Positions 1 to 64,000 of a DNA stretch of 64,000 bases are shown in pieces. The notes below the pieces were generated by a model. The model did no database searches and was not told the origin of the DNA. It was given only the letters and a program-made list of their open reading frames with translations. This DNA comes from Methylovorus glucosotrophus (GTDB lineage: Bacteria > Pseudomonadota > Gammaproteobacteria > Burkholderiales > Methylophilaceae). Every line of letters begins with the position of its first letter. Position 1 is the stretch's first letter. Made by a program: the position numbers and the translations under genes. Where the stretch lies: the NCBI RefSeq assembly GCF_009858335.1, contig NZ_VMSE01000002.1, forward strand, positions 62,001 through 126,000, in the 5' to 3' direction.

Positions 1-328
1 CGTACAGGGTAGAGACCTTGCGATCGGCGTCGGCCAGGATAGGGAAGTTGACCGTGGTGCCCTGGGTTTCGTTGATGTCCTTGATCCAGCCATGGTGAGA
101 CGCTACCGGGTCAACGGAAAGCGCGAGCACTTTGACATTGCGCTTTTTGAATTCGTCGGCGAGCTTGGCGGTGGCACCGAGTTCGGTGGTGCACACTGGC
201 GTGTAATCGGCCGGGTGCGAAAAGAGAATACCCCAGCTGTCGCCCAGCCATTCGTGGAATGAGATGGGGCCGATGCTGGAATCCTGGGTAAAGTCGGGGG
301 CGGTGTCGCCCAATTTGAGAGAAGCCAT
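1..328 (-). CDS. 1-Cys peroxiredoxin (AhpC/TSA, Prx6 type), 3' part missing
   Basis: The reverse strand encodes the first 109 codons of a peroxiredoxin, starting MASLKLGDTAPDFTQDSSIG; the gene runs off the left edge. The peroxidatic cysteine lies in the PVCTTELG motif near residue 46, the usual setting for Prx6-type enzymes, which reduce H2O2 and organic peroxides with an external thiol. The VLALSVDPVASHHGWIKDI segment after the active site is also typical of Prx6. The ATG at 328 has a strong AAGGAGGT ribosome site at 333-340. In other bacteria such genes sit beside sulfonate or sulfur-starvation genes, which fits the desulfinase-like gene next door. The missing C-terminus prevents a check for a resolving cysteine. 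Confidence 0.9.
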   Translation of the reverse strand, partial: MASLKLGDTAPDFTQDSSIGPISFHEWLGDSWGILFSHPADYTPVCTTELGATAKLADEFKKRNVKVLALSVDPVASHHGWIKDINETQGTTVNFPILADADRKVSTLY

Positions 329-443
329 GTATACCTCCTTGACGAGAATAGCCCACACCGGCCATCAGGCCAGCGCGGGCTAGTGAATGGAACGAATTAA
401 TGACAGTAATTCGATCTGGTACCGCGATCAAGCTGAGCCGTGA

Positions 444-1469
444 TCATGCGGCTTTCTGCTTGCGGGTGCGCAACAGCTCATCCAGCGGACCAGGCGCGAT
501 CCAGTCTGCCACGTCAAAGTCAGCCTTGAGGTAGCCCCATTTGAACAGGAAATCCTTGTAGGCACTGAGGCCGGCAATGGAGAGATCGTCCAGCGAAGTA
601 CCTTGCTTGAGATGGATGTCGTTGCCATAGGCTTTGCGTACCCACTCGTCCGTGGAGTGCGATTCCTTGGCGATGTAGCTTACGGTGTCGGCTTCATGTG
701 CGGCAGCCCAGTCGGCCACATCCAGAATCTTGCTCAGGAAACGCACTACCAGGTCGGGGCGCTCTTGCAACAGGGCGTTGTCGACGGTAATCGGACGTGG
801 CGCGCTGTTGTTGGCACGGGCGATAGGATCAGGATGGTTGCGTACATCATAGAGCGTGGTGACGCCATGCTTGTGGGCTTCTTCTACGCCGCGCGCGCCT
901 TTGACGTAAATGGCATCGACCTTGCCGGCTTTCAGGGCTTCAAACTCGGTGGCATAGGGCGTGTGGCTGGAGGTCCAGCCCACACCGGCGCCGCCCTGTG
1001 GCACGGGCAGGTCTACAAACTGGATATCGTCGGCGCTGAGGCCTGCAGCTTCAAGCGAGACGACAATGCCGCGCAGCGCGCTGGCGCGTTGGTGGTCGAT
1101 GCTGATGTCGTTCAGTGGCAGTGCAATGCGCTTGCCTTTCAGCTCAGCCACGCTGGTGATGCCGGAGGTGGGCAGGGTAACCACCAGTTGCGCTTCATCC
1201 ACCCAGTTAAGGCCGATGACGCGGGTGTCGGTGCCATTGGCACGTGCCCAGATGGCAGGCACGCTGCCGCCCTGGCGGAAGGAGTGCGGCAGGCGATGGT
1301 CGTAGTGAGACTCGCGCAAATCGGCGTCTGTCACTTCCTGCAGGGTTTTGATGGTGATGTGGTCGGGGGCGAATTCCTGGGCAAACCAGTTTTCACGCGC
1401 GGCCAAACCCAAAGGGGTAGGCACTGGGCAGCGTGTGTACCAGATGCTATCGATAGCGGTAACAGACAT
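444..1469 (-). CDS. SsuA-fold protein resembling the desulfinase DszB, no signal peptide
   Basis: This 341-residue protein has the periplasmic-binding-protein fold of aliphatic sulfonate binding proteins (SsuA/NMT1), but it starts MSVTAIDSIWYTRCPVP with no signal peptide and should be cytoplasmic. The YTRCPVPTPLGLA segment lines up with YSNCPVPNALLTA around catalytic Cys27 of DszB, the 2-(2'-hydroxyphenyl)benzenesulfinate desulfinase. Cys14 is followed by His55 and Arg65, ten residues apart like DszB His60 and Arg70, in the order H-x9-R-x-GG. The alignment is from memory. The triad suggests a C-S hydrolase acting on a sulfinate rather than a transport protein. Neighbours (SsuD-like monooxygenases, TonB receptor) fit organosulfur use. 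The alternative is a cytosolic sulfonate-binding paralogue. The substrate is unknown. Confidence 0.65.
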   Translation of the reverse strand: MSVTAIDSIWYTRCPVPTPLGLAARENWFAQEFAPDHITIKTLQEVTDADLRESHYDHRLPHSFRQGGSVPAIWARANGTDTRVIGLNWVDEAQLVVTLPTSGITSVAELKGKRIALPLNDISIDHQRASALRGIVVSLEAAGLSADDIQFVDLPVPQGGAGVGWTSSHTPYATEFEALKAGKVDAIYVKGARGVEEAHKHGVTTLYDVRNHPDPIARANNSAPRPITVDNALLQERPDLVVRFLSKILDVADWAAAHEADTVSYIAKESHSTDEWVRKAYGNDIHLKQGTSLDDLSIAGLSAYKDFLFKWGYLKADFDVADWIAPGPLDELLRTRKQKAA

Positions 1470-1613
1470 GAGAGCTCCTCGTGATAAAGATGCGTAGTTA
1501 AAAGATCAATTTAAATGCGTGACAGGTATTTGCAGTATCCATACCAGCACGTGACAGGCCTGCCGAAAAAATATTAGCCATTTAAATCAATAGCTTGGTT
1601 TGAATGGTCAGCG

Positions 1614-1654
1614 CATGCCGCTGTTGCAGTGACTCGCAGTCAACAGGCGGCATG
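1614..1654 (-). terminator. Hairpin behind the ABC exporter operon
   Basis: Arms 1614-1626 and 1641-1654 pair over 13 bases with one bulged G, and the loop is about 14 nt. It lies 14 nt past the stop codon of the second exporter gene. No clear U-tract follows on either strand, so termination or mRNA 3'-end protection are both possible. Confidence 0.4.
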
Positions 1655-1667
1655 GCAGTTCTGCTTC

Positions 1668-3527
1668 CTAGGCAACAGAGCGCAAGCTGTCAGGCTCGGG
1701 CACGGAGGCTTCTTCATACGCCTTGTACAGCTGGCTGTAGGCGCCACCCTTGGCGATGAGGGTGGTGTGGTTGCCGATCTCCTTCACTTCGCCATGCCAG
1801 ATCACGGCAATGCGGTCGGCATCGCGAATCGTGGCGAGCCGGTGGGCAATGACGATGGCGGTGCGGCCTTCGCACAGGCGACGGAAAGCCACCTGCACGC
1901 GGCGTTCGGTATGAATATCCACTGCCGAGGTGGCTTCATCCAGCACCAATACCGATGGGTTGCCGAGATAAGCACGTACCAGGCACACCAGCTGACGCTG
2001 ACCGTGGCTGAGGAAGGTCCCGAGCGGCCCGACTTCGGTCTGGTAACCCTGTGGCAGCCGTTCCAGTACCTCGTCGGCGCCGAGATCGCGTGCGGCGCGA
2101 ATCAGCTCTTCATCGCTGAAATCAGGCGCCGCCAGCCGCAGGTTGTGCAACACGCTGCCGGAAAACAGCACGTTATCCTGCAGCACGACCCCGACTTTGC
2201 GGCGTAGCACTTGTTGCGGATACTCCCGCACATCCACATCATCCAGCAGCACGGCGCCGCCCTGCACTTCGTAAAAGCGCGTCAGCAACTGCACCAGCGT
2301 ACTCTTGCCATGGCCGGTTGGGCCGACGATGGCCAGCACTTCGCCTGCCGCCACCTGCAGGTTGAGGTGACGAATCACCGGGCGGCTGCCGTCCTGCTGG
2401 TAGCCAAACACCACATCGCGAAATTCCACGCTGCCGCGTGGCAGCAAGGGGTTGCGGGGGGTCGCCGGATCATTGATTTCGGGCTCGGTGTCCAGCATGA
2501 GAAAAATCCGCTGGGCAGACGAGGCGCCCGAGGTGTAGCGTTCCAGGAGCTCATTCAGCTCCTGCAGCGGTCCCAGGAAAAGATGCACATAGAACAGACT
2601 CTGTGCGAGCTGGCCTACTGTCATTTCGTGCTGGGCAATGCCCAGGCCACCGGCGAGCAGCAGGGCCGCCTGCCCCACGGTGCTGAGCAGCTGGGTGGTC
2701 GGCAGGAACCAGCCCGTGCGGATATTGCCCTTGACCAGCGTCTGGTTGAAGTCATCCACCAGCGCGCTGTAGCGGGCTTCGTTGGCGTCTTCCTGTACGG
2801 TTTGCTTGATGATGCGCACGCCGGAAACAGTCTCTACCAGGTGCGCGGTAAACCGCGCGCGTGCTTCGGCCACTCGCGCCCAGTTGTGTTCCGAAATGCG
2901 CTTGAACAGCCAGGTGCCCAGGATCAGCAATGGCGTGATGCTGGCGAGGGCCAGCAGCAGCTTGGGCGAAATCCACCACAGGGCAAACGCCGCGCCCACC
3001 AGGCGCAGCACCGCAGACAACAGCTCCGGCGGCCCCTGGATCAGCAGGGGTTCCAGCGCATCTACATCGCGGTCGGCGCGCGAAATGATACGACCGGCCT
3101 TGGTGCTATCAAAATAGCGGATGCTGAGCGCCTGAATATGACGGAATACCCGCACGCGTAGGGCGTTGAGGATGTGAATGGCCGTCGAGCCCGCGAGGTA
3201 TTGCGAGACTGCGGCGAAGGCAAAGCGCAGCGCCCAGGTGAGCCCCATGCCCAGCGCCATCCATACCAGCAGCGGTGTATTGAGTACTAGCCCTTTTGCG
3301 GTCTGGATAAAGCCGTGATCGATGACTTGGCCAACAAACCATGGCCGCAAAAAGATGATGCCGACCAGTATTACCTCAATGCCGATAATGGCGGCAATAC
3401 GGCCTTTATACGGCGCCAGCAGCGGTAACAAACGCCAGAACATATTGCGGTCCAGGCTCTTTTTGGCGAGCTTTTGCTCCAGCTCAATGTCATTCAGGGC
3501 GCGCTCTTGGCGCAGGGACTCAGCCAT
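1668..3527 (-). CDS. ABC exporter subunit (fused TM + ATPase), catalytically complete half
   Basis: A 619-residue half-transporter: about six transmembrane segments in residues 40-330, then a nucleotide-binding domain. Visible motifs are Walker A GPTGHGKST near residue 402, signature LSHGQ near 507 (canonical LSGGQ), Walker B VLVLDEATS near 527 with the catalytic Glu, and an H-loop in IAHRL near 561. Its start overlaps the end of the preceding exporter gene by 8 nt, so the two are co-translated and probably form a heterodimer. It keeps the catalytic Glu and His while its signature is altered. That is the complementary pattern to its partner and typical of heterodimeric exporters such as TM287/288 or BmrCD. 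It resembles MdlA/MdlB and lipid or drug exporters; the substrate is unknown. Confidence 0.9.
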   Translation of the reverse strand: MAESLRQERALNDIELEQKLAKKSLDRNMFWRLLPLLAPYKGRIAAIIGIEVILVGIIFLRPWFVGQVIDHGFIQTAKGLVLNTPLLVWMALGMGLTWALRFAFAAVSQYLAGSTAIHILNALRVRVFRHIQALSIRYFDSTKAGRIISRADRDVDALEPLLIQGPPELLSAVLRLVGAAFALWWISPKLLLALASITPLLILGTWLFKRISEHNWARVAEARARFTAHLVETVSGVRIIKQTVQEDANEARYSALVDDFNQTLVKGNIRTGWFLPTTQLLSTVGQAALLLAGGLGIAQHEMTVGQLAQSLFYVHLFLGPLQELNELLERYTSGASSAQRIFLMLDTEPEINDPATPRNPLLPRGSVEFRDVVFGYQQDGSRPVIRHLNLQVAAGEVLAIVGPTGHGKSTLVQLLTRFYEVQGGAVLLDDVDVREYPQQVLRRKVGVVLQDNVLFSGSVLHNLRLAAPDFSDEELIRAARDLGADEVLERLPQGYQTEVGPLGTFLSHGQRQLVCLVRAYLGNPSVLVLDEATSAVDIHTERRVQVAFRRLCEGRTAIVIAHRLATIRDADRIAVIWHGEVKEIGNHTTLIAKGGAYSQLYKAYEEASVPEPDSLRSVA

Positions 3528-5304
3528 GATGGACTCCTACCAGTTCGCGATATTCCGCATGATGTTCAAGCAAATGGGTGTGCTGGCCTTCGGCCACGAT
3601 ACGGCCTTTGTCCAGCACGGCGACACGGTCTGCCAGCAGAATGGTGGACAGCTTGCTGGCAATCAGCAGCACGGTCACCGCCTGGCCGCTGGCATCGCGC
3701 AGGCGGCGAATGTTATCCAGCACGCGGCGCTCGGTCAGCGCATCCAGTGCGCTGGTGGCATCGTCCAGAATGAGGATGCTGGGATGCGCCAGGAAGGCGC
3801 GGGCCAGGCTGATGCGCTGGCGCTGCCCGCCAGATAGGGTAATGCCGCGATCGCCGATGCGGGTCTGCAAGCCATCCGACAGCGAGTCCAGCACATCGCG
3901 TGCGGCCGCCAGCTCCAGCGCTTCCAGCAGCTCGGCTTCGCTGGCCTGCGGTCTTGCCAGGCGCAGATTGGCCTCCAGCGTATCGGAAAACAGAAAGCTT
4001 TCTTGCGGCACGACATGGATGCGTCGCCGCAACTCATCCAAGCGGAACTGGTGGACGTTTTGCCACCCAGACGATGCAGAACCAATATCCACACTGCCAT
4101 GGCTCGCATCCAGCAGCCTTGGCAGCAGAGCGGCCAGGGTGCTTTTGCCCGAACCGGTAATGCCGACCAGCGCCAGGATTTCCCCCGGGGCTGCGCTTAA
4201 ATGGCAATGCTGCAAAATGGCGTTGCCACCGGCGGCTTGTACGGTGACATCGTGCAAACGGAAACCGAGCGCTACTTTGGGGATGCTGTCATTACCGCCC
4301 ACGATGGTCGGTGATTCGTCCAGCAGCTCCCAGATGCGGCCAGCGGAAGAGCGGGCATCGGCAAATACCTGCATCACGCGGCCGATAGGCTCAATGCGGA
4401 AAATCAGCGTATTGGCGACCAGCAGGGAGGCAATGAGCGCACCGACTTCCAGCTGGCCTTGCTGGATCAGCCAGGCACCAAAACCCAGAATCCAGACCTG
4501 GGAAAGCGCAACCAGCGTTTGCGGCAGTGGCGTATGAACCGCCGCGTAGGCCAGCGCTGTGTGGGCATGGCGCACAAAGGTCTGCACGAAGCCCTCAAAA
4601 GCGCCAATGCGCGAGGATTCCAGGGCAAACGCCTTGATCACGCGCACGCCGTTAATGCCTTCACTCAGTTCCTGATTCACCTGGTCATACGCCTGGCCCA
4701 CGGCGCGATCCAGCGTGACCAGTTGATCGGTCTGGCGAATGAAAATGGCAATACCTGCCAGCACGAAAGCCAGCGTGCCCAGGCCCAGCCACACGTTGTA
4801 AAGGCAGAGCAGGCCGATGGAAACCAGTATCCACACACTGGCCTCAAACACCTGGCGCCAGAAGTTGATCAGCGCATCGCGCACCTTGTCGGCATCGCGC
4901 GTGGTGCGGGTGACCATTTCGCCTACCCCGTGCTGCAGGTGGTAGGCGAGGTCCAGGCGCTGCACCTGCACCAGAATGCGCTCGCGCAGCAGCGAAAGGA
5001 GATCCTGACCAATGATCAGCGACAGCACGCCGGCAAAGTATTGCAGGATGCCACGGCCGGTAGCGACAGCAAGAATAATGGCGATCCAGTACCAGGCCAC
5101 GGCAAGATCATAGTGGCCATTGGGCAGGAGCTTGATGGCTGTCCCGTCATGCACGGCTTGCACGGCATGGCCGATCAGCCAGAGTTGCCAGGCCATGCCG
5201 GCGTTCACCAGTAAAAACAGAAGGGCCGTCAGGCTGAAGCGCCATGGCATGGTGCGATATAGCCACAGGCAGCGGAGTAGCGGATGGGTGGGGGAGATGG
5301 ACAT
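3520..5304 (-). CDS. ABC exporter subunit with degenerate ATPase site
   Basis: A 594-residue fused permease/ATPase starting MSISPTHPLLRCL. This start has a GAGG ribosome site and avoids the upstream terminator stem; an in-frame ATG at 5343 lies inside that stem. About six transmembrane segments precede the nucleotide-binding domain: Walker A GITGSGKST near residue 383, canonical LSGGQ near 490, Walker B ILILDDATS near 512 with Asp in place of the catalytic Glu, and IASKLS near 549 where the H-loop His is replaced by Ser. This half therefore cannot form a normal catalytic site with its own Walker motifs, but it supplies a good signature to the partner. It overlaps the partner gene by 8 nt and lies 69 nt downstream of a TonB receptor gene. 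Confidence 0.88.
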   Translation of the reverse strand: MSISPTHPLLRCLWLYRTMPWRFSLTALLFLLVNAGMAWQLWLIGHAVQAVHDGTAIKLLPNGHYDLAVAWYWIAIILAVATGRGILQYFAGVLSLIIGQDLLSLLRERILVQVQRLDLAYHLQHGVGEMVTRTTRDADKVRDALINFWRQVFEASVWILVSIGLLCLYNVWLGLGTLAFVLAGIAIFIRQTDQLVTLDRAVGQAYDQVNQELSEGINGVRVIKAFALESSRIGAFEGFVQTFVRHAHTALAYAAVHTPLPQTLVALSQVWILGFGAWLIQQGQLEVGALIASLLVANTLIFRIEPIGRVMQVFADARSSAGRIWELLDESPTIVGGNDSIPKVALGFRLHDVTVQAAGGNAILQHCHLSAAPGEILALVGITGSGKSTLAALLPRLLDASHGSVDIGSASSGWQNVHQFRLDELRRRIHVVPQESFLFSDTLEANLRLARPQASEAELLEALELAAARDVLDSLSDGLQTRIGDRGITLSGGQRQRISLARAFLAHPSILILDDATSALDALTERRVLDNIRRLRDASGQAVTVLLIASKLSTILLADRVAVLDKGRIVAEGQHTHLLEHHAEYRELVGVHHG

Positions 5305-5322
5305 AGTGCCTCGCATAAAACG

Positions 5323-5360
5323 TAAAAAGCGGATACCCGGCACGTGGCCGGATATCCGCT
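5323..5360 (-). terminator. Rho-independent terminator between TonB receptor and ABC exporter
   Basis: Arms 5329-5341 and 5347-5359 form a GC-rich stem with one unpaired base on each side, followed on the minus strand by TTTTT. It sits just after the receptor stop codon and about 20 nt before the exporter start. The exporter would then be expressed by read-through or from a promoter of its own. Confidence 0.75.
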
Positions 5361-5373
5361 ACAGGGGCTCTGT

Positions 5374-7824
5374 TTAGAAACGCAGTGTCAGCGATACACC
5401 AGCAGTACGGGGTGCGCCATAGATAGCGGTGGAACCGGTTGCAGGCGTGGCTGGCAACGCATGTGCCAGATACTCCTTGTCAAACAGGTTGTTCACGTAC
5501 CCGGTAATGGCCAGACGATCACCTTTGGTGCTCCAGGTTACGCGTGCATTGACGATGGAGTAGCCTTCCTGGCTCAGCAGTTTGTAATAGGTGTTCTGCG
5601 CGGTGTTCTGTGCATTTACAAAGTAATATTGCTGACCGGTATAACGCCAATCCAGACTGGTCACGATCTTGTTGTCGTTCGCCAATGGAATGCGATAGTT
5701 GGCTGACAGCAAGGTATTCAGGTTGGGGGTACGTACCAGATCGTTGCCGTCGTAGTTGGTGGTGCTGTTCTGTACCTGCAGTTTGTCGAACTCCCCGGAT
5801 TGCAAGCCGATATTACCGATCAGGCGCAGATTGCTGGTCGGCAGTGCCTCCACTTCAAACTCCGCGCCTTTTACCGTCGCGCTATCCGCATTCTGCAGAT
5901 ACGATACGGTGGTAGTGGCACCCGCAGGCAAGCCCACCACGTTCACCTGAACATCCTTGTAATCGTAGTAGAACAAGGTCGTGTTGAAATTCAGACGACC
6001 GTTCAGCCATTCGGATTTGTAGCCGATTTCATAGGCATTCAGCTTTTCCGGTTTTACTGTGTTCAGGGCAGCGGTCGCTGTCGCGGCCGTATTAAAGCCG
6101 CCAGACTTTTCGCCGTGCGCAAACTTGAAGAAGGTGCGGCTGGTGTCGCTGATCTTGTATTCCGGCGTGAAATCGTAGGTAAACGAATCCCAGCGTTTTT
6201 CCTGATGTGCATCGAAGTTGGTCACGAGGCCAGTCGGATTGTTGTAGCTGCCGATGTAGCTATTCCACCATTGACCCAGGTTGTCCCAACTGGCAGCGGT
6301 AATGCCAGCACCAGAGGCCGAGCGGCGGCTGATGTCGACTTCTTTCTTTTCGGTCGACCAGCGCGCGCCCACGGTGGTCTTGAAGGCGTCTGTCCAGTTA
6401 TATGTAGTGCTGCCAAACAGCGCGAAGCTGGAAGCCTTGTGATCGTAATCGGTGTAGCTGAAGTTGTTCAGAGCGTTGGTGCTGGTGCCGATGTAGGCTG
6501 GCACGCTGCCATTAGGCAAGCGGGCGGCAGCGCTGTAGGAACTGATGTCTTCCTTGAAAAAATGTGCACCCGAGAGCCAGTTCCAGCGGTCTTCACGTGG
6601 TGACGCGAAGCGGAATTCCTGTGAATACTGCTTGCTGTCGGCCTTGGTATAGCCACGGGAGAGTTCCAGTGCGCTGTTGTCAGCATCATTCAGCACGGTC
6701 TGATCCCAATCTTCGTATGCTGAAATGGACGTGAGCGAGTACTTGCCCAGATCCCATTTCAAGGTCAGCGATGCGCCATTCTGGGTTGAGTCGCCGCTGT
6801 TTTCGGCATTCGAGCTAACATCCTTGCGGCTGGTGCTGGGGACATAACCAAAGCGGAAAGCACCGCCCGGGCCGGCACCAATCACGGTCTGAATGCTGCC
6901 ATCGGTTGTGTAGTCGCGACGGTGCACATTGAGCAGGGCTTCCAGATTATCGGTCAGCTGGAACAGCAATTGACCGCGCACGGCGGTGTCCTTGATCGCG
7001 CCATCGCGTTGGCCAGTGAATTGGTTGCGGAAGAATCCATCGCTGCTTTGATCATAGAAAGACAAACGGCCAGCCACGCGCTCGCTGACGATTTCGCCGC
7101 CGACGGCCCCTTCAAAAATACGCGAGCCGTAGTTGCCGATATCGGCCTTCACATAATTTTCACCCGTATTGAACGAAGGCTTTTTGCTGATGATGTTGAC
7201 CGCGCCGCCAGTGGTGTTCTTGCCCCACAGCGTGCCTTGGGGGCCGCGCAGGACTTCAACCCGGTCGAGGTCAAACAGCGGGAAGCCACTAGCAGTGGCA
7301 TTGCTGATATAGACATCATCCAGGTAGATGCCTACCGGGCTGGCCATGTCGATCTGTTGCTGACCGGAACCCACACCACGAATCCACCAGCGTGGGCGAC
7401 CATTGAACTGGGTGTTGGCGGAGGCATTGGGCACGTAGTTGAGTACCTCGCCTGCGGATTTGCCTATGCCTTTGTCCTGCAACTCCTTGCCGCTTAATAC
7501 GGTGATGGCGGTTGGCACCTTCTGTGCGGTTTCTTCACGCTTGTTGGCGGTCACCACCACGCTGCCCAGGGAAGCTTCACTTTCGCCCTGGCTATTCACG
7601 GTGGCTGGCTGGGCTGCTGCGGTAGTGCCGGTGTCGCTTTTGCCATCTTCGGCGGATTTGGTCTGCGCCGTAGAGGCGTCATTGGCTGGCGTGGCATCAG
7701 CGGCATAGGCCTGGCTGATGACCAGGCTGCCAATGAAGACGCTGCTCAACGCACGCAATAGAGGTTTAACGATAAAGCGCGTTTGCGCCGGCTGATCTGA
7801 TGGGCTGCTCGTTGTTATGGTCAT
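5374..7824 (-). CDS. TonB-dependent outer-membrane receptor
   Basis: An 816-residue receptor starting MTITTSSPSDQPAQ with an AGGAAAC ribosome site; an in-frame ATG 39 nt upstream lacks one. After a long polar N-terminus and a hydrophobic stretch ending in SQAYAADA, an Ala/Thr/Ser-rich linker leads to the TonB box region SLGSVVVTANKREE. The plug carries IRGVGS, YLDDVY and VEVLRGPQGTLWGKN. The barrel ends in GVSLTLRF with the terminal Phe expected for Bam-dependent assembly. The family takes up siderophores and also sulfate esters and other organics. Divergent SsuD-like genes and the nearby desulfinase-like gene suggest an organosulfur ligand, but the sequence does not prove that. Confidence 0.92.
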   Translation of the reverse strand: MTITTSSPSDQPAQTRFIVKPLLRALSSVFIGSLVISQAYAADATPANDASTAQTKSAEDGKSDTGTTAAAQPATVNSQGESEASLGSVVVTANKREETAQKVPTAITVLSGKELQDKGIGKSAGEVLNYVPNASANTQFNGRPRWWIRGVGSGQQQIDMASPVGIYLDDVYISNATASGFPLFDLDRVEVLRGPQGTLWGKNTTGGAVNIISKKPSFNTGENYVKADIGNYGSRIFEGAVGGEIVSERVAGRLSFYDQSSDGFFRNQFTGQRDGAIKDTAVRGQLLFQLTDNLEALLNVHRRDYTTDGSIQTVIGAGPGGAFRFGYVPSTSRKDVSSNAENSGDSTQNGASLTLKWDLGKYSLTSISAYEDWDQTVLNDADNSALELSRGYTKADSKQYSQEFRFASPREDRWNWLSGAHFFKEDISSYSAAARLPNGSVPAYIGTSTNALNNFSYTDYDHKASSFALFGSTTYNWTDAFKTTVGARWSTEKKEVDISRRSASGAGITAASWDNLGQWWNSYIGSYNNPTGLVTNFDAHQEKRWDSFTYDFTPEYKISDTSRTFFKFAHGEKSGGFNTAATATAALNTVKPEKLNAYEIGYKSEWLNGRLNFNTTLFYYDYKDVQVNVVGLPAGATTTVSYLQNADSATVKGAEFEVEALPTSNLRLIGNIGLQSGEFDKLQVQNSTTNYDGNDLVRTPNLNTLLSANYRIPLANDNKIVTSLDWRYTGQQYYFVNAQNTAQNTYYKLLSQEGYSIVNARVTWSTKGDRLAITGYVNNLFDKEYLAHALPATPATGSTAIYGAPRTAGVSLTLRF

Positions 7825-8327
7825 GTTGTTTCCTGTTAAGTGCAAATAAATAAACGACGACATGGGCTAGCGCAGAATCTGTGCCAGCGGTGGATGGCTG
7901 TTTGGAATTAACGCTAACTGATTGTTGTAAAAAGATTTAAATGCACAGGCGTGTCGCACTTGTTCACTTGCTGCTGTTTTTGCAGCAACAATTTCTGGTG
8001 GGTCTGTTGCGTTTACTGTTGGCAGGGCAACAACGGACCTTCATGTGCCTGCAGGAATCTCCGGACACGAAAAAATCGCGACTGTTGCTCCAGCATCAGC
8101 AGTGGTGGAGAAAGTGTTGCGTGCTGCACAAACGCATGAAGAGGGCGCTAGTGAATACCGATGAAAATGGAGAAAAAAAGACCACGCGGAGAGGCTAGTC
8201 GATTGAAAAATAAGAGATAGACGTATGGCCCCAATATAAATGCCATGGGCTGGCACAAGCATTGCCAATGCATCGGAGGTCTGGCTATCACGCCATTAAT
8301 AAAACCTCTTAATGTAAAGGAGACCCC
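7825..8327. other. 503-nt divergent intergenic region, likely regulatory
   Basis: This gap separates the minus-strand receptor operon from the plus-strand aldolase-nitroreductase-monooxygenase genes and should hold both promoters. A 7-bp inverted repeat with a 7-nt loop (7968-7974 and 7982-7988) lies in the middle. Its arms read TTGCTGC and GCAGCAA. An open frame at 7941-8198 would give an 85-residue Leu/Gln/Arg-rich peptide, but it has no convincing ribosome site and resembles no family I know. No riboswitch was recognised. Confidence 0.5.
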
Positions 8328-9020
8328 ATGTCTAACCCGCTGTCCGAGATTGACCTGATTTCATACGTGGAAGATGCCAAAGCCGATGCCATTCATGCCT
8401 TTGGTGTGCTGAGTCGCAACGGAACCCTGTCTGCCAGCCTGACTTACCATGTCACCCACCTGGTGCCAGGGCACGACAAATTGCTGCATATCCGCTTCCC
8501 AGGCGGCCTGGCGCGTGATCAGTCGCCCAGCATTGCCATTACCGAGTTCGCCCAGCATCCCGACCATATCCTGCGTGAATCGCGCCTGGACGCTGATACC
8601 GTCATCCATGCCCATACCAATTTCCTGTCGGCGTGGTCGCTGGCGCACAAGCCATTTCCGATTTTGTATGTGGCCGCGGCCCGCCATCTGGCCGCCCGCG
8701 AGATTCCCAATCATCTGGACCGCACGCGCAGTGTTTACGACGTTATCAAGGAGCGGCTCGATCAGCATCCTGAGCTCGCACCACCACCTGCATTGCTGGA
8801 GTCGAATGGCGGCGCCAATTTCTGGGGCAAGGGGATTATCAAAACCTCGGAGTTGATCCTGTTTATTGAAGAGGCTGCGCGCTATCAGGCGATTGCCGAA
8901 CAGATCGGCGGCGCACAGCTGTATACCCCGGGGGCGCTGGAGTTGCAGTGGCAGCGTACTGGACTGCTGGATAAAGCCAAATCCTATACCGGGCGCTACC
9001 TGGCCGATATCACTGGCTAA
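8328..9020 (+). CDS. Class II aldolase/adducin-family protein
   Basis: A 230-residue protein with the class II aldolase fold. The metal-binding HxH pair is in TVIHAHTNFL near residue 90, a conserved acidic-glycine region follows, and the C-terminal NFWGKGIIKTSEL then EEAARYQAIAEQI matches the family's typical ending. Members cleave phosphorylated or carboxylated sugars, but many uncharacterised ones sit in sulfonate or nitroaromatic clusters with flavin monooxygenases, as here. The ATG is preceded by AAAGGAGA at 8317-8324, a strong ribosome site. It leads a plus-strand series with a nitroreductase and two SsuD-like enzymes. The substrate is unknown; an aldehyde or hydroxy-acid released by desulfonation is only a guess. 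Confidence 0.75.
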   Translation: MSNPLSEIDLISYVEDAKADAIHAFGVLSRNGTLSASLTYHVTHLVPGHDKLLHIRFPGGLARDQSPSIAITEFAQHPDHILRESRLDADTVIHAHTNFLSAWSLAHKPFPILYVAAARHLAAREIPNHLDRTRSVYDVIKERLDQHPELAPPPALLESNGGANFWGKGIIKTSELILFIEEAARYQAIAEQIGGAQLYTPGALELQWQRTGLLDKAKSYTGRYLADITG

Positions 9021-9082
9021 GCACGTGGCCGGGGGTACGCGCTCCGGCCCGCCATCCACTTGATAAGCATGAAAGCAAACAC

Positions 9083-9682
9083 ATGAGTATTTCCCGTAGT
9101 TCGACCTATCCGATTGAACCGGTTTTTCTGCAGCGCTGGTCGCCGCGCGCATTCACCGGCGAGGCTATCTCCGAAGAGACATTGCTGGCCCTGCTTGAGG
9201 CGGCGCGCTGGGCACCCTCGGCCAATAATGCCCAGCCATGGCGTTTTATCTATCTGCTGCCGGATTCGCCAGATTGGCAGGGGCTGCTGAACACCCTGAA
9301 TGAGAACAACCGGCGCTGGGCGCCGCAGGCTTCGGCATTTCTGGTCCTGCTTTCCAAGACGACACATATACGCCCTGGCGCCAGTGAGCCTGCTCCTCTG
9401 TATAGCCATTCACTGGATGCGGGTGCCGCCTGGGCTTATCTGGCTCTGCAGGCTGAGGCCAGCGGCTGGAGCACTCATCCTATCGGCGGCTACGATAGCG
9501 CTGCCCTGCAGGTATTGCTGGGGGTGCCGGAGGGCTATCGTCTGGAAACGCTGGTCGCGGTAGGGAAAAGGGGACCCGCCGAGGGGTTGCCAGACGATTT
9601 GCGCAGCCGGGAGCAACCCACGCCGCGTCGTCCACTGACGGAGATCGTGGCCAAAGATCGCTTCAGCTTTGCCACTACCTAG
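9083..9682 (+). CDS. Nitroreductase-family FMN oxidoreductase
   Basis: A 199-residue protein of the nitroreductase fold. The N-terminal FLQRWSPRAFTGE carries the RWSPRAF motif that contacts FMN phosphate, and WAPSANNAQPWRFIYL is the second diagnostic segment. The mid-protein AWAYLALQAEASGWSTHPIGGYD and the later VAVGKRG are also family hallmarks. These homodimers reduce nitro groups, quinones or flavins with NAD(P)H. Because two FMNH2-dependent monooxygenase-like genes follow, it may be the flavin reductase for them (the role SsuE plays in E. coli). That is inference from position. It starts 62 nt after the aldolase-like gene. Confidence 0.88.
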   Translation: MSISRSSTYPIEPVFLQRWSPRAFTGEAISEETLLALLEAARWAPSANNAQPWRFIYLLPDSPDWQGLLNTLNENNRRWAPQASAFLVLLSKTTHIRPGASEPAPLYSHSLDAGAAWAYLALQAEASGWSTHPIGGYDSAALQVLLGVPEGYRLETLVAVGKRGPAEGLPDDLRSREQPTPRRPLTEIVAKDRFSFATT

Positions 9683-9903
9683 CGTGACGAAGCCTGCCCA
9701 ACGCGACAGTTGGTCAGGCAACAGTCCGTTGCTGTAGCAGCAGCTGGCGTGTTGCCACAGCACCAGCTGCCCACACACTGCTGAATTTAAAACAGTACTA
9801 AGTTCATGGTTTTTATGTGTTTTTATTGGCGGGTGAGGGTGGGCACGCATCCTGCAATATCCAGTTGTCGACCACAGTGTCAACTTTCAACAAGGAAACC
9901 GAC

Positions 9904-10965
9904 ATGACTATCCAGTTTTACTGGCAGGTGCCTACGCGCGGAGATGGGCGTTTGGCGGATGCTGCTGTCAAGCTGCGCGGCGAGCGTAGCGATGACCAAC
10001 CTTATTTCACGGCAGGCGTGACGGATCCGCGCGGCCGCCAATTCAATTATTACGACCATCTGCATCAGATTGGCAAAGCGGCCGAGCTAGCCGGCTTTGA
10101 TGGCCTGCTGGTGCCCAACGATCCGCAAGGCGAAGAATCCTGGATCGTGGCTGGTTATCTGACGCGTAATACACGCCGCGTCAAGGTATTGGCGGCTTTT
10201 GATTCGGCCCGCGGTTCTGCCGTGTATGCCGCCAAGAATGCCGTGAGTTACCAACGCTACAGCAACAGCCGGTTTGCCTGGCAGATTGCGACGCCTGCGG
10301 ATGCGGCCGAACGGCGTGCCAATGGCGACTTTATTGATGATGCGGATATTCCACAACGTACGGAAGAGTTCGTGACGGTGGCGCGGCATGTGATCACCGA
10401 GACCGGCTACAGCTTCAAGGGGCGTTTCTTTGAAGTGCTGGAAGGTGGCTTTAAAGGGCCTCTTTCCGGCCAGGCGGTACCACAGGTATTCCTGACTGGG
10501 CAAACCGAGGCGGATCTTGCGGTATCGGCCAAGCTGGCGGATGTGCATGTATTTGAAGCGCTGCCACTGGCGGAGTTGAAACCGCATCTGGAGCGCTTGC
10601 AAGAACTCTCTGCCAAAGCCGGTCGTCCGGTGCAGGCAGCGTTACGCATTGATTTGCTGGTACGTGAAACCGCTGCAGAAGCCGTGCACGATGCCGCCCG
10701 TCAGGCGCGGCAGCAAGGGCAAACGGCCCTGCCAGACCAAGCCGGTCTGTGGCCTTTGCAAACGCCAGGCGCCGGTGCGGCACGCGCCACCCTGGTGGGC
10801 GATGCCGATCAGGTCATTGCTACCCTGACGGACTATGCCGCTGCCGGTATTACCGTGTTCCAGCTGGGCGCGGTGCCCGCGCTGGAAGAAGCTTACCGCA
10901 TAGGCGAACAGGTGCTGCCCACCCTGCGTGCACGCCTTGGTTTAACTCAACAACAGGCCGCCTAA
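9904..10965 (+). CDS. SsuD-like flavin-dependent monooxygenase, first paralogue
   Basis: A 353-residue luciferase-like monooxygenase starting MTIQFYWQVPTRGDGR, with AAGGAAACC upstream; an in-frame start at 9817 lacks one. IQFYWQVPTRGD corresponds to NMFWFLPTHGD of E. coli SsuD, and the C-terminal QLGAVPALEEAYRIGEQVLP matches the SsuD ending. A second conserved area is LRIDLLVRET, where SsuD has an Arg-x-His: the Arg remains but the His is Asp here. SsuD releases sulfite from alkanesulfonates with FMNH2 and O2; this protein is probably related in chemistry with another substrate. It has a 221-nt gap upstream, so it may have its own promoter, and its stop lies 10 nt before the next paralogue. 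Confidence 0.85.
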   Translation: MTIQFYWQVPTRGDGRLADAAVKLRGERSDDQPYFTAGVTDPRGRQFNYYDHLHQIGKAAELAGFDGLLVPNDPQGEESWIVAGYLTRNTRRVKVLAAFDSARGSAVYAAKNAVSYQRYSNSRFAWQIATPADAAERRANGDFIDDADIPQRTEEFVTVARHVITETGYSFKGRFFEVLEGGFKGPLSGQAVPQVFLTGQTEADLAVSAKLADVHVFEALPLAELKPHLERLQELSAKAGRPVQAALRIDLLVRETAAEAVHDAARQARQQGQTALPDQAGLWPLQTPGAGAARATLVGDADQVIATLTDYAAAGITVFQLGAVPALEEAYRIGEQVLPTLRARLGLTQQQAA

Positions 10966-10975
10966 GGAGACGATA

Positions 10976-12148
10976 ATGGCGATTGATATTTTCTGGCGTA
11001 TTCCTACGCATGGCGAGCCCAGCTCACTGCGCAACAAACTTCACCATCGCGGTGACTGGTCGCAGCAGGAGGGGGATCACATTGTGCATCGCGGCCTTGC
11101 CGGCGGCGGTAGCGATGGCTTCAACAGTCTGGACTATATTGCCGAGGTGGCGCGCGCTGCCGAAATTTCCGGCTTTCATGGTGGCTTGATTCCCTCATTC
11201 CCCATGACCGATGAGCCATGGGCGATTTCGTCTTTCCTGGCACGCGAAACCAGCACGTTCCGCTTCATGATCGCGTTTCAGCCGGGCTTCCTCAACCCGG
11301 TGACGGCGGCCCGCATGACGGCCAGCTTGCAACGTGCGAGTAATGGCCGCGCCCTGTTCAACATCATCACCGGCGGCGGCGGTCCCGCCCAACTGTGGTG
11401 GGGCGATGTCGCGCCGCATGATGACCGCTATGCGCGCACGACCGAGTTCCTGGATGTGCTGCGTGGCTTGTGGAAGGGAGGCAGCTACTCTCATCACGGC
11501 AAGTTCTATCAGCTGGAAAATGCGGCATTGCCGGAACAGCTGCTCGGGCAGGATTTCCCTGAGATTTACTTCTCCGGTTCCTCGGATGCGGCCTTGGTCT
11601 CGGCTTCCCAGCACGCTGACTTTTATCTTTCCTGGCTGGAGCCTTTTGACCAGCTCAAGGAGAAATTCGACAAGGTAAAAGAAAAAACCGACAAGCTTGG
11701 TCGCAAGGTGAAATGCGCCGTGCGGGTGGATATTGTGGCTCGGGCGACGGAAGAAGAAGCCTGGCGCGAAGTGCGGCGCGGCTTTGAAAACCTGAGCGAG
11801 GCTGATAAGGAGCGCTATGCCCGTTTTGCCCAGCAGACCGGCGATTCGGTTGGCGCCAACCGCCAACGCAACAACACGCCGAAGACGCTGGATAATTACC
11901 GTGATTTCATCCTGCATCCCAATATCTGGTCCGGCTTCAGCCTGCTGCGGGGTGGTCAGACCAACGGCATCGTGGGGAGCTACGAGCAAGTGGCAGAGCG
12001 TCTTGATGATCTGGTCAAACTGGGGGCGGATGCCTTTATCCTCGCTAGCACGCCACATCTGGAAGAGGCTTACCGCGTTGGCGAAGAAGTCCTGCCACTG
12101 GTGCAAGGCCATGGCGCCAGAAATTCGATACTGCGCGCGGTAGGGTAA
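10976..12148 (+). CDS. SsuD-like flavin-dependent monooxygenase, second paralogue
   Basis: A 390-residue luciferase-like monooxygenase close to alkanesulfonate monooxygenase SsuD in length and motifs. Matching segments are MAIDIFWRIPTHGE, SNGRALFNIITGGGG, IYFSGSSDAAL, TDSVGANRQ, HPNIWSGFSLLRGG and PHLEEAYRVGEEVLP. The conserved Arg in VRVDIVARA is kept, but the position of the SsuD catalytic-area His is Asp, as in the paralogue before it. It follows that gene by 10 nt with an AAGGAGA ribosome site, so they are co-translated. The likely role is FMNH2-dependent oxidation of an organosulfur compound. A sulfone or sulfonate would produce sulfinate or sulfite, linking it to the DszB-like protein. 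Substrate assignment is inference. Confidence 0.87.
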   Translation: MAIDIFWRIPTHGEPSSLRNKLHHRGDWSQQEGDHIVHRGLAGGGSDGFNSLDYIAEVARAAEISGFHGGLIPSFPMTDEPWAISSFLARETSTFRFMIAFQPGFLNPVTAARMTASLQRASNGRALFNIITGGGGPAQLWWGDVAPHDDRYARTTEFLDVLRGLWKGGSYSHHGKFYQLENAALPEQLLGQDFPEIYFSGSSDAALVSASQHADFYLSWLEPFDQLKEKFDKVKEKTDKLGRKVKCAVRVDIVARATEEEAWREVRRGFENLSEADKERYARFAQQTGDSVGANRQRNNTPKTLDNYRDFILHPNIWSGFSLLRGGQTNGIVGSYEQVAERLDDLVKLGADAFILASTPHLEEAYRVGEEVLPLVQGHGARNSILRAVG

Positions 12149-12170
12149 ACGTCTCAAGCAGGCAAGTTGC

Positions 12171-12210
12171 CCCAGCAAAAAGCCCAGTCATGACTGGGCT
12201 TTTTGCTGGG
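12171..12210 (+). terminator. 40-nt perfectly palindromic terminator
   Basis: The two 20-nt arms (12171-12190 and 12191-12210) are exact reverse complements. The core GCCCAGTCA/TGACTGGGC is flanked by A5 and T5, and then by CCCAGC/GCTGGG. It works as a rho-independent terminator on either strand, 22 nt after the second monooxygenase. Confidence 0.9.
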
Positions 12211-12545
12211 TGCGGCCGTTATAGAAAAGAGTGCTCGGGCCGCATTTGCAGAACTTTTACCTTGTGCAATATGAAATCTCGTCATCACCTGTGGTGTTCG
12301 CTGAGTGCTTGGGATATTTTTCTGTTTTATGCGTAACGAGATCAGTATTCCGGGGTCTGATCATAGTAAATAAGCGAAGGCAAAATCAGCAAAGGCAGAT
12401 CAGCCCTCGCCATCCCCGGTGAGCATGTGGAGTGACACATCATGTTTTTTTGGTCGCTATCTGTGCATCCGTCTTTTTCTGGCGTTGTGCCACAACGCTT
12501 TATTAGTCTTTCTTAAGTCTGCTTTTAGTGCATGATGAAGTCTCT
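12211..12545. other. 335-nt gap before the diguanylate cyclase gene
   Basis: No gene is supported here. An inverted repeat GCGTTGTG-C-CACAACGC at 12482-12498 lies about 50 nt before the likely start codon and could be an operator or the stem of a short hairpin. The rest shows no structure I recognise. Confidence 0.4.
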
Positions 12546-13907
12546 ATGGAAATAAAATCCCACGATCTCCTGGCCAGCTTTATGGACCTCCTGATGGATG
12601 CCGTCCTGGCGGTGGATGTCGATGGCAAGATCGTCGTCGCAAGCGCGGCTTGCGAACGTGTGTTTGGTTACACCCCGCAGGAAATGGTGGGCAGGAATAT
12701 CTTCGCCATGGTGGTCCCGGAAGACCTTGACCGTACCACAGAGACTGCGCGTGAGGTCATGTCCGGCAATCCCTTGTTGTATTTTGAAAATCGCTATATC
12801 CGCAAGGATGGGCAGATTGTCGACATTATGTGGACGGCGCGCTGGTCGCCTGAAGACCAGCTGCGCATCGGCGTCGCTCGCGACATTACCGAGCGCAAGC
12901 GCGCCGAGGCGTTGCAGGCTGCGCTCTATGCCATTTCAGAGGCGGCGTATGCGGCGGAAGACCTCATCTCGCTGTTTCAGCGCATTCATCATATTGTCGG
13001 CAGCTTGCTCCCTGCGGACTGCTTTTCGGTGACGCTCTACGACGAGGACAAGGATCAGTTAATGTTCCCCTACCTGGTGGATAATCTGCAATGGACCGAG
13101 CAGCCCTCCAAACCTGCCGCCGGTACCTTGTGCGCCGAGATTATACGGAGTGGCCAGCCTTTGCTGCTGACGGCAGAAGACATTGCTGCGGGGAGCGCTC
13201 TGGTGAAAAACGCGCTTGAGCCGCATGTGCTGAGTTGGCTTGGTGTCCCCCTCAAATCGCAAAAAGGCATGATAGGCGTGCTCACGATAAAGCGCTACCT
13301 GGGTGGCATCAGCTATCAGCTGAAAGATCAGGAGCTGCTGCAATTTATATCCACGCAGATTGCTACCGCCATTGAGCGCCAGAAGATGCAGGCCAGGTTG
13401 CAGCAGTTGGCCCAGTATGACGCCCTCACTACTTTACCCAATCGCGAGTTTCTCACCCATAAACTGGAAGCAGCACTGAGCTCTGCCGAGCGCGAGCAAC
13501 GCCACTTGGCCCTGTTGTACCTGGATCTGGACAAGTTCAAGCAGGTCAATGACAGCCTGGGACATGACGCTGGCGATACGTTGCTGCAGGAAGTGGCGGC
13601 TCGTCTCAAGCTCAGCATGCGCGAAACTGACATGGTGGCGCGCCTGGGTGGGGATGAGTTTGTGGTGTTGCTGCAGGATATTTCTTCGCCGGATCAGGCG
13701 GCGATGGTGGTGGAAAAAATACGCGGAGTGCTGGCCCAGCCATTTGAGATTGATGGGCATCGCCTCGCCATTCGCCCCAGCATTGGCATCGCTCTTTATC
13801 CTGATCATGGGCAGGACAGGCATGCCTTGCTCAAGCACGCTGACAAAGCCATGTATCAGGAAAAGCATGGCGAGCGGAATGCAGCAGCCAAACCTCAAAC
13901 GGCATGA
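12546..13907 (+). CDS. PAS-GAF-GGDEF diguanylate cyclase
   Basis: About 453 residues starting MEIKSHDLL with a weak GAAG ribosome site; an ATG at 12528 is an alternative. An N-terminal PAS domain (residues 10-120) ends in RIGVARDITERKRAE. A GAF domain follows (about 130-285, LLPADCFSVTLYD, WLGVPL), then GGDEF (about 295-445). The active motif RLGGDEFVVLL is intact, with DLDKFKQVNDSLGH before it, so it should make cyclic di-GMP from GTP. RETD, five residues before GGDEF, matches the RxxD inhibitory site for product feedback. No transmembrane segment or EAL domain is present, so it is a cytosolic sensor; the PAS or GAF ligand is unknown. It stands alone between two terminators. Confidence 0.93.
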   Translation: MEIKSHDLLASFMDLLMDAVLAVDVDGKIVVASAACERVFGYTPQEMVGRNIFAMVVPEDLDRTTETAREVMSGNPLLYFENRYIRKDGQIVDIMWTARWSPEDQLRIGVARDITERKRAEALQAALYAISEAAYAAEDLISLFQRIHHIVGSLLPADCFSVTLYDEDKDQLMFPYLVDNLQWTEQPSKPAAGTLCAEIIRSGQPLLLTAEDIAAGSALVKNALEPHVLSWLGVPLKSQKGMIGVLTIKRYLGGISYQLKDQELLQFISTQIATAIERQKMQARLQQLAQYDALTTLPNREFLTHKLEAALSSAEREQRHLALLYLDLDKFKQVNDSLGHDAGDTLLQEVAARLKLSMRETDMVARLGGDEFVVLLQDISSPDQAAMVVEKIRGVLAQPFEIDGHRLAIRPSIGIALYPDHGQDRHALLKHADKAMYQEKHGERNAAAKPQTA

Positions 13908-14010
13908 CGATGCTTAACCCCTGATGCGGGCTATCAGGCACTCGCCGGTGAACGAGGCGGTAGCCTCTCAAAAAAATACTTAAAAAATAAAAGCGGGTGG
14001 GAGCAGAAAT

Positions 14011-14036
14011 GAAAACGCCCAACTAAAAGCTGGGCG
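14011..14036 (-). terminator. Terminator of the tRNA-Phe gene
   Basis: CGCCCA (14016-14021) pairs with TGGGCG (14031-14036), and on the minus strand the stem is followed by TTTTC. It lies 9 nt after the CCA end of the tRNA. Confidence 0.7.
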
Positions 14037-14044
14037 CTTGATAT

Positions 14045-14120
<76 letters not shown>

Positions 14121-14271
14121 GGCGTTTTTGAGCACTCGGCTCGCAAACAAGACGCGCATTATAGCAAACTTATTTCAGCTGTGTCATTGCCAATCTGCGC
14201 TCACGCAAAGAATTTAAGATATTTTGCCGCCCTGCCATTAAAATGGTGCCAACTCATTGTTAGCCGTTCTC

Positions 14272-15315
14272 ATGCAAATTCCTGATATTCAAACGCTGGA
14301 CCGCGGCCTTTCTGCGGCCCTGCAGCACAAAATTGACCAGAAAACCAAACCATTGGGCGCCCTTGGCCGTCTGGAAGGGCTCGCCCTGCAGCTGGGGCTG
14401 ATACAGCAGCGTCTGGATCCGGTGTTGCGTCAGCCGGTGATGATGGTATTTGCCGCGGATCATGGCATTGTCGCGGCGGGCGTCAGTCCTTATCCGCAGG
14501 CGGTGACCATGCAGATGGTGCTGAATTTTCTGCAGGGTGGGGCCGCAATCAATGTGTTTGCCCGCCAGGTGGGCATGGATATCCGTGTGGTGGATGCCGG
14601 TGTGAATCATGATTTTGCGCCGCACCCCATGCTGCTCTCGCACAAGGTGGCGATGGGCACGCAGAACATGCTGCAAGCACCTGCGATGTCGGAAGCCGAA
14701 TGTGAAAAAGCCATCAATATTGGCAGACAACTGGCGCATGCCGAGATTGCGAAAGGCAGCAACGTGCTGGCGTTTGGCGAAATGGGCATAGGCAATACCA
14801 CGGCGGCAGCGGCCCTGATGGCGGCGCTGTGCCAGCTGCCTGCCCAGGCATGTGTTGGCAGGGGCACAGGGCTGGACGATGCGGGCCTGCAGCGCAAAGT
14901 GGATGTGGTGGAACAGGTGCTGCAACATCATGCTCCGCACCTGCACAGTCCTTTATCCGCCTTGCAGCATGTGGGTGGGCTGGAGATCGCCATGATGGCA
15001 GGCGCCATGCTGGGCGCGGCAGAAAAGCAGGCCGTGATACTGGTGGATGGCTTTATCTGTACCGCCGCCATGCTGGTGGCAAGTCGTATCGCCCCGGCTG
15101 TGCTGGATTACGCGGTATTTACCCATTGCTCTGGCGAGCAAGGGCATCGGCGTCTGCTACAGGCCCTGCAGGCGGAACCTTTGCTCGACATCGGTTTGCG
15201 GCTAGGTGAAGGCACCGGCGCCGCGCTGGCATATCCACTGTTGCAGGCCGCGGCCAATTTCATGAATGAAATGGCCTCGTTCGAATCCGCCGGTGTGGAT
15301 GGCAAGAGCGCTTAA
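14272..15315 (+). CDS. cobT: Nicotinate-nucleotide-dimethylbenzimidazole phosphoribosyltransferase
   Basis: A 347-residue CobT, starting [13 protein letters not shown]; a TTG at 14257 in the same frame is less likely. It makes alpha-ribazole 5'-phosphate from nicotinate mononucleotide and dimethylbenzimidazole, activating the lower ligand of cobalamin. Diagnostic segments are [35 protein letters not shown] and the C-terminal [14 protein letters not shown], whose Glu is the catalytic base in the family. It opens a plus-strand operon with cobS (7 nt downstream) and cobC. The lower ligand could come from BluB, encoded about 11 kb away on the other strand. Confidence 0.96.
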
Positions 15316-15321
15316 ATCGCC

Positions 15322-16083
15322 GTGAAGTTCATCCATCCATTTTTGCTGGCACTTGGGTTTTTCAGCCGCATTCCCGTCCCCTCCAAGCCGGATTTCAAGC
15401 CTGCTGACATGGCCGGGATTTCCGCGTTTTTCCCGTTGGTGGGCTGGATCATCGGTACTGGCATGGCCGCGGTGTATATCGTTGTGCATCAGCTGCTACC
15501 GCATGGGGTCAGCATAATTTGCATGCTGGCAGCCGGTATATGGCTCACAGGAGCTCTGCATGAAGATGGCTTGGCCGATACAGTGGACGGCCTGGGTGGC
15601 GGCTTGGATCGAGAGCGTGTGCTCACCATCATGCATGATTCGCGAGTGGGAAGTTACGGCGTGCTGGCTTTGGGCGTGATGCTTTTACTCAAATTCAGTA
15701 CCTTGTCCGCCATGTCTTCAGGGGTGATGTTATGGGCCGTATTGGCAGGGCATAGCGTGAGCCGCCTGGCGGGCGTATGGCTGATGCAAACCTTGGAATA
15801 CGTGCGTCCGCAGGGCAAAGGCGGGGGCATGACCCAGCCACTCTGCAAGCGAGCACTGGCATTTGCCATGCTGACAGGCTTGCTGCCTTTGCTGGGCGCC
15901 GCCTGGTGTATTCCACTTTGGGATTTGCCACTGGTGCTGCTGGCAGTGGCCCTGGTGTGGTGGTGGTTTCGCGCCGTGCTGCAGCGTCGCCTTGGCGGCT
16001 ACACCGGAGATTGCGTAGGCGCCATGCAGCAGTTGACTGAAATCATGTTTTATCTGGGAGTGTTGGCATGTCTAAGCCAGTGA
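15322..16083 (+). CDS. cobS: Adenosylcobinamide-GDP ribazoletransferase (cobalamin synthase)
   Basis: A 253-residue integral membrane protein starting at GTG, 7 nt after cobT. It joins adenosylcobinamide-GDP and alpha-ribazole(-phosphate), the last assembly step, at the inner membrane. FFSRIPVP near the N-terminus and the metal-binding GALHEDGLADTVDGLGGG near residue 80 are CobS signatures. About six hydrophobic helices follow. The end overlaps cobC by 16 nt, indicating translational coupling, so ribazole-phosphate transfer and dephosphorylation are made together. Confidence 0.95.
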   Translation: MKFIHPFLLALGFFSRIPVPSKPDFKPADMAGISAFFPLVGWIIGTGMAAVYIVVHQLLPHGVSIICMLAAGIWLTGALHEDGLADTVDGLGGGLDRERVLTIMHDSRVGSYGVLALGVMLLLKFSTLSAMSSGVMLWAVLAGHSVSRLAGVWLMQTLEYVRPQGKGGGMTQPLCKRALAFAMLTGLLPLLGAAWCIPLWDLPLVLLAVALVWWWFRAVLQRRLGGYTGDCVGAMQQLTEIMFYLGVLACLSQ

Positions 16084-16664
16084 TGGAATTGTATCTGGTG
16101 CGGCACACCACGCCGGATATCGCACCGGGGATCTGCTACGGGCAGTCGGATATCGGCGTCAAGCATACCTTTGAAGAAGAGGTGACGGCACTACGGCCTA
16201 AAATCGCCCATATTGAAGCCGCTTCCTTCCATAGCAGTCCATTGCAGCGTTGCCTCTTGCTGGCGCAAGCTGTGGCTGGGACCAAGCACGAAATTCAGCA
16301 GGATGCACGTCTCAAGGAACTCAACTTTGGCGATTGGGAACTGCAATCCTGGGACGACATTCCCCGTGGCCTGCTGGATGAGTGGGCGGACGAACATGTC
16401 AAACTGGCGCCGCCCAATGGCGAATCTTTCCATGATCTCTCGCAACGTGCGCAGGCCTTCGTCGAGCAGCTGGCGAACCAAGGCACGGGCGTGCATGTTG
16501 CCTTCACGCATGCCGGGGTCATACGCGCCCTCACCGGATTTGCGCTGGGTTTACCCCTCAGTAACGTGTTTAGACTGCACATCGACTATGCTAGTGTCAC
16601 GAAACTGATGATTGATCTTGACCGTGACCGGCCGCTAATGCGCGTCGGCTTTGTTAACCGCTGA
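16068..16664 (+). CDS. cobC: Alpha-ribazole phosphatase (histidine phosphatase family)
   Basis: A 198-residue phosphoglycerate-mutase-like phosphatase. The nucleophilic His lies in YLVRHTTPDI, where RHT replaces the common RHG as in many CobC proteins. GICYGQSD, FHSSPLQRC and the second active-site VAFTHAGVIRAL complete the site. It removes the 5'-phosphate from alpha-ribazole phosphate or from adenosylcobalamin phosphate. It starts inside the cobS coding region and is followed 18 nt later by an unrelated TPR gene, so the operon probably continues. Confidence 0.92.
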   Translation: MSKPVMELYLVRHTTPDIAPGICYGQSDIGVKHTFEEEVTALRPKIAHIEAASFHSSPLQRCLLLAQAVAGTKHEIQQDARLKELNFGDWELQSWDDIPRGLLDEWADEHVKLAPPNGESFHDLSQRAQAFVEQLANQGTGVHVAFTHAGVIRALTGFALGLPLSNVFRLHIDYASVTKLMIDLDRDRPLMRVGFVNR

Positions 16665-16682
16665 GCCCCGTAACCTGACCTT

Positions 16683-18185
16683 ATGTCTACATCGTCCACC
16701 CCATCCAGTCAGAAAAAAAACGCCGGGGCGGGCGAACTGGCGACCCTGGCAAAACGCGCCGACCAGGCCCTGGCGCAGGGGAATTACAAACTTGCGCTGG
16801 AACAGTACAACCAGATGCTGGCGCAGCAGGCAGATAATCTGGCCGCGCTGGTGGGGTGTGGGCGGGCGCTAACTTCTCTCAAACAATACGAATTTGCCAT
16901 CGCGCATCTGGATTATGCGCTGGCTGCCGCGCCGCAAGACGCCGCTATCCATCATTACCGTGGGCTCGCCCTGCAAAAGGCGCGTCGCTTTGATGAGGCT
17001 ATCGCTGCCTTGCAGACGGCCATCGAGCTTGAGCCTGATCAGCCTGCGCTGTACCTCAATCTTGCCAATACCCTGGCAGACGCGGGAGATGCCGAGCTGG
17101 CTCTGGCGTTTTATGACCAGATCATTGCGCAATATCCCTCGGCGCTGGCATTTAATAATCGTGGCAACCTGCATCTGGATCAGGGGCGCTTTGCCCTGGC
17201 CATGCAGGATTTTAACGAGGCCATTGCCCGACAACCCGATCAGCCCCGGTTCTTCTGGAACAAAGCCCTGCTGCATTTGTTGCTGGGGGAGTACGAGGCG
17301 GGCTGGAAACTCTATGAATATGGATTTCACACCGAAGGCGAAGCACGTGGCCTGATGCGCAGGTTCGATCAGCCGCGCTGGCTCGGCGATACCCCGTTGG
17401 CGGGCAAGCGCTTGCTGCTGTGGGCAGAGCAGGGCTATGGCGATACCATCCAGTTTAGCCGCTATGCGCTGCTGGCCATGGAGCAGGGTGCGCAAGTGAT
17501 TCTTGAAGTGCAGCCGCCCTTGCAGGCGCTTATTCAGACTATGCATCCGCAGCTGCAGGTTGTTGCCGCCGGGCAAGCCCTGCCGGCATTTGACCTGCAT
17601 AGCCCCTTGCTCAGCATGCCCCTGGCATGGGCCAATGCCGGGCAAGCCGGTGTGCCTGCTTACCCCGCCTATTTGCATGCCGATGAAAGGCTGAAGGCGG
17701 GCTTTTCGCATGCCTCTGGTAATAAACCACGCGTAGGTCTGGTGTGGTCTGGTTCTACCACGCATAGCAATGACCACCGGCGTAGCCTGCTGTTGCAGAG
17801 CCTGCAATCCTGGCGCGATTTGCCGATAGCGCTGCATTGCTTGCAGCTGGACGTGCGTGAGGCAGACCTGACTGTCTTGGCCGAATGGCCCGGGATGCAT
17901 CTCTATACCAGCCGCCTCAAGGATTTTAGCGATACAGCTGCCTTGATCAGCACGCTGGACGTGGTGATTTCGGTCGATACCGCCGTCGCGCATCTGGCAG
18001 GAGCCCTGGGCAAACCCTTATGGGTGCTCTTGCCATGGATACCGGATTTTCGCTGGCTGCTGGATAGTCCACATAGCCCTTGGTACCCCACGGCACGGCT
18101 TTACCGGCAACCGGTAGCCGGAGATTGGGCGAGTGTGGTGGAGCAGGTGAGGATGGATCTGCTAGCCTTGGGCAGTCCGTCATAA
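16683..18185 (+). CDS. TPR protein with GT9-like C-terminal domain, first paralogue
   Basis: A 500-residue protein in two parts. Residues about 20-200 are tandem tetratricopeptide repeats (for example DAAIHHYRGLALQKARRFDEA, one of roughly five). Residues about 225-495 resemble a heptosyltransferase/GT9-type fold, with LLLWAEQGYGDTIQFSRYA, GLVWSGSTTHSNDHRRSL and VISVDTAVAHLAGALGKPLWVLLP. The last motif is the nucleotide-sugar region of such enzymes. No signal peptide is present. Function is unknown; protein O-glycosylation is a possibility. It starts 18 nt after cobC but has no recognised role in cobalamin metabolism. The next gene is a longer paralogue. Confidence 0.8.
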   Translation: MSTSSTPSSQKKNAGAGELATLAKRADQALAQGNYKLALEQYNQMLAQQADNLAALVGCGRALTSLKQYEFAIAHLDYALAAAPQDAAIHHYRGLALQKARRFDEAIAALQTAIELEPDQPALYLNLANTLADAGDAELALAFYDQIIAQYPSALAFNNRGNLHLDQGRFALAMQDFNEAIARQPDQPRFFWNKALLHLLLGEYEAGWKLYEYGFHTEGEARGLMRRFDQPRWLGDTPLAGKRLLLWAEQGYGDTIQFSRYALLAMEQGAQVILEVQPPLQALIQTMHPQLQVVAAGQALPAFDLHSPLLSMPLAWANAGQAGVPAYPAYLHADERLKAGFSHASGNKPRVGLVWSGSTTHSNDHRRSLLLQSLQSWRDLPIALHCLQLDVREADLTVLAEWPGMHLYTSRLKDFSDTAALISTLDVVISVDTAVAHLAGALGKPLWVLLPWIPDFRWLLDSPHSPWYPTARLYRQPVAGDWASVVEQVRMDLLALGSPS

Positions 18186-18252
18186 GCGTTCACATAAAAA
18201 TGAAGAAGGATGCGGCCGAAAAACGGCTTGCTGAAAACAGGGAGTCAACTGC

Positions 18253-20178
18253 ATGAAAAATAAACGGCCCGCTGCGCCCCCGCAAAAACAGCCGCCTGCC
18301 GGTGTTGAGCCGCTGGAGGTTGGCTTGCGCCGCGGCATGCAGCTGCAAACCGCGCATGACTGGCAGGCTGCCGAAGCGGTGTATCAGCAACTGCTCACCC
18401 GTTTTCCGGAAGACAGCCGTTTGCTTACCTTGTTGGCCAGCCTTTATTTGCAGACTCAGCGTCATGAACCATGCATTGAGTTCTGCATGCGTCTCTTGAG
18501 CGCCAACCCGGAGCAAGCCGATATCTGGGCCATGATAGGCGAGGCATGTTATGCGCTGGGACGCTATGAAGAAGCGCTCACTGCGCTGGAAAGCGTATTG
18601 CAACTGCGCGAGACCGATGCTGCCAGTGCTTTCCTGGCAGGCAATGCCTGCATGATGCTGGGCCATGCAGAATCCGCCCAGGCATATTACCAGCGTGCCC
18701 TCCAATACCGCCCGGACTACGCCGAGGCCTACCATAATCTGGGCATTATTCTGAACCAGCGGCGGCAATGGCAGGATGCACTCAGCTTTTTCAATAAAGC
18801 GATTGATCTGAAGCCAGACTACCTGGAAGCCTATACCAGCTGCGGCAACGCCTTGATTGAGCTCGGTAAGCACGATTTTGCCATCGCCCATTTTGATCAT
18901 GTACTGCAAGTACAAGCGCAAAATCCGCTGGCCTTGAATGGGCGTGGCGTTGCCCTCAAGCACCTGCGTCAGCATGCGCTTGCACTGGCAAGTTTTGACG
19001 CTGCCCTGGCGGCGCGCCCCGGGTTTGCCGAAGCCACATTGAATCGCGCCAATGCATTGCTGGCTCTCGACAGGCATGAGGAGGCGCTGGAGGCCTACGG
19101 AGCTGCGCTTGCCTTGACTCCGCATAACCCGCAGGTCTATTCCAACCGCGGCAATGCCTATCTGGATCTGGGGCAATACGATGCCGCCCAGCAGGATTAC
19201 AACCAGGCCCTGCAACTGGAGCCGGACAACGCCACCGTGCTGTGGAACAAGGCCCTGATCTGCCTCGTGCATGGCGATTTTGAACAGGGTTGGCATTTGT
19301 TTGAACACGGCTGGGAGGCGGAAGGCCCGCCGCGCGGCTACCGCCGTGTATGCTCACAACCGCTGTGGCTGGGTGATGCCCCCATCGCAGGTAAGCGCCT
19401 GCTACTGACTGCCGAGCAGGGCTTGGGCGATACCGTGCAGTTTGTGCGCTATGCCAGGTTGGCGGCAAACGCCGGAGCGCAGGTCATTCTTGAGGCACCG
19501 CCAGCCTTGGTCAATCTGCTCAAGACCATGGGGCCGGACTTTACCGTGGTAGAGCGCGGCACGGGCTTTGAGGCGTATGACCTTTATTGCCCCTACATGA
19601 GCTTGCCGCTGGCGTTTGAAACCACACTGGCTACCATTCCTGCCCATATCCCATATCTGGGCGTGCCAGAAACAGCGCATCGATTTGAATTCCCCGCCCT
19701 TGCAGGCCAACCGCAGCGCTTGAAGGTGGGTCTGGTCTGGTCCGGCTCCGCCACTCATATGCGCGATGCCAAGCGCAGCATCCCGCTGCAAAGCCTGGCG
19801 CCACTGATGACGCTACCGGTGGAATTCCATTGTCTGCAAAAAGAGCTGCGGCCAGCGGATGAAGCTGTCATGGCGAGCCTGCCCATACAAGACCACCGCG
19901 CTGCGCTGCAGCAGTTTGCCGATACAGCCGCCCTGATTGATGCAATGGATGTGGTGATTACTGTCGATACCTCCGTGGCGCACGTAGCGGGCGCCATGGG
20001 CAAACCGGTATGGGTGTTGCTACCCTTTGTGCCGGATTATCGCTGGTTGCTGACGCGGGAGGATAGCCCCTGGTACCCCACCGCCAGATTGTTCCGTCAG
20101 GCCCAGCGGGGAGATTGGTCGGCAGTCGTCGCTCGCGTGGGTCAGGGCTTACAGGCCTTGCGGACGCACGCTGAGTGA
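18253..20178 (+). CDS. TPR protein with GT9-like C-terminal domain, second paralogue
   Basis: A 641-residue relative of the preceding protein with more TPR units, roughly nine within residues 20-340 (for example LQYRPDYAEAYHNLGIILNQ). The same C-terminal domain follows: LLLTAEQGLGDTVQFVRYA, GLVWSGSATHMRDAKRSI, VITVDTSVAHVAGAMGKPVWVLLP and SPWYPTARLFRQ. The shared ending and adjacent position point to tandem duplication followed by repeat expansion. The start MKNKRPAAPPQK has AGGGAG upstream. Function is unknown; TPRs usually recognise proteins, so a protein-directed transferase is a reasonable guess. The gene is convergent with cobD. Confidence 0.8.
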   Translation: MKNKRPAAPPQKQPPAGVEPLEVGLRRGMQLQTAHDWQAAEAVYQQLLTRFPEDSRLLTLLASLYLQTQRHEPCIEFCMRLLSANPEQADIWAMIGEACYALGRYEEALTALESVLQLRETDAASAFLAGNACMMLGHAESAQAYYQRALQYRPDYAEAYHNLGIILNQRRQWQDALSFFNKAIDLKPDYLEAYTSCGNALIELGKHDFAIAHFDHVLQVQAQNPLALNGRGVALKHLRQHALALASFDAALAARPGFAEATLNRANALLALDRHEEALEAYGAALALTPHNPQVYSNRGNAYLDLGQYDAAQQDYNQALQLEPDNATVLWNKALICLVHGDFEQGWHLFEHGWEAEGPPRGYRRVCSQPLWLGDAPIAGKRLLLTAEQGLGDTVQFVRYARLAANAGAQVILEAPPALVNLLKTMGPDFTVVERGTGFEAYDLYCPYMSLPLAFETTLATIPAHIPYLGVPETAHRFEFPALAGQPQRLKVGLVWSGSATHMRDAKRSIPLQSLAPLMTLPVEFHCLQKELRPADEAVMASLPIQDHRAALQQFADTAALIDAMDVVITVDTSVAHVAGAMGKPVWVLLPFVPDYRWLLTREDSPWYPTARLFRQAQRGDWSAVVARVGQGLQALRTHAE

Positions 20179-20273
20179 AATCCGGCAGGGGAAATTGCTC
20201 TTCAGTAGCGGTATCCCAGCGCATGCCATGGCCTAGCGTGGGTATGGAAGTAAGTCTGCGCTAAGCCCTGATA

Positions 20274-21254
20274 TTACTTGCTTGCCCAATCGGTAAGTGC
20301 GCGTTGCAGCATATCCCAGCCTTCAGGGGGCGGTAGCCCAAGCCGGATGGCTGATGGTTGGGCAAATAGCCGCGTCCAGATACCATGCTGCGCCAGATGG
20401 GCATGCAGCTCGATAGCACGCGGGTCTTGCCAGTAGCTGAAGAGCGCAGTGCTGCCAGTGGGCGAAATCCTTGCGGCATTCAGTAGCCCATGCATTCTTT
20501 CTATGTCTAGCTGCAGGCGCTGGCGTTGCGCATGTTGCCAGTCATGGTCGGCCATGGCGGCTGTGGCGATCAGGCGCGCCGGGCCACTCAGCGTCCACGG
20601 CCCCAACCATTCCCGTAATTGATCCAGTAAGTCTGGCGCGGCGAGCACCATGCCCACGCGTGCCCCAGCCAGGCCAAAAAACTTCCCCAGAGAGCGCAGC
20701 ACTATCAATCCAGGTTTTGCGGCTTGCGCGCTGATGCTGTTTTCCGGTGTTGCGTCCATGAAAGCTTCATCCACGATCAGCCAGCCGCCCGGCGCCAGTG
20801 CCTGTTGCCATGCATGTAGTTGCGCAGGCGGGCACAGGCGCGCAGTCGGGTTGTTGGGGTTGCACACCACCAGCACGTCCACGTTTTGCAGTTCGCTCAT
20901 TTCGGGCAAGTGATCACGCTCGGTGACGGTATGGCCATGTTGGCGCCAAGCGTGGGCATGCTCGGCATAAGCAGGAGTGAGTACCCATACACGGCTGCGT
21001 GGGCGCAAATGCGGCAGCGCCTGAATGGCGGCTTGCGAGCCTGCCACCGCCAGTACATGCTCTTGCTGGTAATAGCGGCGTGCGGTGTCCAGAAGTGCAT
21101 CGTTTTCTATTGGCAATCGTTGCCAGAGCGCAGGGCTGATAGGGGGAATCGGGAAGGCGTGTGGGCTGATGCCGGTGGAGAGGTCCAGCCAGGCTTCCAT
21201 CGGGCGATCGTAGTCTATGCAGGCTTGCTGCAGGTTGCCGCCATGCTCAAGCAT
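20274..21254 (-). CDS. cobD: L-threonine-O-3-phosphate decarboxylase (Salmonella CobD type)
   Basis: A 326-residue PLP enzyme of the histidinol-phosphate aminotransferase fold. It decarboxylates threonine phosphate to (R)-1-amino-2-propanol phosphate, the linker of the cobalamin nucleotide loop. The N-terminal HGGNLQQACI and LDLSTGISPHAFP are typical of this subgroup. VCNPNNPTARL binds cofactor, and the Schiff-base Lys is in LRSLGKFFGLAGARVGM near residue 210. The start overlaps the end of cbiB by 8 nt; the next enzyme, CbiB, uses its product. In Pseudomonas nomenclature this protein is called CobC. Confidence 0.93.
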   Translation of the reverse strand: MLEHGGNLQQACIDYDRPMEAWLDLSTGISPHAFPIPPISPALWQRLPIENDALLDTARRYYQQEHVLAVAGSQAAIQALPHLRPRSRVWVLTPAYAEHAHAWRQHGHTVTERDHLPEMSELQNVDVLVVCNPNNPTARLCPPAQLHAWQQALAPGGWLIVDEAFMDATPENSISAQAAKPGLIVLRSLGKFFGLAGARVGMVLAAPDLLDQLREWLGPWTLSGPARLIATAAMADHDWQHAQRQRLQLDIERMHGLLNAARISPTGSTALFSYWQDPRAIELHAHLAQHGIWTRLFAQPSAIRLGLPPPEGWDMLQRALTDWASK

Positions 21255-22182
21255 GCAGCAGTTTCCAGATCAGCCAGATCACTAAAACGCCCGCGCACCA
21301 CAGCATCATGCTGCGCTTGATCAAGGCTAGCGCAGCCGGAATATGCGCTGGCTCGGCCGTTGCTCCCAGCCCCAACGTTGGGCGATCTTTCCACACGCCA
21401 TGGTAGGGCGCGCGGCCACCCAGTTTGACTTGCAGCGCGCCAGCGCCAGCCGCCATCACGGGCCCGGCATTGGGGCTGTACCAGGTGCGTGCCTGGGTGA
21501 ACCAGCATTTGAGTGCCGACCAGGTATGGCCGCAAAGCGCATAAGCCAGCGCCGTCAGCCGGGCTGGAATCAGGTTGAAGACATCATCAAGGCGGGCGGC
21601 AGCCCAGCCAAAATAGCGATAGCGTGGCGTGCGGTAACCCCACATGGCATCCAGGGTATTGGCCAGCCGGTAAGCCACCACGCCTGGCCCGCCCAGCAGC
21701 GCAAACCAGAAAATGGCGGCAAAAATGGCGTCATTGCCATTTTCCAGCACCGACTCCACAGTGGCCGAGGCAATCTGCCCACGGCTCAGTTTTTTGCTAT
21801 CGCGGCTGACCATCATGCCAACGGCTTCACGTGCGCGTACCAGGTCGCGTGCCTGCAGCGCCTCAAAAACCTGCATGGCGTGCAGGTGCAGGCTACGGGC
21901 GCCAATGGCGAGGTAAAGCAGGATAACGTCGATGACCCAGCCCAGCGGATGCCAAGTGATGAAGATGGCGACCAGCACCGCAGGCACCAGCAGTATCAGC
22001 CAGGCCAGCAAGCCCGCAATGCGACCGGTAAACGCACCTTGCAGATGATTCATGGCGCGCTCAAGCCGCGCTGCCAACGTGCCAAAGCCCACCAGGGGAT
22101 GCCAGCGGGTGGGCTCGCCCAGCCGCCAGTCCAGCAGGCAGGCGGCGATAATCAATAGGGCTGGGGTTGGCAGCCAACTCAT
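21247..22182 (-). CDS. cbiB: Adenosylcobinamide-phosphate synthase
   Basis: A membrane protein of about 311 residues with 4-5 hydrophobic helices. It attaches aminopropanol phosphate to the propionate of adenosylcobyrate. [18 protein letters not shown] at the start, [35 protein letters not shown] in the middle (shown here only as family landmarks near residues 165-200) and [17 protein letters not shown] are hallmarks. I chose MSWLPTP at 22182; an ATG at 22215 in frame would overlap the divergent cbiP start. Only 14 nt separate the two start codons, so their promoters must overlap the opposite coding regions or lie further away. Confidence 0.93.
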
Positions 22183-22196
22183 GGAATAATGGACCA

Positions 22197-23669
22197 ATGG
22201 CATCCGTTCAAACATTCATGGTTCAGGGTACGACTTCCGATGCGGGCAAAAGCACGCTGGTCGCGGGGTTGTGCCGGGTATTGTATCGCAGGGGCGTGCG
22301 TGTCGCGCCGTTCAAGCCGCAAAACATGGCGCTCAATTCGGCGGTGACGGTGGATGGCGGCGAGATAGGCCGGGCGCAAGCCGTGCAGGCCCAGGCCTGT
22401 GGCCTGCCGCCGCATACCGATATGAACCCCGTGCTGCTCAAGCCCAATAGTGATACGGGCTGCCAGGTGATCATTCATGGCCGTGTGGTCGGCAATCAGG
22501 AAGCCACGCGCTATCACGATTACAAACCCACGGCCATGAAAGCTGTGATGGCCTCATGGCAACGCCTGTGCCAGCAATATGAACGTGTGGTGGTGGAAGG
22601 CGCGGGCAGCCCGGCCGAGATCAATCTGCGCCAGAACGATATTGCCAACATGGGCTTTGCAGAGGCGGCGGATTGTCCGGTACTGCTGGTGGCCGATATT
22701 GATCGCGGTGGCGTATTTGCGCACATTGTCGGCACACTGGCCTTGCTCAGCGAATCCGAACGCCAGCGTGTTATTGGCTTTGTCATCAACCGCTTTCGTG
22801 GCGATATTGCCTTGCTGCAACCCGGCCTGGATTGGCTGGAGCAGGAGACTGGCAAGCCGGTGCTGGGCGTGCTGCCCTATCTGCACCAGCTGCATATCGA
22901 AGCAGAAGACGCCGTGCCGCGCGACGTCGCGCTCAAGGACGACATCCGCCTGCGTGTGATCGCGCCCGTGCTGCCGCATGTGAGTAACCACACGGATATG
23001 GATGCCCTGCGCCTGCACCCGCATGTGCATTTCGAATTCATCAGCATGGGCGAGCCGGTGCCGCCGGCTGACCTGATTATTCTCCCCGGCAGTAAAAACG
23101 TGCGTGGCGATCTGCAGACGTTGAAAGCCCATGGCTGGGAGACTGCCCTGGCGCGCCATTTGCGCTACGGCGGCAAAGTGCTGGGCATTTGCGGCGGCTT
23201 CCAGATGCTGGGGCAACACATTCACGACCCGCACGGGCTGGAAGGCGATGCCGGCTCAGACCCCGGTTTTGGCTGGTTTGACATGCAAACCACGCTGCAT
23301 ACGCATAAAAAACTGGCGCAGGTGGCCGGTCGCTTCAGCTTCGGTAATCAGGCGGAAGTGACGGGCTATGAAATTCATATGGGCGTCAGCGAAGGCCCCG
23401 CCATGCAACAGCCCATGTTGTATATCGGCGACGCGCCGGAAGGCGCCATGTCAGTGGATGACCAGATAGCAGGCACTTACCTGCATGGCCTGTTTGACCA
23501 GGCCTCGGCGACCAGCGCCCTGTTGCAATGGGCAGGGCTACCTGATCTGGAAGCGCAGAAAATCGTGCTGGAATATGACTACATGCAACTGCGGGAAGAT
23601 GGCCTGAATCGCCTGGCCGATGCGCTGGAACAACATCTGGATTGGGCGCGGCTCTCGCCCTATTTGTAG
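22197..23669 (+). CDS. cbiP: Cobyric acid synthase (amidation of corrinoid b,d,e,g side chains)
   Basis: A 490-residue CbiP/CobQ starting [19 protein letters not shown]. The N-terminal half is a P-loop amidoligase domain ([26 protein letters not shown]). The C-terminal half is a class I glutamine amidotransferase-like domain with the Cys in [13 protein letters not shown] near residue 330 and the matching His in [10 protein letters not shown]. It amidates four carboxylates of adenosylcobyrinic a,c-diamide using glutamine and ATP. An ATG at 22167 in frame is an alternative but intrudes into cbiB. The gene stands alone on the plus strand between minus-strand cobalamin genes. Confidence 0.95.
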
Positions 23670-23701
23670 CACCCGCTCAGCCTGCGCGGCGGGTAACTCC
23701 A

Positions 23702-23920
23702 TCAAGCCGGGTCTGCCGCCAGCACCTGTATGGTCTGCTCCATGCACTCCACCACTTGCCCCGCGCGTATCTTGGCGGTCTTGCGACTTTCCGGCTTGCC
23801 ATCCACCGTTACCAGACCATCGGCCACCATGGCTTTGCCCTGGCCGCCAGAGTCGGCAATGCCGGTCAGTTTCAGCAGGTTGCAAAGCTCAATGAACTCG
23901 CCTTTGAGTGTAAATTCCAT
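23702..23920 (-). CDS. Small S4-domain RNA-binding protein (YbcJ-like)
   Basis: A 72-residue protein made up almost wholly of an S4 fold: FIELCNLLKLTGIADSGGQGK, then VADGLVTVDGKPESRKTAKIRAGQVVE. This matches the E. coli YbcJ type, which binds RNA with unknown targets. It starts 2 nt before the end of cobU; its AAAAGGA ribosome site overlaps the last cobU codons, so translation is coupled. A link to cobalamin is not established. Confidence 0.85.
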   Translation of the reverse strand: MEFTLKGEFIELCNLLKLTGIADSGGQGKAMVADGLVTVDGKPESRKTAKIRAGQVVECMEQTIQVLAADPA

Positions 23921-23922
23921 GA

Positions 23923-24450
23923 TTATCCTTTTAATGTAAGTGGCAGCCCGGCGGCGACAAAAGTCACCCGCGGTGCAATGGCGGCAATCGCCTGGTTCAG
24001 CCTGCCTTGTTCATCCTGAAACTGGCGGTTGATCTCGCCCAGCGGCACGATACCCATGCCCACTTCATTGCTTACCAGCAAGATTTCGCCGGGCAATGTC
24101 GGCAGGGTTTCCAGCAATTCTCGTTTCTCCTGCTGCCAGTCTACGCCTTCCGGCGGCGCACAGTCCGGGCATATGCATTGCGCCAGCCACAAGGTCAGGC
24201 AATCCACCATCAGGCAGCGGTCGGCCGCCGCATGTTCGCGCAAGGTAGCCGCCAAGCCAAACGGCTTTTCCACCGTTGGCCAGTGCGCCGGGCGCTGTTT
24301 GCGATGATGCGCGACGCGCTCGCCAAATTCGCTGTCATATACCTGCGCGGTAGCGATATAAATCACCGTCTTGCCGCTTTGCTCCGCCAGCTTTTCGGCG
24401 TAGAGGCTTTTGCCAGAGCGGGCACCACCGAGGATCAGATGGGTAGACAT
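23923..24450 (-). CDS. cobU: Adenosylcobinamide kinase / adenosylcobinamide-phosphate guanylyltransferase
   Basis: A 175-residue bifunctional CobU/CobP starting MSTHLILGGARSGKS. The P-loop GGARSGKS is near the N-terminus. Other family motifs are VIYIATAQ, the HH-containing ERVAHHRKQRP (guanylylated His region), VDCLTLWLAQ and LLVSNEVGMGIVPL. It phosphorylates adenosylcobinamide and then adds GMP, producing the CobS substrate, and it is the entry point for salvaged cobinamide. It lies 2 nt after the BtuF-like gene on the minus strand. Confidence 0.95.
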   Translation of the reverse strand: MSTHLILGGARSGKSLYAEKLAEQSGKTVIYIATAQVYDSEFGERVAHHRKQRPAHWPTVEKPFGLAATLREHAAADRCLMVDCLTLWLAQCICPDCAPPEGVDWQQEKRELLETLPTLPGEILLVSNEVGMGIVPLGEINRQFQDEQGRLNQAIAAIAPRVTFVAAGLPLTLKG

Positions 24451-24452
24451 GC

Positions 24453-25262
24453 TTAACTCCAATGCTTTTGATGGGCCTGCCGCGCGCCCCATTGCTGAAT
24501 GATCTCCTGCAACTGCCGCAAGCCATGTTGAATCAGGCTAGGGCCGGGCTGCAGAATATCCGCTGATTTTATCTCACGCAGCCAGCCCTGCTGCACGGCG
24601 GGGATAGTATCCCACCCCGGCCGCGCCATCACTTGTTCCGGCTGAAATTTTTTACCGCACCACGAGCCGATGATGATATCCGGCTGCCGCTCCACCACCT
24701 GCTGCGGGTCCGCAATAATCCGGTCCTTGGCGGAGGGAAACTGCGCCAGCTCGGCAAAGGCATCCTCGCCCCCCGCCAATGCAATCAGCTCGCCCACCCA
24801 GCGTATGCCGCTCATCATGGGCGCATCCCATTCCTCAAAATACACCCGCGGCTTGCGCGGCAGATAATCCGCCGTCTCACGCACCGCATCCATCTCCTGC
24901 TGCAAGCGCGCCACCAGCGCCTGTGCCTCGGCGGCCTTATCCACCAACACACCCAGGCTCAAGATCATCTGCAACACCTGCGCCAGCGAGCGCTGGTTAT
25001 ACACATGTACCTCCACCCCCGCCCGTATCAGCGCCGCCGCAATATCCGCCTGCAGGTTGGAAAAGCCAATCACCAGATCCGGCTCCAGCGCCAATATCTT
25101 GTCCAGCTTGGCACTGGTAAACGCTGAAACCTTGGGTTTCTCGCGCCGCGCCGCCGCTGGCCGTGTGGTAAAGCCGGAAATCCCGACAATACGATCCTGC
25201 GCGCCCAGAAGATAAAGCGTTTCAACGGTTTCGGTAGTGAGGCAGACGATGCGGTGGTACAT
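24453..25262 (-). CDS. BtuF-like cobalamin-binding protein without a signal peptide
   Basis: A 269-residue class III substrate-binding-protein fold. IVCLTTETVETLYLLGAQDRIVG and LEPDLVIGFSN are the N-lobe signatures, and YFEEWDAPMMSGIRWVGEL belongs to the C-lobe. It resembles BtuF, the periplasmic B12 carrier, but the only sensible start, MYHRIVCL at 25262, leaves no signal peptide; upstream in-frame sequence is not hydrophobic. It may be cytoplasmic. No BtuC or BtuD is encoded in this window, while two solitary BtuM permeases are. It heads a minus-strand operon with cobU and the S4 gene. A handover role for incoming corrinoid is inference. Confidence 0.75.
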   Translation of the reverse strand: MYHRIVCLTTETVETLYLLGAQDRIVGISGFTTRPAAARREKPKVSAFTSAKLDKILALEPDLVIGFSNLQADIAAALIRAGVEVHVYNQRSLAQVLQMILSLGVLVDKAAEAQALVARLQQEMDAVRETADYLPRKPRVYFEEWDAPMMSGIRWVGELIALAGGEDAFAELAQFPSAKDRIIADPQQVVERQPDIIIGSWCGKKFQPEQVMARPGWDTIPAVQQGWLREIKSADILQPGPSLIQHGLRQLQEIIQQWGARQAHQKHWS

Positions 25263-25294
25263 AAAAAGCCTGTGCGTGAAGATTGTAGTTTGTC

Positions 25295-25460
25295 GGGGAT
25301 GCTGCGTGGTTAAGGTCTCCAGATACCGGAGGGTATGCCACACAGTGCGGTCCCGGGGGCTACTTAATCCCCTCTTTCGTGACTCACCGCACCGCGCCGG
25401 CAGATGGCCTGGAACATAATCCCTGCGGGATATTGGCGGTAGCTGCCAGTGTTTCATGCC
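25295..25460 (-). ncRNA. Structured 5' leader of the BtuF-like/cobU operon, class unknown
   Basis: Read on the minus strand, this leader can form several helices: 25443-25447 with 25399-25403; 25427-25431 with 25419-25423; 25387-25392 with 25345-25350 (CCGCAC/GTGCGG in plus-strand terms), enclosing a GGGG/CCCC stem; and a 7-bp helix 25338-25344 with 25303-25309, enclosing 25332-25336/25323-25327. Near the end it reads CTGGAGACC, recalling the B12-box core CNGGAGACC, and AGCCCCCGGGACCGCACTGT loosely recalls the cobalamin-riboswitch core. The conserved core is not intact, in contrast to the two clear riboswitches upstream of btuB. It could be a diverged cobalamin riboswitch or a different cis-regulatory RNA. 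Confidence 0.45.
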
Positions 25461-25525
25461 TTTGCTGGACCATTTTAAAACGTATTCAGGGCCGGCCTTC
25501 AATTAATTTTACTCAGGGAGCGTAA

Positions 25526-26062
25526 ATGTTTTGTTCTAAATGTGGAGAGAAAAACCAGGAATTTGCCAGCTTTTGTTCTGCGTGTGGTACCCAGCTGAAT
25601 TCGACGTTTCAGGATCCTCAATCCCAGAGTTATGGAGGATTTTGGTACCGGACTATTGCGTTTTTGATCGACAATATTGTGATCGGTTTAGGAAGTGTTG
25701 TTCTGCTGGTCGGCATGTTCTATGGTTTATTCATCGGTAGTTCAGCCTCCGAGGAGGAAAACGTATTTTTATACGAAGTCATGGCCTATCTTCTGAATAT
25801 TCTGGTGACCTGGCTTTACTTCACCGTCTTTGAAGCATCAGCATGGCAGGCAACACCGGGCAAACGGATGTTGGGGCTAAGAGTGACGGATGCCAGCGGC
25901 AAACGCCTCGGAATGGGCCGTGCTAATGCCCGCTATTGGGCCAAATTGCTTTCCTGCCTGTTGCTTGGTATTGGATTTCTCATGGTTGCCTTCACCAGCA
26001 AAAAACAGGGCTTGCATGACCTGATCGCACGTACTTATGTGTTGAAGACGGAGAGTGCCTGA
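25526..26062 (+). CDS. Zinc-ribbon and RDD-domain membrane protein
   Basis: A 178-residue protein. The N-terminus MFCSKCGEKNQEFASFCSACG is a four-cysteine zinc ribbon. An RDD domain follows with YRTIAFLIDNIVIGLG (Arg and Asp in the first helix), a second helix around residues 85-105, then WQATPGKRMLGLRVTD and KKQGLHDLIARTYVL. Three to four transmembrane segments are expected. Function in the family is unclear, and roles in ion transport or stress have been proposed. AGGGAG precedes the ATG. It is divergent from the BtuF-like operon and convergent with bluB; no link to either is evident. Confidence 0.85.
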   Translation: MFCSKCGEKNQEFASFCSACGTQLNSTFQDPQSQSYGGFWYRTIAFLIDNIVIGLGSVVLLVGMFYGLFIGSSASEEENVFLYEVMAYLLNILVTWLYFTVFEASAWQATPGKRMLGLRVTDASGKRLGMGRANARYWAKLLSCLLLGIGFLMVAFTSKKQGLHDLIARTYVLKTESA

Positions 26063-26080
26063 GGCCTCCCGTTCGCGCCA

Positions 26081-26731
26081 TTATGCTTTTTCATCCCATT
26101 GGTTTTGCATCAGCATCTCACTCAAGGGCTTCGCCTCTGCCCATCCCTCCTCAATCAGCATGGGCTGCGCGTAAAACATGGGCACATGGCCCAGGCATAG
26201 CACGGCGACCGGCTTCGCGCCTTCTGGCATGTTGAGCAGTCTGGCGAGTTGCTCGGGGTCGAAGATAGAGACCCAGCCCATGCCGAGGCCTTCGGCGCGG
26301 GCGGCGAGCCAGATGTTCTGGATGGCGCAGGAGACGGAGGCTAAGTCCATCTCGGGCAGGGTGCGGCGGCCGAAGACGTAGCGTTCGCGGCCATCGCACA
26401 GCGCGGCGACGATGACTTCGCCGCATTGCAGTATGCCTTCTACTTTCAGGCGTAAAAATTCGGCTTCGCGTTCGCCCAGGGCATGCGCGGTTTGCTGGCG
26501 CTCTTGCTCCACCAGGGCGTGTATCTGCTGGCGTAAGGCGGACTGAGTAATGCGGATGAAGCGCCAGGGTTGCATGAGACCGACGCTGGGGGCGTGGTGC
26601 GCGGCGTTGAGCAGGCGTTGCAGGGTGGCGGGGTCTACCGGGTCTGGCAAAAAATGGCGCATGTCGCGCCGCTCGGCGATGGCGCGGTAGATGGCGGCGC
26701 GTTCTTCATCGCTGTAACGAAAGTCGCTCAT
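26081..26731 (-). CDS. bluB: 5,6-dimethylbenzimidazole synthase
   Basis: A 216-residue BluB of the nitroreductase fold, which cannibalises reduced FMN with O2 to form dimethylbenzimidazole, the lower ligand of B12. Signatures are the N-terminal YRAIAERRDMRHFLPDPV, NAAHHAPSVGLMQPWRFI, VSCAIQNIWLAARAEGLGMGWVS and VAVLCLGHV. The start codon overlaps the stop of the DUF2149 gene (ATGA), so it is the last gene of the long corrinoid run cobO-cobB-cobN-like-TolQ-like-DUF2149-bluB. Its presence indicates an aerobic route to the lower ligand used by CobT. Confidence 0.94.
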   Translation of the reverse strand: MSDFRYSDEERAAIYRAIAERRDMRHFLPDPVDPATLQRLLNAAHHAPSVGLMQPWRFIRITQSALRQQIHALVEQERQQTAHALGEREAEFLRLKVEGILQCGEVIVAALCDGRERYVFGRRTLPEMDLASVSCAIQNIWLAARAEGLGMGWVSIFDPEQLARLLNMPEGAKPVAVLCLGHVPMFYAQPMLIEEGWAEAKPLSEMLMQNQWDEKA

Positions 26732-27111
26732 TTTGCGGTTCCTTGCGGTGAGGCTGAGGGTTGAGTGGTGGCGGATGGGTTGGCTTGCTCAATCAGCAGC
26801 AGTTTGCCGGTTTTTTCATCGCGGTAGACCTGGCCGACGGATTGATAACCGCTGCCGGGGTTGCCGGAAACACTGGGTGGCGCGGCGATTTCGCGGCCGC
26901 GCTCCAGTTCCTTGGCGGGTTTGATCATGGCCTGGCCACCGGCGCTGAGCGCGGCGAGCAGGCCGCAGGCGAATACCAGCATGACATCGACCAGATTGAC
27001 CAGGCTGGCGCGTGGGTCTTCATCGTCATGGTCAAAGCGGCTGTGCAGGCGGCGTTTGGCCGGGCGGGATGCAGCGGCGGGTTCCGTATTTATAGTAGGG
27101 CTTGTTTTCAT
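26728..27111 (-). CDS. DUF2149-family TolR/ExbD-like single-pass membrane protein
   Basis: A 127-residue protein. After a basic N-terminal tail comes FDHDDEDPRASLVNLVDVMLVFACGLLAAL near residues 26-56, a helix whose leading Asp in VNLVDVMLVF resembles the proton-channel Asp of TolR and ExbD. A periplasmic segment with the conserved GQVYRDEKTGKLLLIEQ follows. This is the DUF2149 architecture, commonly found beside a MotA/TolQ protein and a CobN-like gene. It starts 9 nt after the TolQ-like gene, with AAGG upstream. With that partner it probably forms a proton-driven motor acting on the exported CobN-like protein; this is inference from gene order. Confidence 0.8.
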   Translation of the reverse strand: MKTSPTINTEPAAASRPAKRRLHSRFDHDDEDPRASLVNLVDVMLVFACGLLAALSAGGQAMIKPAKELERGREIAAPPSVSGNPGSGYQSVGQVYRDEKTGKLLLIEQANPSATTQPSASPQGTAK

Positions 27112-27120
27112 GATAGGCCT

Positions 27121-27549
27121 TCAGCTTTCCAGCGATTCCAGCACATCTTCATACCAGCGGCGGCGCAGCTTGCCGATGACGAGGCCGGCAATACCGGCAA
27201 TTAAGCCAAGTACGGTGGCATCAAACGCGGTGGTGACGGCTTGCGCCAGTTGCGCCGGGTTGCCTTGACCCAGCGCGGCGAGGCCGGGCCCGAGGGGGAT
27301 AATGGTGGCCATCAGCCCCAGCATGGGCGGAATGCGCGCCAGCAGATCGGCGCGTTCCAGCCGGTGGCGGGCGGTTTTGATCACGGCATCGCTGGCCGAC
27401 TGGCGCATCTGGCGCAGGCCAAACAGCCGCTCGCCGATGGCAATGCCGGATTCCAGCACAGCGAAGGCGACCGAGGCGATCAGAATGGCGATCACCGGCG
27501 TGAGCAGGCTGGTAATGGCCGCGTGCAGATTGTTCATGTCAAACAGCAT
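27121..27549 (-). CDS. MotA/TolQ/ExbB-type proton channel protein
   Basis: A 142-residue membrane protein, shorter than TolQ or ExbB. A first helix runs at residues 13-32 (VIAILIASVAFAVLESG), a cytoplasmic stretch follows, then the diagnostic ARIPPMLGLMATIIPLGPGLAALGQGNPAQLAQAV and TTAFDATVLGLIAGIAGLVIG, the TolQ/MotA core helices. AAAAGGA precedes the ATG by eight bases. It is in a minus-strand operon directly after the exported CobN-like gene (99 nt) and before DUF2149. By analogy with ExbB-ExbD it should convert proton motive force into movement of a periplasmic partner. Confidence 0.85.
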   Translation of the reverse strand: MLFDMNNLHAAITSLLTPVIAILIASVAFAVLESGIAIGERLFGLRQMRQSASDAVIKTARHRLERADLLARIPPMLGLMATIIPLGPGLAALGQGNPAQLAQAVTTAFDATVLGLIAGIAGLVIGKLRRRWYEDVLESLES

Positions 27550-27648
27550 AAATCGTCCTTTTTACAATGTGATGCCGGGATGGCTGCCATGGTGATGACG
27601 CATCCTGCAATGCGGGGTAGTCATCGTCAGCGTTGTATATCCCACCGA

Positions 27649-30600
27649 TCAAGCCTGCGGTTGCTTGCGCATGCCCAGCCAGATACCCAGACCCAGCGCA
27701 GGCAGCAGCGCCAGCAACCACCACCCGAGATGCAATTGCACGGATTTCACCGCGACTTCATACATGGTGGGTGCGGCTTGCACCGGCGCCGGAGGTGTTT
27801 TGGCAGCGGGCGCCGGTTTTTGCGCGGCCTTGCTGGCCGGCTTGTTGGCGTTCACTGGCTCGGGTTCTGGTGTCGCATCCGGCAGACGCGGAGCGTTGGC
27901 CTCAGCCTGTGCAGTGGGGCCATAGGTATTCAGGCCGTCCCCGCGCGCTTTGGATAATACCTGCTGCAAGGCTTGGTTATCCTGGCTGCTGAGGTGGCCG
28001 GCGAGCCACGACCACATGGGGTGATTGGGCGCGGTGTGACCGCTGCCGGGCAGGCCGTTTTTGCTGACTAGTTGTGTGAGCTGGCTGCCGAGCTGGCGCA
28101 CGGTGGCGTCATCGGCATGCCAGTAGCCTTTTTGCGCGGCAACCAGCATGATCGCCAGCATCTGCGCCTTTACATGGGCGTTGTGCTTGTCTTCCAGGAA
28201 TTTATCCAGCCCCAGCCCGAGGCCATCGTCCACATACACGCGCTTCACTTCGTCCCAGGCCCAGTCCTTGATGATATCGGGCCGGGTGACTTGCCAGCCC
28301 CACAGGTTTTCCATGAACTCGGTGCCCATGGTGCGCGCGCCGGCATAGCCATGATCCATCAGCGGGCGTATCCAGTTCGGGTTCAGGTAGCGGCCGCGCA
28401 TTTCCATCAGCAGGGCGGTTTCCAGCGGATCGTCGCTGACGTTATTGGGATCGCTGTGATTGAGAATGCGCGCCGCCGGACGCTGGCCGGTGACCTGCTC
28501 AGTAGCCAGCGAGAGGCCGCCCAGATAATCAAACGCATCGTTGTTATCCATCAGGCCATACAGGTTGGATGCGCGTCCATGGTAGGTGTTGGCAATGCTG
28601 CCCAGCGCGGTGGAAAACACAGCGTGCGCGGGCTGGCCTTGGGCATCCAGCCCATAGGCATGGCCCATGCGGGTGAGGTAAGCGTTGCCCAGTTCGCTGC
28701 GGTCTTTCCAGCTGCCGGAGCGCTCGGTGAGGCGGTTGATGCCGGTGCCATAGGCGCCGGGGGCATCGCCAAAGATACGCCAGGCGGCTTCACGTCCGGC
28801 TTGCGCCAGCGGCATACCCTGGGTTGCCAGTGCCTGGGTGCGGCGCAGCCAATGCAGTGCCACGCCATTGCTCTCCAGCGATTCACCGGCTTCCTGCCGG
28901 GCTTCGCCCAGCGGAGTCAGCGCGGCATCCAGCGCATCATTGAGTTCAGGGTGCTGCTGGCGTATGCGCGTTGCCGAGGCCGCGAGCGCCATGCGGCCAG
29001 CGGTGTCTATCCACTGCATCAGGTTGGGGTAAAGGTCACGAAACAGCCCCGAGGTGGTGACGATGACATCGTGCCGCGCCACGCCGGGGGTGAGCTGCAT
29101 TTTTTGCACAATGCCGCGCGCATTCCACTCCGGCTCGGTGCCCATCAGCCGCAGAATAAAGCTCACGATCACGCCTTCATCGCGCACCGCATCGGAGGCC
29201 CAGAGAATCACGCCTTCACTATCCTGGATGCTGTCGCGCTGCTTGACCTTGTCGGCCATGGCGGCGCCCATCTGAAAGCCCAGGCGCGTGGGCAAGACAT
29301 CGCCATCCAGCGCATGAAAATTGCGGCCAGTGGGCAATGATTCTGGCGAACGCAGCGGGTCGTTGCCTTTGCCCGGCGCAATAAACCCGCCATCCAGCGC
29401 ATGCAAAAAGGCATGCATTTCCAGCCCCGGCGAGGCGGCAAGTGCATCGCGCGTGGCCTCACTCACCTTGTGCTCCTGCCCGCGGCCCATGGAGTTCAGC
29501 ATCAGTTGCAAGGACGACTCCGACCAGGGGCGGCCGAAGATATGCAGGCCATGCGGCATGAACTTCTCCTGCAGCTTGGTCAGGTAATGGCCGACTTCAT
29601 GTGCCAGCAAATCATCGTCCGTCTGTTCAAAGCCGATGCCGCGCACCTGCAGCACATCGGCCATGCTGGCTTCCAGCTCCGAGCGCAGTTGCAGGGCTTC
29701 TACCAGCCGCCGCATTTCACGGGCGGCTTCGATTTTCATGGTGTCCGAGCTGGAGGATTCGTAGGTTTCCACTACCTGCCGCAGTTCCAGCAAGCGGTCA
29801 TACAGCGGCGTGGCGGTGAGCGGTGGCGTCAGGTGATCTATCATCACCGCCAGCCCGCGCCGCTTGGATTGCGTGCCTTCGCCCACGCCATCGACGATAT
29901 ACGGATAAATGCCGGGCAGATCGCCCGCGATCAGGCGCGAGTAGTCATTGGCCGAGAGGCCCACGGCCTTGCCGGGCAGGAATTCATAGGTGGAATGGCG
30001 GCCAATGTGCACCAGCGCATCAGCACCGAAATCGGCTTGCAGCCAGTGGTAAAAACCCAGGTACTGATGCGGTGGCGGAATGGTGGTGTTGGCATGCAGC
30101 AATTCTTCATCCACCTCCCAGCCGCGTGGCGGTTGCGGGCCGATAAAAATATTGCCGAAGCGGATGCCGGGAATCAGCATGTTGCCGTTATGCACCATGA
30201 CCTTGCCCGGTGGCTGACCCCAGCCGCGCAGGCCTTCAATACCCAGCGCGGCGAGGCGGGATTTGTCCTCAGTGAGCTTGTTGCAGTCGGTGTGTTGATC
30301 CAGGCATTGCTCGTAGCCGGTTTGCAGGGCGGCAAGCTGGCGCAAGGCTTCATTGCGCTTGGGATGGTCCGCGCCTTCCAGCAGGTGGCACAGCTCATGC
30401 ATGGCTTTATCGAGGCGCGTGCGGCCAATGGCGATTTCTCCGGCTTGTTGCGCGGCGACGATATCTGCGTGCAATCTTCCGAGCGGGCCTTCCGTCATCT
30501 CGCCACGCACGGCGGCGGGCAGGGTGGCAAACCAGCGCTGGTAACTTGCCGCATCCATATTGGTGACGTGCTGCTGCATCTCGGCCAGGGCGCCGTTGTC

Positions 30601-31995
30601 TTCCGGCAGGTTAACGCCGCGTTGCTGCATGATATCGAGCAGCGCCTCGGGCGAGGCTGGCAATTCGCCGGTGGTGTAGCCCGCCTGTTGCAGCGCATGC
30701 AGCATGTCAAACAGGCTGGCGGGCACATCAAGATTATCGGCCCCGATATTCTGGCGGCCTGGCGGGTGGTTGTAGTAAATCAGCGCGACTTTCTTGTCGG
30801 CATTCGGTTTGTCGCGCAAGGCTTGCCAACGTATAGCCCGCGTCACCAGCGAGCCGATTTCGGCGGGTAGCATCTGTGGCAGCTTGAGTTCCACACCGGT
30901 TTGTTTGTCCAGCGTGGCGGGGCCAGCGGACGCGACCACGATAGGTTGCGAGCTGCCCTGAATCTCCGGCATGGCCACGCGGTATTGCACCGAGTTGATC
31001 GGCAGGCCATCCTCCGAAAGCTGCCAGGCCGAGGCGGTGCGGTCGGTGAGCCGTATGGCCTTGTAGACCGGCACATCGAGCTGCGACAGCAGGCTGGTGA
31101 CGGCCTCACGCCCTTCGGCGGCGCCGACCACAAAATCCTGCAGCACTACCAGCCCGGCAGGCTTGGCTGGGGCTACCAGGGTTTTCAGCTGGGCGATGGC
31201 ATCGCGCGAGCTTTCGCCCCAGCGCGCCATCAGCACCAGGCATTGCAGTTTGCGGCGTGCGCTGTCCTGGCAGATGGCATCAGCGGGTTGCGGGTCGCTG
31301 GTATTGAGGTCGAGCACCACCAGTACCGGTGCGGCATTCAGACGCAGGGCCGTTGGCGCGATTTCCTTGCCCTGCAAGCGGTAAACCATGGCAGGCTGCG
31401 GCTTGGGTAATGGCGCTGTGCCACGCGGGTGTAGCCAGTAGCGGATGAAGGCGGCCTGGTTTTCACTGCCACCGGCTTGCCACAGATCATGCATGGCCAG
31501 CCATTGTGCCGCCGCCGGATGGTTGCGCGCGGCGCTGGCAATCTCCGGGGCGAGATTGTTCTGGGTGAGAGTCAGCGCTGCCGCATCCTTGAAGCGGCTG
31601 ACGGGTTCGCCAGCAAAGCGGCTGCGCATGGAAAGCCCGCTTTCGCCATTGAGTGCGATGAAGTTGCGGATATCGCTACTGCCAGCGCGATCCAGCCGGA
31701 CTTGCAGCCGTTGCGCGGCTTCGCCATAGACGGCGATGGCCATCACGGCATCGGCATTTTTCAGCCAGCGATCCAGCGTTTTGTCGTCCGCCGCCAGCAC
31801 TTGCGATTGCGTGCGCAGCAGGATTTTATCCTTGCCGTTATTGGCAAGTACCACGTGCGCCGCATTGGCTACTGCCGGTGCGGTGCGATCAGAGACGATG
31901 CCGAACAGCGTGGCAGCGGAAGCAGGCGGGCTGGAAAGGGTGAATGCCGCAAGCAGCAGGCCGCCAAGAGTGTAAGCAGGCAGCCGGGCCATCAT
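27649..31995 (-). CDS. Exported, C-terminally anchored CobN-family chelatase-like protein
   Basis: A 1448-residue member of the CobN/ChlH/BchH large-chelatase family. Unlike cytosolic CobN it begins with a signal peptide (AYTLGGLLLAAFTLSSPP then ASAAT). It ends with a Pro/Ala-rich linker of about 70 residues and one transmembrane helix, LHLGWWLLALLPALGLGIWL, plus a short basic tail. The main body, roughly residues 130-1330, carries CobN segments such as YYNHPPGRQNIGADNLDVP, VHIGRHSTYEFLPGK and FGAALGSIAN-like stretches. It should face the periplasm. Neither CobS nor CobT chelatase partners are here; TolQ-like and DUF2149 genes follow instead. Related exported CobN proteins have been proposed to dechelate or handle metallo-tetrapyrroles (HmuS type). 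The start overlaps the cobB stop. Confidence 0.88.
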   Translation of the reverse strand: MMARLPAYTLGGLLLAAFTLSSPPASAATLFGIVSDRTAPAVANAAHVVLANNGKDKILLRTQSQVLAADDKTLDRWLKNADAVMAIAVYGEAAQRLQVRLDRAGSSDIRNFIALNGESGLSMRSRFAGEPVSRFKDAAALTLTQNNLAPEIASAARNHPAAAQWLAMHDLWQAGGSENQAAFIRYWLHPRGTAPLPKPQPAMVYRLQGKEIAPTALRLNAAPVLVVLDLNTSDPQPADAICQDSARRKLQCLVLMARWGESSRDAIAQLKTLVAPAKPAGLVVLQDFVVGAAEGREAVTSLLSQLDVPVYKAIRLTDRTASAWQLSEDGLPINSVQYRVAMPEIQGSSQPIVVASAGPATLDKQTGVELKLPQMLPAEIGSLVTRAIRWQALRDKPNADKKVALIYYNHPPGRQNIGADNLDVPASLFDMLHALQQAGYTTGELPASPEALLDIMQQRGVNLPEDNGALAEMQQHVTNMDAASYQRWFATLPAAVRGEMTEGPLGRLHADIVAAQQAGEIAIGRTRLDKAMHELCHLLEGADHPKRNEALRQLAALQTGYEQCLDQHTDCNKLTEDKSRLAALGIEGLRGWGQPPGKVMVHNGNMLIPGIRFGNIFIGPQPPRGWEVDEELLHANTTIPPPHQYLGFYHWLQADFGADALVHIGRHSTYEFLPGKAVGLSANDYSRLIAGDLPGIYPYIVDGVGEGTQSKRRGLAVMIDHLTPPLTATPLYDRLLELRQVVETYESSSSDTMKIEAAREMRRLVEALQLRSELEASMADVLQVRGIGFEQTDDDLLAHEVGHYLTKLQEKFMPHGLHIFGRPWSESSLQLMLNSMGRGQEHKVSEATRDALAASPGLEMHAFLHALDGGFIAPGKGNDPLRSPESLPTGRNFHALDGDVLPTRLGFQMGAAMADKVKQRDSIQDSEGVILWASDAVRDEGVIVSFILRLMGTEPEWNARGIVQKMQLTPGVARHDVIVTTSGLFRDLYPNLMQWIDTAGRMALAASATRIRQQHPELNDALDAALTPLGEARQEAGESLESNGVALHWLRRTQALATQGMPLAQAGREAAWRIFGDAPGAYGTGINRLTERSGSWKDRSELGNAYLTRMGHAYGLDAQGQPAHAVFSTALGSIANTYHGRASNLYGLMDNNDAFDYLGGLSLATEQVTGQRPAARILNHSDPNNVSDDPLETALLMEMRGRYLNPNWIRPLMDHGYAGARTMGTEFMENLWGWQVTRPDIIKDWAWDEVKRVYVDDGLGLGLDKFLEDKHNAHVKAQMLAIMLVAAQKGYWHADDATVRQLGSQLTQLVSKNGLPGSGHTAPNHPMWSWLAGHLSSQDNQALQQVLSKARGDGLNTYGPTAQAEANAPRLPDATPEPEPVNANKPASKAAQKPAPAAKTPPAPVQAAPTMYEVAVKSVQLHLGWWLLALLPALGLGIWLGMRKQPQA

Positions 31996-33281
31996 GCGGT
32001 GAAGAGGGCGGCGGCCGCTTGTGGGTTGGAGGGGAAGTAAAAGTGCAAATAGCTCGCGGTGAGGCTGCCATGGCGGTAGATGGCTTCGCCGGGTTTTCCG
32101 CGCTGGGTGATGGCGCTTTGCATAGGTGGCAAGGTGGTTTCCATGCGGGAGTAATGAAAGGTGTGGGCGTTGAGGCGCCCATCGGCAAAGTCGGCAAACT
32201 GCACGCCCAGCCCCTGAAAGCGCGGCTGCATGCTGGTGCTGCCAGGCAGCAGGCCAAACATCGGCGTGGTATCAATCGCGTCACTGAGTGCCATCATGCC
32301 GCCGCATTCGGCCAGCATGGGCATGCCCGCTTGCCAGGCTAGTTGCAATGCCTCGCGCATGGCGGCATTGGCGCTGAGTGTGGCGGCATGTATCTCGGGG
32401 TAGCCGCCAGGAAACCACAGGGCATCGGCGGCGGGCAGCGCCTGATCATGTAGCGGTGAGAAAAATTCGAGGCGGGCGCCCAACTCGCGCAGGCAATCCA
32501 GATTGGCAGGATAAATAAAACAGAAGGCCGCATCGCGCGCGATGGCGATGGTTTTGCCCGCCAGCGGACGGAAGCTATCGGCTGGGGTGTGGGCTGGCGC
32601 AGCGAAGTCGGTAGCCGGGGGTAGCGGCAAGATGCCATCGGGCTGCGAGGCCAGCAGGGCCTGGGCTGCAGCGCTGATGCGTTGCTCCAGATCCTCAATC
32701 TCGTCGGCGCGATGCAGGCCGAGGTGGCGTTCTGGCAATGAAAAGTTGTCGGATTTTGGCAAGGCGCCTAGCCATGGAATATCGGCTGGCAGGCTCTGAC
32801 GCAATAAATCCGCATGGTGGCTGCTACCGGTGCGGTTGCCGATGACACCTGCCGGAATCAGCGCCGGGCGATAGCGATAAAGCCCGGCTGCCAGTGGGCC
32901 AAAAGTCTGCGCCATGCCAGCAGCATCTACCGTCAGGGCGACGGGGATACGAAAGCGCTCGGCGATATCGGCGCTGGATGGCGCACCATCGTATAGCCCC
33001 ATTACGCCTTCAATGATGATCACATCGGCATCGAGCGCGGCCTGATGCAGCCTGGCCTGGATATCGGCCTCGCCATTCATGGCCAGGTCGAGGTTGTAAA
33101 CGGGATGACCGGTGGCGGTCGCCAGGATCATGGGGTCAAGAAAGTCGGGGCCGCATTTGAAACCACGCACCCGCAAGCCACTATCGCGCCAGGCGCGGGC
33201 CAGGGCGGCGGTAACCAGTGTTTTGCCCTGATTGGATGCCGGGGCGGAAACCAGCAGGGCCGGGCAGGCCGCCGCTACCAC
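31992..33281 (-). CDS. cobB: Cobyrinic acid a,c-diamide synthase
   Basis: A 429-residue CobB/CbiA. The N-terminal ATP-binding domain has SAPASNQGKTLVTAALARA, GFKCGPDFLDPMI and VIIEGVMGLYDG. The C-terminal glutamine-amidotransferase-like domain has the Cys in MPMLAECGGMMAL near residue 325 and HTFHYSRMET. It amidates the a and c carboxylates of (hydrogeno)cobyrinic acid. It overlaps cobO by 7 nt upstream and the CobN-like gene by 4 nt downstream, so all three are translationally coupled. Whether the substrate holds cobalt already cannot be told from sequence. Confidence 0.94.
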   Translation of the reverse strand: MVAAACPALLVSAPASNQGKTLVTAALARAWRDSGLRVRGFKCGPDFLDPMILATATGHPVYNLDLAMNGEADIQARLHQAALDADVIIIEGVMGLYDGAPSSADIAERFRIPVALTVDAAGMAQTFGPLAAGLYRYRPALIPAGVIGNRTGSSHHADLLRQSLPADIPWLGALPKSDNFSLPERHLGLHRADEIEDLEQRISAAAQALLASQPDGILPLPPATDFAAPAHTPADSFRPLAGKTIAIARDAAFCFIYPANLDCLRELGARLEFFSPLHDQALPAADALWFPGGYPEIHAATLSANAAMREALQLAWQAGMPMLAECGGMMALSDAIDTTPMFGLLPGSTSMQPRFQGLGVQFADFADGRLNAHTFHYSRMETTLPPMQSAITQRGKPGEAIYRHGSLTASYLHFYFPSNPQAAAALFTA

Positions 33282-33886
33282 TCCACCCCCGGCATGGCTT
33301 GCACGCCATTTTTAAAGGCATGCTTCACCATATTCATTTCGGTGACGGTATCGGCCTGCTCTATCAGCTCTGGCGGTGCCGCCCGGCCGGTGACGACCAC
33401 GTGCTGCATGGCGGGCCGCGCGGCAATGTCCGCCAGCACATCGGCCAGCTCCAGGTAATGGTATTTGAGCACGATATTGAGCTCGTCCAGAATCACCACG
33501 CCGACACTGCTATCTTGCATGGCTTGCTGCGCCTGGGCCCAGCCTTGTTTGGCAGCGGCAATATCGCGATCGCGATTTTGCGTTTCCCAGGTAAAGCCTT
33601 CGCCCATGACATGCCAGGTAACATTTGGCTGGTTGCGGTAAAAGGCCTCTTCGCCGGTGTCGGAACGGCCTTTGACAAACTGCACCACCACCGCGCGCTG
33701 CCCATGCCCCAGCGCGCGTGCTAGCAGACCAAACGCTGCGGTGGATTTGCCTTTGCCATTGCCGGTATTCACCAGCAACAGGCCGCGCTCTACCCGGGCG
33801 GCCTCAATCTTGGCATCGACCACTGCTTTTTTGCGCGCCATGCGATCGGCATGGCGCTGGTTCAGCCCCAGGTCTTGCTCACTCAT
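33275..33886 (-). CDS. cobO: Corrinoid adenosyltransferase
   Basis: A 203-residue CobO/BtuR/CobA-type ATP:cob(I)alamin adenosyltransferase. The P-loop is in LLLVNTGNGKGKSTAAFGLL, and VVILDELNIVLKYHYL and VVVTGRAAPPELIEQADTVTEM are further signatures. It attaches the 5'-deoxyadenosyl group to cob(I)yrinic acid diamide or to imported corrinoids. It is coupled on both sides: 4 nt overlap with btuM upstream and 7 nt with cobB downstream. That arrangement puts adenosylation immediately after import. Confidence 0.96.
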   Translation of the reverse strand: MSEQDLGLNQRHADRMARKKAVVDAKIEAARVERGLLLVNTGNGKGKSTAAFGLLARALGHGQRAVVVQFVKGRSDTGEEAFYRNQPNVTWHVMGEGFTWETQNRDRDIAAAKQGWAQAQQAMQDSSVGVVILDELNIVLKYHYLELADVLADIAARPAMQHVVVTGRAAPPELIEQADTVTEMNMVKHAFKNGVQAMPGVEW

Positions 33887-34452
33887 GCGGCTTGCTTGGC
33901 ATCAGCGCGCACCAGCTTGATCACGATGTGGATGATGGCGGCGGTGGCGATGTAAAACGCCAGGGTTTGCAGGGAAGATGGATAGTACTTGGTCAGGCGT
34001 GGCAGGAACTCCATCAGTGATGGATCGGCATAGCGACCAGAGAAGAAGTAGAAACCACCGCTGGAGAACAGGTGGCAGATAAAGCTACTGACCAGCACAG
34101 CGCCGCTCAATGTGAACAGGGATTTGATGGCAAAGCTGTAGTGCTTGGCGAACCAGCGACCGCCCAGCCACAGGGTGCCGTAAGCCGGTACCAGGAAGCC
34201 ATAAGCCGGGCTGGTGCAGAAATCACTGCCGCCACTGGCGCTGACTGAGGCGAAATCGAGACCGGCGGCGAGGCCCATGAAAACCGGAAATACCCACATT
34301 GGGCGCAGATAAACGCCCAGCATGAAAAAGACGGCCCAGGATGCGCTGGGCAGATGGTTGACGCTGGCAAAGTGATTGCCACGCGTCATGATCATGAGTG
34401 CTGCGAGCAGTAAGCCGACGATAAGCTGTTGCTGTTTGGTGAGGTTAAGCAT
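33883..34452 (-). CDS. btuM: BtuM-type solitary cobalamin permease, copy 1
   Basis: A 189-residue membrane protein starting MLNLTKQQQL (an ATG at 34494 lacks support). About six hydrophobic helices are present. The loop SGGSDFCTSPAYGFLVPAYG contains Cys79. BtuM proteins are ECF S-component relatives that import B12 without an ECF module; in Thiobacillus denitrificans BtuM a conserved cysteine near residue 80 ligates cobalt and supports decyanation (recalled, not checked). The position of Cys79 and the 47% or so visible similarity in this motif to copy 2 support the call. It follows btuB by 120 nt and overlaps cobO, linking outer-membrane uptake, inner-membrane import and adenosylation. Confidence 0.82.
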   Translation of the reverse strand: MLNLTKQQQLIVGLLLAALMIMTRGNHFASVNHLPSASWAVFFMLGVYLRPMWVFPVFMGLAAGLDFASVSASGGSDFCTSPAYGFLVPAYGTLWLGGRWFAKHYSFAIKSLFTLSGAVLVSSFICHLFSSGGFYFFSGRYADPSLMEFLPRLTKYYPSSLQTLAFYIATAAIIHIVIKLVRADAKQAA

Positions 34453-34487
34453 GAGAGATTGCCTTCTGGTTAAAGTATTTAAGAAAC

Positions 34488-34519
34488 GGAACATTTCAAT
34501 ATTTTAAATGAAATGTTCC
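34488..34519 (-). terminator. Inverted repeat between btuB copy 1 and btuM copy 1
   Basis: GGAACATTTCA (34488-34498) and TGAAATGTTCC (34509-34519) form a perfect 11-bp stem with a 10-nt loop. On the minus strand it is followed by the T-rich GTTTCTTAAATAC. It may attenuate transcription between the receptor and the permease. Confidence 0.5.
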
Positions 34520-34572
34520 CTTAACATTGCCTCTTGCATGGCCTATCGTTTTGCCGCTGCTCTTTGCTCGCC

Positions 34573-36447
34573 TTAAAGCGCAGGCGAATAACGCAGGGTG
34601 ACAAACAGATTAGTACCAAAGGTTCCGTAGTTCTGTGCCAACTCATACTCGCGATCAAACAGATTGTTGACGCGCGCATTCACTGACCAGTCCTGGTTGA
34701 TGCGGTAATTGGTAAACACATTTACCAGGGTGTAACCGCTCAAGCGATTGGTGTTGGCAGCATCATCAAAACGATGGCCGGAGCTTTCGATTTCACTGCC
34801 AAATTGCCAGTCGCCCCACGTTTGGGTTAAGCCCAGCGCGCCATGCTCACGGGCGCGGCGTGGCAGCCAGTTGCCGGTATTGGCATCTTCCGCGCGCTGG
34901 AAGTCAGCATTGCCATACACTTGTGTGCGGTCCCAGTTGCCGTTATAGCTCAGCGTCAATCCTTTGAGCTCGGCTTCGTTAACATTGAGCGGGGTTAATA
35001 CTGTCCCGACGCGAGTGTTGACGATCAGGTCATCGACATTGTTTTTGTAGTAAATGGCACCCAGACGATGATGGCCTTGCGTATATTGCAGACCCACTTC
35101 GCGGTTCTCGGCTTCTTCGGGCTTGAGGTTGGCATTGCCAACAAATCCAGATTGCAGAGGGCTATATAGCTGATTGAATGTAGGCGCACTGAACGCGGTG
35201 CCATAGGAGGCGTGTGCACGCCATTCCGCGTTGATCTGGTAACCATAGGCCAGACTGCCGGTGGTTTTATCCCCAAATTGCGAATTCTGATCCAGGCGAG
35301 CGTTGGCCTGAAATTGATGACTGCCGAGTTTGTACTGCCAGCCCGTCAGATATGACTGAATATTGCGTTCATCCTTGGCAAATGTGGTGGTTCCTTCCAC
35401 TTTTTGCTCGCGACGCTCGGCACCCAGGGTAAATAAGCCTATATCCGTGGTGATGTCGTTTTGCCATGCATATTGCGTCTGCGTGGTCTTGAATAGCGAA
35501 CGGACTTTCAGGGTATTGGCTGTGTTGGGGCTGAATGACTCCAGATTGTCCTCACTCTGGCCGACGCTGAAATTGCTCAGCCAGTTTTCGGTGAACTGAT
35601 TTTTGCTGTAAATCGAGACCAGGTTTTGACGGCGGTTTCCATAAAAATCAAAGCGGTTTCTAGGGTTGGCGAGGGGGGTAATGTTGCCGCCATCGTAGTG
35701 ATTGGTGCCTTCGTTCAACCAACCTTGTATGCCGAGTTCGTGGTTTTCGCTGAAGTGCTGGGCCAGCTTGAGTGAGACATTGCGGTTGCTGTAACCATCG
35801 TCGTCCGGGTTATACGTGATCAGGGTTTTATTCGCAATTGCAGAGACGCCATTGGTGGAACTGGCGCCGGCCTGCACGCTGAAACTGGTGTTTTCTACGC
35901 GTCCAGCAATTCCTGCCGTGGCGCTGCTGCTGCCATAGGTGCCCAGGCCCACGCTCGCATTCAGGCGCGGTTTGCCTTTGCCGGATTTGGTAAAAATCTG
36001 GATGACGCCGCCGATGGCGTCTGCGCCATACAAGCCGCTGGCCGGGCCGCGCAGGATTTCGACACGCTCAATCTGGTCGAGTGGAATGTTTTCAAGTGCT
36101 GTAGTGCCTGTCGTGGCAGAGTTCACACGCAGACCATCAATCAGCACCACAGTATGTGTGGCGTTGGCACCACGAATAAAGACATCAGCAGATTTGCCGG
36201 TGCCGCCATTCTGTACGATCTGCACGCCGGGCTGCATGGCGAGCAGTTGCACCAGGGTCGTCTGACCGGCTTTCTGAATCTGATCCTGGGTAATCACGGA
36301 AATATCGCCCAGCGCATCGCTGACTTTTTGTTCGGTGCGGGCGGCGGTGACGACGATGTCTGACAGCGTGGTATCGGCCGCCAGTGAATTGAATGAATGC
36401 GCAAACAAAGGCGCAAACGCGATGGCGAGTGCAGAACGGTGAAGCAT
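34573..36447 (-). CDS. btuB: TonB-dependent cobalamin receptor BtuB, copy 1
   Basis: A 624-residue receptor. A signal peptide (MLHRSALAIAFAPLFAHSFN to SLAAD) is followed by the TonB box DIVVTAART, a plug with VFIRGANATHTVVLIDGLRV and VEILRGPASGLYGADAIGGV, and a 22-strand-type barrel ending NLFVTLRYSPAL. The plug motifs GPASxLYGADAIGGVIQI are typical of BtuB. Size matches E. coli BtuB (614). AAGGA lies 8 nt before the ATG. A cobalamin riboswitch at 36560-36745 precedes it, so expression should fall when adenosylcobalamin is plentiful. The last residues are not aromatic, which is unusual for a barrel protein. btuM copy 1 follows. Confidence 0.93.
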   Translation of the reverse strand: MLHRSALAIAFAPLFAHSFNSLAADTTLSDIVVTAARTEQKVSDALGDISVITQDQIQKAGQTTLVQLLAMQPGVQIVQNGGTGKSADVFIRGANATHTVVLIDGLRVNSATTGTTALENIPLDQIERVEILRGPASGLYGADAIGGVIQIFTKSGKGKPRLNASVGLGTYGSSSATAGIAGRVENTSFSVQAGASSTNGVSAIANKTLITYNPDDDGYSNRNVSLKLAQHFSENHELGIQGWLNEGTNHYDGGNITPLANPRNRFDFYGNRRQNLVSIYSKNQFTENWLSNFSVGQSEDNLESFSPNTANTLKVRSLFKTTQTQYAWQNDITTDIGLFTLGAERREQKVEGTTTFAKDERNIQSYLTGWQYKLGSHQFQANARLDQNSQFGDKTTGSLAYGYQINAEWRAHASYGTAFSAPTFNQLYSPLQSGFVGNANLKPEEAENREVGLQYTQGHHRLGAIYYKNNVDDLIVNTRVGTVLTPLNVNEAELKGLTLSYNGNWDRTQVYGNADFQRAEDANTGNWLPRRAREHGALGLTQTWGDWQFGSEIESSGHRFDDAANTNRLSGYTLVNVFTNYRINQDWSVNARVNNLFDREYELAQNYGTFGTNLFVTLRYSPAL

Positions 36448-36559
36448 GGAATTTTCCTTATGCTGTTCCCGGCAACGCTTGCGCCTGTGGCGTGGTAATC
36501 AAGACAGAGTGGAGAACAGCTGAAGCGAGTCTGGTGACGCTGCAACCCCGCAGCAATCC

Positions 36560-36745
36560 CTTGAATCATCAGGCCGGTCTCCGGGCTCATACGTTTTGTT
36601 AATCCGCCTTCCCATGGCTATGCACAGTGGCGTGTAGGATCAACCACACGTAATTACCGTTGCGGGGGCAGCACAGGGTTTGTTTGTGAAAACGCACCTG
36701 TTTCCCAGTTTCACCTCATCGCAGAATAGCGACTTCGGCACCTGA
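36560..36745 (-). promoter_or_regulatory. Cobalamin riboswitch upstream of btuB copy 1
   Basis: On the minus strand the full class is visible: 5' P1 strand TCAGGTGCC, GGGAAACAGGTG, CTGCCCCCGCAACGGTAA near 36655-36675, ACGCCACTG, GGGAAGGCGG, then the B12 box GAGCCCGGAGACCGGCCTGA at 36568-36590. P1 closes as TCAGG with CCTGA. It should reduce btuB-btuM expression on binding adenosylcobalamin. Confidence 0.95.
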
Positions 36746-36867
36746 ACAACTGCGTGAATTATATGCGATGTCGCCGAAAATAAACAGGCGGGGAAATGCG
36801 GTTGAGGAAAAGCGAGGAACGAATGTTAGGCGTTTGGAGATACACTTTTTGCCAGCTTGTATGCATG

Positions 36868-36890
36868 CAGCCCAGCAGATTGCCGGGCTG
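36868..36890 (-). terminator. Hairpin after btuM copy 2
   Basis: Arms 36868-36876 and 36882-36890 pair over nine bases (one G-T), with a five-base loop. It lies 49 nt past the btuM stop and upstream of the next riboswitch. There is no U-tract, so its role as a terminator is uncertain. Confidence 0.4.
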
Positions 36891-36938
36891 AGAATGTTGA
36901 TGGACTGACGTGGGGCGCTACACGCTACCCGACAAAGA

Positions 36939-37502
36939 TTAAAGCGATATGCGGCTGGGAGCGGCGATACGCAATTTGAATAAACGGGCTGCCAGCCAAC
37001 CAATCGCCACATACATCAACGCGTAGCCTACATAGGGCATGTAATACTTGGCTACGCGGACGCTAAATTCGGTAATGGTCAGGCTATCCACTTTGTCTGA
37101 AAACGCAAACCAGAATGCATTGGATACCACAAAAGCAATGCTGGTGGAGCCCCAGGCAAACAATGCAAATGGCAAGATGGAAAATGGCTTGTCACTATCC
37201 GCCAGTAACCGTCCCGCGCCCCATACCAGGCCATAGGTGGGAATCAGGCCCCAGTAACCAGGCGACATGCAGTAATCCGACACGCCTTGCCAGCCCATGG
37301 CATACCCATCCATGCCAAATGCCGCAATCAGCGCCAGCCCCAGCCAACCGGTGTTCGTAATCAGCAAGCCGCCCATGAACAGCACCGCCAGCGTGGCGTC
37401 AGGCAGGTAAACATCATTGCCGAAATGCTGGGTGCGAGTGGCGATGATCAAAAGAATCAGGATAGCGCCCACCCAGAAAGACTGCTTGTTGTGCTGCGGC
37501 AT
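36939..37502 (-). CDS. btuM: BtuM-type solitary cobalamin permease, copy 2
   Basis: A 187-residue membrane protein with about six hydrophobic helices, homologous to copy 1. The shared loop here reads WQGVSDYCMSPGYWGLIPTYG with Cys78 at the position equivalent to Cys79; SD-x-C-x-SP-x-Y-x3-P-x-YG is common to both. Elsewhere the two have diverged strongly, so the duplication is old or one copy was acquired. It lies 98 nt after btuB copy 2, behind a terminator hairpin. As for copy 1, B12 import without an ECF ATPase is inferred from the BtuM family. Confidence 0.82.
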   Translation of the reverse strand: MPQHNKQSFWVGAILILLIIATRTQHFGNDVYLPDATLAVLFMGGLLITNTGWLGLALIAAFGMDGYAMGWQGVSDYCMSPGYWGLIPTYGLVWGAGRLLADSDKPFSILPFALFAWGSTSIAFVVSNAFWFAFSDKVDSLTITEFSVRVAKYYMPYVGYALMYVAIGWLAARLFKLRIAAPSRISL

Positions 37503-37563
37503 TTCGTCAAAACTCCGTTGTGCTTGCTTAGTGCCTTGGATTGTAACCTCAAACTGGTAGATT

Positions 37564-37593
37564 TAAAAAAAGACCCTCCATAAATGAAGGGCC
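37564..37593 (-). terminator. Rho-independent terminator between btuB copy 2 and btuM copy 2
   Basis: On the minus strand GGCCCTTC (37586-37593) pairs with GGAGGGTC (37572-37579) around a six-base loop, followed by TTTTTTT (37564-37571 in plus-strand A's). Read-through or a second promoter is needed for btuM. Confidence 0.85.
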
Positions 37594-37599
37594 TGAACT

Positions 37600-39462
37600 T
37601 TATTTTGAAGGCGAGTAACGTACACTGATGAAGAGATTGGTCCCAGGGGTACCGTACGGTGGTGCAGTAGGGGTGAAGGTCGTAGCGGTTGTTACCAAGG
37701 TGTAGTCTTTATCCAGCAAATTATTCAGTCTTGCATTCAATGACCAGTCTTCATTGATTTTGTATTTTCCAGTGAGATTAACCAGGGTGTAACCAGCCAT
37801 AACGATTTGGTTCTCAGGATCATTGAAGCGCTTGCCACTGGCGATTACTTCTGTCCCGATCTCAAACTTTCCCCATACCTGCCCCAGCCAGAGAGAGCCA
37901 TATTGACGTGCCCGACGGGCAATCACTTTTCCGGTATCTTCATTCCGTGGATCTTGTACATCTGCGCTTGCTCGCAGGTGATAATTTTCTATCCAGCCCT
38001 CATAGCTTAATGTGGCGCCTTTAATTTTGGCGGAGCCTACATTGCTGGGAAAATCTGTCAGGGTGCCATTTGTACCCACCAGCAGGTTGTCAATTTCGTT
38101 ATGGTAGGCCGTCAAGCTGATACGGTGATGTCCTTGATCGTAGACAACGGCCGCTTCGGTATTGCGTGATGTTTCAGGTTTAAGGTTGGGGTTGCCTTGA
38201 TAGGTATAGCCAAATCCATAATCCTGAAATGGAAGATATAAATCATTAAAGGTCGGTGCCCGGAAGGCTGTACCAAAGCTTCCATTCACGCGCCAGTAAT
38301 CATTAAGGCGATACCCATATCCTATGTTCCCGGTGGTATGTTCCCCAAATTGGGAGTTATTGTCTCGGCGTAAGCCAAACTTGAATGCATGGGCATTTTT
38401 CTCAAGCAGATAGCTTGCAAGGTAGCCATTATTAAACCGTTTGTCGACGGTGTAGCTGCCATTCCCATCGACCTTGTCTTCTAGTCTGTCATAGGCAAGA
38501 GTTAATGTGCCCAATGGCAAGCGCAAGTCATTCTGCCAATAGTGTTGGCGCTGCTTGGTGCGCAACGAGCTGACGCCGAAACTGCCGACGCTGTAAAGAT
38601 CGTCCTGGCTTTCGCCTATGCGGAACTGGCTCTGCCAGTATTCGGTGATTTTGTTTTTGCTGGTAAGGGCAAAGCTTTGTTGACGCAAATCCTGATTGGC
38701 AGGAAAGTCATTACCGTCAAAGTCATAGTGACCATTTGATGTGTATACCTGAGCACCAATTTCATGACCTTCTGCCAGAGTGTGGCTGATGTTGCCATTA
38801 AAGCTCAGATTGCGAAAACCATCGTGATCTTGATCTCGTCCGGATTGGGTCCTGAATGACGAAATACCATCTGTGGTGAGCGACGCGACGCTCGCAGCAT
38901 AGCGAGTATCGCCCACGGAGCCACTCAAGGCCGCAGATGCCTGTTGTGTGTTGTTGCTGCCATAACCTGCAGATGCTGACAGACGGGGTTCGCCTTTGCC
39001 CTGTCGGGTAAAAATCTGTATTACACCGCCGATGGCATCTGCTCCATACAGGCTTGATGCCGGGCCACGCAGGATTTCAATGCGTTCAATTTGCTCAGGC
39101 AGAATTTGGCTCAGCGTGGTGGTTCCTGTTGTCGCTGAGCTGACTCGCATGCCATCAATCATTACGACTACCGCTTGTGAACCTGTGCCGCGCAGGTGGA
39201 TATTGGTGGTGGCGCCCAGGCCGCCATTGGATTCTATTTGAATCCCGGGTTGGGTGCTTAGCAGTTCTGCCAAAGTGGATTGACCGGCGCGCTCAATTTC
39301 TTCGCGGGTAATGACGCTGACGTCTGCCAATACATTCTCGCGGGATTCTGCGATGCGACTAGCAGTGACCACGACTTCATCGGTGTAAATGGAGGTGGCC
39401 TCCGCGTATGCGCCCGTCGTAAACAGCAAGCCTATCGTACTTGCCAGTATGGTTTTGTTCAT
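37600..39462 (-). CDS. btuB: TonB-dependent cobalamin receptor BtuB, copy 2
   Basis: A 620-residue receptor. A signal peptide (MNKTILASTIGLLFTTGAYA) is followed by the TonB box DEVVVTASR, a plug with IHLRGTGSQAVVVMIDGMRV and VEILRGPASSLYGADAIGGV, and a barrel ending NLFISVRYSPSK. It parallels copy 1 throughout but differs in many loops, for example the substrate-facing DGNDFPANQDLRQQ region, so the two may prefer different corrinoids. Upstream sits its own cobalamin riboswitch. The terminal residues are again non-aromatic. A terminator directly follows the stop codon, then btuM copy 2. Confidence 0.92.
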   Translation of the reverse strand: MNKTILASTIGLLFTTGAYAEATSIYTDEVVVTASRIAESRENVLADVSVITREEIERAGQSTLAELLSTQPGIQIESNGGLGATTNIHLRGTGSQAVVVMIDGMRVSSATTGTTTLSQILPEQIERIEILRGPASSLYGADAIGGVIQIFTRQGKGEPRLSASAGYGSNNTQQASAALSGSVGDTRYAASVASLTTDGISSFRTQSGRDQDHDGFRNLSFNGNISHTLAEGHEIGAQVYTSNGHYDFDGNDFPANQDLRQQSFALTSKNKITEYWQSQFRIGESQDDLYSVGSFGVSSLRTKQRQHYWQNDLRLPLGTLTLAYDRLEDKVDGNGSYTVDKRFNNGYLASYLLEKNAHAFKFGLRRDNNSQFGEHTTGNIGYGYRLNDYWRVNGSFGTAFRAPTFNDLYLPFQDYGFGYTYQGNPNLKPETSRNTEAAVVYDQGHHRISLTAYHNEIDNLLVGTNGTLTDFPSNVGSAKIKGATLSYEGWIENYHLRASADVQDPRNEDTGKVIARRARQYGSLWLGQVWGKFEIGTEVIASGKRFNDPENQIVMAGYTLVNLTGKYKINEDWSLNARLNNLLDKDYTLVTTATTFTPTAPPYGTPGTNLFISVRYSPSK

Positions 39463-39617
39463 GAATACCCCTTTGTGTGCATGCGACCCCGCATGCGAGA
39501 AATAAAAAGGGAATACCGTGAGGGAAGCTGTTGAATCTATCCGGAACGAAGGCGCAATATGAAATTAAGTTATCTGCGATTCGCTGCGAAAACCGTCACC
39601 CCGCGGTATTGCCTGCT

Positions 39618-39815
39618 TGTGAGCTATCGGGCCGGTCTCCGGGCTTATACGTTTTGTTCATTCGCCTTCCCATGCATGTGCACAGTGGCTTGTTGAATGA
39701 ACCGCACGTAATTACCGTTGCGGGGGCAGCACAGGAATAGTTGCTCGATTAATCGTCAACGCACCTGTTTCCCAGTTTCACCCGGTTTGCAGAGCAGCAA
39801 ATCGGGCACCAGATA
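39618..39815 (-). promoter_or_regulatory. Cobalamin riboswitch upstream of btuB copy 2
   Basis: On the minus strand: GGTGCCCGAT, GGGAAACAGGTGCG, CTGCCCCCGCAACGGTAA near 39711-39728, CCACTGTGCA, GGGAAGGCG and the B12 box AAGCCCGGAGACCGGCCCGA at 39628-39647. The core is nearly identical to the riboswitch of copy 1; the peripheral stems differ. Confidence 0.95.
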
Positions 39816-39908
39816 ACGTGCATAGGATTATACGGGATGCAAAAAATTTCACCAAAGCGAGATTAAAACTTAACGTGTTGTAATACTTTCAAAAATGCTC
39901 GTTAGCAG

Positions 39909-39938
39909 TTGACCATGCAAGCTTTTTACAATTATAGT
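39909..39938 (+). promoter_or_regulatory. Sigma-70 promoter of the zapB-like/zapA operon
   Basis: TTGACC (39909-39914) and TATAGT (39933-39938) are separated by 18 nt. The predicted start site falls at about 39945, the A of the likely ATG, which would give a leaderless or nearly leaderless mRNA. Confidence 0.6.
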
Positions 39939-39944
39939 GCCGAT

Positions 39945-40145
39945 ATGGAATCCGATCTGAAAGCCCTCGAAGACAAGGTAGGTGAGCTGGTGCAGCTTTA
40001 CCATGCCGTGCGTTCGGAGAATCTGCAATTGCGTCAGGAGCTTGCCCAAAGCCGTGATGAATCGCGCCTTTTGAAAGAGCAAATGTCCAAGGCTGGTAGC
40101 CGGATCGAGGCTCTGTTAAGCCAATTGCCAGAAGGTAGCCTATGA
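39945..40145 (+). CDS. Small coiled-coil ZapB-like cell-division protein
   Basis: About 66 residues starting MESDLKALEDKVGELVQLYH. The whole protein is a heptad-rich coiled coil (LKALEDKVGELVQLYHAVRS, ENLQLRQELAQSRDESRLLK), matching the TIGR02449 family that lies beside zapA in many proteobacteria. Such proteins probably support the Z-ring with ZapA. I take the ATG at 39945 because a good promoter occupies 39909-39938; a TTG at 39909 would lie in the -35 element. Its stop overlaps the zapA start by 4 nt. Confidence 0.75.
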   Translation: MESDLKALEDKVGELVQLYHAVRSENLQLRQELAQSRDESRLLKEQMSKAGSRIEALLSQLPEGSL

Positions 40146-40447
40146 GCGAAGTGCGTGCAGTTGATGTCAACATCATGGGGCGGGAGTTCAAGGTTTCCTG
40201 TACGGATGATGAGCGTGAAGGATTGATTTCAGCCGTCACGTATCTTGATCGCAAGATGCGTGAAATTCGCGATACCGGCAAGGTGATTGGCATTGAGCGT
40301 ATTGCGGTGATGGCCGCCCTCAACATGGCGCATGAGCTTTTAACTACCCGTAGCGGCGGCTTTGACATCGGGGATTTGAAGCGTAGAATGATGTCCATGC
40401 AGGAACAGATTGACGAGGCGATTGCCGAGCAAAACAAGTTGTTCTGA
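40142..40447 (+). CDS. zapA: Cell division protein ZapA
   Basis: A 101-residue ZapA. VDVNIMGREFKVSC is the N-terminal strand pair, RKMREIRDTGKVIGIERIAVMAALNMAHELL is the central helix region and the C-terminus is a coiled coil (KRRMMSMQEQIDEAIAEQN). It bundles FtsZ filaments at midcell. It is coupled to the coiled-coil gene before it (ATGA overlap) and followed by 6S RNA, an arrangement conserved in proteobacteria. Confidence 0.93.
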   Translation: MSEVRAVDVNIMGREFKVSCTDDEREGLISAVTYLDRKMREIRDTGKVIGIERIAVMAALNMAHELLTTRSGGFDIGDLKRRMMSMQEQIDEAIAEQNKLF

Positions 40448-40484
40448 TCAAAAATTTTCTTTTGCCATGTCTGTCATGGCGCCA

Positions 40485-40670
40485 GTTTGTTCCCTGCGGT
40501 ATTGTTTAGGTCATAAATTCCTTGAACTAGTCTTTGGCATCGGTTTCGGTGTGTTGATTCACTGTTGAGCGCGCTCCTAATGTGGGTGTACCTGATGTGT
40601 TCCACGCTGTTACCACTTGAACCTTTTGGTTCAGGATGCTGGCCTGGGTGATGCTTGCGGGGAACTCCCA
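40485..40670 (+). ncRNA. ssrS: 6S RNA
   Basis: A transcript of about 185 nt directly after zapA. The closing stem pairs GTTCCCTGC (from 40489) with GCGGGGAAC (ending 40665). The 3' part contains CACTTGAACC-TTTT-GGTTCAGG near 40613-40634, the hairpin also seen in E. coli 6S RNA. The middle can form the open promoter-like bubble between irregular stems. 6S RNA binds the sigma-70 RNA polymerase holoenzyme and adjusts transcription in stationary phase. A terminator follows at once. Ends are approximate. Confidence 0.85.
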
Positions 40671-40675
40671 CATTG

Positions 40676-40716
40676 CAAAAAGCACGTGATTCCAATGGAA
40701 CCCCGTGCTTTTTTTA
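40676..40716 (+). terminator. Terminator of 6S RNA
   Basis: AAAAAGCACG pairs with CGTGCTTTTT, with an inner TTCCA/TGGAA stem, followed by T's. It ends 24 nt before the convergent DUF2237 gene. Confidence 0.85.
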
Positions 40717-40739
40717 TGGCGATATCCTGCTGGTTTGGG

Positions 40740-41099
40740 TTATCGCAGTTCGTGGTATTTCAAATCCCCCAGACTCACAATCTCCAGCGCACGCTCGTGC
40801 GTGGCTTCCAGGATCACCGGCGGCGCAAACCCTGCCTCTGCAGCTTCATGCCAGCGGGCGGCGCACAAACACCAGCGATCACCAGGTTTCAAGCCTTCAA
40901 ATCCATATTCAGGTCGTGGCGTGCTAAGGTCATTTCCCCGGGATTGGGAAAATGCCAGAAACTCTTCAGTGACTTGCGCGCAGACAGTGTGACTGCCTGT
41001 GTCTTCGGGGCCGGTTTCGCAGCAGCCGTTACGGGTGAAGCCGGTCAATGGTTGAGTGCTGCAGGATTGCAGCGGGGTACCTAACACGTTTTTTGCCAT
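40740..41099 (-). CDS. DUF2237-family protein
   Basis: A 119-residue protein with the DUF2237 pattern: NVLGTPLQSCSTQPLTGFTRNGCCETGPEDTGSHTVCAQVT, then FLAFSQSRGNDLSTPRPEYGFEGLKPGDRWCLCA and APPVILEATHERAL (quoted as landmarks; conserved Cys residues near 13, 26, 27 and 40 and in WCLCA). No activity is known for the family; the many cysteines suggest metal binding or redox sensitivity. It is convergent with 6S RNA and divergent from the EVE-domain gene. Confidence 0.85.
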   Translation of the reverse strand: MAKNVLGTPLQSCSTQPLTGFTRNGCCETGPEDTGSHTVCAQVTEEFLAFSQSRGNDLSTPRPEYGFEGLKPGDRWCLCAARWHEAAEAGFAPPVILEATHERALEIVSLGDLKYHELR

Positions 41100-41238
41100 G
41101 GTGCAGTTCCTGTATCAGTGCTTGGTGTGGGTATACTCCTCGATCTTGAAATGCAGAACCGAGAAGCTGGTTGGGCTTTGACGTTACGCCATTGAGTTGG
41201 ATTATCATACGTAAAACTGAACGTCATAGAGAAGAAAA

Positions 41239-41700
41239 ATGCGATATTGGTTAATGAAGTCTGAGCCCGGCGATGTGTCGATTGATGATCTTGCCGGTTT
41301 TCCCAATCAAACGGTGGACTGGTATGGCGTCCGTAATTATCAGGCACGCAATTTCATGCGTGACCAGATGAAGGTCGGCGATGGCGTGCTGTTTTACCAT
41401 TCCAACTGTGCCGAGCCAGGCATTGTCGGTATCGCCGAAGTGAGCCGGCTTGCCTATCCTGACCGGTTGCAGTTTGTTGAGGGGCATAAATATTATGACC
41501 CCAAGGCAACGCCAGAAAATCCCCGCTGGTTCAATGTGGACGTCAAGCTGGTGCGTAAAACCCGTCTCTTGAGCTTGAAGGAAATGCGCGAAACACCGGA
41601 GCTGGAAAGTCTGCGCATTCTGCAGCGTGGTAATCGTCTTTCCATCACCCCGGTAGATCCGCGCGAATGGAATTTCATCATGAAGCTGCTGGAAGCCTAG
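41239..41700 (+). CDS. EVE-domain (PUA-like) nucleic-acid-binding protein
   Basis: A 153-residue single-domain EVE protein starting MRYWLMKSEPGDVSIDDL. WYGVRNYQARNFMRDQMKVGD, VLFYHSN, GIVGIAEV and the C-terminal ITPVDPREWNFI are signatures shared with human THYN1. EVE domains bind modified bases such as 5-methylcytosine and are sometimes linked to restriction; here the gene stands with housekeeping neighbours. AGAGAAGAAA precedes the start. A PNPOx-like gene follows after 1 nt. Confidence 0.92.
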   Translation: MRYWLMKSEPGDVSIDDLAGFPNQTVDWYGVRNYQARNFMRDQMKVGDGVLFYHSNCAEPGIVGIAEVSRLAYPDRLQFVEGHKYYDPKATPENPRWFNVDVKLVRKTRLLSLKEMRETPELESLRILQRGNRLSITPVDPREWNFIMKLLEA

Positions 41701-41701
41701 C

Positions 41702-42265
41702 ATGAGCAAGCAGTTTGATGCGCTTGGCCAGGAGCACATGGAGTTCATCTGGCAGCAACCCATGTTCTTTGTGGCTACTGCCGCGCCGGAAGGCCGGGTC
41801 AATCTCTCGCCCAAAGGTTTGGATTCATTGCGCGTGCTGGATGCCAACACCGTGGCCTGGCTGAATGTGACGGGCAGCGGCAATGAAACGGCTGCGCATC
41901 TGCTCGAAAACCCGCGCATGACACTGATGTTTTGTGCGTTTGAAGGCAAGCCGCTGATTTTGCGTCTGTATGGGCAAGCGCAAGTGGTGCATCCGCATGA
42001 CCGTGCCTGGAATGACTGGGCCGCCCGCTTTGAGCAGCTGCCGGGAACACGCCAGATTTTTATATTGAAAGTTGATCTGGTGCAGACTTCGTGCGGCATG
42101 GCCGTGCCCTTGTTCAGTTACCAGGGCCAGCGCACCCAGTTGACGCAATGGGCAGAAAAACAGGGCGAAGCAGGCATGCGACGTTACTGGCAGGACAAAA
42201 ACCAGCGCAGTCTGGATGGCAAACCAACCGGGATTTTTGGCCCGGATCTGTTTGATCCCATTTAA
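41702..42265 (+). CDS. Pyridoxamine 5'-phosphate oxidase-family (FMN-binding split barrel) protein
   Basis: A 187-residue protein of the PNPOx-like split-barrel fold. FVATAAPEGRVNLSPKGLDS, VAWLNVTGSGNETAAHLLEN, RMTLMFCAFEGKPLILRLYG and the later QTSCGMAVP are typical of the subgroup with unknown substrate. It probably binds FMN or F420-like flavin. It follows the EVE gene by 1 nt, so both are made from one mRNA, and it ends before a palindromic terminator. Confidence 0.88.
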   Translation: MSKQFDALGQEHMEFIWQQPMFFVATAAPEGRVNLSPKGLDSLRVLDANTVAWLNVTGSGNETAAHLLENPRMTLMFCAFEGKPLILRLYGQAQVVHPHDRAWNDWAARFEQLPGTRQIFILKVDLVQTSCGMAVPLFSYQGQRTQLTQWAEKQGEAGMRRYWQDKNQRSLDGKPTGIFGPDLFDPI

Positions 42266-42301
42266 CCGCTTTTTCACACCTCGCGTGCAAGCGTGAAAAA
42301 G

Positions 42302-42329
42302 AAAAAAGCCCGCAATTGCGGGCTTTTTT
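42302..42329 (+). terminator. Bidirectional palindromic terminator
   Basis: A 28-nt perfect palindrome: A6-GCCCGCAA/TTGCGGGC-T6. It serves the PNPOx-like gene on the plus strand and the convergent beta-propeller gene on the minus strand. Confidence 0.93.
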
Positions 42330-42357
42330 GTACTGATCGAAACTGCCAGTCAGTGAT

Positions 42358-43428
42358 TTAAGGCTGATCCAGGCTACCCATGGATTTAGGGTAAGTGACC
42401 AGGCCCCAAGGCATATCCTTGTCGGTCACGCGTTTTACGACATCCAGCGTCGTCGCATCAAATACCACCACTTCGTTGGATTTGCCGCATGCCAGCAGAA
42501 TCTGCTTGTCATCTGGGGTGAAGCTGAAGTGCCAGCAACGATCACCGGTGGTAACAGACTTCACCTTGCTGTAGGTCTTGGCATCGTAGACTTCCAGGGC
42601 TTTTTCCTTGGAGGTGGCGACATAGATGTGCTTGCCATCGCGGTCATAGGCGATGCCGTAAGGACCCTTGCCGGTATCTACAGTCTTTAATACCTTGAAC
42701 TTGTCATCCAGCACGACAAACTTGTTGCCGAACTCCAGGGTGGCGACATAGGTTTTGCCATCAGGGGAAACCTTGATGCCGCGTGGGCGTTCGCCGTATT
42801 CCTTGGTCTTGACGGTTTTCAGCAACTTGCCTGTGGCAATGTTGTGGACGGTGATGGTGTTGTCAGCCTCATTGGTGATAATCAGCTTTTTGCCATCCTT
42901 GGAGAATTCAATGCCTTCGGTTTCCGGGCCGCCGACAATCTCACGGATTTTCTTGCCTTTTTTCAGATCCACAATGGCGATGCGGGCTGGCTCGTCATCA
43001 TCATCGTCATCTTCCTTGGCTGCGGGTTCACCTGGTTTTGGTGGTGGGCCGCCTTTGGAGCTGGGCTCAAAGGATACAAAGGCGAGGTCGCCCTTGATGC
43101 GGACAAATTCGGGGTTTTTGCCGATGTCGATATGCTGCACCAGCTTGCCAGTGGCGGTATCGATCACGGAGATATTGCCATTTTCCTTGTTGGCGGTGAT
43201 GAGCAACTTGCCATCCGCCGTGACGCCCAGGCCACGTGGTGCCTTGCCCTGAATGTCGATGGTTCTGCTGGTTTCCAGCGTATCCAGATTAATGACGCTG
43301 ACACCGGCATCCTGATTGGTCACATACGCGATACCTTTGTCGGCCATTGCCGCATGGCTTGCCAATAGTCCGCTGGCTGCCAGGATCAAGGTGGCGCTAA
43401 ACCTCATGACGAGGGGGGTAGATTTCAT
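42358..43428 (-). CDS. Periplasmic YVTN-type beta-propeller protein
   Basis: A 356-residue protein with a signal peptide (cleavage near SHAAMADKG). Repeats of the YVTN kind follow: GIAYVTNQDAGVSVINLDTL, GVTADGKLLITANKENGNIS and others, about six to seven blades. Between blades two and three is an insertion of Pro/Gly-rich sequence with six consecutive Asp (KEDDDDDDEPARI near residue 142), which could bind a cation. Similar periplasmic propellers occur with PQQ-dependent alcohol oxidation (TIGR03866 type), attractive in a methylotroph, but no such genes lie nearby. It is monocistronic. Ligand or partner is unknown. Confidence 0.85.
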   Translation of the reverse strand: MKSTPLVMRFSATLILAASGLLASHAAMADKGIAYVTNQDAGVSVINLDTLETSRTIDIQGKAPRGLGVTADGKLLITANKENGNISVIDTATGKLVQHIDIGKNPEFVRIKGDLAFVSFEPSSKGGPPPKPGEPAAKEDDDDDDEPARIAIVDLKKGKKIREIVGGPETEGIEFSKDGKKLIITNEADNTITVHNIATGKLLKTVKTKEYGERPRGIKVSPDGKTYVATLEFGNKFVVLDDKFKVLKTVDTGKGPYGIAYDRDGKHIYVATSKEKALEVYDAKTYSKVKSVTTGDRCWHFSFTPDDKQILLACGKSNEVVVFDATTLDVVKRVTDKDMPWGLVTYPKSMGSLDQP

Positions 43429-43617
43429 GCTGACTCTCTCCTTCTTACGTGGTGGTTGACGTGCTTTTTATGATCTGTTGTAGGCAACGTCAAAATGCAT
43501 AGGTTCATTGCCGTGCAGCATGCCTGGGGGCATTGCACGGGGCCGCTGACATCCATGCAAAAATCGTGCTGGAAAATTAATTCGAATTATTTCAGCAACT
43601 TGAAGAAATCCCCCAAA

Positions 43618-43660
43618 GAAACTGGCTGTAAGCAACCACCACTTTGGTTGCTTACAGCCA
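43618..43660 (-). terminator. Terminator of ilvA
   Basis: A perfect 16-bp stem (43623-43638 with 43645-43660) and 6-nt loop, followed on the minus strand by GTTTCTTT. It begins 6 nt after the ilvA stop codon. Confidence 0.8.
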
Positions 43661-43665
43661 AAAGC

Positions 43666-45177
43666 CTAGCCTAAAAATAATTCATAGGCGGGGTTGTGGC
43701 TTTCATTCCAGTAGGGGTAACCCAGGTTCTGCAGGAAGTCGGCAAATGCCTGCTGGTCTTCAGGCGGAACCTGCATGCCGACCAGCACGCGGCCGAAGTC
43801 TGCGCCGTGGTTGCGATAATGAAACAGGCTGATGTTCCAGTTATGCCCCATGGTGTCGAGGAAATTCATCAACGCGCCGGGTTTTTCGGGGAATTCGAAA
43901 CGGTATACGCATTCATGCTTGGCTTGCGGGGCATGACCGCCGACCAGATGGCGCAGATGCAGCTTGGCCACTTCATTGTCGGTCAGGTCCAGCGTGGCCA
44001 GGCCATGCGCCTGCAGCATCTCGACCAGTGCCCGCGACTCCGCCGGATCCTGAATGGCAATGCCGACATAGATGTGGGCGGCCTGTGGATCGGAGTAGCG
44101 ATAATTGAATTCGGTAATGCTGCGGCCACCCAGCAGGCGGCAGAAGGTTTTGAACGAGCCTGGTTTTTCCGGAATCGTCACTGCCAGCACGGCCTCGCGC
44201 TTTTCGCCGATTTCGGCGCGCTCAGCGACAAAGCGCAGGCGATCAAAATTGATATTGGCGCCAGAGGCAATGCCAATCAGCGTTTTGCCTTGCAACTGGT
44301 GACGCTTGGCGTATTCCTTAAGTCCGGCGGTGGCAAGCGCACCAGCAGGCTCCAGAATCGAACGCGTGTCTTCAAACACATCCTTGATGGCGGCGCATAT
44401 GGCGTCGTTATCGACCAGTATCATTTCATCCACATACTCACGTGCCAGGCGGAAGGTTTCTTCACCGACCTGCTTGACGGCGGCGCCATCGGCAAACAGT
44501 CCGACCTGATCCAGCATCACGCGCTGGCCTTGATCCAGCGAAAGCTGCATGGCATTGGCGTCGCTTGCCTCTACGCCGATGATCTTGATCTCAGGGCGCA
44601 CCTGTTTGACATAAGCGGCAATGCCGGCAATCAGGCCGCCGCCACCTACGCAGCAGAAGATGGCTTCGATGGGCTCTGGATGCGCATCCAGGATTTCCAT
44701 GGCAATGGTACCCTGGCCTGCAATTACATAAGGGTCATCAAAGGGGTGTACAAAGGTCAGGCCTTGTTCCTGCTCCAGCTTGAGCGCATAGGCATAGGCG
44801 TCTGAGTAGGAGTCGCCTTGCAGCACGACTTCAGCGCCGCGATTTTTGACTGCATTGATCTTGATCATGGGCGTGGTGGTCGGCATCACGATCACGGCAC
44901 GGCAATTGAGCTTTTGCGCGGCGAGGGCGACACCTTGGGCATGGTTGCCGGCTGAGGCAGTGATCACGCCACGTTGCAATGCATCGGCGCTGAGATGCGC
45001 CATTTTGTTGTAGGCGCCGCGCAGCTTGAAGGAAAAAACCGGCTGCATGTCTTCGCGCTTGAGCAAAACCCGGTTGCCAATTCTGGCAGAGAGATTGGGC
45101 TGAAACTCCAGTGCGGTTTTGCTGGCGACGTCGTAGACGCGCGCAGAGCGAATTTTTTCCAGGTAGTCGTTTTTCAT
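43666..45177 (-). CDS. ilvA: Threonine ammonia-lyase (biosynthetic)
   Basis: A 503-residue IlvA starting MKNDYLEKIRSARVYDVA (an ATG at 45255 overlaps the divergent rpiA start and is rejected). The PLP Lys is in REDMQPVFSFKLRGAYNKM near residue 53. SAGNHAQGVALAA and CVGGGGLIAGIAAYVKQ bind cofactor phosphate. Two ACT-like regulatory domains (about residues 325-400 and 420-495) indicate the isoleucine-inhibited form. It makes 2-oxobutanoate for isoleucine synthesis. Confidence 0.95.
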   Translation of the reverse strand: MKNDYLEKIRSARVYDVASKTALEFQPNLSARIGNRVLLKREDMQPVFSFKLRGAYNKMAHLSADALQRGVITASAGNHAQGVALAAQKLNCRAVIVMPTTTPMIKINAVKNRGAEVVLQGDSYSDAYAYALKLEQEQGLTFVHPFDDPYVIAGQGTIAMEILDAHPEPIEAIFCCVGGGGLIAGIAAYVKQVRPEIKIIGVEASDANAMQLSLDQGQRVMLDQVGLFADGAAVKQVGEETFRLAREYVDEMILVDNDAICAAIKDVFEDTRSILEPAGALATAGLKEYAKRHQLQGKTLIGIASGANINFDRLRFVAERAEIGEKREAVLAVTIPEKPGSFKTFCRLLGGRSITEFNYRYSDPQAAHIYVGIAIQDPAESRALVEMLQAHGLATLDLTDNEVAKLHLRHLVGGHAPQAKHECVYRFEFPEKPGALMNFLDTMGHNWNISLFHYRNHGADFGRVLVGMQVPPEDQQAFADFLQNLGYPYWNESHNPAYELFLG

Positions 45178-45245
45178 TAGGGGGCCGGGCGTGTATGATT
45201 CAAGTTTGGACGTGATTATAAAGAAAACAGGTAGGTAAAAGTAAA

Positions 45246-45902
45246 ATGGCAACACAAGACGAATTGAAACAACAAGTAGCGAAGGCCGCGGTTGAATACG
45301 TTAAGGGCGGCATTATTGGGGTAGGCACTGGCTCTACTGCCAACTTTTTTATCGATGAACTGGCCAAGGTCAAAAGCAAGATTGATGGCGCGGTAGCAAG
45401 CTCGGAAGCCACTGCACAGCGGTTGCGCGCCCACGGCATTGAAGTATTTGACCTGAATAGCGTGGATGGCATGGAAATTTATGTCGATGGCGCCGATGAA
45501 ATCACTGAGCACATGCACATGCTGAAAGGCGGCGGCGGTGCTTTGACCCGCGAAAAAATCGTCGCAGCCTGTGCCAAGACATTTATCTGTATCTGTGATG
45601 CCAGCAAGTACGTGCCTGTGCTGGGCAAATTCCCGCTGCCAGTGGAAGTATTGCCCATGGCCCGCAGCCACGTGGCACGTGAACTGACCAAGCTGGGCGG
45701 TCAACCCAAGCTGCGCGACTTTACCACCGATAACGGCAACATCATTCTGGACGTGCATGGCCTGGAAATCCTCAACCCGGTTGAGATGGAAGCCAAGATC
45801 AACCAGATCGTGGGTGTTGTCACCAATGGTCTGTTCGCCGCGCGTCCTGCAGATGTTCTGCTGTTGGCCACGCCGGAAGGTGTGAAGACATACAAGCGCT
45901 AA
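45246..45902 (+). CDS. rpiA: Ribose-5-phosphate isomerase A
   Basis: A 218-residue Rpi[44 protein letters not shown] and [24 protein letters not shown] are the family motifs, with the catalytic Glu in ALTREK. It interconverts ribose 5-phosphate and ribulose 5-phosphate. It is divergent from ilvA across a 68-nt promoter region. Confidence 0.96.
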
Positions 45903-45992
45903 TGACGCGCCGCTGCTGAGAGGGTCTGGTGCCTGCGCCAGGCCACTCAGTCCGATAATTCGGGAAGATGAAGCGGTTGGGGGTTGTGCGGG

Positions 45993-46026
45993 CAGACATC
46001 AAACTGTCACATTCGCTGATTACACT
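45993..46026 (+). promoter_or_regulatory. Likely Pho box and promoter of phoU-ppx
   Basis: CAGACATCAAACTGTCAC at 45993-46010 matches 15 of 18 positions of the consensus CTGTCATAAAACTGTCAC. Ten nt later TACACT (46021-46026) fits a -10 element, the spacing expected for PhoB-activated promoters. The phoU start is 58 nt further on. Confidence 0.6.
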
Positions 46027-46083
46027 ACAGCGCTCACTTGATGACTGACCTGCGCTCTACATACTGAATAAAGGATCTGCGCT

Positions 46084-46791
46084 ATGCAATTTGAACATAC
46101 TTTCAAGCAATACGATGCCGAACTGGAAGCCGTCCGCGCCAAAGTGCTCCAGATGGGTGGCCTGGTGGAGCAGCAGATCGTCAATGCGCTGGATGCATTG
46201 GTGAATGCCAACGCCAGTCTGGCCGAAAGCGTCATTGCCAACGATCACCGCGTGAATGGTCTCGAAGTGCAGGTGGATGAAGACTGCAGTCATATCATTG
46301 CCCGTCGCCAGCCCGCTGCCGGCGATTTGCGCATGATCATGATGATGGTCAAGACCATTACCGATCTCGAGCGTATTGGTGACGAGGCGACCAAGATTGC
46401 CCGCGTTGCCCAGAAAATCTACGAATCCGACCGCATGTACACCCCACGGTTTGCTGAAATCAAAACCATGGTGGGCCTGGTGCGCGAAATGCTGCGTACT
46501 TCGCTGGATGCGTTTGCCCGCCTGGACGTCAGCAAGACTGTGGATGTTGCCCGTCAGGATGAGCAAGTCGATGAGCAATTCCGTGCCGCCATGCGTCAAC
46601 TGATCACCTTCATGCTGGAAGATCCCCGTACCATCTCCATGTCACTGGAAGTGCTGTTTGTGGCCAAGGCGGTGGAGCGTATCGGTGATCATGCCAAAAA
46701 CATCGCCGAATACGTGGTGTACATGGTAAAGGGCAAGGATGTGCGCCACACCAGCATGGAAGAAATGGAACGCGAAACGCTGCAGTCCTGA
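46084..46791 (+). CDS. phoU: Phosphate-signalling regulator PhoU
   Basis: A 235-residue PhoU with the two three-helix repeats. HTFKQYDAELEAVRAKVLQMGGLVEQQI opens the first, ERIGDEATKIARVAQ carries its metal-binding Glu/Asp motif, and VERIGDHAKNIAEYVVYMV is the second. It restrains the PhoR-PhoB response to phosphate through the Pst transporter. No pst genes are nearby; instead ppx follows and ppk is convergent, tying phosphate sensing to polyphosphate turnover. GAATAAAGGA precedes the ATG. Confidence 0.95.
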   Translation: MQFEHTFKQYDAELEAVRAKVLQMGGLVEQQIVNALDALVNANASLAESVIANDHRVNGLEVQVDEDCSHIIARRQPAAGDLRMIMMMVKTITDLERIGDEATKIARVAQKIYESDRMYTPRFAEIKTMVGLVREMLRTSLDAFARLDVSKTVDVARQDEQVDEQFRAAMRQLITFMLEDPRTISMSLEVLFVAKAVERIGDHAKNIAEYVVYMVKGKDVRHTSMEEMERETLQS

Positions 46792-46810
46792 TTCCGGGAG
46801 CCTGCATCGC

Positions 46811-46849
46811 AAACCCCGTCTCTCCAGATCACCGGAAGACGGGGTTTTT
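46811..46849 (+). terminator. Terminator between phoU and ppx
   Basis: AAACCCCGTCT (46811-46821) pairs with AGACGGGGTTT (46837-46847) and T's follow. ppx therefore may use its own promoter, perhaps the TATACT near 46884, or rely on read-through. Confidence 0.85.
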
Positions 46850-46923
46850 GTCTTGAGGTGCGCCAATCGGGCATTTCAGGATTTATACTAAGAATTCATC
46901 ACCTCATATCTCCAAAGGTTGTT

Positions 46924-48414
46924 TTGGCTACACAAATACCGGCACCTACTGAAATTGCCGCAGTAGATCTAGGCTCCAACAGTTTCCGTCTGCAATTGGC
47001 CAAAGTGGTCGATGGTCATCTTATTTTTCATGACTCCCTGCGCGAAGCGGTGCGGTTGGGTGCTGGCCTGGGCAAAGACAAACGCCTGGATGAAGACGCG
47101 CAGCGTCGCGCCATCGAGTGCCTGAAGCGTTTTGGCGAACGCCTGCGCGGTTTGCCGCCGCATGCCGTCCGAGCAGTGGCAACCAATACCTTTCGAGTTG
47201 CCAAAAATGCACCACAGTTACTGAAAGAGGCCGAAGCGGCCTTGGGCTTTCCGATCGAAATCATCGCCGGGCGTGAAGAGGCCCGCATGATTTTTGTGGG
47301 CGTCAGTCATTGCCTGCCACTATGCGAACACAAGCGGCTGGTGATTGATATTGGCGGCGGCTCTACTGAATTCATTGTTGGCGAGGGTGTTGAGCCTATC
47401 CAGATGGAAAGCCTCTATATGGGCTGTGTCAGTTACAGCCTGCGGTTTTTCCCGGAAGGCCGCCTGACGGAAGACAACTTTGAGCAGGCTCGCATTGCAG
47501 CCGCGACTGAAATTCAGGCAATCCGCAAAAATTTCTCGTCATCCAACTGGCAGGAGGCGGTGGGCTCCTCCGGCACGGCACGTTCGCTGGGTGAAATCAT
47601 TCGCCTGAATGGCCTGAGCGACGGCAGCATTACCTATGAAGGATTGCGTTTTATCCGGCAGCAATTGATCAAGGCGCGTGATATCAAGAAAATCGAGCTG
47701 GCCGGTGTCAGCGCAGATCGCGCGGCGGTATTACCGGGCGGCCTTTCCATCATGCTGGCGGCATTTGAGGCGCTCAACATCGACAAGATGACAACTGCCG
47801 ACACCGCGCTGCGTGAAGGCGTGCTGTATGAGCTGCTGGGCCGCATTCATCATCATGACACCCGCGAAGCGACGGTGAGCAGCTTCATGCGGCGCTACCA
47901 TGTGGATGCCGCCCAAGCCAAGCGCGTACACAGGCTGGCGCTGGATTTGCTGGCGCAGGTTAGTGACCAGTTGCGTATGGACGTGAGCAAGGCAGAAAAC
48001 TACCTGACCTGGGCTGCCAAGCTGCACGAGATTGGCATATCCATTGCGCATAGTGGCTATCACAAGCATTCGGCCTATGTGATTGAGAATGCGGATATGC
48101 CCGGCTTTTCAAAAATGGATCAGGAGACCCTGGGCTTTCTGGTGCGGGCGCAACGCCGCTCACTTGCCAAGCTGGCGGTGCCCATGTTGTCGGACGATCA
48201 TTGCCTGCTGGTGCTGATTTTGCGTCTGGCGGTGCTGTTCCATCGCAGTCGCCTGAGCGACCGGCAGCCCAAACTGGGTCTGAAAGGGCACGGTCAGCGC
48301 TTTGAGTTATCAGTGGAGCCAGGCTGGCTGAGTGAAAATCCGCTCACCGATGCCGAATTGCGTAATGAAGTGGATTACTGGCGCGAGATTGGTATTAGCC
48401 TGACTCTGGTGTGA
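46924..48414 (+). CDS. ppx: Exopolyphosphatase Ppx (Ppx/GppA family)
   Basis: About 496 residues. I place the start at TTG 46924 (MATQIPAPTEIAAVDLGSNS), which has AAAGG six bases upstream; an ATG at 46858 lies inside sequence unlike the family. The N-terminal actin-fold domain has IAAVDLGSNSFRLQLA, AVATNTFRVAKN, EEARMIFVGV and LVIDIGGGSTEFIVG. The C-terminal half (from about residue 310) is an HD-like helical domain. It removes terminal phosphates from polyphosphate. It is convergent with ppk, the synthesising enzyme. Confidence 0.93.
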   Translation: MATQIPAPTEIAAVDLGSNSFRLQLAKVVDGHLIFHDSLREAVRLGAGLGKDKRLDEDAQRRAIECLKRFGERLRGLPPHAVRAVATNTFRVAKNAPQLLKEAEAALGFPIEIIAGREEARMIFVGVSHCLPLCEHKRLVIDIGGGSTEFIVGEGVEPIQMESLYMGCVSYSLRFFPEGRLTEDNFEQARIAAATEIQAIRKNFSSSNWQEAVGSSGTARSLGEIIRLNGLSDGSITYEGLRFIRQQLIKARDIKKIELAGVSADRAAVLPGGLSIMLAAFEALNIDKMTTADTALREGVLYELLGRIHHHDTREATVSSFMRRYHVDAAQAKRVHRLALDLLAQVSDQLRMDVSKAENYLTWAAKLHEIGISIAHSGYHKHSAYVIENADMPGFSKMDQETLGFLVRAQRRSLAKLAVPMLSDDHCLLVLILRLAVLFHRSRLSDRQPKLGLKGHGQRFELSVEPGWLSENPLTDAELRNEVDYWREIGISLTLV

Positions 48415-48502
48415 TGAGCAGTCGACTGGTTTGACTTGGCATTTAAGCTTGCAAGATTGGGCTGCTTTGAGCGCCACGCCTTCATCTTAACCTGAGGAAA
48501 TT

Positions 48503-48541
48503 CAATATGCCCGGCAAGGTAATTCCTTGCCGGGCATATTG
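48503..48541. terminator. Convergent hairpin between ppx and ppk
   Basis: A perfect 17-bp stem (48503-48519 and 48525-48541) with loop TAATT. It ends 3 nt before the ppk stop codon. There is no strong U-tract on either side, but the position suggests bidirectional termination. Confidence 0.7.
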
Positions 48542-48543
48542 CT

Positions 48544-50628
48544 CTAAATCTCCGGTGGCAGGTCCTGCCCCAGCTCCTGAATCAGGAAGTTCTGAGCGCT
48601 GAAGGCGGTGCCGCGACGTGCCGGACGTAATTTGTACGTCCCGTCTGGCAGCATTTCCCAGGCGTTCATATTGTCTTTCAGATAAGGCTCCAAGCCTTCA
48701 CGAATCACGCGCTTTTTCACCTTGGCATCCAGTATCGGCAGGCATACTTCAATCCGGCGGAAGAAGTTGCGGTACATCCAGTCGGCGCTGGCGAGGTACA
48801 CATCCTCAGCCCGGTTATTGTAGAAGTAGAAAATGCGGGTGTGTTCCAGAAAGCGTCCAACAATCGAGCGCACGCGGATATTGTCCGATACACCGGGGAT
48901 GCCGGGTTTAAGTGCACAAACGCCCCGTACGATGAGGTCGATTTCCACGCCAGCTGCCGAGGCGTCATACAACGCGCGGATGATGTCCGAATCCAGCAAG
49001 GCATTCATCTTGGCGATAATGCGCGCTTTCTTGCCGGATTTGGCTATCTCCATTTCGTTCTGGATGGCCTTGATCAGCCGTTGGTGCAGAGTGAATGGCG
49101 ATTGCCACAGGTGGCGCAGCTTGCTGGCCTTGCCTAATCCTGTCAGTTGGGCAAACACATCATTCACGTCTTCGCAGATTTCTTCCTGGCAGGTCAGCAA
49201 GCCAAAATCGGTATACAGACGGGCGGTACGCTGGTGGTAATTGCCAGTCGACAAGTGCACATAGCGACGCAGTTTGTCATCTTCACGTCTAACCACCATG
49301 GCCATCTTGGCGTGCGTCTTGTGGCCCACTACGCCATAAATCACATGAGCACCGGCATTTTCCAGTTTGGCGGCCCAGTTGATGTTGGCTTCTTCATCGA
49401 AACGCGCCAGCAGTTCCACTACGACCGTGACTTCCTTGCCGCGGCGCGCCGCCTCAATCAGCGATTGCATCAGGGTGGAATCAGCGCTGGTGCGATAAAA
49501 GGTCTGCTTGATCGCCAGCACCGTAGGGTCTTCCGACGCCTGCTTGATGAACTCGATGACCGGGTTGAACGATTGGTAAGGATGATGCAAGAGCACATCG
49601 CCCTTGCGGATTACCTTGAATATGTCGGCTTCCTTGGCGAATTCCTTGGGTGCGCTGGGGGTGTAGCGCGCAAACTTCAGCTCTGGGCGGTCCACCCAGT
49701 CTGGTACTTGCATCAGCCGCACCAGATTGACGATGCCATTTACCTGATAGAGGTCTTCTGGCCCCAGGCCAAACTGGCCCAGCAGGAAGGATGACATGGC
49801 TGGTGGGCAACTGTCGGCGACTTCGAGCCGCACAGCGTCCCCATACTGACGGTGCGAAAGTTCGCCCTGCAGCGCGATGCGCAAGTCTTTGGTTTCTTCA
49901 TCGTCCAGATTGAGGTCGCTGTCGCGTGTCACGCGGAACTGGTAGCAGCCTTTGACCTGCATGCCGGAGAACAGCTCATCCACATGCGCATGCAGGATGG
50001 AGGACAGGAAGACAAAGCCATATTCGCAACCTGCGATATCGCTGGGCAAGCGAATCACACGGGGCAACGCGCGCGGCGCTTGTACCACGGCAACGCCGGA
50101 ATTACGGCCAAAGGCATCCTTGCCTTCGAGCTCCACCGCAAAGTTAAGACTCTTGTTCAGTACGCGCGGAAACGGATGCGATGGATCCAGCCCGATAGGC
50201 GTGAGGATGGGCATCAGCTCGCGGAAGAAATAATTGCGTATCCATTCACGCTGGGTATCGTTCCAGTGTCCACGACGCAGGAAGCGGATATCGAGCTGCG
50301 CCAGTTGCGGCAGCACGATGTTATTGAGGATGTTGTACTGGTGATCAACCAGCTCGTGGGATTCGCTGCTGATTTTTTCAAATGCCTGCTTGGGCATCAG
50401 GCCATCCGGGCCTACATGCAGCGAGTTGTATTTGATTTGCTCTTTGAGTCCGGCTACGCGAACTTCAAAGAATTCGTCCATATTGCTGCTGAAAATACAG
50501 AGGAATTTGAGGCGCTCAAGCAGTGGGACACGTTCGTCTTCGGCTTGGGCCAGCACGCGGCGGTTGAAGGCAAGAATGCCGAGTTCGCGATTTACAAAGT
50601 ATTCTGGGCTCAATTTGAGTGGGAACAA
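48544..50628 (-). CDS. ppk: Polyphosphate kinase 1
   Basis: A 694-residue Ppk1 with the N, H, C1 and C2 domains. FVNRELGILAFNRRVLAQA opens the N domain. The autophosphorylated His is in VVGHKTHAKMAMVVRRE (about residue 440), and the second conserved His is in GRFLEHTRIFYFYN (about 600). It makes polyphosphate from ATP reversibly. It lies upstream of yggX's terminator on the opposite side and is convergent with ppx. Confidence 0.96.
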   Translation of the reverse strand: MFPLKLSPEYFVNRELGILAFNRRVLAQAEDERVPLLERLKFLCIFSSNMDEFFEVRVAGLKEQIKYNSLHVGPDGLMPKQAFEKISSESHELVDHQYNILNNIVLPQLAQLDIRFLRRGHWNDTQREWIRNYFFRELMPILTPIGLDPSHPFPRVLNKSLNFAVELEGKDAFGRNSGVAVVQAPRALPRVIRLPSDIAGCEYGFVFLSSILHAHVDELFSGMQVKGCYQFRVTRDSDLNLDDEETKDLRIALQGELSHRQYGDAVRLEVADSCPPAMSSFLLGQFGLGPEDLYQVNGIVNLVRLMQVPDWVDRPELKFARYTPSAPKEFAKEADIFKVIRKGDVLLHHPYQSFNPVIEFIKQASEDPTVLAIKQTFYRTSADSTLMQSLIEAARRGKEVTVVVELLARFDEEANINWAAKLENAGAHVIYGVVGHKTHAKMAMVVRREDDKLRRYVHLSTGNYHQRTARLYTDFGLLTCQEEICEDVNDVFAQLTGLGKASKLRHLWQSPFTLHQRLIKAIQNEMEIAKSGKKARIIAKMNALLDSDIIRALYDASAAGVEIDLIVRGVCALKPGIPGVSDNIRVRSIVGRFLEHTRIFYFYNNRAEDVYLASADWMYRNFFRRIEVCLPILDAKVKKRVIREGLEPYLKDNMNAWEMLPDGTYKLRPARRGTAFSAQNFLIQELGQDLPPEI

Positions 50629-50659
50629 AATTAAAACCTCACTCTACTGATGCAATATG

Positions 50660-50705
50660 ACAAAACGATGACTCATGTGAAGGTTTTGTAAACACATGGG
50701 TCATC
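50660..50705 (-). terminator. Terminator after yggX
   Basis: On the minus strand GATGACCCATGTG (50693-50705) pairs with CACATGAGTCATC (50667-50679), one G-T, and GTTTTG follows. It lies between yggX and the ppk promoter region. Confidence 0.7.
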
Positions 50706-50726
50706 GCTCATGATGGCGTTTTTTAA

Positions 50727-50999
50727 TTAATCTTTAGGTGGAACATAGCCAGAAGCGGTATCTGCCCCGCTGCCAAAAAAGTAGGCTTCGGTTTGCTGGG
50801 AGAGATATTTGCGTGCTTGCGGGTCCGCCAGGCTCAGCCGGTTTTCATTCACCAGCATGGTTTGTTGCTTGAGCCAGCCAGCCCAGGCTTCTTTGGAAAC
50901 GTTTTCATAAATACGTTTACCGAGCTCCCCAGGGTAAGGGGGGAAATCCAGGCCTTCCGCGTCATGTCCCAATTTAACGCAATGTACAGTCCGTGCCAT
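50727..50999 (-). CDS. yggX: Fe(2+)-trafficking / oxidative damage protection protein
   Basis: A 90-residue YggX starting [24 protein letters not shown]. The conserved Cys7 and the motifs [22 protein letters not shown] and NEYRLS-like [16 protein letters not shown] match the family. It protects iron-sulfur enzymes against oxidants and binds ferrous iron weakly. Longer in-frame extensions upstream to 51191 do not resemble the family. It follows a TonB receptor gene by 139 nt. Confidence 0.94.
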
Positions 51000-51138
51000 A
51001 AGTGTTCTATCTCGCAAATGCCAAAACGACATGATAACGCATGGGGTATGCCGGGGGTAGCTCTGCTTGGGCCTGGTAAGGCGCGGGAGGGATGGAAAGA
51101 GAGGGCGTGAGGCAGATGCTGCCCCACGCCCGATACGA

Positions 51139-53208
51139 CTAGAATGCGCCGCGCAAGCCGACCATGATGGAACGGCCACCCATGGGGGCAATGTCCTTCA
51201 GGTAGGAAGTGTGATCACGAATCTCTTCGTTCAACAGATTGTAGGCCTTGGCAAAAGCCTCCAGATAAAACTTTGAGGGAATGCGATAGGTGGCTGTCAG
51301 GTTGACCTGGGTGTAACCATTGGTGGCCAGTTCTGCATCTGCCGTCCGGTCTTGCTTGAAGGCATGCAACACATCCAGCTTGGAGCCGAAGCGATCCAGC
51401 TGGTACAAAAAGCCGAAGCCCAGCTTGAGTGGCGCAATGCGTGGCAGTGGTTCGCCGGTATCACGGTTGGTGGCGCGCACATAATCGCCGCGCAGGGTCA
51501 GGTCGAGGTCGCCTGTGCCTTCGTATACGCGGAATTTGCCTTCGCCTTCCAGGCCTTTGAAAATGGCAGGTACCTGCAGAATTTGTGCCTCGGTGAGATC
51601 ACCCCCCACCACGCCATCTTCATCCACTTGCCGCCCGGTATTGTTGAGCGTGATGAAATTGTTGAAGCGGGTGTAGAAGGCGCCCACGCTGAAACTGTTT
51701 TTGCCCTCTTTCCAGCGCAGTTGGGTATCCACGCCATTCGAGCGCTCCACATCCAGATTGCTGTTACCAATTTCGTATTGGGCGGTGGCGACGTGAGCGC
51801 CATTGGCATACAGCTCGTTGTAGCTGGGGGCGCGTTCGTTATGCGAGAGATTGCCTACCAGCGACCATGTGGGTGTCAGTGTATACAAGGCGCCAAATGC
51901 AGCGCTACGCGGTGCAAAATCACGCGAAACTGCCGGGCCAAATTTTCCGCCGCCATTCGAATCCACATCTACTTGCTCAGCACGGCCCCCAAGGCTTAAT
52001 TTCAATGCATCCAGCGGCAGCTCTTCGTATACATACAGGGCTTTGCTGTCGGTGCTGTTTTTGGGAATGAAGGCTTCTTCGCCCAAGGCCTGGAAGCGGG
52101 AGTTTTGCAGTTGCAGCCCCACCACGCCAGACAGCGGCCCGATGTTGCCGTGGCGCGCCTCAATGGAAGTTTCCAGGCCGCGGTTACGGAATGTCGTGCC
52201 TACCGCGCCATCTTCGATTTCCTGATGCTGGTAATCGGTATGCGCCATCTTGACCTTGACTGCCTGCACGATATTGCCGAGATCGCGGAATTCGGAGGCG
52301 AAGTCCCAGCGTTGGCTGTCCATGTCGATACGGACATCTTTTTCTGCCACCGTGCCGTAATTGCTGTTGTAGTCAGAGAACGAAAGCCCGGCATAGCCAT
52401 TACCGAAATTCACCGACGCGCCCAATGCGCCGCCATCGGAGCGTGCAGCACTATTAACCAGGCGGCCGCTGTCTTCACGCGCTGTGCCATCTGCTTCACT
52501 TTTACGACGAGAAACCGCATAGCCGGGTATATCCAGGTCGTCGGTTTTGCGTTCGTAGGCATCCGCGTGCAATGTCAGAACCCCATTGCCAGCATCAATG
52601 ACGGCAGCGCCGCTCTTCTGGTTATCGGCGCCACCCAGGCGGACTTCGCCACGACCTGTCACGCCATCAATCGCTTCTTTGGGAATACGATGATCAATCG
52701 CGTTGACCACGCCACCAACGGCGCTACCGCCATACAGCAATGCGGCCGGGCCGCGTACTACATCAATCTGCTCAATGACTAAGGGATCCAATGCCACGGC
52801 ATGGTCCGGGCTTAATGCAGAGGCATCCAGAATGCCGACCCCGTTTTGCATGATGCGAACGCGGTCATTATCCAGCCCGCGTATTACGGGGCGTGAAGCA
52901 TTCGGCCCAAAATAACTGGAACTGACGCCGGGGATGGATTTCAGGGTTTCGCCCAGTGTGCTTTCCCGTTGCAGGGACAATTCGCGGCCGCTTAGTACTG
53001 AGACTGGTGTTACCAGCGCATCGGAATCTACACCCAACGGGTTGGCAGTCACGGCCACGGGCGCTAATTGCAGCGTGGTGGAAGGTTTTGTGGTGTCATC
53101 TGCAGCATAAGCGTGGCTTGCAGACAGGGCTGGACTGAACGCCAAAGCGATAGCCATGAATAATTTTTTGCGTGCGCCAGGGCGCGCGGCAGGGGAGATC
53201 GGCAGCAT
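51139..53208 (-). CDS. TonB-dependent receptor, ZnuD-like
   Basis: A 689-residue receptor. A basic N-terminus and hydrophobic core ([20 protein letters not shown], then YAADD) form the signal peptide. The TonB box region [12 protein letters not shown], plug [20 protein letters not shown] and [20 protein letters not shown] follow. The barrel has [19 protein letters not shown] and FNNFITL, and ends [19 protein letters not shown]...GLRGAF. The ending and NGAHVAT loop resemble the zinc receptor ZnuD of Neisseria, so a metal or metallophore ligand is likely. A small His/Cys-rich secreted protein is encoded just upstream. No Zur-like box was found. Confidence 0.82.
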
Positions 53209-53273
53209 GGGAAAACCTCAATTGCATAAACATGAGTGGAGTGTCGGCGACTAACCGGCACAGCGAACAATGG

Positions 53274-53579
53274 TTATGCAGCGGAGGGAGGAGCGCGCGC
53301 TGAGAAGTGGCTGGAAAATGCAGGATGGTACGGGGTGCTCTGGTCGTGCCAGGCCAACTCCGAAAACGGTACTACGGGGATAGCGTGGATAGCTGGCTGC
53401 AGGCCTGCTGCCAACTCGCCAAAGCTAAGGCATTTGTCACAGAAACCACCATGAGGCGAAGCATCCTGCTTTTGCGAAAGAATATCCGTGTAGTGCGATA
53501 TTTCATGCACGGCGGCGCTCTGTTGGCCAAAGGCAAACAGGAACACGAGCGATACAGTGAGAAATATGCGACGCAACAT
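53274..53579 (-). CDS. Small secreted His/Cys protein, DUF2946-like
   Basis: A 101-residue protein. MLRRIFLTVSLVFLFAFGQ is a signal peptide or membrane anchor. The mature part has AAVHEISHYTD, HGGFCDKCLSFGELAAG and several more His residues, a likely metal site (HxxxH, CxxC). Small proteins of this kind commonly precede metal-related TonB receptors, as here, 65 nt before the ZnuD-like gene. Its biochemical role is unknown; metal capture or receptor partner are guesses. Confidence 0.7.
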   Translation of the reverse strand: MLRRIFLTVSLVFLFAFGQQSAAVHEISHYTDILSQKQDASPHGGFCDKCLSFGELAAGLQPAIHAIPVVPFSELAWHDQSTPYHPAFSSHFSARAPPSAA

Positions 53580-53645
53580 AGTTGCAAGTTTAGCAGAAAT
53601 TTACACAAGACGGACAGGGACCAAGCATCGCATACATTTGTGACA

Positions 53646-53679
53646 CTAAAAATAACAAAAGGCCGCTATCGCGGCCTTT
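53646..53679 (-). terminator. Terminator of sodB
   Basis: AAAGGCCGC (53658-53666) and GCGGCCTTT (53671-53679) pair around a four-base loop, with TTGTTATTTTT downstream on the minus strand. It begins 20 nt after the sodB stop. Confidence 0.88.
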
Positions 53680-53699
53680 GTGTCTGCTAGCTTAATTGC

Positions 53700-54284
53700 T
53701 TAAGCGGCGAAGTTTGCCGAAGCAAAATCCCAGTTGGCCAGAGAAGCCAGGAAAGTCTCAACGAACTTGGGACGTGCATTGCGGTAGTCGATGTAGTAAG
53801 CGTGCTCCCATACGTCGATGGTCAGCAGCGCCTTGTCACCGGTGGTCAGAGGGGTGCCAGCAGCGCCCATGTTGACGATATCCACAGTACCGTCAGCCTT
53901 CTTGACCAGCCAGGTCCAGCCGGAACCGAAGTTGCCAACAGCAGAAGCCTGGAATGCCTTTTTGAACTCATCGAAAGAGCCCCATTTTGCATTGATGGCA
54001 TCGGCCAGTGGGCCAGTAGGAGCGCCGCCACCATTTGGCTTCATGCTGCTCCAGAAGAAAGTGTGATTCCAGATTTGCGCGGAATTGTTATAAATGCCGG
54101 CTTTGGAATTCTTGATGATGTCTTCCAGGCTGCTGTTTTCGAATTCAGTACCTTTGATCAGGTTGTTCAGATTGGTGACATAGGCTTGGTGATGCTTGCC
54201 GTAGTGAAACTCAAGTGTTTCTTCAGAAATATATGGAGCAAGCGCGTTTTTGGCATAAGGTAAAGCAGGTAATTGATGTTCCAT
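53700..54284 (-). CDS. sodB: Iron superoxide dismutase
   Basis: A 194-residue Sod[22 protein letters not shown] holds two metal-ligand His residues region, QIWNHTFFW a third, and [13 protein letters not shown] the Asp and His ligands. FGSGWTWLV and [10 protein letters not shown] are typical of the iron type, and there is no signal peptide. It converts superoxide to H2O2 and O2 in the cytosol. AAAGGA precedes the ATG. A Fur-like box lies about 85 nt upstream, so iron may control it directly. Confidence 0.95.
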
Positions 54285-54351
54285 TGAGATTTCCTTTGAA
54301 TAAATGAGGGGTGTGTGACGAAGCTTAGAGTTTTATTCTGCCATAAGAATT

Positions 54352-54381
54352 CGAGAATTCTCGTGCTGAGAATGATTCTCA
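54352..54381 (-). promoter_or_regulatory. Fur-like box upstream of sodB
   Basis: TGAGAATGATTCTCA (54367-54381) is a perfect 7-1-7 inverted repeat matching 13 of 15 positions of TGATAATNATTATCA. An adjacent 12-nt palindrome CGAGAATTCTCG (54352-54363) could be a second half of an extended site. Confidence 0.6.
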
Positions 54382-54470
54382 AAAATAGAGAAACCGCCAA
54401 GCGCGAGCTGAGCAATGATGTGTAATCCGGGTTTGTCATTCTGAAAAACAGCTTGTCGAAACCTGTTTGG

Positions 54471-54846
54471 GAGATTCATGTAAGCAAGGCTGACGTGATG
54501 TCGTAGCCAAAATCCAGAGCCTTACTTTTTGCGTGCACGTGGATGAGCTGAATCGTAAACTTTGGCGAGATGGTGACAACAGGCAGGTTACTGCCTGTTG
54601 CGGTGGAGACTCATGCCAGCAAGGCTGGCGTGATGTCGTAGCCAAAATCCAGAGCCTTACTTTTTGCGGGCGCGTGGATGAGCCGAATCATAAACTTTGG
54701 CGAGATGGTGACAACAGGCAGGCTACTGCCTGTTGCGGTGGAGACTCATGTAAGCAAGGCTGGCGTGATGTCGTAGCCAAAATCCAGAGCCTTACTTTTT
54801 GCGGGCGCGTGGATGAGCCGAATCATAAACTTTGGCGAGATGGTGA
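54471..54846. repeat. 135-bp tandem repeats carrying copies of the xerC 3' end
   Basis: Three units start at 54471, 54606 and 54741, exactly 135 nt apart; the third is 106 nt and runs into xerC. Each unit holds a 51-nt downstream segment, then the last 17 xerC codons plus stop (54522-54575, 54657-54710, 54792-54845). The first two also have a 30-nt spacer with a 10-bp inverted repeat, CAACAGGCAG/CTGCCTGTTG (54577-54600, 54712-54735). Units 2 and 3 differ at 2 of 106 sites. Unit 1 differs more, and its four changes in the coding tail are all synonymous in the xerC frame. No CRISPR-like spacing or gene is seen. Confidence 0.9.
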
Positions 54847-55670
54847 AAATCCAGATGCGTATACACCTGCGTAGTACTGATGTTGGCATGCCCCAGCATC
54901 TCTTGCACGGCACGCAGATCGCCACTGGATTGCAGCACATGGCTGGCAAAGCTGTGTCTGAGCATGTGAGGATGCACGCGGATATTGATGCCTTGCCGGA
55001 TCGCCCATTGCTGCAAGCGATATTGCACGGCGCGGCGACTCAGGCGTTTGCCGAGGCGCGACAGGAAAAGCGCCGAGGTATCCTGAATCGGCAAGCCGGA
55101 TCGTATGGCTAGCCAGGCTTGCAAGGCATTCATGGCGTGTTGCCCTACGGGAACGATGCGCGTCTTGTTGCCTTTGCCGGTGACGGTAATAGTGCCTTCG
55201 CCCAGATTCAGGGCATCCAGATTTAGGTTAACCAGTTCGGCCAGGCGCAGACCGGAGGAGTAAAACAGCTCCAGCATGGCATGGTCGCGCTGGGCCAGGG
55301 TGTCTTCATCGTCTATGGAAACCAGTTGTACGGCCTGATCTGGTGACAAGGCGTGCGGTAATGATTTTGGCGATTTTGGCGCGCGTATACCTTGGCATGG
55401 ATTGGCTGAAAAACCATGGCGCTGAATAAGGAACTCGAAAAATCCGCGCCATGCGGAAAGCATGCGGGCGATGGATCTGCCACCCAGATTGCGGCCATGC
55501 AGGGTGGCCACGTGGCGACGAATATGGGTGCCTGTCATATTCTGCAGCGGCACCTCACCATTCAACTCCAGCAGCACCTTCAGGTCGCGCTGGTAATTCT
55601 CGCGGGTCAGCGGACTTAAGCGCCGCTCATGGCTCAGATGGTCGAGATATTGGACAAGGTAATCGACCAT
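54792..55670 (-). CDS. xerC: Tyrosine recombinase XerC
   Basis: A 292-residue XerC. The N-terminal SAM-like domain (residues 1-95) is followed by the catalytic domain: Arg in ELFYSSGLRLAELVNLNL, Lys in VTGKGNKTRIVPVG, the HxLRH box in RVHPHMLRHSFASHVLQ, His in LGHANISTTQVYTHLDF and the nucleophilic Tyr in TQVYTHL near residue 275. It resolves chromosome dimers at dif with XerD. The call XerC rather than XerD rests on the dapF-DUF484-xerC order also found in E. coli. Its 3' end is repeated twice downstream. Confidence 0.94.
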   Translation of the reverse strand: MVDYLVQYLDHLSHERRLSPLTRENYQRDLKVLLELNGEVPLQNMTGTHIRRHVATLHGRNLGGRSIARMLSAWRGFFEFLIQRHGFSANPCQGIRAPKSPKSLPHALSPDQAVQLVSIDDEDTLAQRDHAMLELFYSSGLRLAELVNLNLDALNLGEGTITVTGKGNKTRIVPVGQHAMNALQAWLAIRSGLPIQDTSALFLSRLGKRLSRRAVQYRLQQWAIRQGINIRVHPHMLRHSFASHVLQSSGDLRAVQEMLGHANISTTQVYTHLDFHHLAKVYDSAHPRARKK

Positions 55671-55689
55671 CTGGCTTTAACTGTGCAAG

Positions 55690-56367
55690 CTAGCTGAGCG
55701 TGACATGGCGTAACAGAGCGGCGCTGACCAGCTCGCCAATACGCTTCAGGAAGAGGGTGCCCATTTCCGGATAAAAGCGATTGGCATCGTCGGAGGCTAA
55801 TGCCAGCAGACCAAAGGCATGCTCGCTACGCAGGGCGATGAGGGCATAAGACTGCGGTGTCGCATCGGTGCCAAACCATTTGGCAAGCTCGAGTCCGGGC
55901 TGCTTGCCGCAATACGGTGTGAGCAGATTTTGGGTCCATTGGCTGAGCTCGGCATCCACTTGCTGATAGGCGTCATGTGCTGCGTGGGTGAGTTCCTGAG
56001 GCGTTGCCCACAGGCGAACCGCCACGTGCGGCACCTGAAAATCTTCACGCAGGCTGTGAATTAGCAGTTGCAGCAGAATATCAAACTCCTGCGCGGCGAG
56101 CAGGCCCAGGCTCAGGCGATGCACTTTCTCACTGATGGTGTCGTTTTCCTTGCCGTAGCTGAGAAGCTCCGCCATGCGTGACTCAAGCACGCGGATCTTG
56201 TCGCGTTGGGCAAGTTGCTGCCGCTCGGCCAGGGATACGGTCCCGATGCCATGCGGGCTGGGCAGATACATATCGGCCAGCAACATGGGGTGGCGTTCAA
56301 AAAACTGCGGGTTTTTTTGCAGATATTCAGCGACCTGATCGTCTGAAACTTGCAGTGTGACTTCCAT
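55690..56367 (-). CDS. DUF484-family protein (YigA-like, GAF fold)
   Basis: A 225-residue protein. The N-terminus has DQVAEYLQKNPQFFERHPMLL and LPSPHGIGTVSLAERQ, and a GAF-like domain from about residue 85 follows. It matches E. coli YigA/DUF484, encoded between dapF and xerC in many proteobacteria, with no known activity. It lies 20 nt before xerC and 49 nt after dapF. Confidence 0.92.
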   Translation of the reverse strand: MEVTLQVSDDQVAEYLQKNPQFFERHPMLLADMYLPSPHGIGTVSLAERQQLAQRDKIRVLESRMAELLSYGKENDTISEKVHRLSLGLLAAQEFDILLQLLIHSLREDFQVPHVAVRLWATPQELTHAAHDAYQQVDAELSQWTQNLLTPYCGKQPGLELAKWFGTDATPQSYALIALRSEHAFGLLALASDDANRFYPEMGTLFLKRIGELVSAALLRHVTLS

Positions 56368-56416
56368 GTAAATTCCTTGTGCTTGATGGAGAGGGCAGAT
56401 GATATCCGCCCCGGAT

Positions 56417-57250
56417 TTATAGATGAATGGCGCCGGTAAATACGGTGGCAGCAGGCCCCGTCATCCAGACCGTGCTATCGCCACCTGTCCAGGCAATGTT
56501 TAATTCCCCGCCGCGGGTGCTGACCCGGACCGGGGATACAAGATGACCTAACCGTATACCGGATACGACAGCCGCGCAAGCCCCGGTCCCGCAGGCCAGG
56601 GTTTCACCGCTGCCACGCTCAAATACGCGCAAGCGGATGTGATGCGGGTCGACAATCTGCATGAAGCCTGCATTTACCCGCTTTGGGAAACGTGGGTGTG
56701 ATTCAATTTGTGGGCCTTGTTCGGCAACGGGGGCCGTGTCGACATTATCGACAAGCTGAACGGCATGCGGATTCCCCATGGACGCGATGGCTACTTCAAC
56801 GGTTTCATGAGCCAGTTGCAGGGGATATAGCGATTGGATCGTTTCGGCTTCAAAGGGCAGGTCGGCGGGCAGGAAGCTGGGCGGCCCCATGTTGACCGTT
56901 ACTTCCCCATTGTCTTCCAGGCGAGGATAAATCAGACCACGTGCTGTTTCGACGCAAATCTCGCGTTGCTTTGTCAGGCCCTGGTCATGCACGAATTTGA
57001 CGAAACAGCGTGCACCATTGCCACATTGCTCGACTTCGCCGCCATCGGCATTGAATATCCGGTAGCGAAAGGCGGCTTCTGGCGTGGTGGCATGCTCAAC
57101 AATCAATAGCTGGTCGCAGCCTACGCCAAAGTGGCGGTCGGAGATCGCGCGGATTTGATCCGGCGTCAGGGAGACGGGCTGGGAGTAAGCGTCAATGACG
57201 ACAAAGTCGTTGCCGATGCCCTGCATCTTGGTAAATTCAAGTTTCATCAT
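56417..57250 (-). CDS. dapF: Diaminopimelate epimerase
   Basis: A 277-residue DapF starting [20 protein letters not shown] (the second ATG is equally possible). The catalytic cysteines are in [14 protein letters not shown] and [14 protein letters not shown], and NMGPPSF and GNPHAVQ are conserved. It interconverts LL- and meso-diaminopimelate for lysine and peptidoglycan. It opens the dapF-DUF484-xerC operon. Confidence 0.96.
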
Positions 57251-57319
57251 GGGTTGCCGTTGCTAAGTCTAAGCAGAGGAATACTCTGCATTATAAGTAG
57301 AGTCGCTGTTTGCCCCTAA

Positions 57320-58183
57320 TTATGCAGCCGGTGTTGCGCTGGCCGGCTCTGCTTTACGGGACTGCGGTTGCTTGAAACGCCGATAGCTCCATAAATATTG
57401 TGCAGGATACTGCCGAACAAGTTGTTCAATTGCATCGTTAATATTTTGGGGTGATGCCTCGCCTTGCAAGGGCGTAATATGAATGGCAAATCCACGGCCC
57501 CATGACAAGCGCTCGCCAAAGGCCATGAGTACCACGGCGCCCGTGGCCTCCTGCAGCTTGCTGACGAGCGTCATGGTGTAGGCCGGATGATTAAAAAACT
57601 GTGCCCAGACGCCTTCACCATGCTCGGGCACCTGGTCGGGAAGTATGCCAACGGCTTCGCCTTTTTTAAGGGCTTTCAGCAGGCTGCGAACCCCGCTCAG
57701 GGTGGTGGGCGCCAGCTTCATCTGGTCATGCAGGCGACCTTGCTCCAGAACGCCGGATAGCCAGGACTTGCGGGCTGGGCGAAACAGGATGGTAATGGGA
57801 TGCAAGGTGGCGTAAAAGCGGGCGGTGATCTCATAACAGCCCAGATGCGGCGTGAGAAAAATGATGCCTTTGCCGCTGGCAAGCGCCTGGTCGACGTGTT
57901 CCCAGCCGTGCCGGCGTTTGACCCAGCGCAGCATGGCGGGCCGTGAACGACCCCAGAGTGAGAGGGTCTCAAGGATTGACTTACCGGTCTCGGCCACATT
58001 GCGGCGTAACAGGCGACGAAAATGATAAGTGGTGTTGGTTAACCCGACCATGTTGAGATTTTTGCGGGTGCGACGAGAGAATTTCTTGTCCGTCCAGAAG
58101 GTGATCCAGCCTGCCACAACACCGACAAGATGCAGCAGTGGCAAGGGCCATGCAGCGAGGAAACGGAGTAGTACGTTGAGCAT
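57320..58183 (-). CDS. Lysophospholipid/lipid A acyltransferase (LpxL/HtrB family)
   Basis: A 287-residue member of the LpxL family. A hydrophobic N-terminus anchors it in the inner membrane. The catalytic HxxxxE is in IIFLTPHLGCYEITARF near residue 115, and ILPDQVPEHGEGVWAQFF and TMTLVSKLQEATGAVVLMAF are conserved. It transfers a secondary acyl chain to Kdo2-lipid A or a related lipid. It is divergent from metK, with 108 nt between. Which acyl chain it uses cannot be told. Confidence 0.9.
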   Translation of the reverse strand: MLNVLLRFLAAWPLPLLHLVGVVAGWITFWTDKKFSRRTRKNLNMVGLTNTTYHFRRLLRRNVAETGKSILETLSLWGRSRPAMLRWVKRRHGWEHVDQALASGKGIIFLTPHLGCYEITARFYATLHPITILFRPARKSWLSGVLEQGRLHDQMKLAPTTLSGVRSLLKALKKGEAVGILPDQVPEHGEGVWAQFFNHPAYTMTLVSKLQEATGAVVLMAFGERLSWGRGFAIHITPLQGEASPQNINDAIEQLVRQYPAQYLWSYRRFKQPQSRKAEPASATPAA

Positions 58184-58291
58184 GTATTTCTTTTTGAACC
58201 AAGGGGATTTTGCTATTCTAGCAATCTTTTGCCGTCCGGCCCGTGACGACTTTAATCTTTAAAAATATCCACTACATAAAACCGAGAAGCG

Positions 58292-59449
58292 ATGAGCGAA
58301 TATCTTTTTACCTCCGAATCCGTATCTGAAGGTCACCCAGACAAGGTGGCTGACCAGATTTCAGACAGCATTCTGGATGCTATTCTCGAGCAAGACCCTA
58401 CGGCACGTGTCGCGGCAGAAACGCTCACCAACACTGGCCTGGTGGTATTGGCCGGTGAAATCACCACATCTGCCAATGTGGATTACATCAAGGTAGCGCG
58501 TGAAACCATCAAGCGCATTGGTTACGACAATACTGACTATGGCATCGACTACAAAGGTTGTGCCGTGCTGGTGGCTTACGACAAGCAGTCTCCTGATATT
58601 GCCCAAGGTGTCGACAATGCCAATGATGATCCGCTGGATCAGGGTGCTGGCGACCAGGGGTTGATGTTCGGCTATGCCTGCGACGAAACCCCGCAATTGA
58701 TGCCTTTGCCTATCTGGCTGTCTCACCGTCTCATGGAGCGCCAGTCGCAACTGCGCAAGGATGGCCGCCTGCCCTGGTTGCGTCCTGATGCCAAGAGCCA
58801 GGTCACGGTGCAATATGTGGATGGCAAGCCGCACAAGATTGATACCGTGCTGATCTCGACGCAGCACGCGCCAGAAAAGTCGCTGGACGAAATTCGTGAA
58901 GCCGTGATTGAAGAAATCATCAAGCCGACCTTGCCTGCGGAACTGATCAAAGGCGAAATCAAGTTTCTGGTAAATCCGACCGGTCGCTTTGTGATTGGCG
59001 GACCTCAGGGCGATTGCGGTCTGACTGGGCGCAAGATCATCGTGGATACCTATGGTGGCGCTGCGCCGCATGGTGGCGGTGCTTTCTCCGGCAAGGATCC
59101 TTCCAAGGTAGACCGTTCAGCAGCCTATGCCGGGCGCTATGTGGCCAAGAATATCGTAGCGGCGGGGCTTGCCTCGCGCTGTCTGGTGCAGGTTTCGTAC
59201 GCAATTGGCGTGGCACGTCCGACCAGTGTCATGGTGGAAACCTACGGCACAGGCAAGGTGCCGAATGAAGTGCTGACACAACTGGTGCTGGATCATTTTG
59301 ATCTGCGCCCCAAGGGCATTGTGAAGATGCTGGATCTGTTGCGGCCAATTTATGCCAAAACGGCTGCCTACGGTCATTTTGGTCGCGATGAACCAGAGTT
59401 CAGCTGGGAATCCGTAGACAAGGCTGCTGCCCTGCGAGCTGCTGTGTAA
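58292..59449 (+). CDS. metK: S-adenosylmethionine synthetase
   Basis: A 385-residue Met[21 protein letters not shown] binds ATP and Mg, [16 protein letters not shown] and the [20 protein letters not shown] loop are signatures. It makes SAM from methionine and ATP. In this window it is part of a methyl-cycle group with ahcY and metF, separated by the HD-GYP gene. I could not find a SAM riboswitch in the 108-nt leader region. Confidence 0.97.
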
Positions 59450-59510
59450 TGTCCTTAACCGTATAAGAATAAACCGCGCTCAACATCTAGCCATCTAGTC
59501 GAAAGCCATT

Positions 59511-60752
59511 ATGTTAAAGCGTATTGCTGTTACCCAGGTGCGCCTGGGTATGTACATCCAGGAGCTGGGAGGCTCCTGGATAGACCATCCATTCTGGCGC
59601 AAGTCTTTCAAACTGGAAGACCCCGCCATGCTGAAGGCCTTGCAGACAAGTCCGATCAAGGACCTTGTGATTGATGTCAGCAAGGGCCTGGATGTGTTGA
59701 ATGAGTCGGGAAATGCCGAGGCCCATGAGGCGGAAGAGGCAGCGCCGCTTGCGCCATCAGCAGAAGCTGAAAGCCCACTCCCCGGTGCAGACGCTTCACC
59801 TGCGATCAAGCGCATCAGCGCGGAGCAGGAAAGGGCAAGGGCGAAAAAGCTCCTGAAGGCCTCCAAGCAGGCCATTACCTCCATGTTTAATGAAGTGCGC
59901 ATGGGGCAAGCCGTTAATGCGGCCGATGCCATGCCGCTGGTCGAGGAGATCACCGCGTCTGTCTCGCGAAATGAAGGGGCGCTCATCAGTCTGGTGCGGC
60001 TCAAGCATAAAGACGATTACACCTACATGCACTCGGTGGCCGTCTGTGCACTGATGGTGGCCTTGTCCAGGCAACTTGGCATGGATGACAAGCAAACCAA
60101 GCAGGCGGGCCTTGCCGGCTTGCTGCATGACATCGGCAAGTCTGCCATCCCGCTGGACATACTCAACAAGCCAGGCAAACTGACCGATGAAGAGTTTGAT
60201 ATTGTGCGCGGTCATCCCAAGGCGGGTCATGAGATTCTGCTGGCCTCCAATGGGGTAGATGAGGTCGCGCTGGATGTCTGCCTGCATCACCATGAAAAAG
60301 TCGATGGCACGGGATATCCCCACAAGCTGCCAAACGATGAAATCAGCATCTTTGCCAAAATGGGTGCCGTATGTGATGTCTACGATGCCGTCACTTCCAA
60401 TCGCCCCTATAAAGAGGGCTGGGAGCCGGGTGTGTCGCTGCAACGCATGGCGCAGTGGAGCAAAACGCATTTTGATGATCGGGTATTCAAGGCCTTTGTG
60501 AAAAGCGTGGGCATTTACCCCATCGGCTCCATGGTGATGTTGCAATCCGGGCGCCTGGGCGTGGTGGTGGATCAGAATCCGGTCTCACTGCTCAAGCCAC
60601 TGGTGAAGGTGTTTTTTTCCACCAAATCTCGCACCCGCATTCCTGTAGAAGTATTGGACTTATCCAAACCAGCGGTGCAAGACAAGATCATGGGGCACGA
60701 AGACCCGATACTGTGGGGCATCGAGGATATCCACGAGCTATGGAGCCAGTAA
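59511..60752 (+). CDS. HD-GYP cyclic di-GMP phosphodiesterase with DUF3391
   Basis: A 413-residue cytosolic protein. DUF3391 (residues 1-130, VTQVRLGMYIQELGGSWIDH) is followed by an HD-GYP domain (about 150-330). Metal ligands are in GLLHDIGKSAIPLDILNKPG, RGHPKAGHEILL, CLHHHEKVDGTGYPHKL (the GYP motif) and GAVCDVYDAVTSNRPYKEG. It hydrolyses c-di-GMP to pGpG or GMP. The same window encodes a GGDEF cyclase 46 kb away. It lies between metK and the ahcY riboswitch. Confidence 0.94.
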   Translation: MLKRIAVTQVRLGMYIQELGGSWIDHPFWRKSFKLEDPAMLKALQTSPIKDLVIDVSKGLDVLNESGNAEAHEAEEAAPLAPSAEAESPLPGADASPAIKRISAEQERARAKKLLKASKQAITSMFNEVRMGQAVNAADAMPLVEEITASVSRNEGALISLVRLKHKDDYTYMHSVAVCALMVALSRQLGMDDKQTKQAGLAGLLHDIGKSAIPLDILNKPGKLTDEEFDIVRGHPKAGHEILLASNGVDEVALDVCLHHHEKVDGTGYPHKLPNDEISIFAKMGAVCDVYDAVTSNRPYKEGWEPGVSLQRMAQWSKTHFDDRVFKAFVKSVGIYPIGSMVMLQSGRLGVVVDQNPVSLLKPLVKVFFSTKSRTRIPVEVLDLSKPAVQDKIMGHEDPILWGIEDIHELWSQ

Positions 60753-60790
60753 CTTGTTAACTACTGAATACCGCGTATAATCGCGAGAAT

Positions 60791-60866
60791 TCCGAGGAGC
60801 GCTGCAAGTCCGCTTCGCCAGGCGAAGCCCTCCCAGGCTCGGAAAAATGCAGTAAACGGCGCTCAC
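60791..60866 (+). promoter_or_regulatory. S-adenosylhomocysteine riboswitch of ahcY
   Basis: P1 pairs CCGAG (60792-60796) with CTCGG; GAGCGCTGCAA opens the core; a hairpin GCTTCGCC/GGCGAAGC lies inside; and GGCGCTCACC at the end forms the pseudoknot with GAGCGC. This is the SAH riboswitch class, common before ahcY in betaproteobacteria. Downstream, GGTGAGC (60897-60903) can pair with GCTCACC (60861-60867), competing with the pseudoknot; a second stem CCCGTG/CACGGG lies between. SAH binding should favour ahcY expression. Confidence 0.93.
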
Positions 60867-60960
60867 CTTACCAACCCGTGCCGGACACGGGATGAGGGTG
60901 AGCAGCGTCAACAGACCTCCCAACCCCCTTCCCTCCGGCCACAATTCAAAGGAATAGAAA

Positions 60961-62370
60961 ATGAATTCTGTGGCTGATATCAAAGATTATGTTATTGCCG
61001 ATATGAACCTTGCCGCCTGGGGCCGCAAGGAAATTGCCATCGCCGAGACCGAAATGCCTGGTCTGATGGCAATCCGCGAAGAGTACGCGTTAACCAAGCC
61101 TTTGCGTGGCGCCCGTATTACCGGCTCCCTGCACATGACCATCCAGACCGCCGTGCTGATCGAGACCCTGAAGGATCTGGGTGCTGAGGTACGCTGGGCT
61201 TCCTGCAATATTTACTCTACGCAGGATCATGCTGCGGCAGCGATTGCTGCGACGGGCACTCCTGTGTTTGCGGTCAAAGGCGAAACACTGGATGAATACT
61301 GGGATTACACCCATCGCATTTTTGAATGGACTGATGGTGGCTATTCCAACATGATTCTGGATGATGGTGGCGATGCCACTTTGCTGCTGCATCTTGGGAC
61401 CAAGGCAGAAACCGATTCTTCTGTATTGAGCAGCCCAGGCAGTGAAGAAGAAATCTGCCTGTTCAATGCCATCAAGGCCAAGCTGGCCGTTGACCCTACC
61501 TGGTATTCCACCCGCCTCAAACATATCAAGGGCGTGACCGAAGAAACCACCACAGGTGTGCATCGTCTGTATCAAATGCACAAGGAAGGCCGTCTGGCGT
61601 TCCCTGCCATTAACGTGAACGACTCTGTCACCAAGTCAAAATTCGACAATCTTTATGGTTGCCGTGAATCGCTGGTGGATGGCATCAAGCGCGCTACCGA
61701 TGTCATGATCGCTGGCAAAATTGCGGTGGTTGCCGGGTATGGCGATGTGGGTAAAGGCTCTGCGCAGGCACTGCGCGCCCTCTCTGCCCAGGTATGGGTA
61801 ACCGAAATCGACCCTATCTGCGCTTTGCAAGCGGCGATGGAAGGTTATCGTGTGGTCACCATGGATTATGCTGCCGAGCATGGCGATATCTTTGTGACGG
61901 CGACCGGTAACTACCATGTGATTACCCATGAGCACATGCAAAAGATGAAGGATCAGGCCATCGTCTGCAATATCGGTCACTTCGATAACGAGATCGACGT
62001 CGCCTCGCTGGAAAAATATCAGTGGGATGAAATCAAGCCGCAAGTGGATCACGTGATTTTCCCGGACGGCAAGAAAATCATCCTGCTGGCCAAGGGGCGC
62101 CTGGTGAATCTGGGCTGTGGTACTGGCCATCCGAGCTATGTCATGAGCTCGTCATTTGCCAACCAGACCATTGCCCAGATTGAGCTGTTCACCCGTACCG
62201 AGCAATACCCGGTCGGCGTGTACACCTTGCCCAAGCATCTGGACGAGAAGGTGGCCGTATTGCAGTTGAAGAAGCTGAATGCCCAGCTGACCCGCCTTAC
62301 CGATCAGCAAGCAGCTTATATCGGAGTATCGGTGGAAGGCCCATACAAGCCTGAGCACTACCGCTACTAA
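60961..62370 (+). CDS. ahcY: S-adenosylhomocysteine hydrolase
   Basis: A 469-residue AhcY of the longer bacterial type. [21 protein letters not shown] and [16 protein letters not shown] form the substrate domain. [20 protein letters not shown] and [16 protein letters not shown] bind NAD, and the C-terminus KPEHYRY carries the conserved Lys-Pro-x-x-Tyr-Arg-Tyr. It splits SAH to homocysteine and adenosine. The SAH riboswitch lies upstream, giving feed-forward induction. Ribosome site AAAGGA is present. Confidence 0.97.
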
Positions 62371-62379
62371 AAAACGCAA

Positions 62380-62404
62380 GGCCCGCGTTTCGTGGGCCTG
62401 TTTA
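62380..62404 (+). terminator. Hairpin after ahcY
   Basis: AGGCCC pairs with GGGCCT around GCGTTTCGT, followed by GTTTAAA. The weak U-tract suggests partial read-through into the next gene, which starts 14 nt later. Confidence 0.55.
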
Positions 62405-62417
62405 AAGGAAATATGCC

Positions 62418-62759
62418 ATGAAATTATTGCTGGTCTGGATAATGAACGCGCTGGCTTTGCTGGCGGTTACTTACCTGATGCCATCCATTCATGTGTCTGG
62501 CTTTGTCGCGGCCCTTATCGCGGCGGCGGTCATCGGGCTGGTCAATATGCTGATACGACCGATACTGGTATTGCTGACCTTGCCGGTTACCATCGTGACG
62601 CTGGGCCTGTTCATTCTCGTGATCAACGGTCTGTTGTTCTTGCTGGTTGGGCATGTGTTGCAAGGCTTTGAGGTGCATGGCCTGTGGGCAGGCATTGTCG
62701 GGGCATTCCTCTATAGCGTGATTTCATGGTTATTAAGCGCAATTGTGCTGCGCGATTGA
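62418..62759 (+). CDS. Small four-helix membrane protein (phage holin superfamily IV / YvlD type)
   Basis: A 113-residue protein with four hydrophobic segments: LLVWIMNALALLAVTYL, FVAALIAAAVIGLVNML, ILVLLTLPVTIVTLGLFILV and GIVGAFLYSVISWLLSAIV. The IRPILVLLTLPVTIVTLGLF core is typical of the family, whose function is unknown despite the holin label. It regularly lies between ahcY and metF in betaproteobacteria. AAAGGAAAT precedes the ATG. Confidence 0.9.
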   Translation: MKLLLVWIMNALALLAVTYLMPSIHVSGFVAALIAAAVIGLVNMLIRPILVLLTLPVTIVTLGLFILVINGLLFLLVGHVLQGFEVHGLWAGIVGAFLYSVISWLLSAIVLRD

Positions 62760-62775
62760 GAAAGCGCAGACTGTG

Positions 62776-63621
62776 ATGGATAAGCAAGAACTCATGATCA
62801 GTGTTGAATTTTTCCCTCCAAAAACTGAGGAGGGCATGGCCAAGCTGCGCGAAGCGCGTACACAACTGGCCAGGCTCAATCCCAAGTTTTTTTCGGTGAC
62901 CTTTGGTGCCGGGGGCTCTACTCGCGACCGCACCCTGGATACGGTGCTGGATATTCAGGCGGCCGGATTTGAGGCGGCACCGCATATCTCGTGCATCTCG
63001 TCCAGCAAGCAGGAAATCCGTGATCTGCTGCAGCTCTACCAGCAGCACGACATCAAGCGGCTGGTGGCATTGCGTGGGGATATCCCTTCTGGCGAAGTCA
63101 GTGCTGGCGATTTTCGCTATGCCAATGAGCTGGTGGGGTTTATTCGCCAGGAGACCGGCGATCACTTCCATATTGAGGTGGCTGCTTACCCTGAATTTCA
63201 TCCGGAAGCGGCATCGCCTGCAGCGGATCTCGCCAACTTCAAGCGCAAGGTGGATGCCGGCGCCAATTCCGCCATTACCCAGTATTTTTACAATCCGGAC
63301 GCGTATTTCTATTTCCGGGATGAATGTACACGCCTGGGTATGGATATGCCGATTGTGCCGGGCATCATGCCTATCTATAACATTACCCAGCTGGCGCGTT
63401 TTTCCAGTGTGTGTGGCGCAGAAATTCCGCGCTGGCTACGCTTGCGCTTGCAGGATTACGGCGATGACCTCGCGTCCCTGCGGGCGCTGGGGCTGGATGT
63501 GGTAACGGGAGTGTGCGAGAAACTGCTGGCCGGAGGAGCCCCCGGCCTGCATTTTTATACATTGAATCAAAGCGGGATTATCACTACTCTGGCCGAGCGT
63601 CTTGGCCTTAAGACGGCCTGA
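62776..63621 (+). CDS. metF: 5,10-methylenetetrahydrofolate reductase
   Basis: A 281-residue MetF starting MDKQELMISVEFFPPKTEEG (ATG 62776, 17 nt after the membrane protein). ISVEFFPPK with its catalytic Glu, VTFGAGGSTRDRTLDTV, LVALRGDIP and IVPGIMPIYN are the motifs. It makes 5-methyltetrahydrofolate for methionine synthesis. Methionine synthase is not in the window; if it is the MetH type it would use the cobalamin supplied by the locus upstream. Confidence 0.96.
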   Translation: MDKQELMISVEFFPPKTEEGMAKLREARTQLARLNPKFFSVTFGAGGSTRDRTLDTVLDIQAAGFEAAPHISCISSSKQEIRDLLQLYQQHDIKRLVALRGDIPSGEVSAGDFRYANELVGFIRQETGDHFHIEVAAYPEFHPEAASPAADLANFKRKVDAGANSAITQYFYNPDAYFYFRDECTRLGMDMPIVPGIMPIYNITQLARFSSVCGAEIPRWLRLRLQDYGDDLASLRALGLDVVTGVCEKLLAGGAPGLHFYTLNQSGIITTLAERLGLKTA

Positions 63622-63630
63622 CGCTCAGCC

Positions 63631-63665
63631 TGTGCAACCCACCCTGCGTTGTTCAGTGCAGCGTA
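63631..63665. terminator. Convergent hairpin between metF and smg
   Basis: CCACCCTGCG pairs with CGTAGGGTGG (one G-T) around ten bases near 63639-63671. It overlaps the last smg codons and may stop transcription from both sides. Confidence 0.5.
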
Positions 63666-64000
63666 GGGTGGGCATCGCCGAAGACGGCGTCTTCCACAAA
63701 CAGGTAATCCTTGGTTTTACCCTGTTTCCACAAGGCCATCAGCACGATCCAGCGTGTTTCATCAAGGCCGATGACCGGCTGTGGCAAGGCCAGCGCACGG
63801 TCCACGATCAGTTCGCGCTCGGTGGCGGTCAGCACTTTTGCCTGTTCAAGGAACATGATGAAGCTCAGGCTTTCACTGCTGATCTTGGTGGTTTCAGGTT
63901 CGCTGAAAATACGAAAACCCGAGGTGTTGAGTTCGGTGCCAGCCAGTTCCTTGGCAGTCATGGCCTCAAGGGCACTGAACCAGTCAAAGGCGTGATTAAT
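63653..64000 (-). CDS. smg: Smg/DUF494-family protein, 5' part missing
   Basis: The last 115 codons of a Smg (DUF494) protein; the gene continues beyond the right edge. LTATERELIVDRALALPQPVIGLDETRWIVLMALWKQGKTKDYLFVEDAVFGD-type ending near residues 50-105 of the visible part is diagnostic. Codons upstream of the ATG at 63961 stay open and read NHAFDWFSALEA, also expected in the family, so that ATG is internal. Function is unknown; smg usually sits beside dprA and topA. Confidence 0.88.
   Translation of the reverse strand: MNHAFDWFSALEAMTAKELAGTELNTSGFRIFSEPETTKISSESLSFIMFLEQAKVLTATERELIVDRALALPQPVIGLDETRWIVLMALWKQGKTKDYLFVEDAVFGDAHPTLH

Follow-up and report, generated by a model that had tools for sequence, protein, structure and literature searches.

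An exported CobN-like protein and a TolQ-like/DUF2149 pair in a riboswitch-linked B12 operon: a candidate periplasmic corrinoid chelatase

A B12 operon of Methylovorus glucosotrophus encodes a CobN-superfamily protein that carries sequence signals for export and membrane anchoring and is followed by a TolQ-like protein and a DUF2149 protein. The operon lies downstream of a cobalamin riboswitch, the CobN-like protein retains the conserved active-site residues of its superfamily, and the genome lacks the ChlI-type partner of a canonical class I chelatase. We propose with moderate confidence that the protein is a periplasmic class I corrinoid chelatase in which a TolQ/DUF2149 motor, driven by the proton-motive force, takes the place of CobS/CobT, and that it is more likely to insert or exchange metal than to remove it.

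Gene organization of the B12 operon

The analysed stretch of DNA (the window, 64 kb) contains the cobN-like gene on the minus strand (27649..31995). Its 1448-residue product belongs to the B12 clade of the CobN superfamily and is a class I chelatase-like protein (PF02514, E 2.3e-246) with predicted export and C-terminal anchoring. The same strand continues with genes for a short MotA/TolQ/ExbB-family protein of 142 residues (27121..27549; PF01618, E 1.1e-9), a DUF2149 protein of 127 residues (26728..27111; PF09919, E 3.3e-7) and the lower-ligand (DMB) synthase BluB (26081..26731; TIGR02476, 267.6 bits, cut-off 150), and the last two genes overlap by 4 nt. On the other side of the cobN-like gene, also on the minus strand, are the cobyrinic acid a,c-diamide synthase CobB (31992..33281; 413.5 bits, cut-off 254), whose gene overlaps the start of cobN-like by 4 nt, the corrinoid adenosyltransferase CobA/CobO (33275..33886; profile score over the cut-off), a BtuM-type membrane protein (33883..34494) and a BtuB-type TonB-dependent receptor, BtuB2 (34573..36447; TIGR01779, 467.2 bits, below the cut-off of 599.7). 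The successive gaps from BtuB2 to BluB are 78, -4, -7, -4, 99, 9 and -4 nt. The BtuM-type protein has a single PDB match, 8c7p ('Cobalamin ABC transporter', E 1.8e-53), and no match in Pfam or NCBIfam.

A cobalamin riboswitch (36555..36760, minus strand, 95.3 bits) is located upstream of the operon. The minus strand also carries a second BtuM-type protein (36939..37502; 8c7p, E 4.9e-20), a second BtuB-type receptor (37600..39462; TIGR01779, 462.3 bits, below the cut-off) and a second cobalamin riboswitch (39613..39828, 105 bits). The CobN-like, TolQ-like and DUF2149 genes of the original prediction are confirmed at these positions, downstream of the riboswitch (36760-36555). Four downstream corrinoid genes, each over its profile cut-off, encode CobU (23923-24492, minus strand), CobQ (22167-23669, plus strand), CbiB (21247-22215, minus strand) and CobC/CobD (20274-21254, minus strand); this group (20274..24492) lies outside the operon proper.

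Export signals and conserved residues of the CobN-like protein

The N-terminus of the CobN-like protein, MMARLPAYTLGGLLLAAFTLSSPPASAA, resembles a signal peptide by eye and by hydropathy, and the C-terminus contains a single hydrophobic helix (residues 1423-1441) followed by RK. Together with the gene context, these features support the predicted periplasmic, membrane-anchored location. Both hydrophobic ends are present in 13/13 members of the B12 clade and in 0/16 CobN/BchH rows. Likewise, they occur in all 16 intact proteins with DUF2149 versus none of the 15 intact CobN/BchH proteins without it (Fisher p 3e-9; Fisher tests were computed from hand-entered counts). This latter count left out G075, in which the CobN is a 435-aa open frame mid-contig (broken or misassembled), G104, in which it runs off the contig, and loci L047 and L049 at contig ends. 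Calling of open reading frames was automatic and took the longest start, so that among the 47 sister rows 10 fail the crude N-terminal rule and 3 the C-terminal one.

The best PDB match of the window protein is HmuS (9d26, E 8.2e-108), and all NCBIfam CobN equivalog models score it below cut-off despite the PF02514 assignment. Residues H663, H667, E671, E706, R712 and R713 are kept superfamily-wide, and His667 and Glu706, which correspond to HmuS His538 and Glu577, are found in all 13 clade members. Other HmuS residues differ throughout the clade. HmuS His1209 and Glu1212 in the LSLDHxxEFMGG motif are replaced by Asp1153 and Asp1156 (13/13), and CobN also has Asp at the His1209 position. The HmuS heme ligands Met79 and His254, at the interface of head and neck, are replaced by Val or Ile and by Asp, Asn or Gly, respectively (13/13), in a loose alignment (R occupies position 79 in one of the three HmuS rows). 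The part of domain IV with the Met-rich insertion of HmuS spans 128-138 residues with 4-6 Met in the clade versus 232-419 residues with 10-34 Met in the three HmuS rows. The clade has its own insertion (approximately residues 503-590 of the window protein), in which His537 and His544 are invariant. A HELCH motif in the window insertion was considered as a metal site and rejected, as it is not conserved; the two His residues alone are invariant.

The B12-linked clade and recurrence of the gene set

The tree shows a three-way split into the B12 clade, HmuS with a sister group, and CobN/ChlH. The window protein belongs to the B12-linked clade of 13 loci, of which 11 have a cobalamin riboswitch, in agreement with the tie to corrinoids claimed earlier. 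In L034, L037 and L038, it is the cobN-like ORF itself that follows the riboswitch, at a distance of ~85-115 nt. Two or more B12 genes are found in 11/13 clade loci versus 1/102 sister loci (p 1.3e-12), with the sister loci not all independent (at least four contigs are represented by two loci each: L026/L062, L028/L056, L022/L122 and L080/L153) and with the B12 genes detected by profiles from the window's own single genes, a procedure biased towards near relatives. In L030, a twelfth clade locus, the CbiZ gene adjoins that of DUF2149, and L031 has no B12 gene nearby. BtuM-like matches occur in just 5/13 clade loci. Two loci from other branches of the exported set, L138 with a tandem riboswitch and L158, are B12-linked as well.

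DUF2149 is encoded in 18 of the 274 sampled genomes (the window's included), and each of the 18 has a CobN-superfamily gene within ~5 kb. In a second collection, 74 of the 80 best DUF2149 loci contain a CobN-type gene. Exported CobN recurs with DUF2149 in the co-occurrence analysis that the original prediction had put forward, and the recurrent arrangement rules out chance juxtaposition. Strict coupling of TolQ/DUF2149 to CobN was rejected, with six of the 80 loci lacking CobN. In L057 and L059, the TolQ/DUF2149 pair lies at a contig end. No CobN-type gene is found within 10 kb on either side of the pair in L087, L129 and L131, or within 10 kb upstream and ~3.4 kb downstream in L099; these four loci have an RND-type gene upstream of the pair. 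Methanosarcina acetivorans matches both PF09919 and PF02514 (profile matches alone, without gene order). Among 120 listed organism names, which include planctomycetes, Desulfobacter and a Bacteroidaceae bacterium, there is no archaeon. The single-protein patterns had no match in viral contigs.

AAA+ partners and late-cobalt clusters

The window genome has no match to CobT or CobS and no ChlI match above 23.8 bits; the predicted lack of CobS/CobT accordingly holds genome-wide for CobS, CobT and ChlI, the three families searched. ChlI (TIGR02030) scores at most 34.3 bits in 13/13 clade genomes versus 227-409 bits in 10/10 canonical-CobN genomes, the latter scores also falling below the model's own cut-off of 467. 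Because CobS/CobT-like pairs are present in two clade genomes, the AAA+ motor is not missing everywhere in the clade: in G143, a CobT-like gene (80.5 bits) adjoins a strong CobS match that stays under the cut-off (491.6 versus 558.6 bits), and the pair in G089 is weak (91.3 and 52.9 bits). Searches with PF02514, CbiC and CobT covered the genomes other than G298, G344 and G387. The canonical CobN of CobS/CobT or ChlI/ChlD systems shares with the window protein its Pfam family, cavity residues and corrin context. However, 0/10 canonical rows have signal and anchor, and all 10 canonical-CobN genomes contain the ChlI-like gene that the window genome lacks. An ordinary cytosolic CobN is ruled out by the export signals and the missing partners.

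CobG scores over its cut-off in three of 31 genomes (G089, G121 and G236). In these genomes, the ring-synthesis genes lie within ~15 kb, the single PF02514 gene encodes the exported CobN-like protein, and searches for CbiX, CbiK and ChlI found none. As the clusters also contain CbiD, whose family name refers to cobalt-precorrins, their assignment as late-cobalt depends on CobG and the absence of CbiX/CbiK. Because clade members are the sole PF02514 proteins in three late-cobalt clusters that need cobalt insertion, insertion or exchange fits better than removal.

The TolQ-like/DUF2149 pair

The TolQ-like protein is modelled as three long helices (pLDDT 91.6). A Foldseek search with this model places ExbB/TolQ entries at ranks 1-44, with a weak best E-value of 0.037. 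DUF2149 contains one transmembrane helix (residues 33-58), which bears Asp42 in the motif NLVDVMLVF, and a short tail. N39 and D42 are invariant in 27/27 aligned rows including the window, which upholds the claimed channel-type Asp. The VDVMLV stretch is common to DUF2149 and ExbD, and an hhalign comparison of DUF2149 with three ExbD-like sequences covers 18 columns (E 0.0013, probability 18%) and is suggestive only. A fold search for an ExbD/TolR periplasmic domain gave no match with a poor DUF2149 model (pLDDT 66). In these comparisons, DUF2149 resembles ExbD in the transmembrane motif only. The pair resembles ExbB-ExbD, TolQ-TolR and MotA-MotB in the TolQ-like helices and in the Asp on the partner's single transmembrane helix but differs in that no ExbD/TolR domain is recognisable in the poor DUF2149 model and the genetic partner is chelatase-like. 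Sequence and context point to a dedicated pair, as originally claimed.

Discussion

In the proposed mechanism, the CobN-like protein would be anchored in the inner membrane through its C-terminal helix and would bind corrinoid entering via BtuB. Metal chemistry would take place at His667/Glu706 in the cavity conserved across the superfamily, most likely as cobalt insertion or exchange in metal-free or wrongly metalated corrins and less likely as removal. The proton-driven TolQ-like/DUF2149 membrane motor would do the conformational work of CobS/CobT or ChlI/ChlD, an ion motor replacing the ATP-driven partner because no ATP is available in the periplasm. The product would pass to BtuM and be trapped and completed by CobO, CobB, CobQ, CbiB and CobU. 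Metal-free corrin is the putative natural substrate; if made in the cytosol of G089, G121 and G236, it would have to reach the periplasm, which counts against the model. In vitro, purified HmuS that lacks the membrane helices still converts heme in the presence of NADH (PMC12583661), so this related enzyme has no strict need of a motor for removal.

Alternatively, the TolQ/DUF2149 pair may be a specialised ExbB/ExbD-like energiser of BtuB, with the CobN-like protein acting independently in the periplasm as an enzyme or binding protein for corrinoids. We consider this reading rather doubtful. The HmuS study depicts HmuU/HmuV as energising HmuR (PMC12583661), and PA1924 is given the same role in a review of zinc uptake in Pseudomonas aeruginosa (PMC8456098). 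The pair occurs without a CobN gene in four loci, BtuB of L032 is accompanied by a TonB_C protein, and the TonB receptor present in 64 of the 74 sister loci having CobN also fits a TonB-energiser role. However, the L138 operon already includes annotated ExbB, ExbD and TonB, and clustering with the L138 genes identifies similar ORFs near the pair in L058 (ExbB-, ExbD- and TonB-like) and L067 (ExbB- and ExbD-like). M. acetivorans, which has both families, has no outer membrane, and the ExbD domain is not recognisable in the poor DUF2149 model. The L138 operon and M. acetivorans also leave the original suggestion that the machine pulls corrinoid from BtuB unsupported as stated.

The original prediction also considered removal of metal or lower ligand. 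Such stripping, of the metal or of either the upper or the lower ligand, would act on imported corrinoids ahead of BtuM, comparable to HmuS and heme, and we regard it as unlikely. The closest solved structure, HmuS, is that of an enzyme that removes iron from heme (PMC12583661), the cluster encodes BluB, CobU and CobQ, with which a chosen cobamide could be reassembled, and the CbiZ next to DUF2149 in L030 is a corrinoid remodelling enzyme. Nevertheless, the clade has the CobN-type Asp in place of HmuS His1209 and lacks both the heme-site residues Met79 and His254 and the Met-rich insertion, and the protein occurs in the three late-cobalt synthesis clusters. Moreover, cobalt is very hard to remove from corrin. 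It is very improbable that the protein is a chaperone that binds corrinoid between BtuB and BtuM without catalysis. The published BtuM works without an ECF module, many BtuM hosts lack BtuCDF (PMC6072759), and a large corrin-binding protein could concentrate substrate, but His667 and Glu706 are kept in the entire clade and the scarcity of BtuM-like matches indicates that the protein is not tied to BtuM. A heme or zinc system located in a B12 operon by coincidence, as the heme-linked HmuS and the Zur-regulated PA1922-PA1925 of P. aeruginosa (PMC9431628, PMC8456098) might suggest, is scarcely credible given the separate clade with its riboswitches and B12 genes, and a heme de-chelatase is ruled out by the His1209, Met79/His254 and Met-rich insertion tests and the context.

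The chelatase-motor model has known precedents in HmuS and the published BtuS proposal; the B12-linked variant with an ion motor would be new. The Bacteroidota hmuYRSTUV operon similarly combines an exported, anchored CobN-superfamily protein with a TonB receptor, a MotA/TolQ/ExbB protein and DUF2149, but the window locus has a B12 riboswitch and B12 genes in place of hmuY/hmuR. The BtuS family (Rodionov et al. 2003, as cited by Rocha et al., PMC6460266) was predicted to serve metalloporphyrin salvage. The Bacteroides fragilis members are likewise predicted to be exported and membrane-attached, whereas the main text of Rocha et al. (PMC6460266) does not mention TolQ, ExbB or a riboswitch. In P. 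aeruginosa, PA1922-PA1925 comprise a TonB receptor, a CobN-like protein, an 'ExbD'-annotated protein and DUF2149 in one operon (PMC9431628, PMC8456098) but are zinc-regulated; they were compared by published description. A literature search found no paper joining a CobN-like protein, BtuB and a riboswitch and none joining pGLOV01 and corrinoid. A broader scheme, which we advance tentatively, is a periplasmic cobaltochelatase driven by the proton-motive force through a motor swap, used by B12 scavengers and for the de novo cobalt-insertion step of some bacteria; the same swap would explain HmuS and the zinc-regulated relatives.

If the model is correct, the B12 operon of a methanol-using bacterium would show B12 handling powered by protons rather than by ATP. 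An AAA+ ATPase operates together with CobN and ChlH, and the need for ATP is incompletely understood (PMC7689651). With a clade in which this ATPase is missing and an ion-motor pair accompanies the gene instead, one could ask directly what the energy does. The model would also suggest a function for DUF2149, would call into question whether HmuU/HmuV and PA1924 serve TonB receptors only, and would explain how some late-cobalt B12 producers manage without CobNST.

A cobalamin riboswitch-controlled operon encodes an exported CobN-like protein

On the minus strand of the window, a cobalamin riboswitch (36760–36555) is followed by genes for BtuB2, BtuM, CobO, CobB, the exported CobN-like protein (27649–31995), a TolQ-like protein, a DUF2149 protein and BluB, separated from BtuB2 to BluB by gaps of 78, −4, −7, −4, 99, 9 and −4 nt. 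The gene set of the original prediction, an exported CobN-like protein with TolQ-like and DUF2149 partners in a B12 operon, was confirmed. A second riboswitch-BtuB-BtuM cassette precedes the operon; the tandem cassettes occupy positions 36555–39828, each with its own cobalamin riboswitch, and both BtuM-type proteins match 8c7p, a structure named as a cobalamin transporter. Genes for a BtuF-like periplasmic binding protein, CobU, CbiB and CobC/CobD follow the operon, with CobQ on the opposite strand. Between BluB and BtuF, a 178-residue ORF that resembles a membrane protein and bears a CxxC pair at its N-terminal end (25526–26062, + strand) runs opposite to its neighbours and found no match in an NCBIfam search. 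Elsewhere in the window, an SAH riboswitch (+ strand, 60788–63621 region) precedes genes for adenosylhomocysteinase (60961–62370) and methylenetetrahydrofolate reductase (62743–63621).

The CobN-like protein matches PF02514 and scores below the cut-off of every CobN equivalog model of NCBIfam. Its PDB ranking is led by the heme de-chelatase HmuS (9d26, E 8.2e-108), with ChlH second and CobN third. The genes recurred together in both collections. A sample of 274 genomes from the class, counting the window's own, contained 18 with DUF2149 and 35 with PF02514; all 18 lie within the 35, and the two genes are at most about 5 kb apart in 18/18 (on opposite strands in one, G066). In the second collection (at least 562 stretches encoding a DUF2149 relative, of which the best 80 were used), a TolQ-like ORF was observed by BLAST at 80/80 loci and by profile at 79 (L130 is truncated at the edge of its contig). 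A CobN-type gene was present at 74/80. Close DUF2149 relatives carry the names Methylovorus and Methylobacillus. One Azonexus hydrophilus locus (L086) contains two CobN-TolQ-DUF2149 sets on opposite strands.

Export was assessed by comparing 17 further DUF2149 loci with 17 CobN/BchH loci that lack DUF2149. All 16 intact DUF2149-linked CobN-like proteins have a hydrophobic N-terminus (≥2.04) and a C-terminal hydrophobic helix (1.60–2.95); the C-terminal helix is found in none of the 15 intact proteins without DUF2149 (≤0.51). By a crude rule applied to 81 rows, both hydrophobic ends are present in 13/13 window-clade, 36/47 sister-group and 3/3 HmuS proteins, in L138 and L140, and in 0/16 cytosolic proteins.

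The window protein belongs to a distinct B12-linked clade

A FastTree tree of 81 rows and a quick IQ-TREE tree of 38 rows, both unrooted, split three ways: one group unites HmuS and the sister group, a second is the window clade (support 100), and the third joins CobN and BchH. The window clade comprises 13 loci (the window, L030–L038 and L142–L144). Its members have 166–171 residues in a region that measures 63–89 in the other 68 rows; within this insertion His537 and His544 are invariant (13/13) and Glu540 is present in 12/13. His667 and Glu706 are common to all groups. Unlike HmuS, the clade has Asp at the HmuS His1209 position, and the features tested, this Asp among them, do not support HmuS identity. 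This position carries His in 18 of the 47 sister-group rows and Asp in the other 29; three residues beyond it, 18 rows have Glu, 28 Gln and one Asp, so that this one group holds two active-site types.

At least two B12 genes are present at 11/13 window-clade loci versus 1/102 sister loci, and a cobalamin riboswitch occurs at 11/13 clade loci; in L034, L037 and L038 it precedes the cobN-like ORF by about 85–115 nt. Locus L030 encodes CbiZ and a CN-hydrolase downstream of DUF2149. B12 genes are absent near the set in L031, from the same genus, which has a TPP riboswitch ahead of a TonB receptor; riboswitch, receptor and an NMN-transporter-family protein (12346–15743) directly follow its CobN-TolQ-DUF2149 set. 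A scan of 14 sister loci for riboswitches was positive for L158 alone, and a Trichlorobacter lovleyi plasmid operon (L138) has a tandem riboswitch. Because L138 and L158 lie on other branches than the window clade, linkage to B12 has been gained or retained on more than one occasion. The L138 operon (pGLOV01, 3065–14955) consists of tandem cobalamin riboswitches, a TonB receptor, DUF2162, TolQ, DUF2149, CobN, ExbB, ExbD, TonB and a second receptor, with BzaF and CobT genes upstream. On a Runella slithyformis plasmid (L140, 3335–11369), a hyp (NiFe-hydrogenase maturation) cluster encloses genes for a TonB receptor, a membrane protein weakly similar to NicO/DsbD, TolQ, DUF2149 and an exported CobN, possibly a nickel version of the set.

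ATPase partners and corrin synthesis

The lack of CobS/CobT noted for the operon extends to the window's own genome, in which profile searches for CobT, CobS, CbiC, CbiX and CbiK gave no match and CobG did not pass its cut-off. The organism therefore probably makes no corrin ring of its own and must salvage. CobB and CobQ, whose substrates are under-amidated corrins, are nevertheless present. Membership of CobNST is likewise not supported, the protein being exported and its genome without CobS/CobT.

ChlI (TIGR02030) scored 227–409 bits in 10/10 canonical-CobN genomes and at most 34.3 bits in 13/13 clade genomes; the model's cut-off of 467 bits was exceeded only by the two BchH genomes tested, the canonical-CobN genomes falling below it. 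CobS (TIGR01650) was strong in G051 (561 bits). The clade genome G143 also has a strong CobS match (491.6 bits) with an adjacent CobT-like gene (80.5 bits), which counts against a reading without ATPase; the pair lies on contig 29 (7297–8971), and the exported protein is the sole PF02514 protein of this genome. A weak CobS/CobT-like pair (91.3 and 52.9 bits) was found in G089.

The ring-synthesis marker CbiC was detected in 10/12 canonical-CobN, 1/8 sister, 1/5 BchH-only and 3/10 tested clade genomes, the last being G089, G121 and G236. Among 31 genomes, these three alone have CobG above its cut-off of 234.8 bits, and G272 follows at 202.7 bits. Near the exported gene, all three encode CobI and CbiD, and G121 and G236 also encode CobH, CobJ, CobM and CbiE. 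These ring-synthesis genes are of the late-cobalt type; CbiD, a family named for cobalt-precorrins, points away from this label. Late cobalt insertion requires a chelatase (PMC7689651). In each of the three genomes the gene for the exported protein is the sole PF02514 member, and searches for CbiX and CbiK found none. A CobW-like GTPase motif was observed in none of their fetched loci and in 2/17 canonical and BchH loci, a rarity that makes its absence tell little. GxLGxGKTT-motif ORFs, COG0523-like by reading, lie near two sister sets (L058, 12987–14078; L059, 2032–3171).

The original interpretation, a motor-driven periplasmic machine that pulls corrinoid from BtuB or strips it of metal or lower ligand, was partly supported, namely in its B12 linkage and in the lack of CobS/CobT in the window's genome, but removal is the less likely direction: the late-cobalt clusters with an exported CobN-like protein are the strongest pointer to insertion over removal, although the enzyme would be periplasmic and its substrate, a product of the cytosol, would have to reach it.

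The TolQ-like/DUF2149 pair as a putative motor

The predicted TolQ-like model (pLDDT 91.6) returned ExbB/TolQ entries at Foldseek ranks 1–44, with E-values of at least 0.037. DUF2149 has an invariant Asp within a transmembrane motif resembling that of ExbD; no ExbD domain was found in its model, which is poor, and the literature passages searched yielded no mechanism for DUF2149.

In the literature, HmuU/HmuV (PMC12583661) and PA1924 (PMC8456098) are ascribed to the TonB receptors. A TonB receptor is present at 64/74 sister loci with CobN. The pair also occurs without CobN at four Cupriavidus/Ralstonia loci (L087, L099, L129 and L131), and purified HmuS converts heme in vitro without HmuU/HmuV (PMC12583661). 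At these four loci an RND-type (efflux) gene lies upstream of TolQ-DUF2149, profile-confirmed for L087 and L131. However, L138 carries an ExbB-ExbD-TonB system of its own, Methanosarcina acetivorans, one of 14 control genomes, matches both families (family matches alone), and CobN export accompanies the pair; these three observations argue for CobN as the client.

HmuS is described as an NADH-dependent heme de-chelatase (PMC12583661), and that of P. gingivalis as perhaps periplasmic in function (PMC13227078). BtuS was named a third CobN type by Rodionov et al. 2003, as cited by Rocha et al. (PMC6460266). The literature searches found no B12 chelatase paired with a TolQ/DUF2149 motor, which may exist outside the literature covered, and the HmuS authors note many superfamily clusters without known function (PMC12583661). 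With CobN as client, the CobN-like protein would act as a class I chelatase with the TolQ-like/DUF2149 pair as its motor; we consider this hypothesis, of a class I-like chelatase with a different motor, about equally likely to be right or wrong.
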